From: Aquilaria yunnanensis
Lineage: Eukaryota; Streptophyta; Magnoliopsida; Malvales; Thymelaeaceae
Assembly (NCBI GenBank): GCA_039654915.1
Contig: CM077597.1
Location: 89,158,001 to 89,222,000, forward strand
Direction: 5' to 3'
DNA length: 64,000 nucleotides
Position 1 is the stretch's first letter, and each line of letters starts with the position of its first letter. Below the pieces are notes generated by a model that was given only the letters and a program-made list of their open reading frames with translations, was not told the origin of the DNA and did no database searches. Below, one piece after another: positions 1 through 64,000 of this stretch. Position numbers and translations under genes: made by a program.

Positions 1-943
1 ACCATTTCTAACCATTTAACAAGCTTAAAACTAACCCATAAGGATCAAATACGTTTACCTTTGGGTTTGAACCAAAAACTTGCAAGAACAACTCCAAATG
101 CACCAATTCCATAAAAAACGAGCTAAGGGCTAGTTGGGATAGCTTCGGGACCTTTAATTTCCATGCAAAGTTGAGTGAGTTGGGAGGTTTGGGGGTAGAA
201 TGCAAGGGAGGAAGGAGAGCTACGAAAATGGCAAGTGGGGGAGATGATGAATAGTGTCATCTCCTGAATAGTGTCATCTCCTCCATTTAAAACCAACTTA
301 GCCCAACTTTCTTCCACTTGTCACCTTGGCCCTTAAACTTAATTTTGAATCACTTAGGCCACTTAAACACTCCTCATTGCATCACTCCTTGGTCCCAAAG
401 AAAGATTTTTCTTACCCAAAAACTCTGCCTTTGAGTCACCTAAGCCATTATAAGACATAATAGCTTAATTTCTTACTTAGTGCATCTTTTCACCCTTAAC
501 TTTTGCCTTTAGTTCAAATGGCTATAAATACTTATGGTCTTAAATTAACTAGCTCAAAAAAAAAAACTTGCATGAACCTAATTTTACCAAAATTACGGTC
601 ATGCCACTAACTTGGGTCAAAATTACCATTTTGCCCATTTTGCCCCTTAGGTGCCAATTACTCTTTGGAACTCAATTTAACCTTAACTAGCTTACTTTTC
701 TTGCTTAATAAAACTTATTTGAGGGAGAAATAACTCGGGATTTACTTACCTTAACATTTAATGTAGAGGAAATACTAGGAGAGCCTTTACAAAATTTATA
801 TGTTATTTGTACTTTTTCCCTTAAATTTTTATGCATAAATCAAAATTATAGGAAAAAGAGAATAATGACATAATAATTTAAATGGTAGTATGGTCAAATA
901 ATATATTAAATGCAAAATATTACAAAAATTTAAAACCAGTTAA
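1..943. other. Gene-free flank, possible LTR remnant
   Basis: No convincing coding region is visible. The first ~760 bases read on the minus strand have the texture of a plant LTR or its flank (runs like 'gggcaaaatggtaatttt'), but no boundary or target duplication could be found. Bases from about 780 to 952 resemble 48400-48612, so they are probably the far-upstream flank of the PELPK promoter unit into which the 953-3667 element inserted. Confidence 0.3.
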
Positions 944-1507
944 AATAATATAGGCTTAATACCTCCCACCCCCTTGAAATATTACTACTCGTACAAATGA
1001 CCCTCTCAGCTATGACTTGTAACAACTCAATCCTCCAATTATTAAAAATAAACAAATGACCCTCGATGCAGTCGCATGATATCACTTGAGTCACGCAGCC
1101 ATTAGTCATAGAGGCCACTCAACTCTACGTCACCTAGCCATTAGCCGTTATGGGCAAATAACCCCCTGAACACTTGGACAAATGACTCCCTCAACTATGA
1201 CCATGTAAACAGATGACCCCTCAACTCAATAATTAGTAAGAAATAATTAGTAAGAATTGATTTTTTTAATTAATTTATAGGATTATTTTTACAAGGTATA
1301 TGAATATTAAGTTATACTAATATTTATATACATTTTTTAGTTATTAGTTATTTCTTATTAATTTTATCTTAACTTGTAACACTACAAGATTGAAGCAAAA
1401 AATTGACTAAACTTCTAGTCACATGTTAATTATAGCAAGCCACTGAAACCTCAGTCATCACCTCAATGACAAAAATGGTAGTCACGATTGAAGGAGGATA
1501 GAGCTAG

Positions 1508-1672
1508 TGTAACACCCCCATGTCCCACATGGATGAATTGTAAGAAACCTTATGTGGATATATAGGCTTCAATTCCAGAACATAAGCACCTAGCGCTTAT
1601 CATTTTCTAAAGGATAGCCCATGTGGTGTGGGTAGGTGTTCTGTTGATCGGTTCTAGAGTTGGGTCATTTCA
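1508..1672 (+). repeat. TRIM LTR A
   Basis: 165-bp LTR, TGTAACACCCCC to TTTCA. Its end variants match partial LTR G (2926-3014), so the two are likely the outer pair of one insertion. Confidence 0.85.
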
Positions 1673-1674
1673 GA

Positions 1675-1686
1675 TGGTATCAGAGC
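1675..1686 (+). other. TRIM primer binding site
   Basis: TGGTATCAGAGC, the classic plant primer site complementary to initiator-Met tRNA, two bases after LTR A. Similar sites lie at 2473-2484 (one mismatch), 2837-2848, and on the minus strand at 2059-2070. Confidence 0.9.
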
Positions 1687-1859
1687 TGACCTGGGACCAT
1701 GATGGTGTGACATAGTGGGTATGCACATGTATCGTCTACCGGGATTGATCCTGGATTCGAGAGGCTACTTGGCCAGGGGCTAAGTAGTTCGATTAGAGAG
1801 GTTGCTTGGTCCGGGGAACCAAGTAATCCGATTGACCCCAATGGGGACGTTGGGTACAT

Positions 1860-1870
1860 AAGGGGGGGAG
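1860..1870 (+). other. TRIM polypurine tract
   Basis: AAGGGGGGGAG directly before LTR B. An equivalent tract is at 2657-2667 before LTR F. It primes plus-strand synthesis in LTR retrotransposons. Confidence 0.8.
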
Positions 1871-1872
1871 TT

Positions 1873-2037
1873 TGTAACACCCCCATATCCCATATAGGTG
1901 AATTGTGGGAAGCCTTATGTGGATATATAGGCTCCAATTCCAGAACATAAGCACCTAGCGCTTATCCTTTTCCAAAGGATAGCCTATGTGGTGTGGGCAG
2001 GTGTTCCGTTGGTTGGTTCTGGACTTGGGTCGTTATA
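1873..2037 (+). repeat. TRIM LTR B
   Basis: 165 bp from TGTAACACCCCC to CGTTATA. With LTR A, the primer site and the polypurine tract it makes one complete element of about 530 bp (1508-2037). Confidence 0.85.
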
Positions 2038-2072
2038 GAATATTTTGAACCAAACCTGGCTCTGATACCATC

Positions 2073-2239
2073 TATAAAGACCCAAGTCCAGAACCGGTCA
2101 ACGGAACACCTGCCCACATCACATGGGCTATCCTTTATGAAAAGGATAAGCGCTAGGTACTTATGTTCTGAACTTGGAGCCTATATATCTACATAAGACT
2201 TTTCACAATTCACCCATGTGGGATATGGGGGGTGTTACA
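2073..2239 (-). repeat. TRIM LTR C, inverted
   Basis: Reverse-oriented LTR ending TGTTACA. Bases 2038-2072 before it are a scrap of inverted internal region carrying the reversed primer site, so the internal domain was almost wholly deleted. Confidence 0.8.
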
Positions 2240-2245
2240 AACTTC

Positions 2246-2410
2246 TGTAATGACCTAAGTCCAGAACCAGTCGACGGAACACCTGCTCACACCACATGGG
2301 CTATCCTTTAGAAAAGGATAAGCGCTAGGTTCTTATGTTCTGAACTTGGAGCCTATATATCTACATAAGACTTCCCACAATTCACCCATGTGGGATATGG
2401 GGGTATTACA
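2246..2410 (-). repeat. TRIM LTR D, inverted
   Basis: 165-bp reverse-oriented LTR. Only six bases separate it from LTR C, the residue of a polypurine tract, so the internal region between C and D has been lost. Confidence 0.8.
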
Positions 2411-2412
2411 AA

Positions 2413-2834
2413 TAGCCCATGTGGTGTGGGCAGATGTTCCATTGACTGGTTCTGGACTTGGGTCATTACAGATAGTATCAGAGCAGACCCGGAACCACGA
2501 TGAAGTGGCATAGTAGGTATGCACATGCATCGTCTACCGGGACTGATCCTGGATTCAAGAGGCTACTTGGCAGGGGCTAAGTAGTCCGATTAGAAAGGTT
2601 ACTTGGTCCGAGGAATCAAGTAATCCGATTGACCCCAACGGGGACGTTGGGTACATAAGGGGGGGAGTTTGTAACACCCTCATATCCCACATGGGTGAAT
2701 TGTGGGAAGTCTTATGTAGATATATAGGCTCTAAGTTCAGAACATAAGAACCTAGCGCTTATCCTTTTCTAAAGGATAGCCCATGTGGTGCGGGCAGGTG
2801 TTCCGTCGACTGGTTCTGGACTTGGGTCGTTACA
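2413..2834 (+). mobile_element. 5'-truncated TRIM copy (LTR E partial to LTR F)
   Basis: It starts with the last ~58 bases of an LTR (2413-2470). Then come a primer site with one mismatch (2473-2484), an internal region closely matching 1687-1859, a polypurine tract (2657-2667) and a full 165-bp LTR F (2670-2834). Confidence 0.8.
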
Positions 2835-2925
2835 GATGGTATCAGAGCCAGGTTTGGTTCAAAGTATATGGTTGAGTCTACTGGTATGGGACGGGAGAAC
2901 CTCCTTATACTGAGAGTTCATTCCT

Positions 2926-3014
2926 AAGTACCTAGCGCTTATCCTTTTCTAAAGGATAGCCCATGTGGTGTAGGCAGGTGTTCTGTTGATCAGCTCTAAA
3001 GTTGGCTCATTTCA
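2926..3014 (+). repeat. TRIM LTR G, 3' part
   Basis: The last ~89 bases of an LTR, preceded by a short unrelated internal segment (2849-2925) after the third primer site. It ends CATTTCA and is followed by the GCTAG target duplication. Confidence 0.75.
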
Positions 3015-3667
3015 GCTAGCAACTAAAAAGTTTAGTTGCTCAGATGAGTGACACCCCAAGCTTGGAGCAACTAAATGTTTACTCGCTCGCCTTAGCAATT
3101 GCTAGTTAAGTTGCTTATAACCATTTTTTTATTTTAATTATAATTATTAAAATCAAAATAAAATTAATTATTTTAAATATATTGATATTTAAATAAAGTG
3201 AAAATTCAAATAAAATAAATAATTAAAAATGTATGTAAATATTAGGATAACTCAATATTCATATATCTTGTAAAAAAATAATGTGAATTAATCAAAAAAA
3301 TTAAATTTACTATTTCATGTAAATTCATTTTTAGAAGATGCTGCAATCAAATATAATAAAATAAATAAATATATTTTTATACATAGTTAAGGGAGTTATC
3401 TGTCAAAGTAGTAATAGTCAAAAGGATCATTTGTTCAAGTGGTGATAGTTCTGGTGGTCAGCTGCTCATGAAGGCCAATGGTTGGGTGATGAAGACTTGA
3501 GCTACTGTTATGGCTGACGGATGGGTGACTCAAGTGACATCACGCGACCACATCAATGGGTCATATATTCAATCTTTAATAGTTGGAAGACTGAGTTGTA
3601 ACAAGTCATAGTTGAAGGGTTATTAGTCTAAGTGGTGACAGTTCAGGAGACAGGAGGTATTTAAGCC

Positions 3668-5960
3668 AATAAAATATGTTGTAATATTTTTGAGGGAGGG
3701 AGAATAATAAGTAAGGCAATCAATGTGAAGAAAGAGAAAAACTTGCATAAGAAACAAAGTAGAGATAGAAAGAAGATCCGGTCACGCATCACAGGTGTCT
3801 GCATGTGCTATGACCATCCAATTCTAAACCACACCTCTTTGTCAAACTTGCTTATCCTTTTTCTTCTCTTTTTTCCTTAAAGAAAACTTTTTACACATTC
3901 CACCTACTCTTAAATACTTTAAAATATCTAAATTTATTATGAAAAATTAATAGAAAAGAAAATTTTGTGTACTAATTTCATTTTTATTTTTTTCCACTTA
4001 AACTAAGAATGATGAAAAAAAATTGAATATATAGATAATTGTTGGATGAGTAATATGATAATAATTTACTAAAAATAAAAATACTTCAAATTTTGAGACA
4101 ACTCAAAATACTAAATATTATGAAGAATGTGATATGGAGAGAATACTTACATGTATTTGATGTATCCTTGAACCATTATGTGTTTTAGATAGACTAAATA
4201 ATGAGCTATTTACCTTATTCTTACTACTAGAAAAAGGGTATTTAGTGACGGTTACCATCGCTAATTAGTGACGGCTAAAAATAGTCGCTAATTAGCAACG
4301 GCAAATAGTCACTAAAAGTCTGGTGAAAGTTTAGTGACGGTTGTCTGTCGCTTGATGTCACTAATTAGAAACAGTTAGCAGTCACTAAATTTAGCAACAG
4401 CTTGCCTTTGCTAATTTAGTAATGGTTAGCGATCGCCAAATTTAGTGACAGCTTGCCCTGGCTAATTTAGTGACGGTTAGCTGTCGCTAAATTTAGTGAC
4501 GACTTTCTCTCGCTAAAATCTCAAAAATTAATAACGATTAGTCTTTGCTAACTAAATTAATGCAGTGGAGATGCGTACCTTAAAGTCTGATAAAAGTTTT
4601 GCGACGACTAGCTGTCACTAACTTCTTGCCAGAGTTAGTGACGGCTTGCCCTCACTAACTTAGAGAATGCTAGCTGTCACTAAATTATGGCAATAGTTAG
4701 TAAAGACTTGCCCTAGTGAACTTAATGACAGCTAGCTCTCGTTAAATTAAGCGACGGTTTGCCCTCACTAACTTAGTCATAGCTAGTCATCATTAAATTT
4801 AGTGACAACTTGCCCTCACTAATTTAGTGTCTATTACAAAATATAGATTATAATTTATGATAAATTTTTGTTATGGTTAAAAAATTTTAATTTTAATAGA
4901 CTAAATTAAGATCTTAATTTTATTTATTTATTTCACTAAAATATATATTGATTAAAAATTTATAATTTTAAAACTCAAAAAATATTTTTAAATTAATTTT
5001 TTTTTTTAAAAAAAGAAATTTTATTGAATTTTATTTTTTTTAGTTGGGCGGGGAAAAATTGTAAAAAAATTAATTATTTCTAAAATTTTTTATTTAAGTT
5101 ATTATTAGATAGGTAACGTTTTAGTTTTTAAATAGCATTAATTATGGAAAACCACATAAATTTAAAAATAAGGAATTTTTATTTATTACACAATGTTAAT
5201 ACTTCCCTCACAAAACTTGTTATATTTATTATTTATAGTAAATAATTTATGATTTTATTTCTTGCAATGTTTCTCATAGAAATATAAAATTTTTATATGA
5301 AAATGATATTTTAAAAATTATAGTTTGCAAATATAAGTTTGAAGAATTTTTTGTAATATAAATTAAGATAATAATATTTAAATTAAACTTTAATAAAAAA
5401 AAATTTTAAAAAAAGGTGAAATGGACAAGTTTTGCAAGATGGAGAGTAGTAAAAAATATACTACATCAAAATAAAAGGTAAACATTTTCGATCATAAAAT
5501 GACTGTTAATAATTCGATTACTTTTTCGGTCACAAATCCATCATTATGACTAAAATCAGTCTCTGAAGCAGTGGTAAATGTTTGAATATGGAGTGTAGTT
5601 GGTTCGACATGGATGAAGGTGAGCTACTGAAGGGCTCACTCAAATATCAAAGTCGTCTCTTTTTTCCTTCCTAACTCGAGAGTCGAGATCCGATTCACCA
5701 ACTCACCAACACCCGGCAACTCCCAGGTCCATACGTTGTACTCACATAAAGCACAAGAGAATTGAGAGGTTTGGCCGCTGGACTTGGGATAAAGCTAAAC
5801 GAAGACCATGTGTTGGTGAGAGGTTGAACCAACCAAGAACAAAAGTTCATACCAGACCCACCTCAAAAGCTCTCAATCCTCTACTTCCCAAACTATAAGA
5901 AGCCCATCTCACTAGTCTTATTGTGTTTAGCATCGTCTGGTTTGAGGTTTGATCATCAAC
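3668..5960 (+). repeat. PELPK upstream unit, copy 1
   Basis: This segment is repeated in parallel at about 7364-9012, 12369-13886 and 48400-49470: the same order of recognisable blocks (AATAAGTAAGGCAGTCAAT, GGAAGATCCGGTGACGCATC, CAACTCACCAACACCC and a TATA box). It is the promoter side of a secreted proline-rich protein gene. This copy is lengthened by the insert at 4224-4913. A TATA-like TATAAGAA lies at 5894-5901, 67 bases before the ATG remnant. Confidence 0.75.
4224..4913 (+). mobile_element. CACTA-like non-autonomous insert
   Basis: The left end reads CTACTAGAAAAA, a CACTA terminus missing its first bases. The body carries many TTAGTGACGG / TCGCTAA repeats in both orientations, the usual subterminal repeats of plant CACTA elements. 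It is absent from the parallel positions in copies 2, 3 and 4. TTA flanks both sides (4221-4223, 4914-4916), fitting the 3-bp CACTA duplication. The right ~80 bases do not show a clean inverted terminus. Confidence 0.65.
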
Positions 5961-6089
5961 ATGCGTCTCGATCGATTTCCTGCACATCGCATCTTCCTCT
6001 TCCTAGCTGCTGAAAAGTTTAGTTGCTCAGATGAGTGCCACCCTGAGCTTGGAGCAATTGAATGTTTAGTCACTCGCCTTAGCAACTAA
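5961..6089 (+). pseudogene. PELPK gene fragment fused to element sequence
   Basis: An ATG in the same context as the two intact PELPK genes (ATCATCAACATG) opens a signal-peptide start resembling theirs, MRLDRFPAHRIFLFLA. After codon 16 the sequence switches abruptly to the centre of the foldback element (matching 3020 onward) and stops at 6087-6089, giving a 42-residue chimera. The junction (about 6003-6010) is the breakpoint of a ~3-kb tandem duplication. The mature proline-rich part is missing, so no function is expected. The TATA box is still present. Confidence 0.7.
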
Positions 6090-7363
6090 TAGTTAAGTTT
6101 CTCCCAAGCATTTTGTTTTTTATTATAATTATAATTATTAAAATCAAAATAAATTAAATTAAATTAAATTATTTTAAATATATTGATAGTTAAATAAAGT
6201 GAAAATTTAAATGAAATAATTAATTAAAAATGTATGTAAATATTAGGATAACTCAATATTCATATATCTTGTGAAAATAATAATGTGAATTAATTAAAAA
6301 ATTAAATTTACTATTTCAAGTAAATTCATTTTTAGAAGATGTTGGAATCAAATATAATAAAATTAATAAATACATATATTTTTATACATAGTTGAAGGAG
6401 TTATCTGTCCAAGTAGTGATAGTTGAAAGGATCATTTGTCCGAGTGGTGATAATTCTGGAGTCAGCTGCTCATGAAAGCCGACATCTGGGTGACAGAGAC
6501 TTTAGCTGCTATTATGACTGATGATTGGGTCACTCAAGTAATATCACGTGACCACGTCCATGAGTAATATATTCGATCTTTAATATTTGGGAGACTTAGT
6601 TGTAACAAGTCATAGTTGAAGGCATAGTGTTAAATACATGCAGTATACAGCTCGGTATACTGTTTACCGAAGGTACACAGTACGCGGTACAAATATTTTC
6701 ACTTTTTGTTATTTTACCGCACAGTATACAGCAGTATTTCATGGTATATGACATACCAATCACTTTTTCTATACATTTTATTAAAAAACTGCGGTATACC
6801 GCAAATGCCGCGTGGTACGTAGGCGCAGCATGGTATTTTATTTTTTATGGCTATGTGTTTTTTTTTTTCATTTTACATAAAAAATATCATAAATATATAA
6901 AACATTAAAATATAAATAATACACATATCATAAAATAAATATTTACTTTTATTTTTTTATTAATTTTCTTAATTAATATAAAAATTTAATAGATTGTAGC
7001 AGCTTGAAGGTCCATGCGATGTTAAACAATATCTCTTAGTTGAATTTTTTGTGCATGCTACCCCAACTAAATATTTTCTATCAGATATATTTTATTTATA
7101 TTTGACAAATTATGTTGAGAAAAATTAGAATATATATAAGATGTGTAAAAATAAATTATTAAACAAATTATGTAATCTTAAAATAATATTCTAACATTTA
7201 TTTTTTTTATGAAAATGTGTAACGGTATGTGGTGTGGTATACCATATAGTATATCTTAAAAATTCATGGTGTGGTATACCTAGGGGTAACAGTATTTAAC
7301 ACATTGGTTGAAGGGTTATTAGTCTAAGTGGTGATAATTCAAGGGACAAGAGGTATTTAAGCC
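6006..7363 (+). repeat. Right half of the foldback element, second copy
   Basis: It repeats 3020-3667 in the same orientation, ending at the TTTAAGCC terminus at 7356-7363. The left half is missing, so it arrived by tandem duplication rather than transposition. It is interrupted by the hAT MITE at 6623-7306. Confidence 0.75.
6623..7306. mobile_element. hAT-type MITE, 684 bp
   Basis: The ends are inverted repeats: CATAGTGTTAAATAC on the left, CAATGTGTTAAATAC read inward from the right. The 8-bp target duplication GTTGAAGG is perfect (6615-6622 and 7307-7314), and the paralogous sequence at 3611-3618 has it once. The interior is full of short GGTATAC palindromes and is AT-rich, with no transposase. 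The open frame in it is chance. Confidence 0.9.
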
Positions 7364-9012
7364 AAGAAAATATGTTACTATAATTTTGAGGGAGGGAGGA
7401 TAATAAGTAAGGCAGTCAATTTGAAGAAAGAGAAAATCTTGCATAAGAAACAAAGTACAGATAGAAGGAAGATCCGGTGACGCATCATAGGTTTCTGTGT
7501 GTGCTATAACCATCCAATTCTAAACAACGCCTCTTTGTCAAACTTGCTTATCTTTTTTCTTCTCTTTTTTCCTTAAAGAAAACTTTTTACTCCTTCCACC
7601 TCCTCTTAAATACTTTAAAATATCTAAATTTAATATGAAAAAGTAATAGAAAAGAAAATTTTGTATACCAATTTCACTTTTATTTTTTTATTTTTTTCGA
7701 CATAAACTAAGAATGATGAAAAGACTTGAATATATAGATAATTGTTTGATGAGTAATATGATAATAATTTACTAAAGATAAAAATACTAAAAAATTTTGA
7801 GACAACTCAAAATAGTAAATATTGTGAAGAATGTGATATGGAGAGAATACTTATATGTATTTGATGTATCCTTGAACCATTATGTGTTGTAGATAGACTA
7901 AATAATGAGCTATTTTACCTTATTCTTAATTTTATTTATCAATTGCACTTAAATATATATTGATTAAAATTTTATAATTTTAAAACTCAAAAAATGCTTT
8001 TAAATTAATTTTTAAAAATAAGAAATTTTATTGAATTTTATTTTTTTAGTTGGGTGAAGAAAAAATTGTAAAAAATTAATTATTTCTAAAAACCTTTTAT
8101 TTAAGTTATTAGTAGATAGGTAACGTTCTAGTTTTTAAATAGTAGTAATTATGGAAAACCACATAAATTTAAAAATAATGAACTTTTATTTATTACACAA
8201 TGGTAATACTTCCCTCACAAAACTTCTTATGTTTATTATTTATATTAATTAATTTATGATTTTATTTCTTGCAGTGTTTCTCATAGAAATATAAAATTTT
8301 TATATGAAAATGATATTTTAAAACTTATAGTTTGCAAATATAAGTTTTACAAATTTTTTGTGATATAAATTAAGATAATAGTATTTAAATTAAACTTAAT
8401 AAAAAAAACTTTAAAAAAAACGGTGAAATAGATAAGTTTTGCAGGGTGGAGAGTAGTAAAAAATATACTACATCAAAATAAAAGGTAAATGTTTTCGATC
8501 AAAAAACGACTGTTAATATTTCGATTACTTTTTCAGTCATAAGCCCATCACTATGACTAAAATCAGTCTCTGGTGTAGTGATAAATGTTTGAATATGGGG
8601 TGTAGTTGGTTCGACATGGGTGAAGGTGAGCTACTGAAGGGCTCACTCAAATATCAAAGTCGTCTCTTTTTTCCTTCCTAACTCTAGAGTCGAGATCGGA
8701 TTCACCAACTCACCAACACCCGGCAACTTCCCAGTTCCATAAGTTGTACTCACATAAAGCACAAGAGAATTGAGAGGGTTGGCGCGCCGCTGGACTTGGG
8801 ATAAAGCTAAACTAAGACCATGTGTTGGTGAGAGGTTGAACCAACCAAGAACAGAAGTTCATACCAAACCCAACTCAAAAGCTCTCGGTCCTCTACTTCC
8901 CAAGCTATAAGAAGCCCATCTCACATGTATCGGAGACCATCCCTTGCTTTCTGAAGTGTTACTACTCTTACTGTGTTTAGCATCTCGTCAGGTTTGAAGT
9001 TTGATCATCAAC
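7364..9012 (+). repeat. PELPK upstream unit, copy 2
   Basis: The intact promoter-side unit of the gene at 9013, collinear with copies 1, 3 and 4 and lacking the CACTA-like insert of copy 1. Apart from shared short blocks it is AT-rich and holds no other coding region. Confidence 0.75.
8906..8911 (+). promoter_or_regulatory. TATA box of PELPK copy 2
   Basis: TATAAG in the block CAAGCTATAAGAAGCCCAT, which is conserved in all three gene copies and lies about 107 bases before the ATG. Conservation between duplicated copies is the main support. Confidence 0.6.
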
Positions 9013-9453
9013 ATGGCTCTCCGTCGATTTCCTGCACTTCACCTCTCCCTCTTCCTCATCGCCATGTGGTCAGCAAGCAGCAAAGCTGATTCAGTTTCTG
9101 CTCGACGGCTTCTTCAAGTGCCTGAGCTTCCCAAGCCTGAATTGCCTCTTCCCGAGTTCCCAAAACATGAAGTGCCTGAACAGCCTAAAGTCGAGATTCC
9201 ACCAGTTCCGGAGTTGCCAAAGCACGAAGTGCCTGAACAGCCTAAAGTCGAGATTCCACCAGTTCCGGAGTTGCCAAAGCACGAAGTGCCTGAACAGCCT
9301 AAAGTCGAGATTCCACCAGTTCCGGAGTTGCCAAAACCCGAAGTGCCTAAATCGCCTGAATTGCCAAAACCTGAAGTTCCTCAACTACCTGAACTACCAA
9401 AGTTGCCTGCAATCCCTATCCCAACTTTCATCCCTCAACCCACCAACCCATGA
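9013..9453 (+). CDS. PELPK: PELPK-type secreted proline-rich protein
   Basis: A 146-residue single-exon gene. Residues 1-25 are a signal peptide (hydrophobic LSLFLIAMW core, likely cut after SSKA). The mature chain has an Arg-Arg-Leu-Leu segment and then repeats built on Pro-Glu-Leu/Val/Ile-Pro-Lys, ending in a Pro/Ile/Thr-rich tail. This pentapeptide is the hallmark of the Arabidopsis PELPK1 family, secreted cell-wall proline-rich proteins tied to germination and growth; the wall location here is inferred. The ATG at 9013 is chosen because the second intact copy uses the same one and the signal peptide starts there; an upstream in-frame TTG at 9001 is ignored. Three exact-length 19-residue units (residues 47-103) distinguish it from its neighbour at 13887. 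A CT-rich tract follows about 210 bases after the stop. Confidence 0.88.
   Translation: MALRRFPALHLSLFLIAMWSASSKADSVSARRLLQVPELPKPELPLPEFPKHEVPEQPKVEIPPVPELPKHEVPEQPKVEIPPVPELPKHEVPEQPKVEIPPVPELPKPEVPKSPELPKPEVPQLPELPKLPAIPIPTFIPQPTNP
9151..9321 (+). repeat. 57-bp coding tandem repeat, three units
   Basis: Units at 9151-9207, 9208-9264 and 9265-9321 encode PE(F/L)PKHEVPEQPKVEIPPV. Units 2 and 3 are identical at the DNA level as far as I can read, so they arose by recent replication slippage or unequal exchange within the gene. The frame is kept. Confidence 0.9.
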
Positions 9454-11096
9454 GGTCTACAGCCTGCACCCTAGCTGCCGTAGATGGGCTTTTTGGAAGT
9501 TGTGGCGTGGTTAAATGCTTTTAAGTAATTATTTCAGCATTTGGGGCTATATGTTTAAGCTACTTGGTCATGTATTTATTCCTTTCATCTGTTTGCTTTC
9601 TTTATTTTGTTAATGTTCCCATCTCGGTTATATGCTTTGATGTAATTATCTCATTGTAATTATCTCTCTCTCTCTCTCTGTCTCTCTCTCAACCTGTCAA
9701 TACCTTAAAACCCAAGGCTAGTTTCACAAAGTAACACAGCTCGTATTCACAAGGTCACTGGCAGCTCGTATCGACCCGCAAATTACCCGCCTGAACCCGT
9801 ATGCAAACAAACTAGCATCATCGTTGTGGATGAAATTCTCCTCAACGATGTGATCTCATATACGTAATGCTAAGTCAATGCTTGTAGATTGGATGGCCTT
9901 TTTCCGCAACTGTAAGGCAGAAACGATAAAACAAGAAATAAGGAGAAAAAAATGATTTACAATCTGTTAACTGACTTTTCTAGTTGTAAGGGCCTGTGAA
10001 TAAATTTTATATGCAAGTTATGAGGTTAAAAACTTATAGAAATAGGAAATTATTATTATTTTATGTAAAATAAAATGTATCATAAAATATTGATATTATA
10101 TTAGTAATATTGTTGGACAAATATGGTTAGAATTAATAATTGTTTCAAGTTAATGAAGATTAGAATTAATAAATAATAGATACACACATACATATTTATG
10201 ACACTAGTAGATATATATATGTAACACTAGTAGATAAAATGGAAAATACGATCATAAATAAATTTTAAAAAATAGGAAACAAGTTGCAGTCATTTTAATA
10301 AATACTAAATAATTTATTAGCAAATTTTTTTGTGAAATGTTTATGAAATAAATGAAATTTAATAAAAAAGAGAAAGAGAAAGAGAAAGACTCAATTAACA
10401 CAATAATATGTTGGAATAAAAAAAAATAAGAAATGAGAGTTAATGTAAAAATTGAGTTAATGAAAACATGAAAAGAGAGTTAATGTATTAGTAGTAAGTA
10501 AATTTGTTGTTAAAAGTAAATGCAGATAGAATGGGGAGATGGTGAAATGGAAAATATTAGTAGTGTTTAGAATACCTAAAATTTTCCAATAATATTTATC
10601 AATTTGTTCATACCATATTGATCAACACATAAATGTTCACCACATTAGTGTGGAAGAAGAATACAAAGTGAAGTGTGACATGAATGATCAAGGGCACAAA
10701 TGTCTCTTAGACGTACTCAGGTCAATAGTAGTATTTTAGAATATAATGAACAAGATGTGAAGAACTTCAGAAAAAAAAAAAAAACAGAAGAACATGAGAA
10801 AAATGTGATACAATGCATGAACATGCAGTTGAAATGTAAAAAAAAGCAATTGACTGTTGTACTTAAAAAATAATTAAATTTGGTGAACTAGCATTTATAT
10901 TTAGTAAAAAGTGTTTACGAGATATAAAAAGTGATAAAGGGAAAAGAAAAAAGTCTATGAGATATAAAAAGTGATAAAGGTAGAAGAAAAATGTTGGCAC
11001 CACCTTTTTTGGGAAAAAAGCACTCCAGTTCTAAAACTTTTAGTCTTTTACCAAATCAATTGTAAAAGTTATCTAATTTCTACTCGAGTCTTCTCC
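9454..11096. other. PELPK 3' flank and AT-rich spacer
   Basis: The 3' untranslated part is followed by a CT microsatellite (9660-9690). Bases 9699-9912 recur at 48015-48218. From about 9960 on the sequence is AT-rich, with a short (AGAAAG)n at 10368-10388 and a duplicated ~50-base block near 10915-10985 (GATATAAAAAGTGATAAAGG). No coding region is seen. Confidence 0.5.
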
Positions 11097-11880
11097 TAAA
11101 ATGAACTGGTTCAAGTTCAAGGGGTTACTAGTTCACTTTCAGGCCCTTGAATGTGAACCAGTACTTACCGATTCACATTTAGGGGGTTATTGGTTCTCGT
11201 TCAGATCCTTGCATGTAAACCAATGATCCCCTAAATGTGAACCAGTACATATCGGTTCACATTTAAGAGAGTCACTGGTTCTCCTTTAGGCCCCTGATTG
11301 TGAACCAGGGTTCACCCTCTTAAATGTGAACCAGTACTTACCAGTTTATATTCAAGGGGTCATTGGTTCTCTTTTAGGCCCTTGCATGTGAAGCAATGAC
11401 CTCTGGAATGTGAACCAGCATTTACTAGTTCACATTTAAAGGGTCACTAGTTCTCTTTCTAGCCCCTAAATGTGAACTAATGACCCTCTGAATGTAAAAC
11501 AGTACTTACCGATTCACATTCAGAGGGGTCACTAGTTCTTCATCAGGCCCCTGAATATGAACTGGGGACCCCTTGAATGTGAACTGGTAAGTCAGGCCCT
11601 TGAATGTAAACCAGGAACCCCCTGAATGTGATCCAGGGGTCATTGGTTCTCCTTCAAGCCCCTGAATGTAAACTTAGGAACCCCTGATCAGATTGTGAAC
11701 TAATACTTACCGGTTCACATTCAGTGGGTCACTGATTCTCCATCAAGCCCCTAAATGTGAACCAGGGACTCCCTAAATATGAACTAGTATTTACTAGTTG
11801 ACATTTAGGGGGTCACTGGTTCTCCATCATGTCCCTAAATGTGAATCGGTTTACTTTTAAGGTCTCTGGTTCACAATCAA
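11097..11880. repeat. ~85-bp tandem array rich in inverted repeats
   Basis: About eight to nine diverged units share the core GTGAACCAGTACTTACCGGT plus its inverted arm TTCACATTCAGGGGGTCAC. Core positions near 11160, 11246, 11332, 11418, 11501, 11701 and 11785 give a period of about 85. Each unit can pair GTGAACC with GGTTCAC across a short loop. No open frame runs through it. Confidence 0.75.
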
Positions 11881-12368
11881 CCTAGTTATCTATCATTTTT
11901 TTTTACATTATTGCTTTTTATTTCAACTAATTGTTTTTGTGCTTGCCTTGTCACTTTTCTTTCCATATTTACGCGTTTGTTGTCCCTAACTCGCTTTGTT
12001 CTGTTAGATTCTTTCTATCTCAAACCACAAACAAAAAAGAACAATGCGGTTGCACCCCAGCCACCAATAAACTTCCTTATCTGCCCATTGTGCGAATCAT
12101 TGCCCTCCCTAATAGATTCAGACTTTCATGAAACCTCTTCCCACTTTCAAGTGTCAGTCCGATGAATTTCTTTTCCTTCGCTTTCGTCTCTTTCAATATA
12201 TTTTCATTTTCCAATTTATTTCTTTTCTTATTTTTTTTTCTCACTCATCAATATTTGGTTAACAGATAATAGGTTAAAGATCTAATGACTCATCAATATC
12301 CGATGACACCTAGAATGCTAAAGCATACAGCTGTCGTTGGGACGCTGTGGCAAATGTAGAAATCCCCT
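11881..12368. other. Unassigned spacer
   Basis: It contains a moderately GC-richer stretch around 12000-12150 open in two plus frames, but without recognisable protein features or splice support. I see no gene here. Confidence 0.3.
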
Positions 12369-13886
12369 AATAAGTAAGGCAGTCAATGTTATGCATGGAG
12401 AAAAACTAGCGTAAGAAACTAAGTACACGTAGAAGGAAGATCTGGTGACTTATCACAGGTTTTCTGTATGTGCTACAGCCATCCAAATTCTAAAGCACGC
12501 CTCTTTGTCAGACTTTTGTATCTTTTTTTTTTTTCCTTAAAGAAAACTTTTTACTCATAAAAAAAATGCTACCACCTCCTCTTAAATACTTTAAAATATC
12601 TAAGTTTGATATGAAAAATTAACGAAAAGAAAAATTTGTGTGCCGTTTTTACTTTTATTTTTTATTTTTTTTCAATGTAATTAAACTAAGAGTGATGAAA
12701 AAATTGTATACTGAGATAATTGTTTGACGAGTTATATGATAATAATTTACTAAATATAAAAATGCTAAAAGTTTTGAGACAACCTAAAATAGTAAATATT
12801 GTGAAGAATGTGATATGGAGAGAATACTTATATATATTTAATGTATCCTTGAACCATTTTGTCTTTCAGATAGACTAAATAATAATGAGTTGTTTACTTT
12901 ATTCTTAGTTTTATTTATTAATTTCACTTAAATATATACTGATTAAAAATCTATAATTTTAAAAAGTCAAAAAGTATTTTTAAATTATTTTTTAAAAATA
13001 AGAATCTTTATTGAATTTTTTTAGTTGGTTGAGGAAAAAATTGTAAAAAATTAATTATTTCTAAAAAATTTTATTGAAGTGATTATTAGATAGGTAAAGT
13101 TCTAGTTTTTAAATAACATTGATTCTGGAAAAATCAATATAGTTAAAAATAATGAATTTTTATTTATTCCACAATAATAATACTTCCCCTGTATCACCAA
13201 ACTTGTTATATTTATTATTTATAGTAATTAATTCATGACTTTATTTCTTGCAATGTTTCTCATAAAAATATAAACTTTTTATATGAAAATGATACCTTAA
13301 AACTTATAGTTTGCAAATATAATTCGATTACTTTTCGGTCACAAATCCATCACTATGACTAAAATCAATCTCTGGTGTAGTGATAAATGCTTGAATATGG
13401 GTGTAGTTGGTCCGACATGGTTGAGGGTGAGCTACTGAAGGGCTCACTCAAATATCAAAGTAGTCTCCTTTTCCCATCCTAACTCAAGGTCCGATTCACC
13501 AACTCACCAACACCCGCAACTTCCCAGTTCCACTTCCATACGCTATACTCACAAAAAGCACAAGAGAATTGAGAGATTTTTTTTTTCTAAAAAAAAAGAG
13601 ATAAAAGAAAAGAAGAAAGAAAAAATATTGCAAATATGTTAAGCTCTTTAAATTAAGGATATTTGGGCGGCTGAACTTCGTATAAAGCTACTAAACTAAG
13701 GACATGTATTGGCGAGAGGTTGAACCAACCAAAGACAAAAAGTTCATACCAAACTCAAAAGCTCTCAGTTCTTGCTTCCCAAACTATAAAAAGCCCATAT
13801 TACATGTAACAGAGACCATCCCTTGCTTTCTGAAGTGTTACTCTTACTGTGTTTGGCATTGTCTGATTTGGAGTTTGATCATCAAC
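12369..13886 (+). repeat. PELPK upstream unit, copy 3
   Basis: Collinear with copies 1, 2 and 4 from AATAAGTAAGGCAGTCAAT onward. It lacks the foldback element, the hAT MITE and the CACTA-like insert. A unique poly-T / purine-rich insert is at 13576-13640. The TATA box TATAAAAA is at 13785-13792, about 100 bases before the ATG. Confidence 0.75.
13785..13792 (+). promoter_or_regulatory. TATA box of PELPK copy 3
   Basis: TATAAAAA at the position equivalent to 8906 in copy 2 and 5894 in copy 1; the surrounding block is conserved. Confidence 0.6.
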
Positions 13887-14273
13887 ATGGGTCTCCATCA
13901 ATTTCCTGCACTTTGCCTCTCCTTGTTCCTCATCGCCATGTGGTCAGCAATCAGCAAAGCTGATTTGGTTTCTGCTCGACGGCTTCTTCAGATACCGGAG
14001 CTTCCCAAGCCTGAATATCATCAACTTCCTCCTCTTCCCGAGTTCCCAAAACCTGAAGTGCCTAAAGTTGTAGTCCCAACACTGCCAGAGTTGCCAAAAC
14101 ATGAAGTGCCTGAACTACCTAAAGTCGACGTCCCACCATTTCCGGAGTTGCCAAAACCTGAAGTGCCTAAATTGCCTGAATTGCCAAAACTTGAGGTTCC
14201 TCAATTACCTGAACTACCAAAGATGCCTGAAATCCCTATCCCAACTTTCATTCCTCACCCCATCAGCCCATGA
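13887..14273 (+). CDS. PELPK: PELPK-type secreted proline-rich protein, second gene
   Basis: 128 residues in one exon. Residues 1-25 form a signal peptide nearly identical to that of the gene at 9013 (LSLFLIAMWSAISKA). The mature chain repeats PELPK / PEFPK / PEVPK and ends IPIPTFIPHPISP, against IPIPTFIPQPTNP in the neighbour. It lacks the perfect 19-residue triplication; one unit is replaced by a divergent VVVPTL stretch. The frame stays open upstream to 13704, but the ATG at 13887 is aligned with the other copies and opens the signal peptide, so it is taken as the start. It is a tandem paralogue in the same orientation, 4.4 kb downstream of the first gene, and a cell-wall role is inferred from the family. 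High confidence that it is a real gene. Confidence 0.87.
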   Translation: MGLHQFPALCLSLFLIAMWSAISKADLVSARRLLQIPELPKPEYHQLPPLPEFPKPEVPKVVVPTLPELPKHEVPELPKVDVPPFPELPKPEVPKLPELPKLEVPQLPELPKMPEIPIPTFIPHPISP

Positions 14274-14328
14274 GGCCTATAGGCTGTAGCCTAGCTACCA
14301 TAGATGGGATTATTGGAAGTTGCGGTGT

Positions 14329-14556
14329 GGTTAATTGCTTTCAAGTAATTATTTCATCGTTTGGGGCTATTTGTTTAAGCTACTCGGTCATGTACTTATC
14401 CCTTTCATCTGTTTGCTTTCTTTATTTGTTAATGTTTCCATCTCGGTTAAATGCTTTCAAGTACTTCTTTCATCGTTTGGGCTTATATGTTTAGGCTACA
14501 TGGTCATGTATTTATTCCTTTCATTATTTGCTTTCTTTATTTGTTAATGTTGCCAT
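14329..14556 (+). repeat. Tandem duplication in the 3' flank of PELPK copy 3
   Basis: Two ~115-bp units (14329-14445 and 14446-14556) both start GGTTAA(T/A)TGCTTTCAAGTA and contain GGTCATGTA(C/T)TTAT. The gene at 9013 has this unit once (9508-9620). A CT-rich microsatellite and a perfect GT/TA/CA palindrome (about 14592-14613) follow. Confidence 0.75.
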
Positions 14557-14644
14557 CTCTCTCTCTCTTTCTCTCTCTTTTTGTGTCTTTTTGTGTGTGT
14601 ATATATACACACACATACACACATAGCCATACAAACAACACTTC

Positions 14645-15254
14645 ATAACATTCAAGATTGCACTTTTAATTATTATTTGGGAAATTTACAAAAAAAACAC
14701 TCCTCTTAAGGTTTTATATAACCTACATTTTGCACAATTTATTTTTGAAAGGAAAAATTACCAAAACTCCCCTTGAAGTTTGGGATAACCTATAGTTGTA
14801 TCCCCCTTTTTTTAAATACCTATAGTTATCCCCTTTTAGAAATAACTTCATCATTCACTGTTACAAGAAAAAAAAAGGAAAAATACCTAACTTTGCCATC
14901 CTAGCATTCTTTCTTAGAAAATTTGTCCCCCCACTCATATATCTAACAAACTACTTCCCTATTTCTCTTCGCCTTCTTCCATCTAACACCGTTGACAGAT
15001 TCCTTTTTTGGGCTGAAGAAGATCTACTAATACGATGGAGAAGTAGAGCAAGGAGAAAGGCAATCACATCGAAAAGGGTTTGAATCGGAGAGCGAATTGC
15101 GAACGTTGAGGGAAGAGGGTCCAAATCGGAAAGGGAATCGTTAACAGTAAGCAAAGAAGGACTAACTTTTGATGCAACAACCAAGGGTTCCTAGTCATCC
15201 ACGACCAGCGGTCAAGAAGCTTGCACTAGAGTGACTCCATGAGGGCGAGGGTTG
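14645..15254. other. Spacer before the Athila-like element, possible TE arm
   Basis: No gene. About 60 bases near 14785-14845 (core ACCTATAGTTGTATCCCCC ... TATAGTTATCC) match in inverted form a segment near 40870-40935 on the far side of the LTR element. The Athila-like element may therefore have landed in an older inverted-repeat element spanning both flanks. Ends were not resolved. Confidence 0.3.
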
Positions 15255-15259
15255 GCGTG

Positions 15260-16285
15260 TGATAAGCTTACATTTGTTATATTTATTTTTTTTCGCATTT
15301 AGCATGTTTTAATGTGTTTTGAAACTTAAAGATCTATTTTGAGTATGTTTTATAGCTTAGAGTATATCTAGATTCAATTGATTAAAAGTGGATTTAATTT
15401 ACATTTGTACAAGTTTTAATTTGGTTGTGTTCTTCCAGGGTTTTGATAGATTGGCGATGTTTCAATAGAAAAATCATATCTTGAGCTACATAAATCAAAA
15501 TTGGGTGATTTTTAATTTATTAAAAAATTAACATCTAGAGCTACAAATCATATAAAGACCATGAAATCCAGTTCGCACGTTAAGGTAGTCAAATTCATCT
15601 TCAAAATCGCGATTTGTGCTTCATTGTTGGTTTAAAAGTAGTTGCGATATTTTAGGCATATCTTTGGTTGTAGATGTCTGTTTTATATTATTCAGGTGTT
15701 ATTTCTAAGCTAAGAAAAAGATCTACAACTTTCATGCTTTGAGTTTTGAGAAATAATAGCTATATCAAGATCAAATTTTAGCTCAAAGTTGCTACAGATG
15801 TTTTGGAATATTTCTTGGCTCATAACTTTAAAACCAGTTTTTATGTAGGTTAATTCCAAAGACCTCTAAACCATATGGGAGAAAATTTCAGCTCAAAGAT
15901 GCAATTCCCTTGGTTATATTAGGGCATTCTAGTTATTTTGAATCTTTTTTTTTGTATGAGGTAATTTTATAACAATATAAAAAGTTTAGGGAAGTTTTAT
16001 AAATTTTACCACAATAGGTTAATTTGTTTAGGTTTCTTTAAATAGAGGCTAGCAGCTGCCGCAGGCTCCTCTAGCTTCTAAAAACTCTCTTTCGTCTCTT
16101 TTCTTCTTTCTTTTCTTTTTGAAGATTTTTCTTGGCCATGTCTAGCTAATTTTTTTTATTCTTTATTAAAGGAAACTGAAATCTCGAATTCTTCAGTACT
16201 ATGAAATCAAAATTACTTTATTTATTCAATTAATACTTTGGATATTTGATGTTCTTCTATGATTAATTTCATGATTGTTTCGTTT
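15260..16285 (+). repeat. Athila-like left LTR, first part
   Basis: TGATAAGCTTACATTTG onward, parallel to 36845-37475 and 39186-39560 of the right LTR. It is cut at the CGTTT target site by the Ogre/Tat-like element and resumes at 32366. The position matching the right LTR's foldback insertion is intact here (AAGATGCAA, 15896-15904). Confidence 0.85.
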
Positions 16286-18597
16286 TGTTGACACCCAATT
16301 TCGTCCGACATTCATTAAAGAAAAAATTAATTAATTAATTAAATTAAAAATTAAAAAAAAAAAAGAAAATAAAAAAAATATATATATTATATATGTATTG
16401 ATAACAATTAGCTTAGGAGGGGGGCATTTTTTTGTTTTATAAAAAATAATAATAATAATAATAATAATATATATATCTGTATATGTGTATAAAAATAATG
16501 AATGAAATAAAAATGATTAATTAAAAAATAATAATAATAATATTAATTAAATAAAATATATTATCTTAGGGGAAGGCAGTAGACTCTTCTGGAGTCCTCT
16601 ATCAGAAAAAAAAATGATTAATTAAAAAATAATAATAATAATATTAATTAAATAAAATATATTATCTTAGGGGAGGGCAGTAGACTCTCCTGGAGTCCTC
16701 TATCAGAAAAAAAAATGATTAATTAAAATAATAATAATAATAATAATATTAATTAAATAAAATATATTATCTTAGGGGAAGGCAGTAGACTCTTCTGGAA
16801 TCCTCTATCAGCTTTTCAGCGGCCATAAAAGCAAAAAAAAGACTCTCTTCCGGAGGGAAAAAAAAACTCTCCTCTCTGCTCTGATCTTCCCCTCCGGCCC
16901 AGGTTCTCTCTTCCAGAACTCTCTCTCTCACATCTCTCTCTTTGGTCGCCTTCCACGAATCTTTTTTCTCTCCCCTTTGATAACTCTAACTCTCTCCTCT
17001 CCCGATTGAACCGTCTCACCTCGCTCAGCTGTTGTCGTTGATCTCCTCTTCTCGGACGCCTCGCCCTGGCCGCCATCGGCAGCCGCTTTTGTTGCCTCGC
17101 CGTTTATCTTCTCCCCCTAGACACCTTGCCGTAGCCGTAGCCGTCGTAAAGCTGTCGCCTTGCTCAGCCTTCTCTCTCTCTCTTCTCCCTCCCTGCTCTC
17201 GTCGTCTTCGACGCTTCAGGCCACCGTTTCTTCTCCTGTCACAGCCTCGACCAGCCGTCGCGTCGCCCACTTCAGCTTCCTCTCCACTCCCCTGTTGCCG
17301 ACGCTTCCGCGCCGTTCTCCCTCCGCCGACGCGTCCTTCACGCCTCACCTCCTGCTCTCCCCCTTCCTCCGGCCGCTGCTCCCCCTCTGCCGCCAGTCTC
17401 CTGCTCTCGCGTCCCGCCTCCCTGGTGCCATCGTTCTCTCGGTCGCAACCTCCCAGCACGAAGACGAAGAACAGATTTTGTTTTTGACTAAGTCAAAGAC
17501 TGTTCTTTTACTTTTTTTTGGTAAAATCCTTGTTTAGTCCTTTGCTTTCTTTGTTTTGTTCATTTAAGTCATTAACATATTTTATGTTGCCGATTAACCC
17601 CCGACAGCAAGATTTTCATTATTCATATTTTTCTTTGTTTTCTTTATTAATATTGGTTTGACCTTACATTAAATTTGATTATTAAGTTGATATAGGAGAA
17701 CAACATAGTATTGTGATTTGATATGTTTATTTATTTATCCTTGTTTTTAGAATAGTTTAATTTTAATTCTATTAGTGCATCTAATGTGTACCAAATTATT
17801 GGTTAAGAGCATTCAAATGTTTGCAAATCCGTTCTTAGTAGGTTTGATAAAATCCTAAGACGGATTATATCCATGTCCGGGTGGTCTGGCAAGATCCATG
17901 GTTTGGATATTAAAAATTAAAATTAAAATTAAATAACGAAACCCAGATCGTAAACCGACTTGTTGTTGCTTCGAATCTGATTTAAAAGTCCATAATTTTG
18001 GCATAATTCTTGTTTACCCCCTGAGTTATTTTTATTTTATCCAGTTAAGCCATTAATTTCATTTTATCTTATAAATCAGTCACGGACAATACTTTTTTTT
18101 TTAATTCTTTCTCTTTTTGTTTTTTGTTCATTTGATGATTTGGCCATGCATCAATTTAATTAATAAATTCACATAGGAATACAAGTTAGGATATCTATTT
18201 TTTTTTAATTTTTTTTAATTTTTTTTTATCTTAAAATCTTTGTAATTTTGATTGAATCTATACGATGCGTTTCAAAGATCAATTTTCGAGAATTCATTCT
18301 ACGCGGGTTTAATAAAATTACAGGATTGAGGAGAAAGTGGCAGCATCTGTCTATTTTCCTGGTTTAATTTTTTGTGCTCTTCTCCTTGGATATTGTTAGT
18401 CTTATTAAAATCCGCACATGAGATTGTATATAACCTTGATTTTGGATTGAAATCAGCTTGATATTTGGGTGCTTCTCTGGTTGAAGGCCACAAAGAACAA
18501 ATCGAAGAAGATGACTTGAGATGGTATTTACCTAACTTTTGGATTAATGACAAAAATGGATCCTTTAGATTACATTTGTGATAAATTAGGCCCTAAA

Positions 18598-18655
<58 letters not shown>

Positions 18656-19440
18656 TTTGGTCATTTATAGCCTAAATAATTACTAAATCGTTTGTTTGCC
18701 ATGAAAATTTTCTGCTTTGTGTACTTCGATCACTGATTTTACTTATTTTTTTTTTATGTTTGTTCAGTTCATTAAAGGCATCTATCAGCTTAGGAATTAA
18801 TATTAAGTATAATTATATAATTAGATTAGATAGACTTTTTAATAATTAATCTAAAAAATTAATTTGACATATTAAAAATAAAAATCACATTTTTGAAAAT
18901 TTCGGTCTATGTGGGCCATTAATAATAATTATATAACTAACAATTAATTAAAGTAATTTTCATATCCAGATGATCCGGCAGGATCTACGGTTTGGAAAAT
19001 ATTAACTTTTTTTTAACTAAATAAATTAAATAAATATAAAGATAAAAATCCATATTTACAATATGGATAAAATTCTTTAAAATTTCATCAAATTCCGTGT
19101 CCGGGTGACTCGGCAGAGTCCATGGTTCGGAATCAAATCTTCCGTGTCCAAATGACTCGGCAGAGTCCATGGTTCGGAAGTATAAAATTCTATACAAATT
19201 AACTTAAAAATCCACATTTCGACTAATTCAGTTAAAATTTCTAAATTAACTAAAAATTATTTAAAAGCAAAGTAACACAAAATTAAAATCAACTAAGGTG
19301 CCAATTTTGGGCGCTATAACAATATTGTTTTAGCGTAACCGTACTCCCGATCCCTGAACTCTCGCAGACCAATTTTAAGGTGACCAATCGACCTAAGAAA
19401 ACTGATTGGTGGCGACTCCAGAAAACCCGACGTTGCCACA
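16286..19440 (+). repeat. Ogre/Tat-like 5' LTR
   Basis: In order: an AT-rich start with an (AAT)n tract near 16445; three ~100-bp tandem units (about 16510-16811), each containing CTTAGGGGAAGGCAGTAGAC; a GC- and CT-rich block (16815-17460); AT-rich sequence; an (ATT)18 microsatellite (18600-18655); and four dispersed copies of a CCGGGTGACTCGGCAGAGTC-like motif (near 17877, 18965, 19100, 19147). It would hold the element's promoter and poly(A) site, but I cannot place either. Confidence 0.9.
16510..16811 (+). repeat. Three ~100-bp tandem units in the 5' LTR
   Basis: Each unit runs AATGATTAATTAA... to ...GAGTCCTCTATCAG. The same three units recur in the 3' LTR at about 29410-29711. Confidence 0.8.
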
Positions 19441-19443
19441 GCT

Positions 19444-19461
19444 TGGCGACTCCACTGGGGA
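19444..19461 (+). other. Ogre/Tat-like primer binding site
   Basis: TGGCGACTCCACTGGGGA, three bases after the 5' LTR; a site of this form (Arg-tRNA type) is usual for Ogre/Tat elements. Confidence 0.75.
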
Positions 19462-20385
19462 CCCTGGTTAGTGAGTCAAGCCTAAAAGTTGATTTATTTT
19501 GTTCTATTTTATTTATTTTTATGTGGATTTATATGTTATATTTACTTATTCTAAACATACATAATGCATTCACAAAATGAAGCTCTATACCCGAGCTTCC
19601 TCAAATCGAACACAATTCTTTCTAAGCGGAATTGGTGTTGTTGTCCTTGTGAGGCCATGGTCTCCAAGCCTTCACCAGTTTCAAAGTAGCAAAGTAGTGT
19701 ATTGCCTTCTGAGACGGTTAGTCTTTGCATGGGCCCACGAAAAGCTACGACTCGAATTAATCCATTCCTTACATTAACCCTAGAGGGTAAGGAATCGGGC
19801 CGTCACTATGATTTAGTGGCGGGATTCAGGAACTATCCCTTGCCTTTTTGATAAGCCACCTTATGCATATAGAACTCCCCACTTAACCATAGAACTGACC
19901 ATAGAATTTCTACCATTTTACCAACGCCATAAGCATATCCTTGTTATGCTGTGTTGTTACTCTACACTTTTCTTCGTATGGTTTTAACTTGTTTATCCAT
20001 AATACTTCATGAGTTGTTAATTACTATTTAACTTGTTAATAACCTTATTTTTCTTTTGTTATACTTCCGTTCTGTGCAATTATTCTTCATGCATCAAAAC
20101 CACGCATCAAATTATGCTAACTTTTTGGTCTTTTAATAATAACTAGAAGTCTTGAAGTTTCACAATAGTTGATAATCAAGCTCACTCATTGCATACATCT
20201 ATTACATCAATCACATGCATATAAAATCTGATAAAAATAATCTCATTGCATGTATTCCATTACATCAATCATGTGCATATAAATTTTGATAAAAAACATA
20301 ATCTCATTATGTATTGCATGCATCCATTGCATCAATCACATACATGTAGAGTCTAATAAAATAAATATTCCTTTAAAAAGGTAAA
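19462..20385 (+). other. Ogre/Tat-like 5' untranslated leader
   Basis: No coding region recognised. Imperfect ~60-base repeats containing CATTGCATGTATTCCATTACATC lie at about 20185-20345 (the repeated core TCATTGCAT...ATCACATGCAT). Confidence 0.4.
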
Positions 20386-20525
20386 ATTGGACCTCAACAC
20401 CGATATCTAACTCGGCTCCAAACAAGATTAATGGTAGAACAAACCGAAGGACGTCTCATAGATATAGAGTCCAAGATAGAAAATATGGCCGGAGCAATTC
20501 CCTCCTCATTACACAAAAAAAAATG
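20386..20525 (+). pseudogene. Possible gag N-terminal remnant
   Basis: A short reading segment contains TRLQTRLMVEQTEGRLIDIE followed by SKIENMAGAIPSS and then a stop at 20522-20524. A Thr-Arg-rich start followed by a Glu/Arg coiled-coil stretch is how many Ogre/Tat Gag proteins begin. No ATG is clearly in place and nothing Gag-like follows, so this is a relic at most. Confidence 0.3.
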
Positions 20526-23500
20526 AAATTCATTTTTTAAGGAAAGTTAATCACAGTCTTTGCTGAAGAAAGCATTCTGCTATCATCTATATCAATAGTA
20601 GCAAAGGCCAAGTGACCTTCTCTTCCAAGTTGGTGTGACCCAAATCCCAGATGTAACTGAAAAGTCTGTGGTGCTGAAACTCAAGGTCCAACAGTTGGTC
20701 GAGTCTAAGTTGCTAGGCCATGATGTGATTGGTAATTGAAAGTGAAGATTTTGAGCTGGAATTACATTAATTTTGGAAGGGCTCCAAGTCAGATCTGACC
20801 TAATAGTCCGCACACACTTTTGAATGACAGGGAATCCTTTGAATAAACTTGTATCTTTGAAAGCTTGCAAAAGTAATCTAATAGTAAAAATCTCCTAGAT
20901 TTAGTCCAGAATCTAGGGTGTAGTCTTTGTTAAATGGACACCTGCTATTCTTTTTCTGGTACAACAAAAAGATGTGATGCGTGCATTCTACTACTTTCCA
21001 TTTTTACACTCTTTGCCATTATACTATCCATTATTGTCATCACATTTTACTTTTTGACAACCGGTAATTCTTTTTGTTCTCCAACAAAAAGATATTATGT
21101 GTACATTCCACCACTTCTTACCAAAAATTCCGTTTTTACATCCATCTCTCACTCCTTTCCATTATACTATCCATTATTGTTATCATACTTTGCTTTCTAA
21201 ATGATATTACCCGTGGGTGAAAATAAAAAGTTAAGGGAGATTTAATAGTGGCGATCTTGAAAGTGTTGTCAAATCTAGTAAGAAGGATTTCATATGTTGC
21301 ACCCCAACTCTTAAAAAAAAAAAAAAAAATTCACAGTGGTTATCAACATCCTTGCAAGAAGTCCGGGATTAGCTTCCAAAGAAGTTAGCTCTCATATTAA
21401 GTGACTTCAGTGGCCTCCCAATTCTCACAAATGCTCAATACAAAAAAAAAATTCTCAGTTTTCCGCAACACAAATTCCAACAAAGGAAATAAGTTCATCC
21501 CTTCCATCAAAAGCCATTAAAGGAAAAAATCCAAAACAAAAAAAGAGACTGAGAGCAAACACAAGCAACTAAGGCCACTTGAATCATTTCACTTCAAGAG
21601 GGCTATGATCTCAGTTCTTTGCAACACAAACTCCGAAAAGAGAAATTCATCCCTTCCATCAAAAGACAACAAGGGAAAATTCAAAACCAAAAAGGACTGA
21701 GAACAAGCAAGAGCAAACAAGGCCACTTGAGTCATCTCACTTCAAGAGAGTTATCAAGTATGTCATCACCATAGCTCACAAAAAAAAAAAAAGGAAACAA
21801 AAAAAAAAAACAAAACAAAAAAGAAAAAAAAAAAAGGGCTCAAACTAGAGCAAAAGAAAAAAAAAAGAAAACAAGTGAGCTATGGATTCTAAACTGAAAA
21901 CCTGCAAAGGCGGTCTAGAAGACAAAAGCAACTTTCAAGCCAAGCATACATAAAGACCACGATAGTTGGGGGGCAACAGATGAGGTTTAACTTTCTGGAA
22001 AGAGTGGCAAGTTTGAGGTCATCACTATTGAGTTTTTCACCATAATCAAATTTGCTCACGAGTAGTATTAAAAGACCCTTCTTTCAAACCACTTAAACTT
22101 AACTTTCCTCAGACTTATCATCCTCATTCAGCTAAAAGACTATCATTGTGAAATATGTTTCTACCTTATTTAATACTGCTCACGAGTAGTATTAAAAGAC
22201 CATTCTTTCACACCACTTAAATTTAACTTTCCTCAGACCTAACATTCTCATTCAGTTAAAAGACTATCATTGTGAATCATGTTTCTACCTTATTTAATAC
22301 TGCTCACGAGTAGTATTAAAATACCCTTCTTTCACACCACTCAAACTTAACTTTACTCAGACCTAATATTTACCTCTTAATATTATTCTCATTCAGCTAA
22401 AAGACTGCCACAAAAAAAAAAACATTCAAACTTAACTTTCCTCACACCTAACAGTTACCTCTCGATATCATCCTCATTCAGCTAAAAGGCTATCCTTGTG
22501 AATCATGTTTATACCTTATTGCCTTGCACAGTTTATGTCTTCGAGTTGGAAAGGGAAGAATGGCAGGATATTTTAATTAAAAACAAAGACCGTAAATTAC
22601 TTTGTCAAGCTTTGCAAATTGATGAAAGTTTTTCTTTAAGGCCAAACCATTATTCATTAATGTGTGTAGACTTAAAAGTGAGGATATAGCTTGAGTCTTT
22701 CTTTAATAAGATGTGGTTCTTGTAAGAGAAATTTACGATCAAATGCCATCACAAAGGTCTAGAAATGCTCGACCTTCTGTTAAATTAAAGGCGAGATGAT
22801 ACCTTTTATCCACATAAATACCATATTCAGGGGAGCAAAGTAGTCTCTACGAAGCGTAAGAGGAGTACTGCCAACAAAGAAGTTTAATAGACAAGGGGGC
22901 AAGTCTTATGGATCAAAACATGAGTTCAAGGAAGAGCAATCATTCAGATTATAACATGGGAATAAGTAAGTGTCGGCACGGCCACAAGAAAATAGGCAAA
23001 GAGACATTGGAAGATAAGCCTTCGATGATATGAAATCCATAACAGGGACAATTGTCCAGAGAAGAATAAAGAGATTCAATGATAGTCCAAGAAGGCAATT
23101 ACAAAGAAGATCCAGTAAAACAAAGACATAAAGAACTAGATCCATACAAAAAAAAAGCCATTAGTTACACATGCTCTGCATTCATGCATTTCATATCATG
23201 CATACATAGCCTTTACATAACAAGGACCAAACGGGAATCACATTCACAGCACAGTTACAGCAGTATAAGCTGAGATTTCAATGTCATCAGCTCTTACCAA
23301 TCTATCACTGGATACACAGCTAATATGCGGGACCAACCCGCATCAGGAATTAAAGGATAAAGTAAACAATATTGTCAAAAGCCTGGCAATTGATTCAATA
23401 ATTGAGGCTACACCTGGAAGGACAGGATTGATGCCAGCTTAGCAGCATCCAAGATAAGAGATAGCTATGGTCAAAGATAAGGCAGACATCAAGAAATATT

Positions 23501-23632
23501 GTCGTTGAAACTTTGTCAAAAGCGGACAATGGATTCAATAATCGAGGACTGGATCGACGTCAGCTCGATGGAATATCCAAGATAAAAAATATCTATCACA
23601 TCAAAATGAAGTAGGATCTACTTTTCCGGTTA
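20526..23632 (+). other. Non-coding interior with several tandem duplications
   Basis: No recognisable protein. It contains a ~120-bp unit twice (about 20946-21190, core CAACAAAAAGAT), a ~156-bp unit twice (about 21454-21750, core CATCCCTTCCATCAAAAG), an A-rich tract (21779-21870), a 124-bp unit about 3.6 times (22054-22500, each starting GCTCACGAGTAGTATTAAAA) and a 141-bp unit twice (23374-23605, core GATTCAATAAT). Such stepwise local duplication is common in Ogre/Tat non-coding parts. Confidence 0.6.
22054..22500 (+). repeat. 124-bp tandem repeat, about 3.6 units
   Basis: Units begin at 22054, 22178 and 22302 with GCTCACGAGTAGTATTAAAA; a degenerate fourth unit runs to about 22500. Confidence 0.8.
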
Positions 23633-23732
23633 AACGGCGGATACGGTACTCCGTGACTCTCAAGTCGGTTCTCTCAGTTGCCCATAATAACTAATTCTTT
23701 CCTCTCTTCTTTCTTTTACTTCCCTCTAGAAA

Positions 23733-24281
23733 ATGGATCCTACCTTTTCCGCCTTGCGAAAGTATTTCCCTTCTCTCCCAATGAACATCCTCAAAAAGAT
23801 CTACCAAGTTCGCTGTGAATGATTAAGAGTTCTGATGCACAAAGGAATCCCTGAAGATGTGCGGTGGTTAATCGAAGCCAAGGTTCGTCTGGCAGGCGAA
23901 ATCCTAGAGGCATTTGTGTCTCACATGCCTGGTATAGGCAAAAGCTCTTATGCCAAAAAGCGAAGAGCGAAAAGGTTACAAGTCTGCCATAAATGTGGAC
24001 GGTGGACTTGTAATACTAAATATCGTTCTTTAGGGATGATCTCTGATAATCGAGAAGATAAAATACGATTCATTAAGAATGGCCTGAGTAAGGACTCGTT
24101 GGATGATATCCAATTGACTCTTGAGACGCATTCTTGTGGATCTGTGCAACGTGAACTTCTTGGTTTATGGAGCATTTTTCATGAAGAACGAAACCGTTAC
24201 AGTCCCGAAAATCTGACTGTAAATGACCCTGTTTGCCAGCTTGTAAGAAAACTGGATGGGAAGCAAATCCTCGACTCATAG
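23733..24281 (+). pseudogene. Cargo ORF 1: nucleic-acid-binding-like, broken
   Basis: First of three tandem paralogues of exactly 182 codons. The start MDPTFSALRKYFPSLP matches copies 2 and 3, but codon 30 is TGA (23820-23822), where the others have CGA (Arg), a single C-to-T change. The fourth cysteine of the C-x2-C-x4-C-x3-C cluster is Tyr (TKYRS instead of TKCRS). Downstream of the stop the frame is open to 24281 with no frameshift, so decay is recent. A ~75-base leader (23634-23712, ending CTCTCTTCT) is shared with copy 2. No TATA box is evident upstream of this copy. A shorter product from the ATG at 23835 is conceivable. See copy 2 for the functional reading. Confidence 0.7.
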
Positions 24282-24443
24282 AAGCCGTTAATGTCGTTAC
24301 TAGATGTAAAGCCAGTGGAAGATGTGAGTCACAGTCACAATTACTGTATATACAGTTTGTTATATTTGGAAAAGTTTGCATTTTCTTTTGACAGATGTAC
24401 ATGCTCCCCTAAGTGTAATCGACACGTTATCCCTTTTCATCAC

Positions 24444-24450
24444 TATAAAT
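24444..24450 (+). promoter_or_regulatory. TATA-like box before cargo ORF 2
   Basis: TATAAAT in the context TTTCATCACTATAAATG, shared with ORF 3 (25270) and, more loosely, the LOG-like ORF (26611). It is 127 bases before the ATG. Confidence 0.4.
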
Positions 24451-24570
24451 GCGTGTTCTTCCTTCTGATTAAGCAGCGGATAAGATACCTCGTGACTTCT
24501 AAAGTCGGTTATTCCAGTCTCCTACAATAACTGATTCATTTCCCTCTTCTCTCAAATTCTTCTCTCATCA

Positions 24571-25119
24571 ATGGATTCTACTCTTTCTGCACTGCGAAAA
24601 TACTTTCCTTCCCTTCCAATAAAAGTCCTTAAAAAGATCTACCTTGCTAGATGTGAAAGAATCAGAGTTTTTACATGCAAAGGCATTCCCGATAATGTGC
24701 AGTGGATAATTGAAGCTAAGGTCCGTTTGGCGGGTGAAGTTTCAGATGCATTTATGCCCCGCATGCCCGGTTTAGGTAAAAGCCGTTATGCCAAAAGGCG
24801 AAGAGCAAATAGACTAGGCGTGTGTTATAAATGTGGGCGATGGAATTGTAATACTAAATGTCGGTCTTTAGGATACATCTCCACAAATCGTGAAGATAAA
24901 AGAAAATTCATTAAGAATGGCCTGCGTAAGGAATCTCTGGAAGATATCCGAGAGACTCTTGAAACGCATTCTTGTGGAAAAGTGCAAGGTCAAATTGTCA
25001 AATTGTGGAGGACTTACCATAAAGAACGAGACCGTTATAGTCTTGGGAATCTGACTGTAAACGACCCTGTTTGCCAGCTTGTAAGAAAACTGGATGGAAA
25101 GCAAATTCTCAACTCATAG
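24571..25119 (+). CDS. Cargo ORF 2: cysteine-rich nucleic-acid-binding-like protein
   Basis: 182 residues, uninterrupted. Residues 1-60 are a likely helical region (SALRKYFPSLPIKVLKKIY). Residues 67-82 carry a glycine turn and basic stretch (GLGKSRYAKRRRANRL). Residues 85, 88, 93 and 97 form a compact C-x2-C-x4-C-x3-C cluster, and a basic segment NREDKRKFIKNGLRKE follows. The order of glycine turn, YAKxRRA, cysteine cluster and 'FI..G' resembles the small nucleic-acid-binding proteins of carlaviruses and relatives, some of which suppress RNA silencing. That is a motif-level judgement by eye; the cysteine spacing is not identical, and a host or retroelement origin is possible. The C-terminal ~80 residues (to VRKLDGKQILNS) are not recognised. 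Equal length and conserved motifs across copies suggest selection. Confidence 0.65.
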   Translation: MDSTLSALRKYFPSLPIKVLKKIYLARCERIRVFTCKGIPDNVQWIIEAKVRLAGEVSDAFMPRMPGLGKSRYAKRRRANRLGVCYKCGRWNCNTKCRSLGYISTNREDKRKFIKNGLRKESLEDIRETLETHSCGKVQGQIVKLWRTYHKERDRYSLGNLTVNDPVCQLVRKLDGKQILNS

Positions 25120-25269
25120 AAGCCGTTAATGCCGTTACTGGACATAAATCAGTGGAAGATGAGAGCCACAGTCATGATTGCTGTACATATAAGCTGTCAT
25201 TTGTCCTTTCTTTTGACAATAATGAACTTGCTTCTGCAAGTGTAATTAACGCATTATCCCTTTCATCAC

Positions 25270-25277
25270 TATAAATA
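25270..25277 (+). promoter_or_regulatory. TATA-like box before cargo ORF 3
   Basis: TATAAATA after TTATCCCTTTCATCAC, 66 bases before the ATG. Nearly the same block precedes ORF 2 and a related one precedes the LOG-like ORF. Confidence 0.45.
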
Positions 25278-25335
25278 TGTGTTAGTTATTTTCGTTTCCT
25301 ACAATCACTAATTTCTTTCTTTGCTTCCTTTATCA

Positions 25336-25884
25336 ATGGAGTCTTCTCTTTCCGCCCTACGAAAGTATTTTCCTTCCTTCCCAATAAATGTTCTTAAAAA
25401 GATTTATCAAGCTAGATGTGAACGATTCAGAGTATTTATGCACAAAGGCATTCCTGATAATGTGCGGCGGCTAATTGAAGCTAAGGTTCGTTCAGCTGGT
25501 GAAGTTCCAGATGCGTTCTTTCCCCGTATGCCCGGCTTTGGTAAAAGCGCTTATGCCAAAAAGAGAAGAGCAAAGAGGCTAGGCGTTTGTCATAATTGTG
25601 GATGGTGGATTTGCGGCAATAAATGTCGTTCTCCAGAAGTGATCACCAGAAATCGTAATGATAGAATAAGATTCATCAAGAATGGCTTACGTAAGGAATC
25701 TTTGGATGATATCCTATTAACTTTTGAAACACATTCTTGTGAAATAGTGCAATGGGAAATTATGGATTTATGGTGGACTTTCCGTAAAGAACAGGATCGT
25801 TACAGTCTTGGAAATCTGACTTTTAATGACCCTGTTTGCCAGTTTGTGAGAAAACTGGATGAGAAGCAAATCCTCGATTCGTAA
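25336..25884 (+). CDS. Cargo ORF 3: cysteine-rich nucleic-acid-binding-like protein
   Basis: 182 residues, uninterrupted, collinear with ORF 2 without any indel. The ATG at 25336 (MESSLSALRKYFPSFP) aligns with the starts of ORFs 1 and 2; an in-frame TTG upstream is ignored. The basic stretch GFGKSAYAKKRRAKRL and all four cysteines (C85, C88, C93, C97) are kept. The loop between them has changed (CGWWICGNKC), and the C-terminal part shows a Lys-to-Glu change (KLDEKQILDS). It is the third unit of a tandem series at ~0.8-kb spacing in which leader, ORF and tail were duplicated together. Its tail leads directly into an array of 87-bp repeats. Function is inferred as for ORF 2. Confidence 0.65.
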   Translation: MESSLSALRKYFPSFPINVLKKIYQARCERFRVFMHKGIPDNVRRLIEAKVRSAGEVPDAFFPRMPGFGKSAYAKKRRAKRLGVCHNCGWWICGNKCRSPEVITRNRNDRIRFIKNGLRKESLDDILLTFETHSCEIVQWEIMDLWWTFRKEQDRYSLGNLTFNDPVCQFVRKLDEKQILDS

Positions 25885-25923
25885 AAGGCATTGAAGCCGT
25901 CCCTGGATGTAAAACCAGTAGAA

Positions 25924-26575
25924 AACGTGAACTACGGTCATGACTACTGTACAGGCTAGTTGTCACTTTTCAAAATTTTTCCTTCTCTTCTGACAAATGA
26001 TGTACCTGCTCTTGACGTGATCCACAGTCACGACTACTGTACAGGCTAGTTGTCGTTTTTGAAAATTTTCCTTCTATTCTAAGAATAATGTACCTATTCC
26101 TGATGTGAGCAACAGTCACGATTACTGTACATGCTAGCTGTCGTTTTTGAAATTTTCTTCCCCTTTTGGTAATAATGTATCCACTCCTGACGTGAGCAAC
26201 AGTCACGATTACTGTACATGCTAGCTGTCGCTTTTGAAATTTTCCTCCCCTTTTGGTAATAATGTATCCACTCCTGACGTGAACCAAAGTCACGATTACT
26301 GTACATGCTAGCTGTCGCTTTTGAAATTTTCCTTCTCCTTTGGCAATAATGTACCCACTCCTGACACGGACTACTGTATATAGCTGCCACTTTTGAAATT
26401 TTCCTTCTCTTCCAACAATCACGTACCTACTCCTGACATAAGCTACAGTAGTGACTACTGTACATGCTAACAGCTATTTTGAAAATTTTCCTCCTCTTTT
26501 AACGATAGTGTACCCATACCTGACCAGAGTCATACTCGTGACTACTGTGAATAGCTGGCAATAATGTATCCATTC
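25924..26575 (+). repeat. 87-bp tandem array, eight units
   Basis: Units start near CCTGACGTGAGCAACAGTC and contain GTCACGATTACTGTACATGC; the best-conserved three start 87 bases apart (GTCACGATTACTG at 26115, 26202, 26289). Single related units follow ORF 1 (24323) and ORF 2 (25159), so the array grew from the ORF tail. CAGT...ACTG gives each a small dyad. Because 87 is a multiple of 3, a long antisense frame is open by chance. Confidence 0.85.
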
Positions 26576-26610
26576 TTGAAAATAAAATTATTGCCTTATC
26601 TCTTCATCTT

Positions 26611-26620
26611 TATAAATATA
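26611..26620 (+). promoter_or_regulatory. TATA-like box before the LOG-like ORF
   Basis: TATAAATATA 39 bases before the ATG, in a block (CTTATCTCTTCATCTTTATA) that resembles the leader of cargo ORF 3. Confidence 0.45.
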
Positions 26621-26658
26621 TCCTCTTTTCTTCTTTTCTCACATGGGTAAGGATAGGA

Positions 26659-27288
26659 ATGGAGAAAACCTCCACTCGTAAATCCCGAAGTATTTGTGTA
26701 TTTTCTGGAGCTTTTCCTGGAGAAGATGAAGAGTACTTAAAGGCAGCCAACCATTTGGGTAGTGTATTAGCTGAGCGAAAAATACACTTAGTTTATGGAG
26801 GAGGTAGTGTCGGATTAATGGGAGCTGTAGCATCAGCAGCATCTTTAGGAGGAAGCCAGGTTCTGGGTATTATCCCTGCATCTCTGAAATCGGTTTCTGG
26901 GGGCACAATTGGAGAAGAGCTAGTGGTTAAAAATCTGCAAGAGCGTTTGTTACAAATGCTTTTTAATGCTGATGCTTTTATCGCTCTACCAGGTGGCTTC
27001 GGCACATTAGGAGAAGTCTTCCAAATCGCTTCCATGGCCCAACTTAATTTGCATCAAAAACCCATTGGGCTGTTAAATGTTAACTATTTCTTCGCAGGTC
27101 TATTATCTTTTATGAATCGTGCTGTGAAGCAGAAGTTTATCCCTGAAGTGGCACGACGAATCATAATATCCGCAACAACTGCTGAAGAATTGCTAGATAA
27201 AATACAAGCTTTTGTTCCTGAACCAGATCCAGCAATGATTCAGATAGACTGGACACGACAGTCTTTCCCGACCAGTTCACTCCCATAA
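26659..27288 (+). CDS. LOG: LOG-like cytokinin riboside 5'-monophosphate phosphoribohydrolase, intronless
   Basis: 209 residues, close to the usual LOG length. LOG enzymes cleave cytokinin nucleotides to the active base plus ribose 5-phosphate, in cytosol and nucleus. Seen here: ICVFSGAF (12-19) opening the Rossmann-type fold, YGGGSVGLMG (46-55), an Arg in LQERLLQM (R96), and the signature PGGFGTLGE (111-119) matching PGGxGTxxE, followed by HQKPIGLLNV (132-141). Plant LOGs usually have TLEE here; the first Glu is Gly in this copy, and the HQRK-type segment before it is QERL. The phosphate-binding motif and final Glu are kept, so activity is possible but uncertain. Plant LOG genes normally have several introns; this frame has none and lies inside an LTR element, so it looks like a captured cDNA. 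No stop or frameshift is seen. Confidence 0.8.
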   Translation: MEKTSTRKSRSICVFSGAFPGEDEEYLKAANHLGSVLAERKIHLVYGGGSVGLMGAVASAASLGGSQVLGIIPASLKSVSGGTIGEELVVKNLQERLLQMLFNADAFIALPGGFGTLGEVFQIASMAQLNLHQKPIGLLNVNYFFAGLLSFMNRAVKQKFIPEVARRIIISATTAEELLDKIQAFVPEPDPAMIQIDWTRQSFPTSSLP

Positions 27289-27829
27289 TGGTCCTCTACT
27301 CACCCTGTTGAAGTATTGTGGAAGAAAGAAGCGATCTGATCCGTTTTTCTTATCCTTTAGTTTTATTATCAGCATTTTCTTTCGCGTTTCAGTTTTTCTT
27401 TTCAGGGAATTTCTTTTTTTATAAGATAGTTTCATCCATGCTGATATTAAAACTATAGGACAATGCCTTTAGGTTGGAATGGCTGAGTAAAGAGTAATTT
27501 TTGTTACTCTTGAGACGCATCCTATTAGGTATACTAGGCATGACATTTTGTGGTAACTAAGCTTCAACCTTTTGGATGACATATCTCTCAAGCGAATCTA
27601 TATTAGATGAACCTTGGATATTGATTCCAAACATCCGTTCCCTCTACATAATTTGTCAGTGTTATTATCATCGTCGAGATTCACTCATTTTATCGAAGTC
27701 TAAATTTTTGCACTCGCCTATCATGAAGATCCACACTTTCGAATAAAATTATTCCAATTTCAATTGCTTTTATATAAATTTCGCTCGAGGTCCTAAGGAA
27801 AGCTCCTTAGCCTCAAAATCAATTTTCAT
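27289..27829 (+). other. Non-coding region after the LOG-like ORF
   Basis: No coding region is recognised. It leads into the 3' minisatellites; the first GGTCCTAAGGAAAGCTCCTT at 27791 is a precursor-like variant of the downstream repeats. Confidence 0.4.
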
Positions 27830-28482
27830 CATCGGGGTTTTAAGGATGGAACCTTTGCCTCGAAAACAATCAATTTTCATCATCGGGGTTTTAAGGATGG
27901 AACCTTTGCCTCGAAATCAATCAATCAATCCGAGGTTTTAAGGATGAAACCTTTGCCTCGACATCAATCAATCAATTCGAGGTTTTAAGGATGGAACCTT
28001 TGCCTCGAGATCAATCAATCGTTGAGGTTTTAAGGATGGAACCTTTGCCTCGACATCAATCAATCAATCCGAGGTTTTAAGGATGGAACCTTTGCCTCGA
28101 GATCAATCAATCAATTCAAGGTTTTAAGGATGGAACCTTTGCCTCGACATCAATCAATCAATCCGGGGTTTTAAGGATGGAACCTTTGCCTCGAGATCAA
28201 TCAATCAATTCGAGGTTTTAAGGATGGAACCTTTGCCTCGACATCAATCAATCAATCCGAGGTTTTAAGGATGGAACCTTTGCCTTGAGATCAATCAATC
28301 AATTCGAGGTTTTAAGGATGGAACCTTTGCCTCGAAATCAATTAATCAATCCGAGGTTTTAAGGATGAAACCTTTGCCTCGGCATCAATCAATCAATCCG
28401 GGGTTTTAAGGATGGAACCTTTGCCTCGAGATCAATCAATCAATTCGAGGTTTTAAGGATGGAACCTTTGCCTCGACATCAA
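27830..28482 (+). repeat. ~46-bp minisatellite, about 14 units
   Basis: Each unit reads GAGGTTTTAAGGATGGAACC then TTTGCCTCGA and a CAATCAATCAAT spacer. GGTT/AACC and GAGG/CCTC can pair within a unit. Position before the polypurine tract fits the known hypervariable 3' region of Ogre/Tat elements. Confidence 0.9.
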
Positions 28483-28483
28483 T

Positions 28484-29130
28484 CAATTAGTCTATCTTAC
28501 AACGATAGGAGCTTTCCTATCGTTAGAGGTTCTAAGGACCTTTCCTTAAACCTCAAACAAACAATCAACCAGTCCATCTTACAACGACAGGAGCTTTCCT
28601 ATCGTTGAGGTTCTAAGGACCTTTCCTTAAACCTCAAACAATCAATCAATTAGTCCATCTTACAACGATAGGAGCTTTCCTATCGTTGAGGTTCTAAGGA
28701 CCTTTTCTTAAACCTCAAACAATCAATCAATTAGTCCATCTTACAATGATAGGAACTTTCCTATCGTTAGAAGCTCTAAGGAAGATTCCTTAACCTCTGA
28801 GTTTAGGCGACGAAAAGATTCTCGATGCCTACCTAAAGTCAGACGAAATTTGGTAACGACAGGAGCTTTCCTATCGTTGAGGTTCTAAAGACCTTTCCTT
28901 AAACCTCAAACAATCAATCAATTAGTCCATCTTACAACGATAGGAGCTTTCCTATCGTTGAGGTTCTAAGGACCTTTTCTTAAACCTCAAACAATCAATC
29001 AATTAGTCCATCTTACAACGATAGGAACTTTCCTATCGTTAGAAGCTCTAAGGAAGATTCCTTAACCTCTGAGTTTAGGCGACGAAAAGATTCTCGATGC
29101 CTACCTAAAGTCAGACGAAATTTGGTAACG
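28484..29130 (+). repeat. ~81-bp minisatellite with perfect hairpins, about 7 units
   Basis: Most units carry AACGATAGGA-GCTT-TCCTATCGTT, a perfect 10-bp stem with a 4-base loop, then GGTTCTAAGGACCTTTCC. A ~270-bp higher-order unit is duplicated (the segment with GGCGACGAAAAGATTCTCG occurs near 28807 and 29077). Confidence 0.9.
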
Positions 29131-29162
29131 ACTTTGCATGCGTCATCTCCCATGAGGCATGC

Positions 29163-29175
29163 AAAGGGGGGCAGC
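29163..29175 (+). other. Ogre/Tat-like polypurine tract
   Basis: AAAGGGGGGCAGC immediately before the 3' LTR. Confidence 0.85.
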
Positions 29176-29333
29176 TGTTGACACCCAATTTCGTCCGACA
29201 TTCATTAAAGAAAAAATTAATTAATTAATTAAATTAAAAATTAAAAAAAAAAAAAAGAAAATAAAAAAAATATATATATTATATATGTATTGATAACAAT
29301 TAGCTTAGGAGGGGGGCATTTTTTTGTTTTATA

Positions 29334-29370
<37 letters not shown>

Positions 29371-31505
29371 TATATCTGTATATGTGTATAAAAAAAATGA
29401 ATGAAATAAAAATGATTAATTAAAAAATAATAATAATAATATTAATTAAATAAAATATATTATCTTAGGGGAAGGCAGTAGACTCTTCTGGAGTCCTCTA
29501 TCAGAAAAAAAAAATGATTAATTAAAAAATAATAATAATAATATTAATTAAATAAAATATATTATCTTAGGGGAGGGCAGTAGACTCTTCTGGAGTCCTC
29601 TATCAGAAAAAAAAATGATTAATTAAAATAATAATAATAATATTATTATTAATTAAATAAAATATATTATCTTAGGGGAAGGCAGTAGACTCTTCTGGAA
29701 TCCTCTATCAGCTTTTCAGCGGCCATAAAAGCAAAAAAAAGACTCTCTTCCGGAGGGAAAAAAAAACTCTCCTCTCTGCTCTGATCTTCCCCTCCGGCCC
29801 AGGTTCTCTCTTCCAGAACTCTCTCTCTCACATCTCTCTCTTTGGTCGCCTTCCATGAATCTTTTTTCTCTCCCCTTTGATAACTCTAACTCTCTCCTCT
29901 CCCGATTGAACCGTCTCACCTCGCTCAGCTGTTGTCGTTGATCTCCTCTTCTCGGACGCCTCGCCTTGGCCGCCATCGGCAGCCGCCTTTGTTGCCTCGC
30001 CGTTTATCTTCTCCCCCTAGACACCTTGCCGTAGCCGTAGCCGTCGTAAAGCTGTCGCCTTGCTCAGCCTTCTCTCTCTCTCTTCTCCCTCCCTGCTCTC
30101 GTCGTCTTCGACGCTTCAGGCCACCGTTTCTTCCCCTGTCACAGCCTCGACCAGCCGTCGCGTCGCCCACTTCAGCTTCCTCTCCACTCCCCTGTTGCCG
30201 ACGCTTCCGCGCCGTTCTCCCTCCGCCGACGCGTCCTTCACGCCTCACCTCCTGCTCTCCCCCTTCCTCCGGCCGCTGCTCCCCCTCTGCCGCCAGTCTC
30301 CTGCTCTCGCGTCCCGCCTCCCTGGCGCCATCGTTCTCTCGGTCGCAACCTCCCAGCACGAAGACGAAGAACAGATTTTGTTTTTGACTAAGTCAAAGAC
30401 TGTTCTTTTACTTTTTTTTGGTAAAATCCTTGTTTAGTCCTTTGCTTTCTTTGTTTTGTTCATTTAAGTCATTAACATATTTTATGTTGCCGATTAACCC
30501 CCGACAGCAAGATTTTCATTATTCATATTTTTCTTTGTTTTCTTTATTAATATTGGTTTGACCTTACATTAAATTTGATTATTAAGTTGATATAGGAGAA
30601 CAACATAGTATTGTGATTTGATATGTTTATTTATTTATCCTTGTTTTTAGAATAGTTTAATTTTAATTCTATTAGTGCATCTAATGTGTACCAAATTATT
30701 GGTTAAGAGCATTCAAATGTTTGCAAATCCGTTCTTAGTAGGTTTGATAAAATCCTAAGACGGATTATATCCATGTCCGGGTGGTCTGGCAAGATCCATG
30801 GTTTGGATATTAAAAATTAAAATTAAAATTAAAATTAAATAACGAAACCCAGATCGTAAACCGACTTGTTGTTGCTTCGAATCTGATTTAAAAGTCCATA
30901 ATTTTGGCATAATTCTTGTTTACCCCCTGAGTTATTTTTATTTTATCCAGTTAAGCCATTAATTTCATTTTATCTTATAAATCAGTCACGGACAATACTT
31001 TTTTTTTTAATTCTTTCTCTTTTTGTTTTTTGTTCATTTGATGATTTGTCCATGAATCAATTTAATTAATAAATTCACATAGGAATACAAGTTAGGATAT
31101 CTATTTTTTTTTTTATTTTTTTTAATTTTTTTTTTATCTTAAAATCTTTGTAATTTTGATTGAATCTATACGATGCGTTTCAAAGATCAATTTTCGAGAA
31201 TTCATTCTACGCGGGTTTAATAAAATTACAGGATTGAGGAGAAAGTGGCAGCATCTGTCTATTTTCCTGGTTTAATTTTTTGTGCTCTTCTCCTTGGATA
31301 TTGTTAGTCTTATTAAAATCCGCACATGAGATTGTATATAACCTTGATTTTGGATTGAAATCAGCTTGATATTTGGGTGCTTCTCTGGTTGAAGGCCACA
31401 AAGAACAAATCGAAGAAGATGATTTGAGATGGTATTTACCTAACTTTTGGATTAATGACAAAAATGGATCCTCTAGATTACATTTGTGATAAATTAGGCC
31501 CTAAA

Positions 31506-31575
<70 letters not shown>

Positions 31576-32360
31576 TTTGGTCATTTATAGCCTAAATAAT
31601 TACTAAATCATTTGTTTGCCATGAAAATTTTCTGCTTTGTGTACTTCGATCACTGATTTTACTTATTTTTTTTTTATGTTTGTTCAGTTCATTAAAGGCA
31701 TCTATCAGCTTAGGAATTAATATTAAGTATAATTATATAATTAGATTAGATAGACTTTTTAATAATTAATCTAAAAAATTAATTTGACATATTAAAAATA
31801 AAAATCACATTTTTGAAAATTTCGGTCTATGTGGGCCATTAATAATAATTATATAACTAACAATTAATTAAAGTAATTTTCATATCCGGATGATCCGGCG
31901 GGATCTACGGTTTGGAAAATATTAACTTTTTTTTAACTAAATAAATTAAATAAATATAAAGATAAAAATCCATATTTACAATATGGATAAAATTCTTTAA
32001 AATTTCGTCAAATTCCGTGTCCGGGTGACTCGGCAGAGTCCATGGTTCGGAATCAAATCTTCCGTGTCCAAATGACTCGGCAGAGTCCATGGTTCGGAAG
32101 TATAAAATTCTATACAAATTAACTTAAAAATCCACATTTCGACTAATTCAGTTAAAATTTCTAAATTAACTGAAAATTATTTAAAAGCAAAGTAAAACAA
32201 AATTAAAATCAACTAAGGTGCCAATTTTGGGCGCTATAACAATATTGTTTTAGTGTAACCGTACTCCCGATCCCCAAACTCTCGCAGACCAATTTTAAGG
32301 TGACCAATCGACCTAAGAAAACTGATTGGTGGCGACTCCAGAAAACCCGACGTTGCCACA
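29176..32360 (+). repeat. Ogre/Tat-like 3' LTR
   Basis: Nearly identical to 16286-19440. Differences are scattered single bases (mostly C/T or A/G) plus longer (AAT)n and (ATT)n tracts here: about 22 ATT units at 31508-31575 against 18 in the 5' LTR. The GC-rich block at 29715-30360 keeps many CpG dinucleotides. Confidence 0.9.
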
Positions 32361-32365
32361 CGTTT

Positions 32366-33038
32366 ATAGCTAGGAGGTTGACTAGTTATTTTTTGAATTC
32401 AATTTATTGCTGGGTTAAAAATTAAATTCATAATTGTTTGGTTTCTCTAATTTGTGAAGCAACTAGGGTTTATTGATTTATCACGTTAAGAATCATTACA
32501 TCTTAGGGAGAATATTTAACTAAATTAAATACAACCGCTTGTGTTTGTGTTCTTTAATTTCATCGATTTCTCTAATTTTTAATGTAATTGTTAAATTAAA
32601 TCGAAGCACTTGTCTTAGGTTGTTTAGCAGTTAAGGTTAATTAAATCATCTATTTTCTGATTAACTACAATTAAGGAGAGGCAGAAAGATAGCTCTAATG
32701 ATAAATATTCAAAGTTTAAATTGATTTATCTATATATCGATGATCAGTTATAGAAATTCGATGGTAAATGTTGACTGATGTCAAGATTTGTATTCTTTAT
32801 TATTTCATTTTATTTCTTACTCGATAAATTTCTTAATTTTTATTTTTTTATTTTTAATTTTATTGTTGATTGCAAACAATCGCCCCTTAATTTTTTATTT
32901 TAATTTTCTGTTAGGAAGCTTTCAAATAAAAATTTCTCTTGGAATTCAACCTAAATTTCACCGCTGTAATACAAATTTATTTATTCTGAGCTATTTGTGA
33001 AACTAGAATTATTTTTGACAATTTCGACAATTGACCCA
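32366..33038 (+). repeat. Athila-like left LTR, second part
   Basis: It continues the left LTR after the CGTTT duplication and is parallel to about 39566-40242 in the right LTR; it ends GACCCA at 33038. Confidence 0.85.
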
Positions 33039-33044
33039 AAAATT

Positions 33045-33062
33045 TGGCGCCCTTATCAGGGA
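33045..33062 (+). other. Athila-like primer binding site
   Basis: TGGCGCCCTTATCAGGGA, a mutated form of the Asp-tRNA-type site usual in this lineage. Confidence 0.75.
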
Positions 33063-33267
33063 GATTTATTTTCTTATTAAAGTTCTTTTTTTAGTAAATT
33101 GACTTATGCCAAGATCTTTTTGTATAAGTGAATTAGTGTTTGATCTAGAGATCGCAAAGACAACAAAGGCGAACAGGAATGTGAAAAGGCAAGCGGTCAA
33201 TTTTATAGTTTCAACATCTGCGAACAGCGACTTTAAAAGTGAATAAGAAGCTATTGTTGTTGCAAAT

Positions 33268-35559
33268 ATGGTGGCACAAAGAACATTGAGGGAGTTGGCA
33301 ACTCCCGATGTTGTCCAGCAACCTTTATACATTGATTTTCTTGATATTGAGATAGCTTTTGAATTAAAATTTAGCTTGATTCATTTATTGCCTACGTTTT
33401 GAAGACTTGTAAATGAGGACCTCCATAAACACTTAAAGTAATTTCATTTAGTTTGCTCGTCCTTGAGGCAACAGGGAGTTACTAAAGAATAGAGTAAGTT
33501 GAGAGTCTTCCTATTCACATTGGTAGACAAGGCAAAGGACTGACTGTACTACTTTTCCTCTGGTTCAATCTGAACCTAGAATGACTTAAAGAGAAAATTT
33601 TTAGAAAATTTTTTTCCAGCTTCAAAAGCTGAAACTATTCATAAGGAAATCAACGGGATTCGTCAGTACAATGGAGAAATGCTATATGAGCACTAGGAGA
33701 GATTCAACCAACTATGTACTAGTTACCCACACCACTAGATTTCTAACCAATTGTTGTTGTAGTATTTCTATGAAGGGCTACTGTTTATGGATCAAAGTAT
33801 GTTGGATGCTACAAGTGGATGAGCACTTGTAGAAAAGACGCTCGAAGAAGCAAATGACCTGATTTCTAAAATAATAGCTAACGTATAGTAGTTTGGGAGA
33901 ATGGTAGACTATGTGCCAAAGAAGGTAAATGAGGTAAGAACTTCTAGTATTGAGGCTCTTTCTGAACTAACCTCTTTTGTTAAACAAGTTGCTTTGGGAT
34001 AGGTTCAAAATTCTAGGGTTTATGGTATTTGCTCTACTCAGTAACACCTTAAAGACTCGTGTCCACAGCTTTAGGAGGATACAACACCTTAGATAAATGT
34101 GATAAACGAGTTTGTTAATCAACGAAGAAGGTATGACTCCTATGCTAATCAATATAACCCTAGTTGGAGAAACCACCCGAATCTGAGATATGGGCAGCCA
34201 TATAACCAGCCATCGTACCCATCTGCCAGTTACAATAAACCAGCCTCTATACCATAAAAGCAAGCATCGAGTTCAGGTATGGCTTTGGAGGACATTGTGA
34301 AAACTTTACCATTAACACTCAAATGTTTCAATATGAAATAAGGGCTAGCATAAAAAACTTAAGGGAACCAAATTTCACAACTAAGAGCCTCGCTAAACAA
34401 AATTAAAGCTGAAAAATAAAGACTATCATCTCAAGATAAAATCAACCCGAGAAAGCATGTTAATGTCGTAACCCTTTGAGGTGGAAAAGAAGTACAAACC
34501 GCCACATAAAAAAATGACAACACTTAAAAAAGAATAAGATGGGCCAAAACTAGCAACTTTTGATACACCAATTGAGGAGGTAAGTAATAAGTCAAATTAT
34601 TCAAAGTCAAAAATTCTGATTCCACATCTTTTTCTGGCAGGTTGGAAAAATAAAAAAAAATAAGAAATAAAGTAGGAACTTCTTGAGATTTTTAAGAAGG
34701 TTGAAATTAACATACCCTTACTAGATGCAATCGAGTAAATGTCTCGGTATGCTAAGTTTATGAAGGAGTTATACACCAACAAAAAAAAGCTGCCAATTGA
34801 TAAGACAATCAAAGTTAGTGAGAATATGTCAACGACAATCTAAAGGAAGTTGTCTTAGAAGTGTAAAGGCCTTGGTATGTTTACTATACCATGCATAATA
34901 GGTAATTTTATGGTGGAAAAAACTATGTTAGATTTAGGAGCTTCAATTAATGTTGTGCCATATTCCATATATGCTTCTTTGAAACTTGGACCTTTGAATA
35001 AAGTTAGTGTGATGATTCACTTAGTTGATAGATCTATGTCTATCCTAGGGGCATAGTTGAGGGTTTTTTTATGTTAGTAAATGACTTAATTTTTTTTAAT
35101 GATTTTTGCATACTTGACATAAAGAACAATAACCTTACTGCTCCTATTTTGTTAAGAAGACCATTTTTAAAGACATCCAAGACCAAGATTGATGTGGATA
35201 CTAGCATTCTCACAATGAAATTTGATGGAAAAATTACATAATTCAATGTTTTTGACACACTGAAGGAAACTAACAATGATAACTCTGTTTTTTTTGTTGA
35301 AAAAATTGACACTTTGATGCAGAATGATTCAGGAAAAAATTCTGAAAACCAAGCAAAGTTGGCACAAAAAGGTAAGAAAGAAATGGCCAAGTTACAGCAA
35401 GAGCATGAGATGTCATTTGTAGTTGGAAAAAAGGTATTTCTCAGACACAGGAAAAGATGGAAAGTGTTGCCTATCAAGTTTAAAAGTTTAAAAACAAACA
35501 AAGTGTTCAACATTGAGATGCATTTTGGGAGGCAACCCAAGTATGGTTTTGTGCCATAA
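33268..35559 (+). pseudogene. Degenerate gag-protease of the Athila-like element
   Basis: The Gag start VAQRTLRELATPDVVQQPL is followed by recognisable Gag blocks (HLVCSSLRQQGV, GEMLYEH*ERFNQLC, YFYEGLLFMDQSMLDA) and then a protease segment with MLDLGASINVVPYS, in which DLGAS is the aspartic protease active-site motif (about 34931). The frame is broken by many stops. Several are where Trp or Gln is expected (TGG to TAG/TGA, CAG/CAA to TAG/TAA), and a few frameshifts follow. The last open part ends at 35559. No reverse transcriptase, RNase H or integrase follows before the 3' LTR, so the parent element was already a gag-protease-only derivative or lost pol. It cannot make protein. Confidence 0.8.
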
Positions 35560-36829
35560 ACAATACAAATTTAATTTTTTTTTTATTTCCTGCTTCTATT
35601 TTTCAGGTTTCGTTGTTTTCACAACTAGTTTTCTTGGTCAGGTATTACATTTTTTTAAGCTAGAAAAGAAGCGAAACATAGGGGCAGCAAGCTAAAGTCT
35701 AGCTCCGGGTTGCAAATCACCACAAAAACAACTTTCAGGGTAATACTTTTTCTTTTCACTATTTGTGTTTTTATTGTGAACATTGAGGACAATATTTGAT
35801 TTAAGTGTAGGAGAATGGGTAGCTTGGGCCCTAATTTTCTGTTTTCAAAATTTTTAAACTAAAATTTTTTTATTCATACTTTTGAGCATTGATATGAATT
35901 GTTAGGATAGTTTCACTTTTTGGTTTTTGAATGCCCAACTTGAGTTTTTAGTTATCAATTTATTAGTTTTTATGCAACTCTCAAATCTTATTTTTAAATT
36001 ATTTTTTCACAATTTTTTTATCAAGCTAGTTTAAAGTTATCTTGAAAAGCTGATTTTTGCATCAAATTTTTGTACTTAGTACATTAATTTAAACCATGTT
36101 AGATTATGAGCTTATTAAGTTGATTATATTGTTTGATTGGTTGATGGATGATTTGAACCACATGAGAAGAAAAACCAAAAAGAGTTAAAATTGTTGTGTT
36201 CTGATAAATAAAAAGTTGATACCCCACTGTTTCTAAATGTTGAAGTAGGTAGGGGCATTCTCTTAAGGCAAGAGTCGATCACTGCTCGAAAAGATATTAA
36301 GAACATGAGTCTAGTCAAAGATCACTTTGGAGTTGTGTCGAGTTAGCAGCTTGGGTATGGTAAAGCCTCTATTATACACTTGTCAAACGATAGAATACAA
36401 GAAAAAAAAAAAAGGAATGAGAGAGAAATCAAGTAAAGTCAGAACAAGAAATGAATTCTCAATTGATTTCTTATCTTCCATGGGTTTGTGATAAAATTGT
36501 TTGTACTTTTTGAGTTCTTATCTACTTGGTTTGGTCTCTTTACTTTGTTTATACATTTGAAATTTTTCTTAAGTTTTTAGATGTGATCGTTGCTAGCTTG
36601 TAAAGAAATTATTTTCATGGACCTATTTTGTTTTGAGATTGTTATTGACTGGTAGGTTGTATGCTTAATTTCTTTTGTTAAGCTTTCAAGACCCTTAGAT
36701 GTAAAATTATCTTACTCTGTTTAGCTCAAAAGTATGTTTCTTTCTTTCTCATATTTCTTTTATTTTAAGTATTTCCTTCTTTCTCATATTTCTTTTATTT
36801 TAAGTTTTGCACAAGGATGAGCAAAAGCT
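35560..36829 (+). other. 3' non-coding region of the Athila-like element
   Basis: No coding region. A direct ~40-base repeat containing CTTTCTCATATTTCTTTTAT is at 36743-36800. The polypurine tract AAGTTTGGAGGAATT (36830-36844) ends the region. Confidence 0.5.
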
Positions 36830-36844
36830 AAGTTTGGAGGAATT

Positions 36845-39800
36845 TGATAAACTTATATTTTTTATATTTATTTCTCCCATATTTAGTATATTTTAATGTG
36901 TTTTGAAACTAAAAGATCTATTTTGAGTATGTTTTATAGCTTATAGTATAGTTGGACTTAATTGATTAAAAGTGGATTTAATTTGATTGTGTTCTTTTAG
37001 GATTTTGACAGATTGGTGATGTTCTAGTAGAAAAATCATATCTTGAGCTACAAAGATTGGAATTGAGTGATTCTTTATTCATTGGAAAGTTAACACCTGG
37101 AGCTATAAATCATATGTAAACCATGAAACCCAGTTCGCACGTTAAGGGGTCAAATTCATCTTCAAAGTCGCAATTTGTGCATCATCCCTGATTCAGAAGC
37201 AGTTGCGATCACATCTAAGGGTCAAAATGGATATTTTGATTGTAAATGTCCATTTTATGTGATTTAGTATCATTTTGAAGCTAAGAAAGAGCTTTACAAC
37301 TTTCATGCTTTGAGTTTTAAGAGATAATGACTACATCAAGGTCAAATTTTAGCTTGAAGTTGCTGCTAATGTTCTGAAGTGTTTCTTGGCTCACAACTTT
37401 TAAACCCGTTTTGATGTGAATTAATTCCAAAAACCTCTAAACCATATGAGAGAAAATTTCAGCTCAAAGATGCAAGGCCTAAATGCACCATTAGTCCTCT
37501 AACTTTACTAACTCACATGAGTTGGCCTCTTAACTTTGACTTAGTTTGACTTAGTTCTCAAACTTTACAAAATCATGCTGCAAAGTCCTCAAACTTAGTC
37601 GTCAAACTTTGTAAAGTGTTGTGACTTAGTCCTTCAACTGCAAGATAAACTATAACCTTAAGTCCCAAGTTTCAATCTTTTTGCAAAATAACCCTTCCAC
37701 TTAGAAACTTTCATTACCATAGAACTCATGGTTAATAAAATTTACAAAATTGTTAAATACATTGTTAACTAATTAAGTTACTTACAAATGATAATTATAA
37801 TTTTGTAATTATCTAACAATTTATATTTTTATTTTTTTAGAAACTACTTTGATTTATCTATTGGAAGCAAAAAAATATCTTTTATGCACTCTAGTTTTGC
37901 ATTGATCATTTATTTTTTCTAAATATTTATCTCACTTTTCTCATATAAAATGTGCCAATATTAGGGAATTACGAATTTAGAGATCATTTTTTGGAGGATT
38001 TTTTTTCTAATTAGATTTAGTTTTCAAACAATTTTTCAAATTAAACTTTTTGGTACTAATATTTTTTTATTTAGACTTAGTATGCCACATCCTCTTAAAA
38101 CTAATTCATCCAATGCAATTTTCATGCTTTCAGGATCATACTATAATTTCCATAGCTTTTTATTGTTTGTTTCCAAAGAAAAATAAAAGAAGGGATTTGG
38201 GAAAAAAATTAAGAGAGTTGACTTAACCACTTAGCAAATTTTATATTAGTAATCATTAGATTTCTTTCTTATTAATTATATCTAATATAAGTTTGAGATT
38301 GCAATCTTTTTGTAATTATTTTTTTTTAGTGGGACATGTTTTTACATTGCTTTTTTTTTAATGGTTTACAAAGTTTTAGTGTTTTTGTAGAATTAATAAG
38401 TTCAAAGGCTCAATTTAAGGGTTTTACAATGTATTTTTAAATTTTTATTTGGAAACAAACAATAAAAATCCATGGAAATTATAGTACCATCTTAAAAGCA
38501 TGACAATTACAGTGGATGAATTAGCTTTAAGATGATGTGGTATACTAAGTCTAAATCAAAAGATATTAGTATCAAAAAGAGTAATTTGAAAAATTGTTTG
38601 AAAACTAAATCTAATTAGAAAAAAATCCTCCAAAAAATGATCCCTAAATTCATAAATCCCTAATATTGACATTTTTATATGAAAAAAATGAGATAAATAT
38701 TTAAATAAATAAATGATCAATGTAAAACTTGAGTGCATAAAAGATAATTTTTTTTTCTTCCAATAAATAAATAAAATTAGTTTCTAAAAAATGTAAAATA
38801 TAAATTATTAGATTATTAGAGATTTTTTAAATTTTCATGTACGTGTAAGTGTGTGTGTGTGTAGATATAATTATCATTTGTAAGTAACTTAATTAGTTAA
38901 CAATGTTTTTAGCAATTTAGAAAATTTTATTAACCACATGTTTAATGATAATGAAAGTTTTTAAATGGAAGCGTCATTTTGTAAAAAGATTGAAACTTAG
39001 GACTTAAGGTTATAGTTTATCCTACTGTTGAAGGACTAACTCACACCACTTTACAAAGTTTGAGGATTAAGTTGCATGATTTTGCAAAGTTTAAGAACTA
39101 AGTCATACTGAGTCAAAGTTAAGGAACCAATTCGTGTGAGTCGGTAAAGTTGGAGGACTAATTGTGCATTTAGGCCAAGACGCAATTTCGTTAGTCATAT
39201 TAAGGCATTCTAGTTATTTTGAATCATTTTTTTTTGTATGTTGGTTAATTTTATAACAATATAAAAAATTTAGGAAGATTTTGTGGATTTTACCACAATA
39301 GGTTAATTTGTTTAGGTTTTTTTAAAGAGAGGCCAGCAATTGCCACAGGCTTCTCTGGCTTCCAAAAACTTTCTTTCGTCTCTTTTTTTCTTTCTTTTCT
39401 TTTTGGAGATTTTTCTTGGCCATGTCCACCTAATTTACTTTATTCTTGATTGAAGGAGTGTGAAATCCCAAATTCTTTAGTACTATGAGATTAAAATTGT
39501 TTTATTCATTCAGTTAATACTTTGAATATTTAATGTTCTTCTATGATTAATTTCATGATTATTTCATTTATATGATAGGAGGCTTACTAGTTTTTATTCG
39601 AATTCAATCTATTGTTGGCTTAAAAATCAAATATGTAATTATTTGGTTTATCTAATATGTGAAGCAACTAAGGTTTATTGATTTGATGGCTCAGAAATCA
39701 TTAGGTTTTAGGGAGAACAGTCAATTAAATTAAATGCAACGGCTTGTGTTTGTATTATTTAGTTTCATCGATCTCTTTAATTTTAATGCAATTATTAAAT

Positions 39801-40242
39801 TAAATTGAAGTACTTGTCTTAGGCTATTTAGCAGTTAAGGTTAATTAGATCACTTGTTTTTTTATTAAGTTCGACCAAGAAGAGGTAGGAAGATAACTCC
39901 AACGATAAATGTTCAAAGTTTTGATTGATCTATCTATGTATCGATAATCAGTTGTAGAAATTCGATGATAGATATTGATTGGTGCCAATGTTTGCAATCT
40001 TTATTGTTTCATTTTATTTCTCACTTGATAAATTTTTAAATTTTTATTTTCTGATTATTTTTAATTTTATTGTTGATTGCAAATAATACAACACTATTTT
40101 TTTATTTTAGTTTTCTATTATAAAGCTTTTAGATAAAAATACCCCTTAAAATTTGACCTAAATTTTATCGCTATAATACAAATTTATTTATTCTAAGTTG
40201 TTTGTGAAAATAAAATTATTTATTACGGTTTCGACTGACCCA
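36845..40242 (+). repeat. Athila-like right LTR
   Basis: TGATAAACTT to GACCCA. It is split by the element at 37476-39176. The two parts (36845-37475 and 39186-40242) are collinear with the left LTR. Confidence 0.85.
37476..39176. mobile_element. Mutator-like foldback MITE, 1.7 kb with ~700-bp arms
   Basis: Termini GGCCTAAATGCAC... and its inverse ...GTGCATTTAGGCC. The arms (about 37476-38175 and 38450-39176) are inverted copies over nearly their whole length, leaving a loop of only ~275 bases. The 9-bp target duplication AAGATGCAA / AAGACGCAA (37467-37475, 39177-39185) differs at one base, and the left LTR shows the empty site at 15896-15904. No transposase. Confidence 0.88.
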
Positions 40243-40247
40243 GCGTG

Positions 40248-40960
40248 TCAGCGGAGCCATTGGACTTAACCGCGGACAACTTGAGGAGAGAATCAAACGG
40301 TTGGGAATCGGACGGTGCAAAATCGACTGGGAATCAGACGATGTGAATCGGGCGGCTGGGAATCAAGGAGCTACCTGGGAATTGAAGATCCTTTGGCGAT
40401 TAGATTGAACGATGAAGAGAGGAGAAGGGCGAAGGGTGGCGTAAGGAGGAGGGAGAAGGGCAAAGGGCAGCTTGAAGGATTACGGTGAACCCAGAACTCT
40501 TGCATCGGGTTGCACCCAGAACTCCGGTGGCGTATGTTCTTCCTGCCTCTGCCTAAGAATCACCTCCGTTGTCATGCCAGAATAGCGCCTGTGAATCGCC
40601 TCCGATCGACGGCCATTGCACCTCTGCATTGCTCCTGATTACAAGGCACCTCCGATCGACGGTAGGGAGAGCAGGGAGCAGAGAACAGAGAAAGATCGTA
40701 GAGAAAGTAGAGAGAGAGAGCAGAAAGCAAAGAAAGAGCAAAGAGAAAGAGGAAAGATAGAGAGAAGTGTTAAATTATTAAATATTGGGGCAAAGGTTTA
40801 AAGAAGGAAAGTAGGGAGAGCAAAGTCTAACATTTTCTCTTTTCTTCAATAATGGCCATAAGGGGAGTTAAATGTTGAGGGTGATAACTGTAAGTATTTG
40901 AAAAATGGAGAACACAACTATAGTTTACCCTTTTTGAAACCAAATGGGTTTTTGAGATAA
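40248..40960. other. Flank right of the Athila-like element, possible TE arm with GC-rich insert
   Basis: Bases 40248-40760 are GC-rich and purine-rich (repeated GGGAATCGGACGG-type words), open in several frames without recognisable protein. About 40870-40935 is an inverted match to about 14785-14845. It may be one side of an older inverted-repeat element that hosted the LTR element. Confidence 0.3.
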
Positions 40961-41795
40961 CCAATTGATTAAAATTTAGAGCCTCAGGAATTACCCGAGG
41001 TAAGCCTCAAAGGTAATACAACCCAAAAATCACACAAAACTTTAGGTCGAAAGCCCGCACAGGGTAACTCATTCAAAGGGGCACTAGACATCAAAGCTAT
41101 TCGAGTGTTTTCAAGGGCACACCACTCCTTTTAGACTAAAACTCATCACTTGATTATCCAAATGATACACTTGGGGCCTAAGCAGGTTTACAGAAATTAG
41201 GAATGAAGACAAATACAAACTCTCAAAGATTTTGATCCTATAAGTCACCATTTGCCTTTTTGTGATTGTCCGTGATTGAAGACAAATGCAAACTTTTGGA
41301 GATTTTGATCCCGTAAATAACCATTTGCCTTTTTGTGATTGTCGGTTAAGCCAGAAAGGCAAAACCTATAGTTTTTAAATTGGGCTTCTTCGCTTCAAAC
41401 CTTTGACCACTAAACTTTCACATCTAATAAGCTAGCATCGTCCTCAATCAACAAATCATACGATGGTCTTCCTTCCACCTCATGCCCTTGGAAAATTTAC
41501 TAGAAGCTTTATCTTTTATGAAATCAAAATAAAGTCCTACCACTGCCATGGCAAAAAATTTTAAGATTCAATTTTACTCCCAATTGAATCCCTTTTACCA
41601 TTTGCCAATGAATGAGAAGTCCATGTACAAATCAAATTAATCCTTATAGAAAAACCACACAAGCAATAAAAAATTAAACATATTTTCATAAAGAAAAGTG
41701 AAAAAAAAAACTAACTCAGCCAACCACTAGCAATCATCTTTGTCTCTTAATCATCTTTATGTGCATCAAGTCATTAAGCTAATTGTTATCATCTT
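40961..41795. other. Unassigned spacer with a 73-bp tandem duplication
   Basis: Two 73-bp units, 41206-41278 and 41279-41351, both start AAGACAAAT(A/G)CAAACT and contain CCATTTGCCTTTTTGTGATT. No gene recognised. Confidence 0.5.
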
Positions 41796-41798
41796 CAT

Positions 41799-44700
41799 CA
41801 CTAGTAAAATTTTGGCATTTACCAATGTGCATTTCCAATGACTATGCGTTGGTAATATTGAATTTCTACTGCATAGCCATTGGTAAATACACGTTGGTAA
41901 TTCGTGTGTTAGAAATCCAATTGTCAACGTGCAAAATTTAAGTCGTTGATAATTTCCAACGTGAACACATTGGTAACATATCCGTTAGTAATTATCAACG
42001 GTCATGTACCAGATTTGTTTTTCCAATAGACGAACAAATTACCAACTGCTATAACTATTGGTAAATATACCAACTGCTAAAGCCATCGGTAATCATTAAA
42101 AAAAACAAGTAAAGCACTTTTGAACTTTCCAACCATGAGCCATTGGAAACTGCCATCTAAAAAAAATACTTAATATTTAAATTATACGTTATATTCACTA
42201 AAAATTATATTTAGTAAAATTATATAACCAAGATTTTATTATTACATGAAAAATTTAAAAATAAAGTAAAAATTCAAAAATATATAATTTCACAAAAATT
42301 AACTAAAAATTCAAAAAAAATTAGAAATTCATAAAAGGTTACCAAAATTAAAAAGAAATTTAAAATTAACAAAAAATTCCAAAATTGAAAAATACCACAA
42401 AAACTAACTAAAAATTTACAAAATTAAAAAAATCAATGGAATTCATAAAAATTTCCACAAAATTACGAAGAAATTAAAAAATAACAAAAATTCCAAAAGT
42501 TATAATAAATTCAAAAATCACACACAAAATTAACTAAAAATTGAAAAAACGAAAATGAAAATGAAATCAACAATAAAAAAAATTTCAAAAAATGAAAATG
42601 AAATCAACAATAAAAAAAATTTCAAAAAATGAAACACCCAAATCTACAAATTCAATAGAAAATGAAAACCGAAATCACTAAAAAGGCAAGGAGTTGGATC
42701 AGCAAGGCGAGGTAAGGATAGGAGGCGTTCAGCGATCCGGCAGGAGGCTGGGCCGACAACGCATAGAGGGTGAACAGCGGAAAGGGTAGAGGCGACAGAG
42801 GGAAAATGAAAGGAGGAAGGACGACGACGGAGGAGAGACAAAGGACGAGGAGAAGGAGGACGGACAGAAAAGGAGAAGGAGAAGAAGGAAAGATGGAGGA
42901 TGAAGGAGAGGGGACAGAAGGAAAAATGGCAGAAGGGAGGCTAGGCAGTGGACGGAGGTGAAGGCAGAAAGACAAGAGCAGAGAGGGAAGATAAGTGATG
43001 AAAGGTAGCAGAGAAGTTAGGAGAAGCGAGAGGCATCAGGTAAGAGGAAAAGTGAGGGTATATATATGGGTTACGTCAGAGTTATGGGTTTTTTTGGGCT
43101 CGGTGGGTTTTTTGGCCATATATATATATATATACACGAGTTACACTGCCCCGCACTATGTAGAGGATATTTTTTATAATAAATTTAGTACAAAAAATAT
43201 AAATAATAAATAATTAAAAAATATGAAAAAATATGATTAAAGCTGAATTATATAGAGAATATTTTTTACAATAAATTTAGTAGAAAAAATGTAAATAATA
43301 AATAATTAAAAAATATGAAAAAATATTATTAAAGCCGAACTACCTTAACAATAACTGAAATTAGGTAAAGAGAAACATAAAGTAACTAAAAATTTTCCTC
43401 TTTATAAAATTAAATTTTAATTTTTAATATCAATGAAAAATTTATTTAGAAAAATTTACTTTCAATTTTAGTAATTATAGACCAAATTATTTTATTGAAC
43501 CATAGAGAACAATTCATACTGCAATAGGCAATCATGAATAACAAAATAATATGATTGAAACATAGAATTGTGCTTAATTTATGTTAATAAATTTACAATT
43601 TAACCATTAATTTAATAAAGATAAAAAAAATTTAAGTAAAGCTGAATCAACCAAAACTATAGCTAGAAGGATGTAAATTATAATGATTAAAGTTTTATTT
43701 TGAAAAAAAAAATTAAAGAAAAGCATAAAAAAAGGTTTGAACCAAGATTGAAAATGAAAAAATATTAGGTATTAAAGGCTTGACAATTGATTTAATGAAT
43801 GTACAAAAATCACTTAACACAAAAACAAATAAATTATGATAACTAAGATCTTACTTTAGAATATAGTACATAAAAACAATAAAAATGTTGGGGACCAAGA
43901 GAATAAATAAAAATAATCTAGTTAAATATTTATTAAATTTGAGGGCCAACATAAAAGATGGATAGAAAATATGGATGAACGTGGAAAAGAGTAGAAGCTT
44001 AGGGATTAAACTGACATTTAACTAGACAACCTAAAACTGGAGAAATTGTAAAATGGGCCCCTAAAAATGTGAGTACCTTATGAAAAAGGAATTGAACTTA
44101 AGGAAGAGTCAATTGTGTTTGAAAAGGGAAAAAAAACTGTTCATCTTCAATGATGAACATATGTGGGTTAGTAGTAATATAATCAATATAAGTCATTAAT
44201 GAAATAATGTAAAAGTGTAAGACTTACTTTGACATTAAGTATAATCTAAGTATAAATAATTATAAGTACATAGAGTAGTCAGTTGAAGATGTGTTTATAT
44301 AATATCAAAAAAGCATTAAAGATAATAAATAAAAAATAATTAAAGTAATTCTATTAATCAATTCAATTAAACTATTAAGAGAAAAAAAGTTTCTGGTGTT
44401 CATAGTGTAGAATAACATTGCACAATATACATGCATAGGTTTTCCAGATTTTTTACTCACTAATAAATTAGTGATAAAATAAAACCTTTAAAGAATTGTG
44501 CACTTATACATAATACAAATTGTTTGCTTATTTCAACAAATCAAAATTATAAATCAAATCTATGTAAAATGCTCATACATTATGAAAAGTGTGCATTTTT
44601 TTTCAACTAATTAAAACTTTGAATCAAACCTATATAATAAAACTCTAAGTCAAACCATGCAAAAGAAAAAACTTTTGGTATTTAACATGATTGATAAAAC

Positions 44701-45961
44701 ATGTCACTCACTTTCATTTAAGGTTTTATAATTTTGAATTTAAATATGTCATTAAAATTTTTATTTTCCTTAAAGTTCATATCGTGTGTCTAAAAGCTTG
44801 CCACATTTACGACCAAGGATTAAGATAGCCTTCTTCCCATCTCCTTAAAAACTTTTGACTTTTAGTATATATAAAAATTTTGATTAGCAAAGAGGAAAAA
44901 AAATTATGACAGATTATGAAAGTTGGGGATCATTATAGCAAGAATGTTATATCCAGGGACTAAAGAAGAGATTTGACCATTCTGCAAAACAAGACTGGAA
45001 TGACGGATAAAATAGTGTTGGGTGCTTGTAATGTTTACTATATCTAGTAATGTTCCTCAATTTTTATAATATGACAATCAGGTCACTGTTAGCAAATGGT
45101 CTACCCTTTAGCTGGTGACAAAATGCTAAAGTGGGAGAGCATTATGGCAGATGTGAAAAATTTTGGGATCGAAAGAGGTGTTTGACCATAAGTTGGAAGA
45201 AGAAAAAAAAAAAAAAGGGACACATGGATTCTACTGTTTATGAACAGTAAAACCCACTTCTTCTTTATTAGAATATAATATAGATATATATATATATATA
45301 TATAATTTTAAAATGATATAATTGACTATATTAATATGAATGTATGTATCATATATTTAATGTATGTTTGTATCATATAGTTAATGTATATATATGAGAT
45401 ATTTTTATTACATATTCTTATATATGATACATTATTATTATTGATTGATAATATATAATTTAAATTATAATTAATATGTGTAATTTTTTTAAAAAAATAT
45501 TACTTTACTTTCTACAATATATAATTTTATTTTTGATTATTATCATGATACATTATAACATATATGATATATTTTAAATATATAAAGTATATTTGAAATA
45601 TATATTACTAATGTGCATGCACGTTGGTAAATTATCAATTGACTTCCAAACATAATAATTAGTTAATTAATCAATTTGATACTCATTATATTGCTATTAT
45701 AATAAATATTATTTAAATTTGTTGTTTGATCATTTACTTAGTTTGTGAGACATTTATTATTAAATGAGCTCTTATCATAACATGGACAATAAACTATCTT
45801 TTTTATTTGAGAAAAGGAATTGAAAATTTTTACATGTATAATGTAATGTGGAGCAAGGATAATTGGTTTATTATATACATTAAAATCATAAATTTTAATT
45901 TCATTATAAAAATATGTTCATATATTTTTCATACACATTAATTATAAATTTTGTGTGTGTG

Positions 45962-45994
<33 letters not shown>

Positions 45995-46171
45995 GATTGA
46001 TATCATATAATAATAATAATAATAATAATAATATGATATATAACTATTACCAACACGTTTGACTATTAGTAAATTTTAATTCTTTTTACTAATAATCTAA
46101 TGCATTAGTAATTACTAATGCACAAACCGTTAGTAATTTATCCGTTGGAAAACCTAATTTTTTTAGTAGTG
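41799..46171. mobile_element. CACTA (En/Spm-type) element, non-autonomous, 4.4 kb
   Basis: The left terminus is CACTAGTAAAATTT and the right terminus TTTTTTTAGTAGTG; the perfect 3-bp duplication CAT is at 41796-41798 and 46172-46174. Both subterminal regions are packed with TTACCAACG / CGTTGGTAA words in both orientations (left to about 42150, right from about 45610), as in plant CACTA elements. The interior is very AT-rich apart from a purine-rich GC block at 42660-43060. No transposase exons are recognisable, so it depends on another element. Confidence 0.85.
42660..43060. other. GC-rich block inside the CACTA element
   Basis: It stands out from the surrounding AT-rich DNA (repeated GGAGGA, GAAGGAGA, GACGAC words). 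The minus strand is open for 107 codons with a Ser/Pro-rich low-complexity product. It could be a captured host fragment; no protein family is recognised. Confidence 0.35.
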
Positions 46172-46174
46172 CAT

Positions 46175-46795
46175 TCTTCAATCGCTCCTTCATACGCTGC
46201 GCGCCACCAACTGCCACTACTTAGTCTCGAATTGATTACGAATTTGTCTGTACGGATCTATCAAAGAACAAATTCCTCGATTTGTACCAAGTTCAAACGA
46301 CTTCTATGGTTCAACTTTGGTGGGGATGAGTTTGAGAAAGGGGGGGTCTAGAGACAGGAGCAAAGCAAAGACGACGATAATGAAGGCTAAAGGCGATGGA
46401 TGAAAATTCCATGAAGGTTTGGGGTCCAGAACTTTCTTTAATTATTCCTTTTTTTTGGTCTTTTTTCGGGTGTTTGTTCCTTTTTTCTTGGTATTTGATT
46501 CGATATTTTAGGTCTAGTTAATTGAAATTATTAATAATGTACCAAATAATTTATTTCTATTTATATTGATTATTTGTTCAAATTACAAATTTATTGAAAC
46601 ATTTAGTTTGAAGAATCGCCAACTTTTAAATATTTTTTGGAAGAATGAATTTTTTATTAATTTTTTAGTTTCGTAGATGATAGATATTTATACAAACTTA
46701 GTTACCATATAGCTTAATTAACAGCTCACTTTCTTTTATATGATGAGAACTAGTTTTTAAAATAAATGAAGATTAACTAAAATTTATTTTTCCTA
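46175..46795. other. Unassigned spacer
   Basis: A GC-richer stretch at about 46180-46430 is followed by AT-rich DNA. No recognisable gene. Confidence 0.3.
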
Positions 46796-47508
46796 AAATA
46801 TACTTTCCCCACCCCATGTTCTTTGTACTGTATTTCTTTTTGGGTCATTTTAAATTTTTTGCACCATTTCCTTTTTTTTGGAAAATTTTAGAGCATAGAA
46901 TGACTGTTATACCCTCATATCACATTAACTTTCACGGTCTCAGACGCCTCTTCCTCTCATTTTCTACATCCATTGTGATTGATGGGTTTAATCACCTCTG
47001 CTTGGTTGCCTCCACCCGCCATCGCTTATTTGTCTCCACTTCTGCCATCATCCGTTTGCTATCGTTGGATCAAAATTAATAGATCAAGTTTAACATCAAA
47101 ATCAAGGCAGTGGATTGAGACAAGTCAATGCTTCAGATTGAGGTGAGATGGAGGCAGAAATTGAAGGCATTTAGGCCTAGAATCATAATCAACGCGATTT
47201 CATACTCTAACAATTGATCAACGCGATGTATTGATGAATCGATAAGGATTATGTGACACATCGACAGATCGAAGGCAAAATCAACTAAGGTAGGGGTGAC
47301 GGATCGACTAATCAACACCAAGATTTGAGGACGGTGGATGATTCGAGGATGGAGGCAAGGTGTTGCTTAAAGGCAGGGTGCTGCTTAATGGCAGTGAATT
47401 GTTTGAGAGAGAAGGGTATATTTTTCTGAAGCGTGAAAATTTTAACTAGCATAAAAAATCATGCAAAATCAAATTGTACAGTCAATGTAGGACGGAGAGA
47501 ATATATTT
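46796..47508. mobile_element. Possible mariner/Stowaway-like element
   Basis: The ends are inverted-repeat-like: ATATACTTTCCCCACCCCATG on the left, and GGACGGAGAGAATATAT on the right, which reads inward ATATATTCTCTCCGTCC. CTCCGTCC-type ends with TA insertion sites are typical of plant mariner-like MITEs. The ~37-base end similarity is imperfect, and the interior (46910-47400) is non-repetitive, possibly captured. Confidence 0.45.
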
Positions 47509-48014
47509 TAACTAATTGAAAGTAATAAGTTGCTAATTACTAATATTAATTAAAAATACGAATATTCGAGTTATCAGAAACTAAAAAACTTTTTAGAAAT
47601 ATATTATGTATTTAAATAACAATTGGATTGGACGTGCTTGAGATGAATCTTTGGGGTTGATTTGCTTATTTCTTAAACGTTCATAGGTAATCAGAAGATT
47701 TGAGAGCACAAGCTTAACTGACAAAGTGAGAGCGATTATTATTTGGGAGGCAAAATGCAGGTTCGTGAGAAAAAAAGGAGACAAGTGTAGGTTGGTCCAA
47801 ACTTTAGGGGTATTTTTGTAGGTTTTCTTTATTATTTTTGTTTGCAAAAACATGTATTTTAATAATTTTATTTTTTACTTTGGAAAACATGAAAAAGTCA
47901 TAAAGATTTCCTATTACTGAAAAGGTCATCGGATCTTCCTTTCATGCAATAGTTGACAAAAATAGTCTGGCACCTTTTAGATAGTGGAAGGTTTACCTAG
48001 TGGCATCGGTCTGT
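47509..48014. other. AT-rich spacer
   Basis: No gene or repeat recognised. Confidence 0.3.
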
Positions 48015-48218
48015 AAATACCCCAAAATCCAAGGCTAGTCTCACAAGGTCAGTCGTGGTTCATATCAACCCGTAAATTACCCACCCGAACCCAAACCTGA
48101 ATGTGCGAATAAACCAACCGGCGTCATGGTTGTAGATGAAATCCTGTTTAACCTTATGACCTCATATGCGTAATGCCAAGCCAATGATTGTAGATTGAAT
48201 TACCTTTTTCCGCAATTG
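48015..48218 (+). repeat. Relic of a PELPK 3' flank
   Basis: It matches 9699-9912 (shared blocks CCAAGGCTAGT, CCGCAAATTACCC-like, TGTAGATTG, CTTTTTCCGCAA), which lies downstream of the PELPK gene at 9013. Here no gene precedes it. Confidence 0.7.
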
Positions 48219-48399
48219 ATGCTACTTTACTTTGATTTTCTATAAATTTTTGTATTTAAACTTTAGTTTAAGTTAATTAATCGATGTTATAATTTCATGT
48301 TACTAATCATAGTGTAATTGAAATTAATGTGCAATATAATTTTCAAAAATTTATTTTTTTCAAAATTACTTATACTTTAAAATTATCTTCAAATATACT

Positions 48400-49470
48400 C
48401 ATCATTCTATATCTATTGAATTATTTGATTTGATACAAAAATTATAAAAATTTAAGAAATTTATGTGTTGATTTTGCTTTTATTCTTAACCTTTTGTACA
48501 TAAATGGAGAATGTTAAAAAAAGTGAATATTAAGAATCATAATTTGAATAATTAAGTATGGTAAAGTAATCAATTAAATATAAAAATATTACAAAAATTT
48601 ATATCAATTCAAAATAAAATATATTATAATAATTTTGAGAGATAATAATAAGTAAGGATGTCAATGTCATGGAAGGAAGAGAAAAACTTGCATGAGAAAC
48701 AAAGTAGAGGCAGGCTGAAGACCCGGTAGCGCTTCACAGGTCTTTGCATGTGCTACAGCCATCCAATTTTAAACCACGCCTGTCTGTCAAACTTTCTCTA
48801 TCTTTTCTTTTCTTAAAAAAACTTTTTACACAGAAAAAAATTAATACCTCCTCCTCATAAATACCCTAAAATATTAAAATTTCATAAGAAAAGTTAATAC
48901 AAAATAAAAATTTATATGCCATCTTCACTTTTACCTTTTACTTTTTTTTCATGTAAACTAAGAATGATGAAAAAATTAAATATTAAAATAATAGTTTGAT
49001 GAGTATAAAAGTATAGTAAAGTTATAAGGCAATCTAAAATAGTAAATGTTGTGAAGAGAATGTGATATGAAGAGAATACTTCTATATAGTTGATGTATCA
49101 TTGAACCATTATTGTGTTTCAGAACGATTAAATTATGAGTTTTTACATTATTTTTAATTTTTTTTATCAATTTCACTTAAATTATATGCCAATTGAAACT
49201 CTATAATTTAAGAAACTCAAGAACTATTTTTAGATTTTTTTTAAAAATAATAATTTCTTATAGAATATTTTTTTTATAAGTTGGTTTTGGAAAAATTTTT
49301 AAAAAAATTTGTTATTTCTAAAAAATTTTTATTGGTGATTATTAGATAAGTGAATTGTTAGTTTTTAAATAGCATTAATTCTGGAAAAAAAACCCATAAA
49401 ATTAAAAATAATAATTTTTTTTATCTATTCCACAATAATGATAGTAAAAAATATACTACATCAAAATAAA
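48400..49470 (+). repeat. PELPK upstream unit, copy 4, without a gene
   Basis: Collinear with the promoter units at 3668, 7364 and 12369 (AATAATAAGTAAGG, GAAGACCCGGTAGCGC, GTGCTACAGCCATCCAA, ending near ATAGTAAAAAATATACTAC). It lacks all the insertions of copy 1 and keeps the empty site of the foldback element (AATAAAATA, 48613-48621). The proximal promoter and coding region are gone; unrelated sequence starts at about 49471. Confidence 0.75.
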
Positions 49471-49898
49471 CCTGTTTTCTTTTTTTTTTTGTTTGCAATT
49501 TTAGATTATTCTTTTCCTTGTATTCGTTCAGACAAACAAACTAATCTGACCCTGACATAATTCCGCGATCCGATGCAGGTCCAAATCAATCACCCACTCG
49601 CACACATCCGCGTGTGGTTCAGTCTCTCTCACTCGCCCGCCTCCACTAGCACGTGCGACCCTCTTCGTCGTCTTCGCCACTCTGCCGATTCCCCACCTGG
49701 AAGTAAGCTTTCCCACACAAAACCCCTTCTTCAATAAATCCAATGCGGAAAATTGATTAAACCCTTTCCAAGTTCTCCTCCGAATAGGGTTTTTCACGTT
49801 TCATTTCGTTGATCCAGCCTCGAATTTTGCTAATTTTTCATGCGATTACCAGTCCTGAAGTCGGTAGGAGCTCCGGTGTGATTCTGGTCGAAGTTACG
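49471..49898 (+). promoter_or_regulatory. Upstream region and 5' leader of the chorein-N gene
   Basis: It is GC-richer than its surroundings, with CT-rich stretches (TCTCTCTCACTCGCCCGCC) as often seen in plant 5' leaders and a G-box CACGTG at 49650-49655. No clear TATA box. Transcription start not determined. Confidence 0.45.
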
Positions 49899-52800
49899 AT
49901 GGAGTCGATACTGGCGCGGGCATTGGAGTACACTCTCAAGTATTGGCTTAAGTCATTTTCCAGAGATCAGTTCAAGTTGCAGGGTCGGACCGTACGGCTC
50001 TCCAATTTGGGTAGCTGCTTTGATTGGATCTAAACTTTTTGCCAATTCGTGGTTGTAGTATTTGATTTGTTTTTCACGGTTGCATTTTTATTTTGTAGAT
50101 ATTAATGGAGACGCTTTGCATGCCAGCATGGGACTGCCGCCAGCGCTACATGTCACAACTGCTAAAGTTCGGAAACTGGAAATCATGGTTGGTTGGTTTT
50201 GTTCTTGATCTTCAGTTACTTGGCTTGTTTGGTTTGGAGATAAAAATTTGTTCTCCAGCTTATTTGTGAACACTTGTCATCTAAGTGAGAGTTGCAAGCA
50301 TTGTTTTATAATTTCCAGAAATAGCGTATAAAGGAAATAGTTTGATTGAATTGAAATGTAAGATAAGTGTTGATCATGTTTTGCTTACCATTAACAGCTT
50401 TAAGAGGAATGTGACGTTTTGTCATTTCTCTTTGGTCGTGTGGCAATTTTTTGTAGGGCCATTTTATGCAAAGCCGAAATGTAAATAAAAATTGGATTTA
50501 TGGCTTCTAACTCTGTTACTGCTTCTTCCAGTCTGAAGTGTGATCGACATAGTTTTGTAGAATATCATACTCTTCATGATGTACCTGTTTCTCATCAACA
50601 GAAGTGAATGCTTTTCCCTCGTGATTCTTGGATGCTAGCCTGAAAACCATGTTATTGTTCTAATAGCTTCCATACATCAGTAATGTCCAAGTCGAACCCA
50701 TCGTCGTTCAAATTGATAGGCTTGATTTGGTTCTAGAGGAAAATCGTGATGTTGATTTACTGAAGAGCCCATGCAGGTAAAATGATCATTTTTCATCAAA
50801 GTGTATTTCAAGGAAAGGAAAAGACTGGTCTTTTCTAGTGAAGTACATGGTATTGTTTGAAACTAATTATCTCACTTGGATGTGCAGTTCACAGCCATCA
50901 ACTACTGCCGGGAAAGGGAGTGGGTATGGCTTTGCTGATAAGGTTGGGCTCTTATCTCAAGTTTAAGTGCCATAGCTAATTGCTATCTTTGTAATCTATT
51001 ACTCCTACTTGGTTTATGAGATTTTAGCTTTCTTTCCTGTGTATCTCAAGTGTTAAGATCTTTTTCCCTTACAATAGCTGTTGTTTGGACATTGTGATAT
51101 GGCATAAGTGCCACATCTAATTGCTATTTTTAGATGGCCTTTTCTCATTCATTTGAAGCTGATTGGTTGAAGCTATTGCCAAATGTATTTTAACTCACGT
51201 TCTTCTACATTTGAGATTTGACCGTTGTTGTGTTACCTCTAGTTGGTCTTTCCATGTTGTCGCTAGATCTATAACAAGTTGTATGTATGTTTTTGTGCTG
51301 TAAGAGATATATCCCCTTTTTACATGGGCATGTAGCTAATTAAATCAACAGACCTTTTTCTGTTGGATATGATAAATCCAAATATTTATCTCTATATCTC
51401 TCAAGAGCTTGGGTTCTGTAGATTAAAAACAAAAGCTAAAGAATGTCAAAAAGTGGTTGTCTATTATAAACAGGGTTTTGGTGTCATCATTATCACTGGA
51501 GAGACCGAATTTGAAGGTGACATATTTACCTCTATTACCAGATTGCAGATGGAATGACTATACAGGTTTGCACTGTCAATCTTATGCTTGAAACTCGTGG
51601 TGCTGCTTACTGTGAAGGAGATGCAACATGGTAGGTTTTCTACTCTTTTTTACCAGGTTGCTGATTCAGATTTGTCAACATACCCTTTGTATGTATAAGT
51701 CAACATTACAAAATTTCTTATGTTACTGCAGTTTACTTGCAATTTTTTGGCATTAGGGCTATAGTGAATTTGAGACAATCTAATTTTGATGGCTTTATTG
51801 CATTGAGGCAATCTGTTTTTTTTTTTTTTTTTTGGGGGGGGGGGGGGTGAGGGGGTGATTGAGGATAGTTTTATATCACAAAGAGTTCTTTTAAAAATAA
51901 CTCATCAGGATGACTAAAACTCCATCTTAAAATATTTAAAATGTTATTTTCCATTGATGTTTGCACGGCCTGGCATGGACACTGACTAAGTACATCAGAA
52001 TTATCACCCGATTAATGTGCTCATTACCCATTTGGTTATTTGGCGGGGAGAAATGTTGGAGGATTTAGTTTTGCATTTGGTTATTTGGCACATTGTGTTT
52101 GCCTTGGAGGTCCTGAGTTTAAAATGTTGTACTTGTCTCATTACCCATTTTATTCTACATTATGCTTCTTGTTAAAGATTCATGATATATACTTTTGTAC
52201 TAATAATAACACTTGTATTTGGTCTTCTTAACTAATTTTTCTTCTCAAGGAGTATGCTCCTTCAATGAAGTTCATGATATTTGCTTTTCTGGTTATATCT
52301 GAGTACATAGAAGGTTTTCTCAGTTCGTTTTTCTTTCTCATGAGTTTGGCCCCATATGAAATTTTACGTCACAATTCTACCCTATCTTTTACTTTATAGG
52401 CTGTGGATTAGCCTTATCACTTTTTTTGTAACGTTGTCAGGGCACCACCTATGGCATGTGTCACACTACGGAATCTTGTACTATATACTACCAATGAAAG
52501 TTGGCAGGTATTTTCGTTGTATAGTTGCTATAGTTAATTCCTTTCAATTTCTTTGTGGTATACAATTGATGGTGATGAACTTTCCATGACAGGTTGTAAA
52601 TCTTAAGGAGGCAAGAGATTTTTCCTCTAACAAAATGTCCATCTATGTTTTCAAGGTACTTTATGGAAATCTATCTCTTTGAAAGAAAGACATTACTTTT
52701 CTGTGCCTACATACATTGAGTTATCCATTTCCTGTCCTGTTTTATACTCTTATCTTTTCTCCATGTTTGGAAAGAAGGTTTGCATGTTTTGTACAGTTTG

Positions 52801-55800
52801 CATTGTACCTATGTCAGTAGCTAACAGCAGCGAATTCTTTCCTTTCAGAAACTTGAATGGGAATCTTTATCTGTAGATCTTCTGCCTCATCCTGATATGT
52901 TCACTGATGCTAATTTAGCATGCTCACAAGGAGTAGATAAAAGAGATGATGACGGTGCGAAGCGAGTCTTCTTTGGTGGAGAGCGCTTTATAGAGGGAAT
53001 AGCAGGAGAGGCTTATGTAATGTGAATCAATCATGCCCTACTAATGCTTACTTTCCTATAGTCCCATTCTATAGCATTGATTTTTATAATTAGTGATATA
53101 GTTGCTTGTGGTTTGTATTTTGACTCCAAGATGTTTCTTTAGATCACAATACAAAGGACTGAACTAAATAGCCCTCTCGGCCTTGAGGTTCAATTGCATA
53201 TTACAGAAGCTGTTTGCCCCGCACTGAGTGAACCAGGTAAAATTTCTCTGATGCTGGGTTGCTATTTGACTTATCAGTAACGTAAATGTGTCAGGATCAT
53301 GTTCAAATACATATGCAGGACTCCGAGCTCTTCTTCGGTTCTTAACTGGAATATATGTATGCCTAAATCGGGGCGACATGGATATAAAGGCCCACCAGGT
53401 TCTAGACATCTTCTTTCAATCTTTGGTTTGTAATGCTTATATGGACATGCATGCGTGTCTTATGTATGTATGTATGTATGTATGCTTGTCGGTTTTTTTT
53501 TTTTCTGAGGTATAACCAGGCATCTATCTCTTATGTACAGCAATCTGCAGAAGCAGCAGGGCGTTCTCTTGTTTCAATTGTTGTGGACCACATATTTCTC
53601 TGCATTAAAGATGCTGGTTTGTTTCCTTCCATCTTGTTTCTAATTATTGGGTTCTGCTGAGGTGAATACTCAATTTACAGTTTTGATAAAGTTGTAACTC
53701 ATTCCCACATACTAATCTTGAGTGTTTTTAATCTGCCTTTTTTATTTTCTTGTTTCTTAATATTACGTAGTTTATGAAGAATATCTTTTGACATGTGGAA
53801 TTTACCTGTAGAGTTTCAGCTTGAGCTCTTAATGCAGTCGCTGTTCTTTTCTCGGGTATGCTTCTCTCATACATAAGGTTTTCTCTTCTGTTTGTCTCAC
53901 TTTCTTGATAAAAATTGGAAGTATCATTTTTAAGTTTTTCAAAATATTTTTATGTCAACTTTTAGCATGTCAAGGATACCAAGGATACTAAAACATCATT
54001 CTAGTAAAATTTGAAAATGCAACACTGAAGTATTATAATCTCAATTGCTTCTGTTAGCATGAGTTCATAGTTATGTTAGTAAGAAACACATACAGAGACA
54101 TGCACAAACAGAGAGAGAGAGAGAGAGAGAGATGAACAATGTAAAAGTTAATGGAGCACACTTGACTTCTTGGACACAAATCAAATGATGAAGAGCAAGA
54201 TTTTGTATAGCTTTTTGTGGAAACTATCTAGTACGTCTTGCATCCCCCATACTTTGAATCATGGTGATATTGATTTTAGTGACAGATCAGATGCTATATA
54301 TATATGTATATATGTTTTAGACTTAAAAATATGATTTACACTAGGTAGATCGGCTTCACGTAGACTTAAATACTACAAATCGGGGGGTTCAATTGTCCGA
54401 AAGAAAAGTCTAACAAAAAAAGGGCAAAGCGCGATATTCTGAGGGCCATTTCATCTTTTTATGGGCACATCCTAGACTGAGCAGGTTACTAGTCATAGTT
54501 GCCCCAAACTAAGTTCCTGTAGACATACAGTAACTTTAACATGTAATTATTATGTAAATATAATGATAATGCCAAAATTTAGAGGAGTTTGTGGGATGGA
54601 CCAAGCTTTTTTTTTTTTTTTTTAAAAAAAAGCAAAATTGGTTTTGACATGAGAATTATCTGGATGCCCATTGCATTATCTTCTTTCACTTGCTTTTTAA
54701 GTTTTTTGACCCTAGGCATCATGATATTCAATATGAAGCATATGATCTCCAGAACTGAAATATGACATGCCAGACATCATGTTTTTGTAGGCCAGTGTCT
54801 CCGGTGGGGAAACTACAAGTAATTTGACCAAAGTTATGATAGGAGGACTGTTTTTAAGGTAAATATTTGCTTGTACCAAATATCTTTATTAAATTAAGTT
54901 GGCAGTCCAATTTATTGCTTCCCCTTGATGTTTGAGCATGTGTCTACTCTGTGTGGTGGAATGCCTAACTACCTCAATTCATTTCTTATGGATTGGCTTC
55001 TCGTCTGAAGTGGTGGAGTGTTCTTTTGTTTCCTTGGAACTTCGCTTTTGTGTGTGTGCGTGTTTCTGAAGTTTTGACAGTTTAATCAATATGGCCTAAA
55101 GGTCACTTGTTAAAGTTGTATATTTTTATCTTTATTTTATAAATCTTATAGTTCCTTTATCACAAGTATCTAGTTGTCTTGAAGCAATCAAATTTTAGAT
55201 AATACGACAAAGATATGTGACTTGTTTTGGATTGCATTGGCATAAATACTCTCAATTGCTCTACCATTTTTGTGTTCGCACAGGATTTGATATTTTTATG
55301 GCTGTGATGCAGGGATACGTTTTCACGTCCTCCATGTACTTTAGTGCAGCCATCAATGAGTGCTGTTGCAGATACCAATATGAATGTTCCTGACTTTGGT
55401 AAGAAAGATATTTAGAAGCTTGTTCATCCCTACCAAAAACCACCTGTTTAATTGAGCATTCCATTACCAATAAGCAAGTTAGAAGAGGAAAAGTTAACTT
55501 CCATTTCAGCACTACGAATTGAGGAGAATTTAGAGACATAACTCAATGAACGTATTAAAATTTTTAGGAGATTCTTGCTTTCATGAGAAAGAATGCATAC
55601 CCTCAAGAAGGGGAAGAAGGGAAAGAAAAATAAAATAATCAATCGTGCAGATGCTAATCTATCTGATACTGGAATTAGGACATATTCATGTGACTATAGT
55701 ATTCTTTGTCATTTGAACAGGCAAGGATTTTCTCCCTCCTATATATCCTCTTTGTGAGCAGCCATGGCAGTCACCTGTTGGTGTTCCTTTAATATGCCTC

Positions 55801-58800
55801 CATTCTCTCCAAGTTCAGCCCTCACCTGCTCCACCATCTTTTGCTTTGCAAACAGTTATAAGTTCTCAGCCACTTTTGGTATGCATTCATACTTCTGGTG
55901 AATGATCCATTTCCATCCAGTTATGAGTATTGCGTAACTATCAATTGCTGTTTCTTCATTCAGATTAATCTTCAGGAAGAGTCTTGTTTAAGGATATTAT
56001 CCTTCTTAGCTGATGGAGTGGTTGTTAATCCTGGTGCTGTTGTGTCAGATTCATCAATCAATTGTCTTCTGTTTGAGCTCAAGGAGTTAGATGTTAGTGT
56101 TCCCTTGGACACTAAGAAATTGGATTATTCAAACAGCAATGGGGACCTTAACCTGCAAAACTCTTTTGCTGGGGCTAGGCTTCACATAGGGAAGCTGTAT
56201 TTTTCAGAGTCACCATCACTAAAACAGAAGCTATTGAATTTGGAGAAGGACCCTGCCTGTTTCTCTCTCTGGGAGGGTCAACCAATTGATGCGAGCCAGA
56301 GAAAATGGAAGGCTGGAGCATCACATGCCAGTTTGTCTTTGGAAACTTCTGCTGGCTTAGGTGGACAGAACTCTGTTGGCTGTAATTCGGGCTTGTGGAT
56401 GTGTGTGGAGTTTAGGGAAGCTGTAGTTGAAGTGGCTATGGTATCTGGTGATGGTAATCCACTGACCATTGTTCCTCCTCCAGGTGGTGTTGTCAGGATT
56501 GGAATTGCTTGTCAACAATTTTTGTCCAATACATCAGTTGAGCAGTTATTTTTTGTTCTGGATCTCTATGCATACTTTGGTAGGGTTATTGAAAAGATTG
56601 CAGCTGTTGGAAAAAGTAAAAGACTGAACAAAATAATGAATGCCTCTTCAAGTGGAAGTTTTGCAGAAAAGGCTCCTTCTGATACTGCTGTAAGTTTAGT
56701 GGTAACTGACCTTCAACTTAGATTTCTGGAATCTTCCTCCATAAATATCCAGGAATGGCCTCTGGTTCGGTTTATTGGAAATGATTTGTTCATCAAGGTT
56801 TCTCATAGGACTCTTGGCGGTGCCATTGCTGTTTCTTCTACTTTGTCTTGGAAGTCTGTTGAAGTGGACTGTGTGGATGCTGAGGTAAAAATTGGACATG
56901 AGTATGGGACAATGTCAACTCCTGCTGAAAATGGTTCTCTGATAACTGGGAATGGATATCATCCACTACGACCTGTCTTTTGGATACATAACCATAAGAT
57001 GCGTCCATTAAATCAAAAGTCTGCTGGGCCTCCTTTTCTAGACATAAGCATGGCACATGTTATTCCCTTGAATGAAAGGGACAAAGAGTGTCATAGTTTA
57101 AGTGTCACAGCTTGCATCTCGGGTGTTCGCTTGGGTGGAGGAATGAGTTACACCGAGGCTCTGTTGCATAGGTTTGGGATACTTGGGCCCGATGGTGGGC
57201 CTGGCGAGGGTCTTTCTAAGGGTTTAGAAAATTTGTCAGCTGGACCAATATCAAAGCTCTTAAAACCTTCAATTCTTCTGGAAGATGATTTAAGATGTGG
57301 TATGGAATTTTGAAGCAATGCAAAATTTCTTTAGTTTGAATGTTTAATCAATGTGAAAGTGTGGTCTTTCTGTGTTTAGGCATTCAATCGCAGTGTCAAA
57401 TTTTCTTGCAGGTGGAACTCTGGGAGAAAAGAAAGATGGTGGCATTTTCCAGCTTGGCTTGCCTGATGATGTGGATGTGTCCATAGAGTTAAGGGACTGG
57501 TTATTTGCTCTTGAAGGTGCACAAGATCTAGCTGAAAGGTGGTGGTTTGACCATCATGAGGGACAGGGCAGGGAGCACAGGTCTTGGCACACAGTTTTCC
57601 AGAGTTTGCAGGTAAAAGCGAAAAGCAGTCCCAGGAATATGACTAATTCTGGAAGGAAATTGCCTGCAATGCACAACTATCCAGTGGAATCAATAACGGT
57701 GGGTGAAATATATTTTCTTCATGAGTTATGCTTTTAGTGTTGCTATTTATTGTTGAGTGGCTTTATAGAATCAGAGTCTGTTGCTCTATAAGCTCCTATC
57801 TCTGCTTTGTTGTCGTCAAATGTTGCTTTCATTCATGGTGCTAAGAGCTGCATTCTACATATATATGCTGACAGTATAGGCCATAGGTTCAAACCTTTGT
57901 ATGCATTATGATACCTGATCATTCCTCATAAAAGAGTGTGAATAATCTCTCATGGGCCCTGGAAACCTGAGATTCAGTTTTTTTTTTTATTTTTCCTTCA
58001 ATTAAATATGGCGTTAAATGTATGTAACAGGTTGGTATAGAAGGCTTAGAGGTATTAAAGCCTTTAGTTCAAAAAGGCTCTCTCCGATTTGTTTCACCTG
58101 AGAATGGCTCCAAAGAAAGTTTTAAGACATCTGGAGGAGTGAATTTTGAAGTCCATATGGTAATGTCAGGAGGGAATACTGAGGACGAAATGGTTAACTG
58201 GGTGGCAGAAAGCTTGAAATTCTCTGTCAATCAGCCGGTAATGAAGTTTAACATCCCTGATGTTCTTCACGTTTGACTTCGCTAAGATAAATGTATTGTT
58301 CTGAATTCTAATGCTGTATTTTCTGCGGATTTCAGATTGAGGCTATTGTGACAAAAGATGAACTTCAACATCTTGCCTGCTTGTGCAAATCTGAAGTGGA
58401 TTCAATGGGTCGGATAGTTGCTGGAGTCTTGCGTCTACTCAAACTGGAGAATTCAGTTGGAAAAGAAGCCATACATAAACTCAGTAACCTGGGTATGTTC
58501 AATTTATGTGTTTTAGTTGATCCTATAATGAAAACTGACATCCTATCTGAAGTTGTTATTTGCTTTGGGAAATATGAGACTCTTGAGTCATGGAGTAACT
58601 GCACATTCTTGTAATGAGGCTTGTCAGTACGATGTTATCTAAATAAGGTGGGTGTGGGTTTTAACTAAATGTTTTCAGATTGTCATGAGATATGCAAATC
58701 AGAAGTTGCAGGTTTAGTTTTTGTGGCAAGCTTTAATTTGCTCGATGACTTTACACCTTAGCTGTGACTGATGTGAGCAAATGGTTTATCTGGGCCTTGT

Positions 58801-59459
58801 TGAACAATTAGTAGATAGGAGTCTGAAAATTACTGTGATGAAAAACCCCGAGTGAAATAAAGAGTGTGATACTTTCTTTTTTCTGCCCTGGCTGAAGAGA
58901 GTGGAGCAACCGATTATTGCTTGATCATAGTTAGCTGACTCCATGAAAGAATAAAGCATGGAAATTTTTTTGACATTAAAATAATTAGTCATGAAATGTC
59001 CTGAAATTGGAGCGGTAAGGTTCATAGTATATGGAATGAATGGTTAAAATTTTTCACCTTTTACATCGTGTTTGTATTAACCTGGTCTTCTTAATCCTTA
59101 CATTGCTGCTTATTATCATCTTTGATCTAACATTCCAACTCACGTGGTGAATTCTAGGAACGGAGGGCTTTGACAAGATTTTCTTTTCAGATAAGCTGAG
59201 TAAGGCCCATGATACCGGCAGCAATGGGCTACCTTCTTCGGTGAATCTTCTGACTTATGAAACCAGAAGTGAAAAACTGGAATCGACGGTAGCTTCACTT
59301 GAGAAGGCAGTTCTGGATTCCAAGGCCGAATTTGCTGCTCTGATCACTGGCATGGATCGGCCAGAATCATCCAATGAACAGCTTAGCATCATTAACGAGT
59401 TGAACCGTAAACTGGAGAGCATGCAGAGTCTGTTGGCTCAACTGCGGACTCAAATTTGA
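49899..59459 (+). CDS. Chorein-N domain protein, UHRF1BP1-like (bridge-like lipid transfer family), 20 exons
   Basis: Spliced reading frame of 1,215 codons; every exon joins in frame at GT-AG sites: 49899-50010, 50099-50187, 50667-50776, 50888-50942, 51542-51630, 52441-52507, 52593-52655, 52849-53016, 53143-53236, 53319-53398, 53541-53616, 53812-53855, 54791-54858, 55313-55398, 55721-55878, 55964-57299, 57412-57698, 58031-58237, 58336-58492, 59158-59459. The start MESILARALEYTLKYWLKSF and the following NLDINGDALHASMGLP are chorein-N features. LEWESLSVDLLPHPDMF and GGERFIEGIAGEAY follow within the first 250 residues, and the last ~70 residues are a predicted coiled coil. Animal relatives (UHRF1BP1/SHIP164) are tube-like lipid transfer proteins at membrane contacts; the plant role is inferred. 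The ATG has a good context (ACGATGG). No stop or frameshift, so it is an active-looking gene. Confidence 0.88.
51818..51852 (+). repeat. Poly-T / poly-G run in intron 5
   Basis: About 17 T followed by a G-rich run of about 13, inside an intron. Such runs are unstable and often misassembled. Confidence 0.8.
53463..53484 (+). repeat. (GTAT)n microsatellite in intron 10
   Basis: About five GTAT units between exons 10 and 11. A GA microsatellite lies in intron 12 at about 54112-54131. Confidence 0.8.
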
Positions 59460-59991
59460 TGGACCTGTTGGGTAGCTACCAATTCTTTGTTGTATTGTGA
59501 AATATATGGATTGAATGGAACCAGTTAATAGAGTTGACAAGCCATTCTTTTGTTGTAAATAGTTTTACACCCGAATACATGCTGATAGATCCAGGGCTTT
59601 TGCTGTATTCTGAACTGAAGGAATCCACAATTTTGTACGAGAAATAACATGTCCCATTCAAAATTCTCGAGTTTTTTTTATTTATTTTCCTGAGACTTGG
59701 GGTTTATTCTTGTGAGTTTTAATTACAGAAGCTTCCTACCTGAGGTTTGTGAATAATTTTCCCCTTTACCTTTCTAAACCTTGAGATAGTGTAAATTACA
59801 AAGGGGGCTTTGTAATTTATTCTTAATAATAAGAGACTTAAGTTAACTATGGGTTGGTACTGTATTTAAACTTTCAAACATTAATATGATATATGGGTTT
59901 ACTAATGTGTTTCTTGGATGCCAAATAGGGTAATCAGTAAAAAGTAATAATTGACGGTCAGCCTTGGCGGGCAGTAGGGTGATTTTCTTAG
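59460..59991 (+). other. 3' untranslated region and spacer of the chorein-N gene
   Basis: It contains TTGTTGTAAATAG-type U-rich sequence within 100-200 bases of the stop, plausible for a plant poly(A) site. The exact end cannot be fixed. Confidence 0.4.
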
Positions 59992-60943
59992 TAGGGATGA
60001 CAATAGATAAAATATGGGTTGGATAGTGTTTATTTCTGTATTCTATCTATCATGTTTAACGCTCAATTCAAATTTCATCTATCTTCATCTGTTTCAAAAT
60101 TTTAATATTTATATCCTATCCATTCTATGATGGGTATGACCAGGTAAAACCTATTTATCCTTTACATACTACCATGGATAATAGTAATTTGCAATTTTTT
60201 TTAAACAAGAAGGCAGTTTCTTAAATGAGAACAATACACCAACAAAGTCCTTAGCTGCGAGTCTGCAACCTAGCAACCCAAATCAATAAGCAAAGAAGTA
60301 AGAAAACAGAGGAATAGGTCATTGAACAATTCATTGGTATTCCTAAAACAACAACAAACAAATAGTCCTGTGGATTTGGCCTGGTGGCTAAAGCATTAAG
60401 GATACTGTGGGGAGGTCTAGGGTTCAACTCTAACCTCCTCACTTCCTCCCTAAAAAATATTTCATAAAATTGGTTTGGTTATCATCCGAGTCTCGAAAGA
60501 GCTGACATTCTCTTTTCCTTATTGAATACTAGTATCTTTTTTCTTGTACATTTGTATGCATGCTTTTGAATATAAAGAAAAAAAAAAAAAACTAAACAAA
60601 CAGGAACAGAAGAAAACCATAACTCCATAAGAGGTGAACAATGGAGACATTGGTTTAGGGCTAGTAAGCGGGCCTGCGATGTTTAGATCAAGACTTCTTC
60701 AAATTACTGTATTGGCCCTACATTAAATTACAAAAAGATATCTAGATAATATAAATATGTAACAACACATATATATGCGGGGTTTGATATGGGGCAGGTA
60801 GAGCCTAAACCTGCATCCTATTCAAATTCATGGCAAGTATAAAAAACCAAATCCAATCCAAATCCATTTAATTGTAAAAAAAATTCCTACCTATAGTGTA
60901 AGATATAGTTGGATACCCGTCAGGGGAATTGTTGACATCCCTA
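59992..60943. mobile_element. hAT-like MITE interrupted by a SINE
   Basis: The ends TAGGGATGACAAT and ...GTTGACATCCCTA are inverted repeats of the common plant TAGGGATGxCAAT type. Internal words such as GGATACCCGTCAGGGG are typical of this MITE group. No clear 8-bp duplication could be found at the flanks. A SINE lies inside (60363-60589). Confidence 0.6.
60363..60589 (+). mobile_element. tRNA-derived SINE
   Basis: A box-like TGGCCTGGTGG (60377-60387) and B box-like GGTTCAACTC (60421-60430) are spaced as in a tRNA-type pol III promoter. A ~150-base body and a 13-base A tail (60577-60589) follow. Flanks ACAAACAAATAG and AAACAAACAG are a plausible diverged target duplication. Confidence 0.65.
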
Positions 60944-61424
60944 CTTTTGGGTGTGATCATTTCTAGTAGGGAAGATTTGGGAAAGAAGATGAAGTTTGGG
61001 CTAATCTATGTTTAAAATCCCTAAGATTATATGTTGTGTTAATTTTAGTCTTAAGTTTCTTTTTTTTTTAGTATAGTCATTTGTTGTTATGAAAAATGAG
61101 GTAACATGGCATTTTCGGCCAAGGCAGGGTGTTGTGCATTGTCACATCGGCTCAGAAAATCTCATGTCATCAAGTTCTATCAAATATAATGAAAAAACTG
61201 GTAGAATGGACTTAGGTAAGACATATGCTATGAGGTAGGAGATTTTATGTTGACATAAATTAAGAAAAAGGACCACTTTAAGATAAATATAAAAGCTAGA
61301 AGACTATAAATGGATTTGAGTTAGAAGATCGCAAATGAATTTTACTATTATAAAAATAGCTCAATCAAATGCTCAAAAGTAGCTTGGCTTTGAAGAAAAA
61401 TTTATTCGCCCTCATAGTAGAGGA
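60944..61424. other. Unassigned AT-rich spacer
   Basis: No gene recognised. Confidence 0.3.
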
Positions 61425-61432
61425 CTAGAAAT

Positions 61433-62298
61433 CAAGGTTGTTAAAGTTGAGTTTATACCTATAGTCATTTTGGTTTTTCTACAGTCATAAAGTCGTAAAA
61501 AGTCGTAGAGTCGTAAGATTCTATAAAAAAACTTTTAGAAAAAGATAAAAAAAATATAGTCATTTAAATTATTTCAGGAAGTTCATATTATATAATTTTT
61601 TCACTTACTAATATTTTAATACCATAAAAATGGCATGACATAAACATATAATACAAAAAAAAAAAATTTCAAATTTACAATTTATAAATAAAAAGTTGAA
61701 AACATCTCAATTATCTAGTGGAACACAAGAAACATTATGACCAATGATAATATCAATATTATTATCTTATAAATTCATATATTCTTCTCCTTCTTCTTTT
61801 TTAGTTTTATCATTTAATAGGTTAAACTTATTTATGCAAATATTTGTATCATCACTAGCATTTTCTTTGTCTACAACCACATTTACATAAACTTGACAAC
61901 TAGGATTATTAAAATCATAGTGAAGAAGAGTAATCAAGCGCCATTAGGAGCTTAAGGAAAAAAACAATAGATGATTTCTTTTTTTTTTTTTGGTTTTCTT
62001 TATTTATTTTTTTTATTTTAATCTAAACTAGTCTAGTTTGATTGTATAAAAATTAAATTGGGTAATAAATTAATATATTTTTTTTTCTTGCTTTCATTTT
62101 TTAGCTCAATTTTAGCAAATTTGATATAATAACATAGAAACATAAAGTCAAAAAATTTCTAAGTTTCTACAACTAAAGTCGGGATTCTTCCCGTTTCTAC
62201 CTACATATAAGTTTCTACTAAGACTTAAAACATTTTTTGTTTCTAGAGTCATAGAAACGTAAGTTTCTATGACTTAAGTTGGGATTTTAATAACCATG
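61433..62298 (-). mobile_element. hAT element derivative, 866 bp
   Basis: The ends CAAGGTTGTTAAA and ...TTTTAATAACCATG are inverted-repeat-like. The 8-bp duplication CTAGAAAT / CTGGAAAT (61425-61432, 62299-62306) differs at one base. The minus strand around 61775-61905 reads VYVNVVVDKENASDDTNIC and then a stop after EEYMNL, which may be the extreme C-terminus of a transposase. The rest is non-coding with many AGTCGTA words. Confidence 0.65.
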
Positions 62299-62306
62299 CT
62301 GGAAAT

Positions 62307-63477
62307 CACAAATATACATAGAGGGAGTAGGGCAAGATTTTTTAAATAAAATACTAAAATAACCCTCAAATTTTGAAAATTTTTCAAATAAATAATTAAG
62401 GATTAAAAAGCGTCCATTTAGTTGCTAAAATAAACAGCATTAAGTGTCATGTTAGCATTCCGTTAGCCAAGTAAATTTTAGGACTAACAGAGTTGATAGT
62501 TTTAACATTATAAAACTTTTGACAACTTTAGTAATTTTAGGATTGACTTGAAAAAAATTTGAAATAGTTACAGAACTGAAAATGTCTTTCCCTTTTCATT
62601 TATACATGGGGTTGGGGATTTCTGTCATAATTATGCCTATAAAAAAAAAAATAAAATAAAAGGGCACAAAAAGGAAGGAAAGGCTAAGGCTCAGGCTTGT
62701 GACCTTTGTTGGGCCAAAATCCAACGAGTGAGAGTGTTGAATCACTGATGAGGCCACATTCTCATTCATCTTCCTCAGCAACCACCGATTGACCAGACGA
62801 CGGTCCTTCATCGGTAATCAGACCAGTTTTCTAATCTAATCTAGACCTCATCACGATCTTTTCCGGGCAAGACCAATAACTAAGATGGAAGGAGGTCTAA
62901 CTAAATGCAAACTCTACAGGACAAACTTATGTCTTCCCCTGTTCTTATCTCCATGGTAACAACCCAGCTCCAATCTTCCACTTAATTTATGGCCCATATT
63001 TTTTTTCTCATTTTTTAATCATTCTGTGTTCTGGTTGTTTAGTAGTTAATCACTTGAAAATTTTGTCTTGATTCTAAACTCTGTTACTGTGGGATTTACT
63101 AATCTTAGGGTGTACTTGGGAGATTATGGATGAGTGTTAGTGATTATTTTATATATAGTAATAATTTTCTGAACTTGTGTATTAATCGGGTGCTAGGAAT
63201 TATATGAAATCTAGAACAAGCATAAAAACTGATAAATTCTCTTCAGCAGGACTTGCAAATCCAATCTACATTTTTCCCTCGGTTGTTGCTTTGTACAACC
63301 TGTAACAAAGCTCAGTCTTCAAAATCCTCCCTCAATAGCATTAATATACTACTCTTGACTCGGTTAGTTTAAGAAATAGACTAACACATAAGCATATTGT
63401 AATTGATGAGAGGTTTCAGAAAACTAGTTCAAGGATATAAACCGTAGCTGTAGCAATATTTCAACATAGAAGCATAT
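62307..63477. other. Unassigned spacer
   Basis: AT-rich with one GC-richer stretch (62690-62960). An ATG at 62885 opens a ~24-codon frame up to a possible splice donor at 62956, but nothing supports it as an exon. No gene called. Confidence 0.3.
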
Positions 63478-64000
63478 TGTGAGAACCCTTACTTTACCAA
63501 GTAATTAATTTATTTTATTTACATAATCCTTGATAAGATTACACTTGCAAGCTAGGTTTAAGTCAAGTCAATGAGTCAAATTGTCCTTGGAGTTCATAGG
63601 ATTAAAAATCTAAGGTAAATTGACCACAAGGGCAACTAGGGGCATTTTGGTAATTTGGCATGTCAAAGGTTAAAATGTAACCAAGAGAGATATAATTGAG
63701 CTTCTAGAGGTGAAATGAATATCTCGATGATATTCGAACTCAGTTTGACCAAAGATTGGCCTTTTTTTGCTAAGGAAGCAAGGAAGGGTAAAATGGTAAT
63801 TTTTAGGTCAAAGATGGTCAAAAAGGGTCTGAAAAGGTGATAAATGGTATTTGAAACCATTTTGTGAAATTTGGTGAATTTTGGAGTTAAATTGACCAAG
63901 TTTGAGACTTTTCTTGCATTTGAAGCTAATAAGGGCATTTTGATAATTTTGGTTGGTCAAAATTGGTCAAACTCGAGTCAAACCTGGGAAACCAGATTCA
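63478..64000 (+). mobile_element. Start of an LTR retrotransposon LTR, cut by the window edge
   Basis: TGTGAGAACCCTTACTTTACC is a common start of plant Ty3/gypsy LTRs. The following 500 bases, rich in GGGCATTTTGGTAATTT and TTGACCAAGTTTGAG words, are typical of such LTRs. The other end, primer site and target duplication lie outside the window. Confidence 0.45.

Follow-up and report, generated by a model that had tools for sequence, protein, structure and literature searches.

In most lineages, plant retrotransposons are not known to have RNA-silencing suppressors of their own, such as plant RNA viruses have. Large non-autonomous LTR elements known as LARDs have intact LTRs, a primer binding site and a polypurine tract without pol, and are mobilised in trans. 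A LONELY GUY (LOG, YgdH) domain in Ty3/gypsy elements of Citrus and Populus is already in print (Steinbauerova 2011, cited in PMC9289625). According to the accessible text of PMC6317226, the Ogre/Tat clade is defined by the phylogeny of reverse transcriptase, RNase H and integrase and by an additional archaeal-type RNase H, and Ogre elements have a tRNA-Arg primer binding site (accessible text of PMC9289625). In plant viruses, CRPs are described as silencing suppressors (PMC12172455, PMC3689765; accessible parts) with the finger spacing CX2CX9CX4C (PMC3689765), and a carlavirus CRP acts as a plant transcription factor (PMC12172455). As far as their accessible texts tell, one survey of extra ORFs counted only those of at least 250 codons (PMC6317226) and another began from the reverse transcriptase (PMC9289625). 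Surveys of this kind can miss the cargo described here, nucleic-acid-binding protein (NABP) genes followed by a LOG gene.

This cargo was found in a 64,000-nucleotide stretch of the Aquilaria yunnanensis genome (contig CM077597.1), hereafter the window. The initial annotation knew of no described family with such gene content. For LOG this does not hold, as LOG in gypsy elements is in print (PMC9289625, accessible part), while no report of NABP in retrotransposons was found in the literature within reach (most subscription papers, including Steinbauerova 2011, lay beyond it). A literature search by the letters of the primer binding site gave no retrotransposon title among the matches listed.

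A 16-kb LTR element inside an older element

The stretch from 16286 to 32360 is a single, recently inserted 16-kb LTR element on the plus strand. Its outer parts and its host element are as follows.

15896-40242, plus strand: older element, host of the 16-kb insertion (LTR alignment)
16281-16285, no strand: target-site duplication CGTTT, left copy (sequence; alignment to the older element's LTR)
16286-19440, plus strand: 5′ LTR, 3155 bp (LTR-LTR alignment)
19444-19462, plus strand: primer-binding-site-like TGGCGACTCCACTGGGGAC (sequence)
29163-29171, plus strand: polypurine tract AAAGGGGGG (sequence)
29176-32360, plus strand: 3′ LTR, 3185 bp (LTR-LTR alignment)
32361-32365, no strand: target-site duplication CGTTT, right copy (sequence; alignment to the older element's LTR)

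The two LTRs begin with TG, end with CA and are identical at 3129 of 3155 aligned sites (99.2%), with 16 transitions, 10 transversions and 6 gaps (K2P distance of 0.0083). The TGGCGACTCCACTGGGGAC sequence is presumably of the tRNA-Arg type; the window has no tRNA gene for comparison. The purine tract ends 4 nucleotides 5′ of the 3′ LTR. The element thus has the two LTRs, target duplication, primer binding site and polypurine tract of an LTR retrotransposon. It splits the 5′ LTR of the older element into two parts (15896-16285 and 32363-33038), while the other LTR of that element lies at 39177-40242. When the flanks were joined over one CGTTT, they aligned in one piece to this other LTR (894 of 1071 columns identical, 13 gap columns); the older element's two LTRs are 83.8% identical over 1059 sites. 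Since the flanks are the two halves of an older LTR whose partner is uninterrupted, the insertion of the 16-kb element is independently proven. The initial annotation had read the locus as a young element with perfect 5-bp CGTTT flanks, nearly identical 3.2-kb LTRs, a primer site and a purine tract, and every part of that reading agrees with the LTR identity, the duplication, the two motifs and the uninterrupted site in the older LTR.

Ninety ORFs, read from stop to stop and 45 aa or longer, overlap the internal region, and 81 of them were scanned against Pfam; of the other nine, two lie on the minus strand at the LTR edge and seven belong to the 47-bp array. The 21 Pfam families at an E-value of 0.1 or better for these 81 ORFs do not include reverse transcriptase, RNase H, gag or protease. 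The sole match of retroviral type was Integrase_Zn in one member of the ORF set (E = 0.009), which is the chance level over 81 scans. The integrase of a related element, used as a query, had no match in the whole window. Thus, among ORFs of at least 45 aa, the gag, protease, reverse transcriptase, RNase H and integrase of an autonomous Ty3/gypsy element were not found. The interior was searched for pol domains as the initial annotation had proposed, and its claim that reverse transcriptase, RNase H and integrase are not recognisable is upheld. Since no pol was found, the element is probably non-autonomous. The putative label Ogre/Tat is drawn from the primer binding site and the long LTRs.

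NABP units and a LOG-like gene in place of pol

Between the primer binding site and the purine tract, the following features were found.

19463-23621, plus strand: internal region with short tandem repeats and no recognised coding domain (repeat search; Pfam scan)
23622-24367, plus strand: NABP unit 1, including its conserved leader and trailer; the ORF frame spans 23733-24281 and is interrupted by a stop at codon 30
24571-25119, plus strand: NABP unit 2, 182 aa, uninterrupted (ORF list; Pfam)
25336-25884, plus strand: NABP unit 3, 182 aa, uninterrupted (ORF list; Pfam)
25925-26365, plus strand: 87-bp tandem array (repeat search), by eye resembling the trailer 3′ of the NABP ORFs
26536-26645, plus strand: LOG leader with TATAAATA (alignment against shuffles)
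26659-27288, plus strand: LOG-like ORF, 209 aa, uninterrupted, keeping PGGFGTLGE (ORF list; Pfam; motif check)
27506-27532, plus strand: possible short remnant of an extra NABP copy (alignment against shuffles)
27832-29132, plus strand: 47-bp, 81-bp and 272-bp tandem arrays 5′ of the polypurine tract (repeat search)

The initial annotation had described three tandem cysteine-rich ORFs. Three tandem units of 182 codons each do exist (starts at 23733, 24571 and 25336), but unit 1 is broken by its stop codon and has also lost one zinc-finger cysteine. The description of the cargo as open is right for units 2 and 3 and for LOG but not for unit 1. The identity of the cysteine-rich ORFs, which had been left as cargo without a name, can now be given. 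Viral_NABP matches unit 2 (E = 4.5e-7), unit 3 (E = 8.2e-6) and the part of unit 1 after its stop (E = 8.6e-6), and Carla_C4 matches the same three (4.6e-5, 8.8e-5 and 8e-7, respectively). All six matches exceed the curated cut-offs of these flexivirus NABP/CRP profiles, and no non-viral Pfam family matches the NABP ORFs above its cut-off. As judged from these profiles, the tandem ORFs are homologues of the nucleic-acid-binding proteins and silencing suppressors of flexiviruses (carlaviruses and relatives). The units have diverged under purifying selection (dN/dS values of 0.28, 0.21 and 0.30 between them). Units 2 and 3 have the cysteine spacing CX2CX4CX3C.

The predicted NABP structure is poor (pTM 0.28), and a structure search with the model in BFVD gave low TM-scores and no match at an E-value of 0.001 or better. 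Of its 35 weak matches, 12, including ranks 1 to 7, bear the name of an RNA silencing suppressor or a nucleic-acid-binding protein. A PDB sequence search with NABP returned nothing credible (one match, E = 0.86).

The LOG-like ORF is intact, as the initial annotation had stated, and belongs to the LONELY GUY family by its profiles (Pfam Lysine_decarbox, 7.6e-33; TIGR00730, 151.6 bits against a cut-off of 96.35). It does not reach the equivalog cut-off of CtkRMPhLog in NCBIfam, which serves bacterial and archaeal annotation (102.7 against 300 bits). The window LOG has PGGxGTxxE and the preceding Arg, active-site features of LOG. Among its relatives (the best 120 of 7742), PGGxGTxxE is missing in 13. 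The RKAEM of AtLOG3 is RLLQM in the window LOG and is kept in only 3 of the same 120 relatives, so that the cytokinin activity of the whole LOG branch is unsure. In the tree, the window LOG and its relatives form a branch of 117 rows that excludes the two Arabidopsis LOGs compared, AtLOG3 and AtLOG8 (100/100, branch 0.66, midpoint root; four of the 120 listed matches dropped by length). A close relative is 86% identical to the window LOG (P0117), and 23 of the best 120 of 7742 matches have Reevesia gene names, from 15 chromosomes. A C-terminal LxLxL is present in 99 of these 120 relatives, preceded by a basic stretch in 95 of the 99, and LxLxL lies elsewhere in one; it resembles EAR repressor motifs. 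The C-terminus of the window LOG has no LxLxL and hence no EAR-like motif.

The LOG leader resembles that of NABP3, with 0 of 300 shuffles equally good, and less clearly that of NABP2 (7 of 300). The remnant at 27506-27532 was matched by unit 1 and by L001, a related DNA record from elsewhere (0 of 200 shuffles equally good for each), and by unit 2 (4 of 200). Unit 3 has no match there; its best match lies elsewhere, with 172 of 200 shuffles equally good. A polypurine-type motif of L001 was suspected 3′ of the window LOG and was rejected, as the alignment did not support it. The arrays claimed inside the element were recovered by the repeat search.

Relatives of the cargo genes in other records

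Carla_C4 is precomputed in 115 of the 116 database relatives of NABP (the exception is P0114), many of which have Viral_NABP too. Plant names found among them are Xanthoceras, Acer, Rhamnella, Orobanche, Parasponia and Citrus, with Striga added by a second search. Close relatives are 96% identical to unit 1 (P0001), 80% to unit 2 (P0057) and 82% to unit 3 (P0002). The finger CX2CX4CX3C is present in 96 of the 116, while the viral finger (CX2CX9-12CX4C, with an upper spacing value of 12) is present in none. A basic motif N-terminal to the cysteines, as in flexivirus proteins, was found in 102 of the 116 by a loose pattern and was also seen in the alignment. Length and motifs are conserved over many relatives (alignment of 67 rows; 30 of the 116 were dropped from the tree by length), and clusters at 90% identity have up to 109 member sequences (P0082). 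No viral relative of NABP was found in IMG/VR by protein scan, alignment scan or DNA pattern, and a short-profile search for short viral NABPs gave no named virus in the best 120 of 589 matches (E-value of 10 or better).

In L001, the integrase H2C2 and rve domains, of Ty3/gypsy type, lie about 0.2 kb 5′ of an NABP whose leader and trailer are alike in the window; the region of unit 1 is 73.8% identical to L001 over 774 columns. In L001, the sole related DNA that was read, the 1 kb 3′ of NABP contains no LOG. Its DNA is plant-like, and the record from which it comes bears the label of a bacterial MAG. In P0070, an integrase end is joined to NABP, and this end is 70% identical to that of L001 over 111 aa. 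NABP and LOG are joined in two gene models, one from Citrus and one from Rhamnella (P0079, P0110). The source contigs of P0014 and P0136 are equally long (8723), as are those of P0012 and P0149 (4511), so that each pair probably shares a contig; shorter sizes such as 1386 are shared too, which may be accidental.

The cargo ORFs thus have relatives in many other records, which supports this part of the initial annotation's reading. The capture of the cargo by this very element is probably not its origin, as NABP elsewhere adjoins or joins a Ty3/gypsy integrase (L001, P0070) or LOG (P0079, P0110). With NABP recurring beside integrase or joined to LOG, the cargo resembles a module that autonomous elements carry as additional ORFs. 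Most likely, it is an old module of this kind, kept by a non-autonomous derivative that is moved in trans.

Possible roles of the cargo and comparison with known systems

The explanation that I hold to be fairly probable is that of a non-autonomous Ty3/gypsy element of the Ogre/Tat/Athila group, moved in trans, which carries the NABP-LOG module of autonomous elements, with presumed roles acting on the host. The proteins of a full-length relative would act on the primer site, the purine tract and the LTRs of the 16-kb element to copy and integrate it. Autonomous elements would carry both genes 3′ of pol as additional ORFs, NABP then LOG; here, NABP appears to be triplicated, and NABP2, NABP3 and LOG would each stand behind similar TATA-bearing leaders. 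NABP may bind nucleic acid and weaken RNA silencing or reprogram transcription, as reported for the viral homologues, and LOG may activate cytokinin locally and favour dividing cells. The basic, EAR-like tail of most listed LOG relatives, lacking in the window LOG, might add contact with nuclear TOPLESS-type co-repressors. Anti-silencing together with local cytokinin activation is the likely role of the cargo.

Against this explanation count the non-viral finger spacing of NABP, its poor structural model, the RLLQM of LOG and the missing LOG 3′ of NABP in L001. Since one NABP unit is broken and LOG is without the common tail of its relatives, this copy may also carry the genes as passengers in decay. 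In the wider form of this idea, an autonomous element captured NABP and LOG, a deletion took pol, and the genes now ride without function. I regard this as unlikely, if worth serious attention: the stop and lost cysteine of unit 1, the tailless LOG, the 13 of 120 listed LOG relatives without PGGxGTxxE and the known plant elements with captured genes (PMC7264820, accessible part) speak for it, but the dN/dS of 0.21-0.30, the length and motifs of NABP conserved over the 67 aligned rows and the conserved tail of the LOG relatives indicate function over most of the history. Somewhat less probable is that the cargo of the autonomous elements serves mainly nuclear transcriptional control, in which NABP would act as a transcription factor of the zinc-finger type and LOG, through its EAR-like tail, would form a bridge to co-repressors. 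This would suit the LxLxL tail, in which 99 of the 120 LOGs listed end, and the carlavirus CRP that acts as a transcription factor (PMC12172455, accessible part), whereas the window LOG has no such tail, and the EAR function of the tail is putative.

It is very improbable that the block is a fragment of an endogenous betaflexivirus lying by chance beside retroelement parts. Pfam indeed links the NABP ORFs, above cut-off, to viral families only, and betaflexivirus replicase-like sequence is reported in the cucumber genome (PMC3136472, accessible part). However, no further viral gene family stood out nearby in the scan of 81 internal ORFs, NABP adjoins integrase or LOG in other records, its clusters reach 109 members (P0082), and leader and trailer are conserved with L001, whose integrase-NABP contig largely refutes this account. 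Equally hard to credit is that LOG and NABP are ordinary host genes given LTRs, or transduced once in this copy. LOG is a host enzyme family, but the tree sets the window LOG and its listed relatives on a branch of their own, 23 of the 120 listed have Reevesia names from 15 chromosomes, and each window gene has close relatives (P0001, P0057, P0002 and P0117, at 96%, 80%, 82% and 86%).

The preferred reading, a non-autonomous element with the module of autonomous ones, suggests that some plant retrotransposons carry tools to act on their host. It offers genes that are named, conserved and testable: one is homologous to viral suppressors and kept under purifying selection, and its partner is homologous to a cytokinin enzyme. 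The element that bears them is pol-less, and the genes recognised in it may all be helpers. The retroelement NABP is also a possible source or sink of flexivirus suppressor genes. A broader proposal can only be tentative. A branch of flowering-plant Ty3/gypsy elements might carry a conserved host-manipulation cassette, in which a flexivirus-suppressor homologue is paired with an EAR-tailed LOG for cytokinin activation and co-repressor recruitment; the suppressor might have passed from retroelements to RNA viruses or the other way, and elements without pol might carry the cassette as their only genes, protecting an autonomous partner.

Among known systems, the YgdH elements of Citrus and Populus are like the 16-kb element in having a LOG-type extra domain inside a plant gypsy element. 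The accessible text of PMC9289625 mentions no NABP, triplication or EAR-like tail for them, and their consensuses were found via the reverse transcriptase, which the 16-kb element does not have. The Ogre-like AlkB elements of Phalaenopsis are, by the same text, large members of the Ogre/Tat group with a tRNA-Arg primer binding site and, as here, an extra ORF of a type shared with alpha- and betaflexiviruses; they carry gag, pol and a demethylase ORF, whereas the 16-kb element carries NABP and LOG without pol (PMC9289625). With the carlavirus-type CRP/NABP (PF01623, PF05515), the window NABP shares a basic box followed by a cysteine cluster, but it differs in its spacing CX2CX4CX3C, in being borne by a retroelement and in its length (182 aa; the 12 so-named BFVD proteins, three of which are fragments, have 69-133 aa). 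The Vandal-family proteins that protect from silencing are likewise extra proteins encoded by a transposon against host silencing (PMC11728184, accessible part), although Vandal is a DNA transposon and the likeness is one of description, the anti-silencing role here being presumed. Finally, LARDs normally have no coding cargo, whereas the 16-kb element has NABP and LOG.

A young insertion lacking recognisable pol

The 16-kb element, an LTR retrotransposon nested in an LTR of an older element (15896-40242), has the following layout.

16286-19440 and 29176-32360: LTRs of the 16-kb element (pairwise alignment, 3129 of 3155 sites identical)
23733, 24571 and 25336: NABP units 1, 2 and 3, tandem cysteine-rich ORFs of 182 codons
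26659-27288: LOG ORF, 209 amino acids
15896-16285 and 32363-33038: flanks of the 16-kb element, pieces of a single older LTR
39177-40242: partner of that older LTR, uninterrupted

A CGTTT duplication, a PBS-like sequence and a polypurine tract are all present. Once joined, the flanks align in one piece with the older partner LTR (894 of 1071 columns identical), while the identity of the two LTRs of the older element is 83.8% (1059 sites). Thus, the 16-kb element, which the initial annotation had called young, is a precise insertion, far younger than its host. The K2P distance between its LTRs is 0.0083. Since plant substitution rates are 0.7-1.3e-8 per site per year, the insertion is roughly 0.3-0.6 million years old.

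The same annotation had seen no pol genes. Counting stop-to-stop ORFs with a minimum of 45 amino acids, 90 overlap the internal region; 81 were scanned against Pfam, and the other nine lie at an LTR edge (two) or in a 47-bp array (seven). Convincing matches were limited to Viral_NABP and Carla_C4 (three ORFs each) and to Lysine_decarbox and LDcluster4 (one ORF). Seventeen further families matched one ORF each, and the best of these, Ig_RSC4 (2.2e-4) and Integrase_Zn (0.009), are weak or chance-level given 81 scans. Pfam thus gave no convincing pol match among the 81 ORFs, and the integrase of a related element, used as a tblastn query, had no match anywhere in the window.

The NABP units and the LOG ORF

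All three NABP units match Viral_NABP (E = 4.5e-7, 8.2e-6 and 8.6e-6) and Carla_C4 (4.6e-5, 8.8e-5 and 8e-7) above the Pfam cut-offs; unit 1 has a stop at codon 30, and the sequence downstream of it was used for the matching. Of the 151 candidates found in the database, 116 have E ≤0.001 and were taken as relatives. Many are exactly 182 residues long, those with an organism name are all from plants (Xanthoceras, Acer, Rhamnella, Orobanche, Parasponia, and Citrus), and their 90%-identity clusters hold up to 109 member sequences (P0082). The cysteine spacing is CX2CX4CX3C in 96 of the 116, whereas the viral spacing is found in none of them. A structure search with a weak query model (pTM 0.28) returned 35 matches with low TM-scores, none reaching E 0.001; the top seven (all E >0.001) carry the names of plant-virus RNA silencing suppressors.

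The three units differ by 28-32% at the protein level, with dN/dS of 0.28, 0.21, and 0.30; these ratios therefore indicate divergence under purifying selection. A tree was built from 90 rows, comprising 86 database matches out of the 116, the three units, and L001, a DNA record with integrase and NABP. It places the three units together with P0001, P0002, and P0057 in one supported set (100/95); within this set, P0001 is the partner of unit 1 (96% identical) and P0002 that of unit 3 (82%). Judging from these pairings, the multiplication of NABP predates the 16-kb insertion, and related copies are present elsewhere.

The LOG ORF is LOG-like by Pfam (7.6e-33) and TIGR00730, but its score does not reach the threshold set for the prokaryotic cytokinin-LOG equivalog. 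I examined the best 120 of 7742 matches, which were thus chosen for closeness. In a midpoint-rooted tree with 116 of them (four were removed by length) and only two outgroup rows, the window LOG and the 116 matches lie on a branch separate from AtLOG3 and AtLOG8 (100/100, length 0.66). Among the 120 listed, 23 are from Reevesia, with gene names indicating 15 chromosomes, which fits the expectation for mobile copies. PGGxGTxxE is present in the window LOG and 107 of the 120 listed relatives, and the RKAEM of AtLOG3, replaced by RLLQM in the window LOG, is retained in three of the 120. LxLxL, followed by no more than two residues, forms the C-terminus of 99 of the 120 (P0117-P0236), and in 95 of these a basic stretch precedes it; LxLxL lies away from the C-terminus in one of the 120. 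LxLxL is the pattern of EAR repressor motifs, and the tail of these relatives, absent from the window LOG, looks like a nuclear, EAR-type tail.

Similar leaders bearing a TATA-like box precede NABP2, NABP3, and LOG. Shuffled sequences were as good in 0 of 300 cases for NABP2-NABP3 and for NABP3-LOG, and in 7 of 300 for NABP2-LOG, while the NABP1 leader had no match beyond chance to these three leaders (63, 247, and 200 of 300 shuffles). It is plausible that NABP2, NABP3, and LOG are each under a putative promoter of their own.

Links of the cargo to pol-bearing elements

L001 (3330 bp) looks like plant DNA and comes from a genome record that bears the label Candidatus Nomurabacteria; this retroelement contig (1-3330) is likely contamination of that assembly. 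A 496-residue ORF, in which the integrase domains H2C2 and rve are recognised, ends at 1594, and a sense NABP follows at 1799. Window 23622-24367 aligns with L001 1665-2435 at 73.8% over 774 columns, including leader and trailer. At the start of the conserved leader, a CTGCAG (1656-1661) was noticed by eye behind a pyrimidine-rich run; together they span 1631-1661 and look like a putative splice acceptor. No LOG ORF was found in the 1 kb downstream of the L001 NABP.

In P0070 (Rhamnella), NABP is joined to an integrase end that shares 70% identity with its L001 counterpart across 111 residues, and in P0097 (Orobanche) to a protease-like stretch (by eye). NABP and LOG share a single gene model in P0079 (Rhamnella) and P0110 (Citrus), and two NABP-LOG pairs (P0014 with P0136, and P0012 with P0149) are probably on common contigs, judging from the matching sizes of their records (8723 and 4511). 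Thus, pol-bearing elements are likely to carry NABP, in some cases at least together with LOG, as additional ORFs. The L001-type integrase looks Athila-like and the PBS of the 16-kb element looks Ogre/Tat-like; if both hold, the module would have moved between clades.

The older element has LTRs of about 1.07 kb, a PBS-like TGGCGCC at 33045, and, at 35729-35806, a 79-column match to the L001 region downstream of NABP. Near 34859-35334 it also has a stretch that by eye resembles a protease and that matches P0097 at 31% in tblastn. It is possibly another candidate pol-less element. Its 3′ LTR is directly preceded by nested inverted repeats (37476-39176; arms of 77-221 nt, 84-88% complementary) resembling a foldback element. 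Elsewhere, two related ORFs (9001-9453 and 13704-14273) with proline-rich repeats (PELPKHEVP-type units) lie in diverged repeated blocks.

Possible roles and known elements

The observed basis consists of the structure and youth of the element, the lack of any pol found, open frames, past purifying selection on NABP, and recurring relatives. The 16-kb element may have been mobilised in trans, and its LOG may activate cytokinin. By analogy with viral CRPs, described as silencing suppressors or transcription regulators in PMC12172455 and PMC3689765, NABP may act in either way. No report of NABP in retrotransposons was found within the literature searched. Citrus and Populus gypsy elements with a LOG (YgdH) domain are mentioned in PMC9289625, which cites Steinbauerova 2011. 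The 16-kb element belongs with the additional-ORF and non-autonomous LTR elements, and its cargo is unexpected among them.
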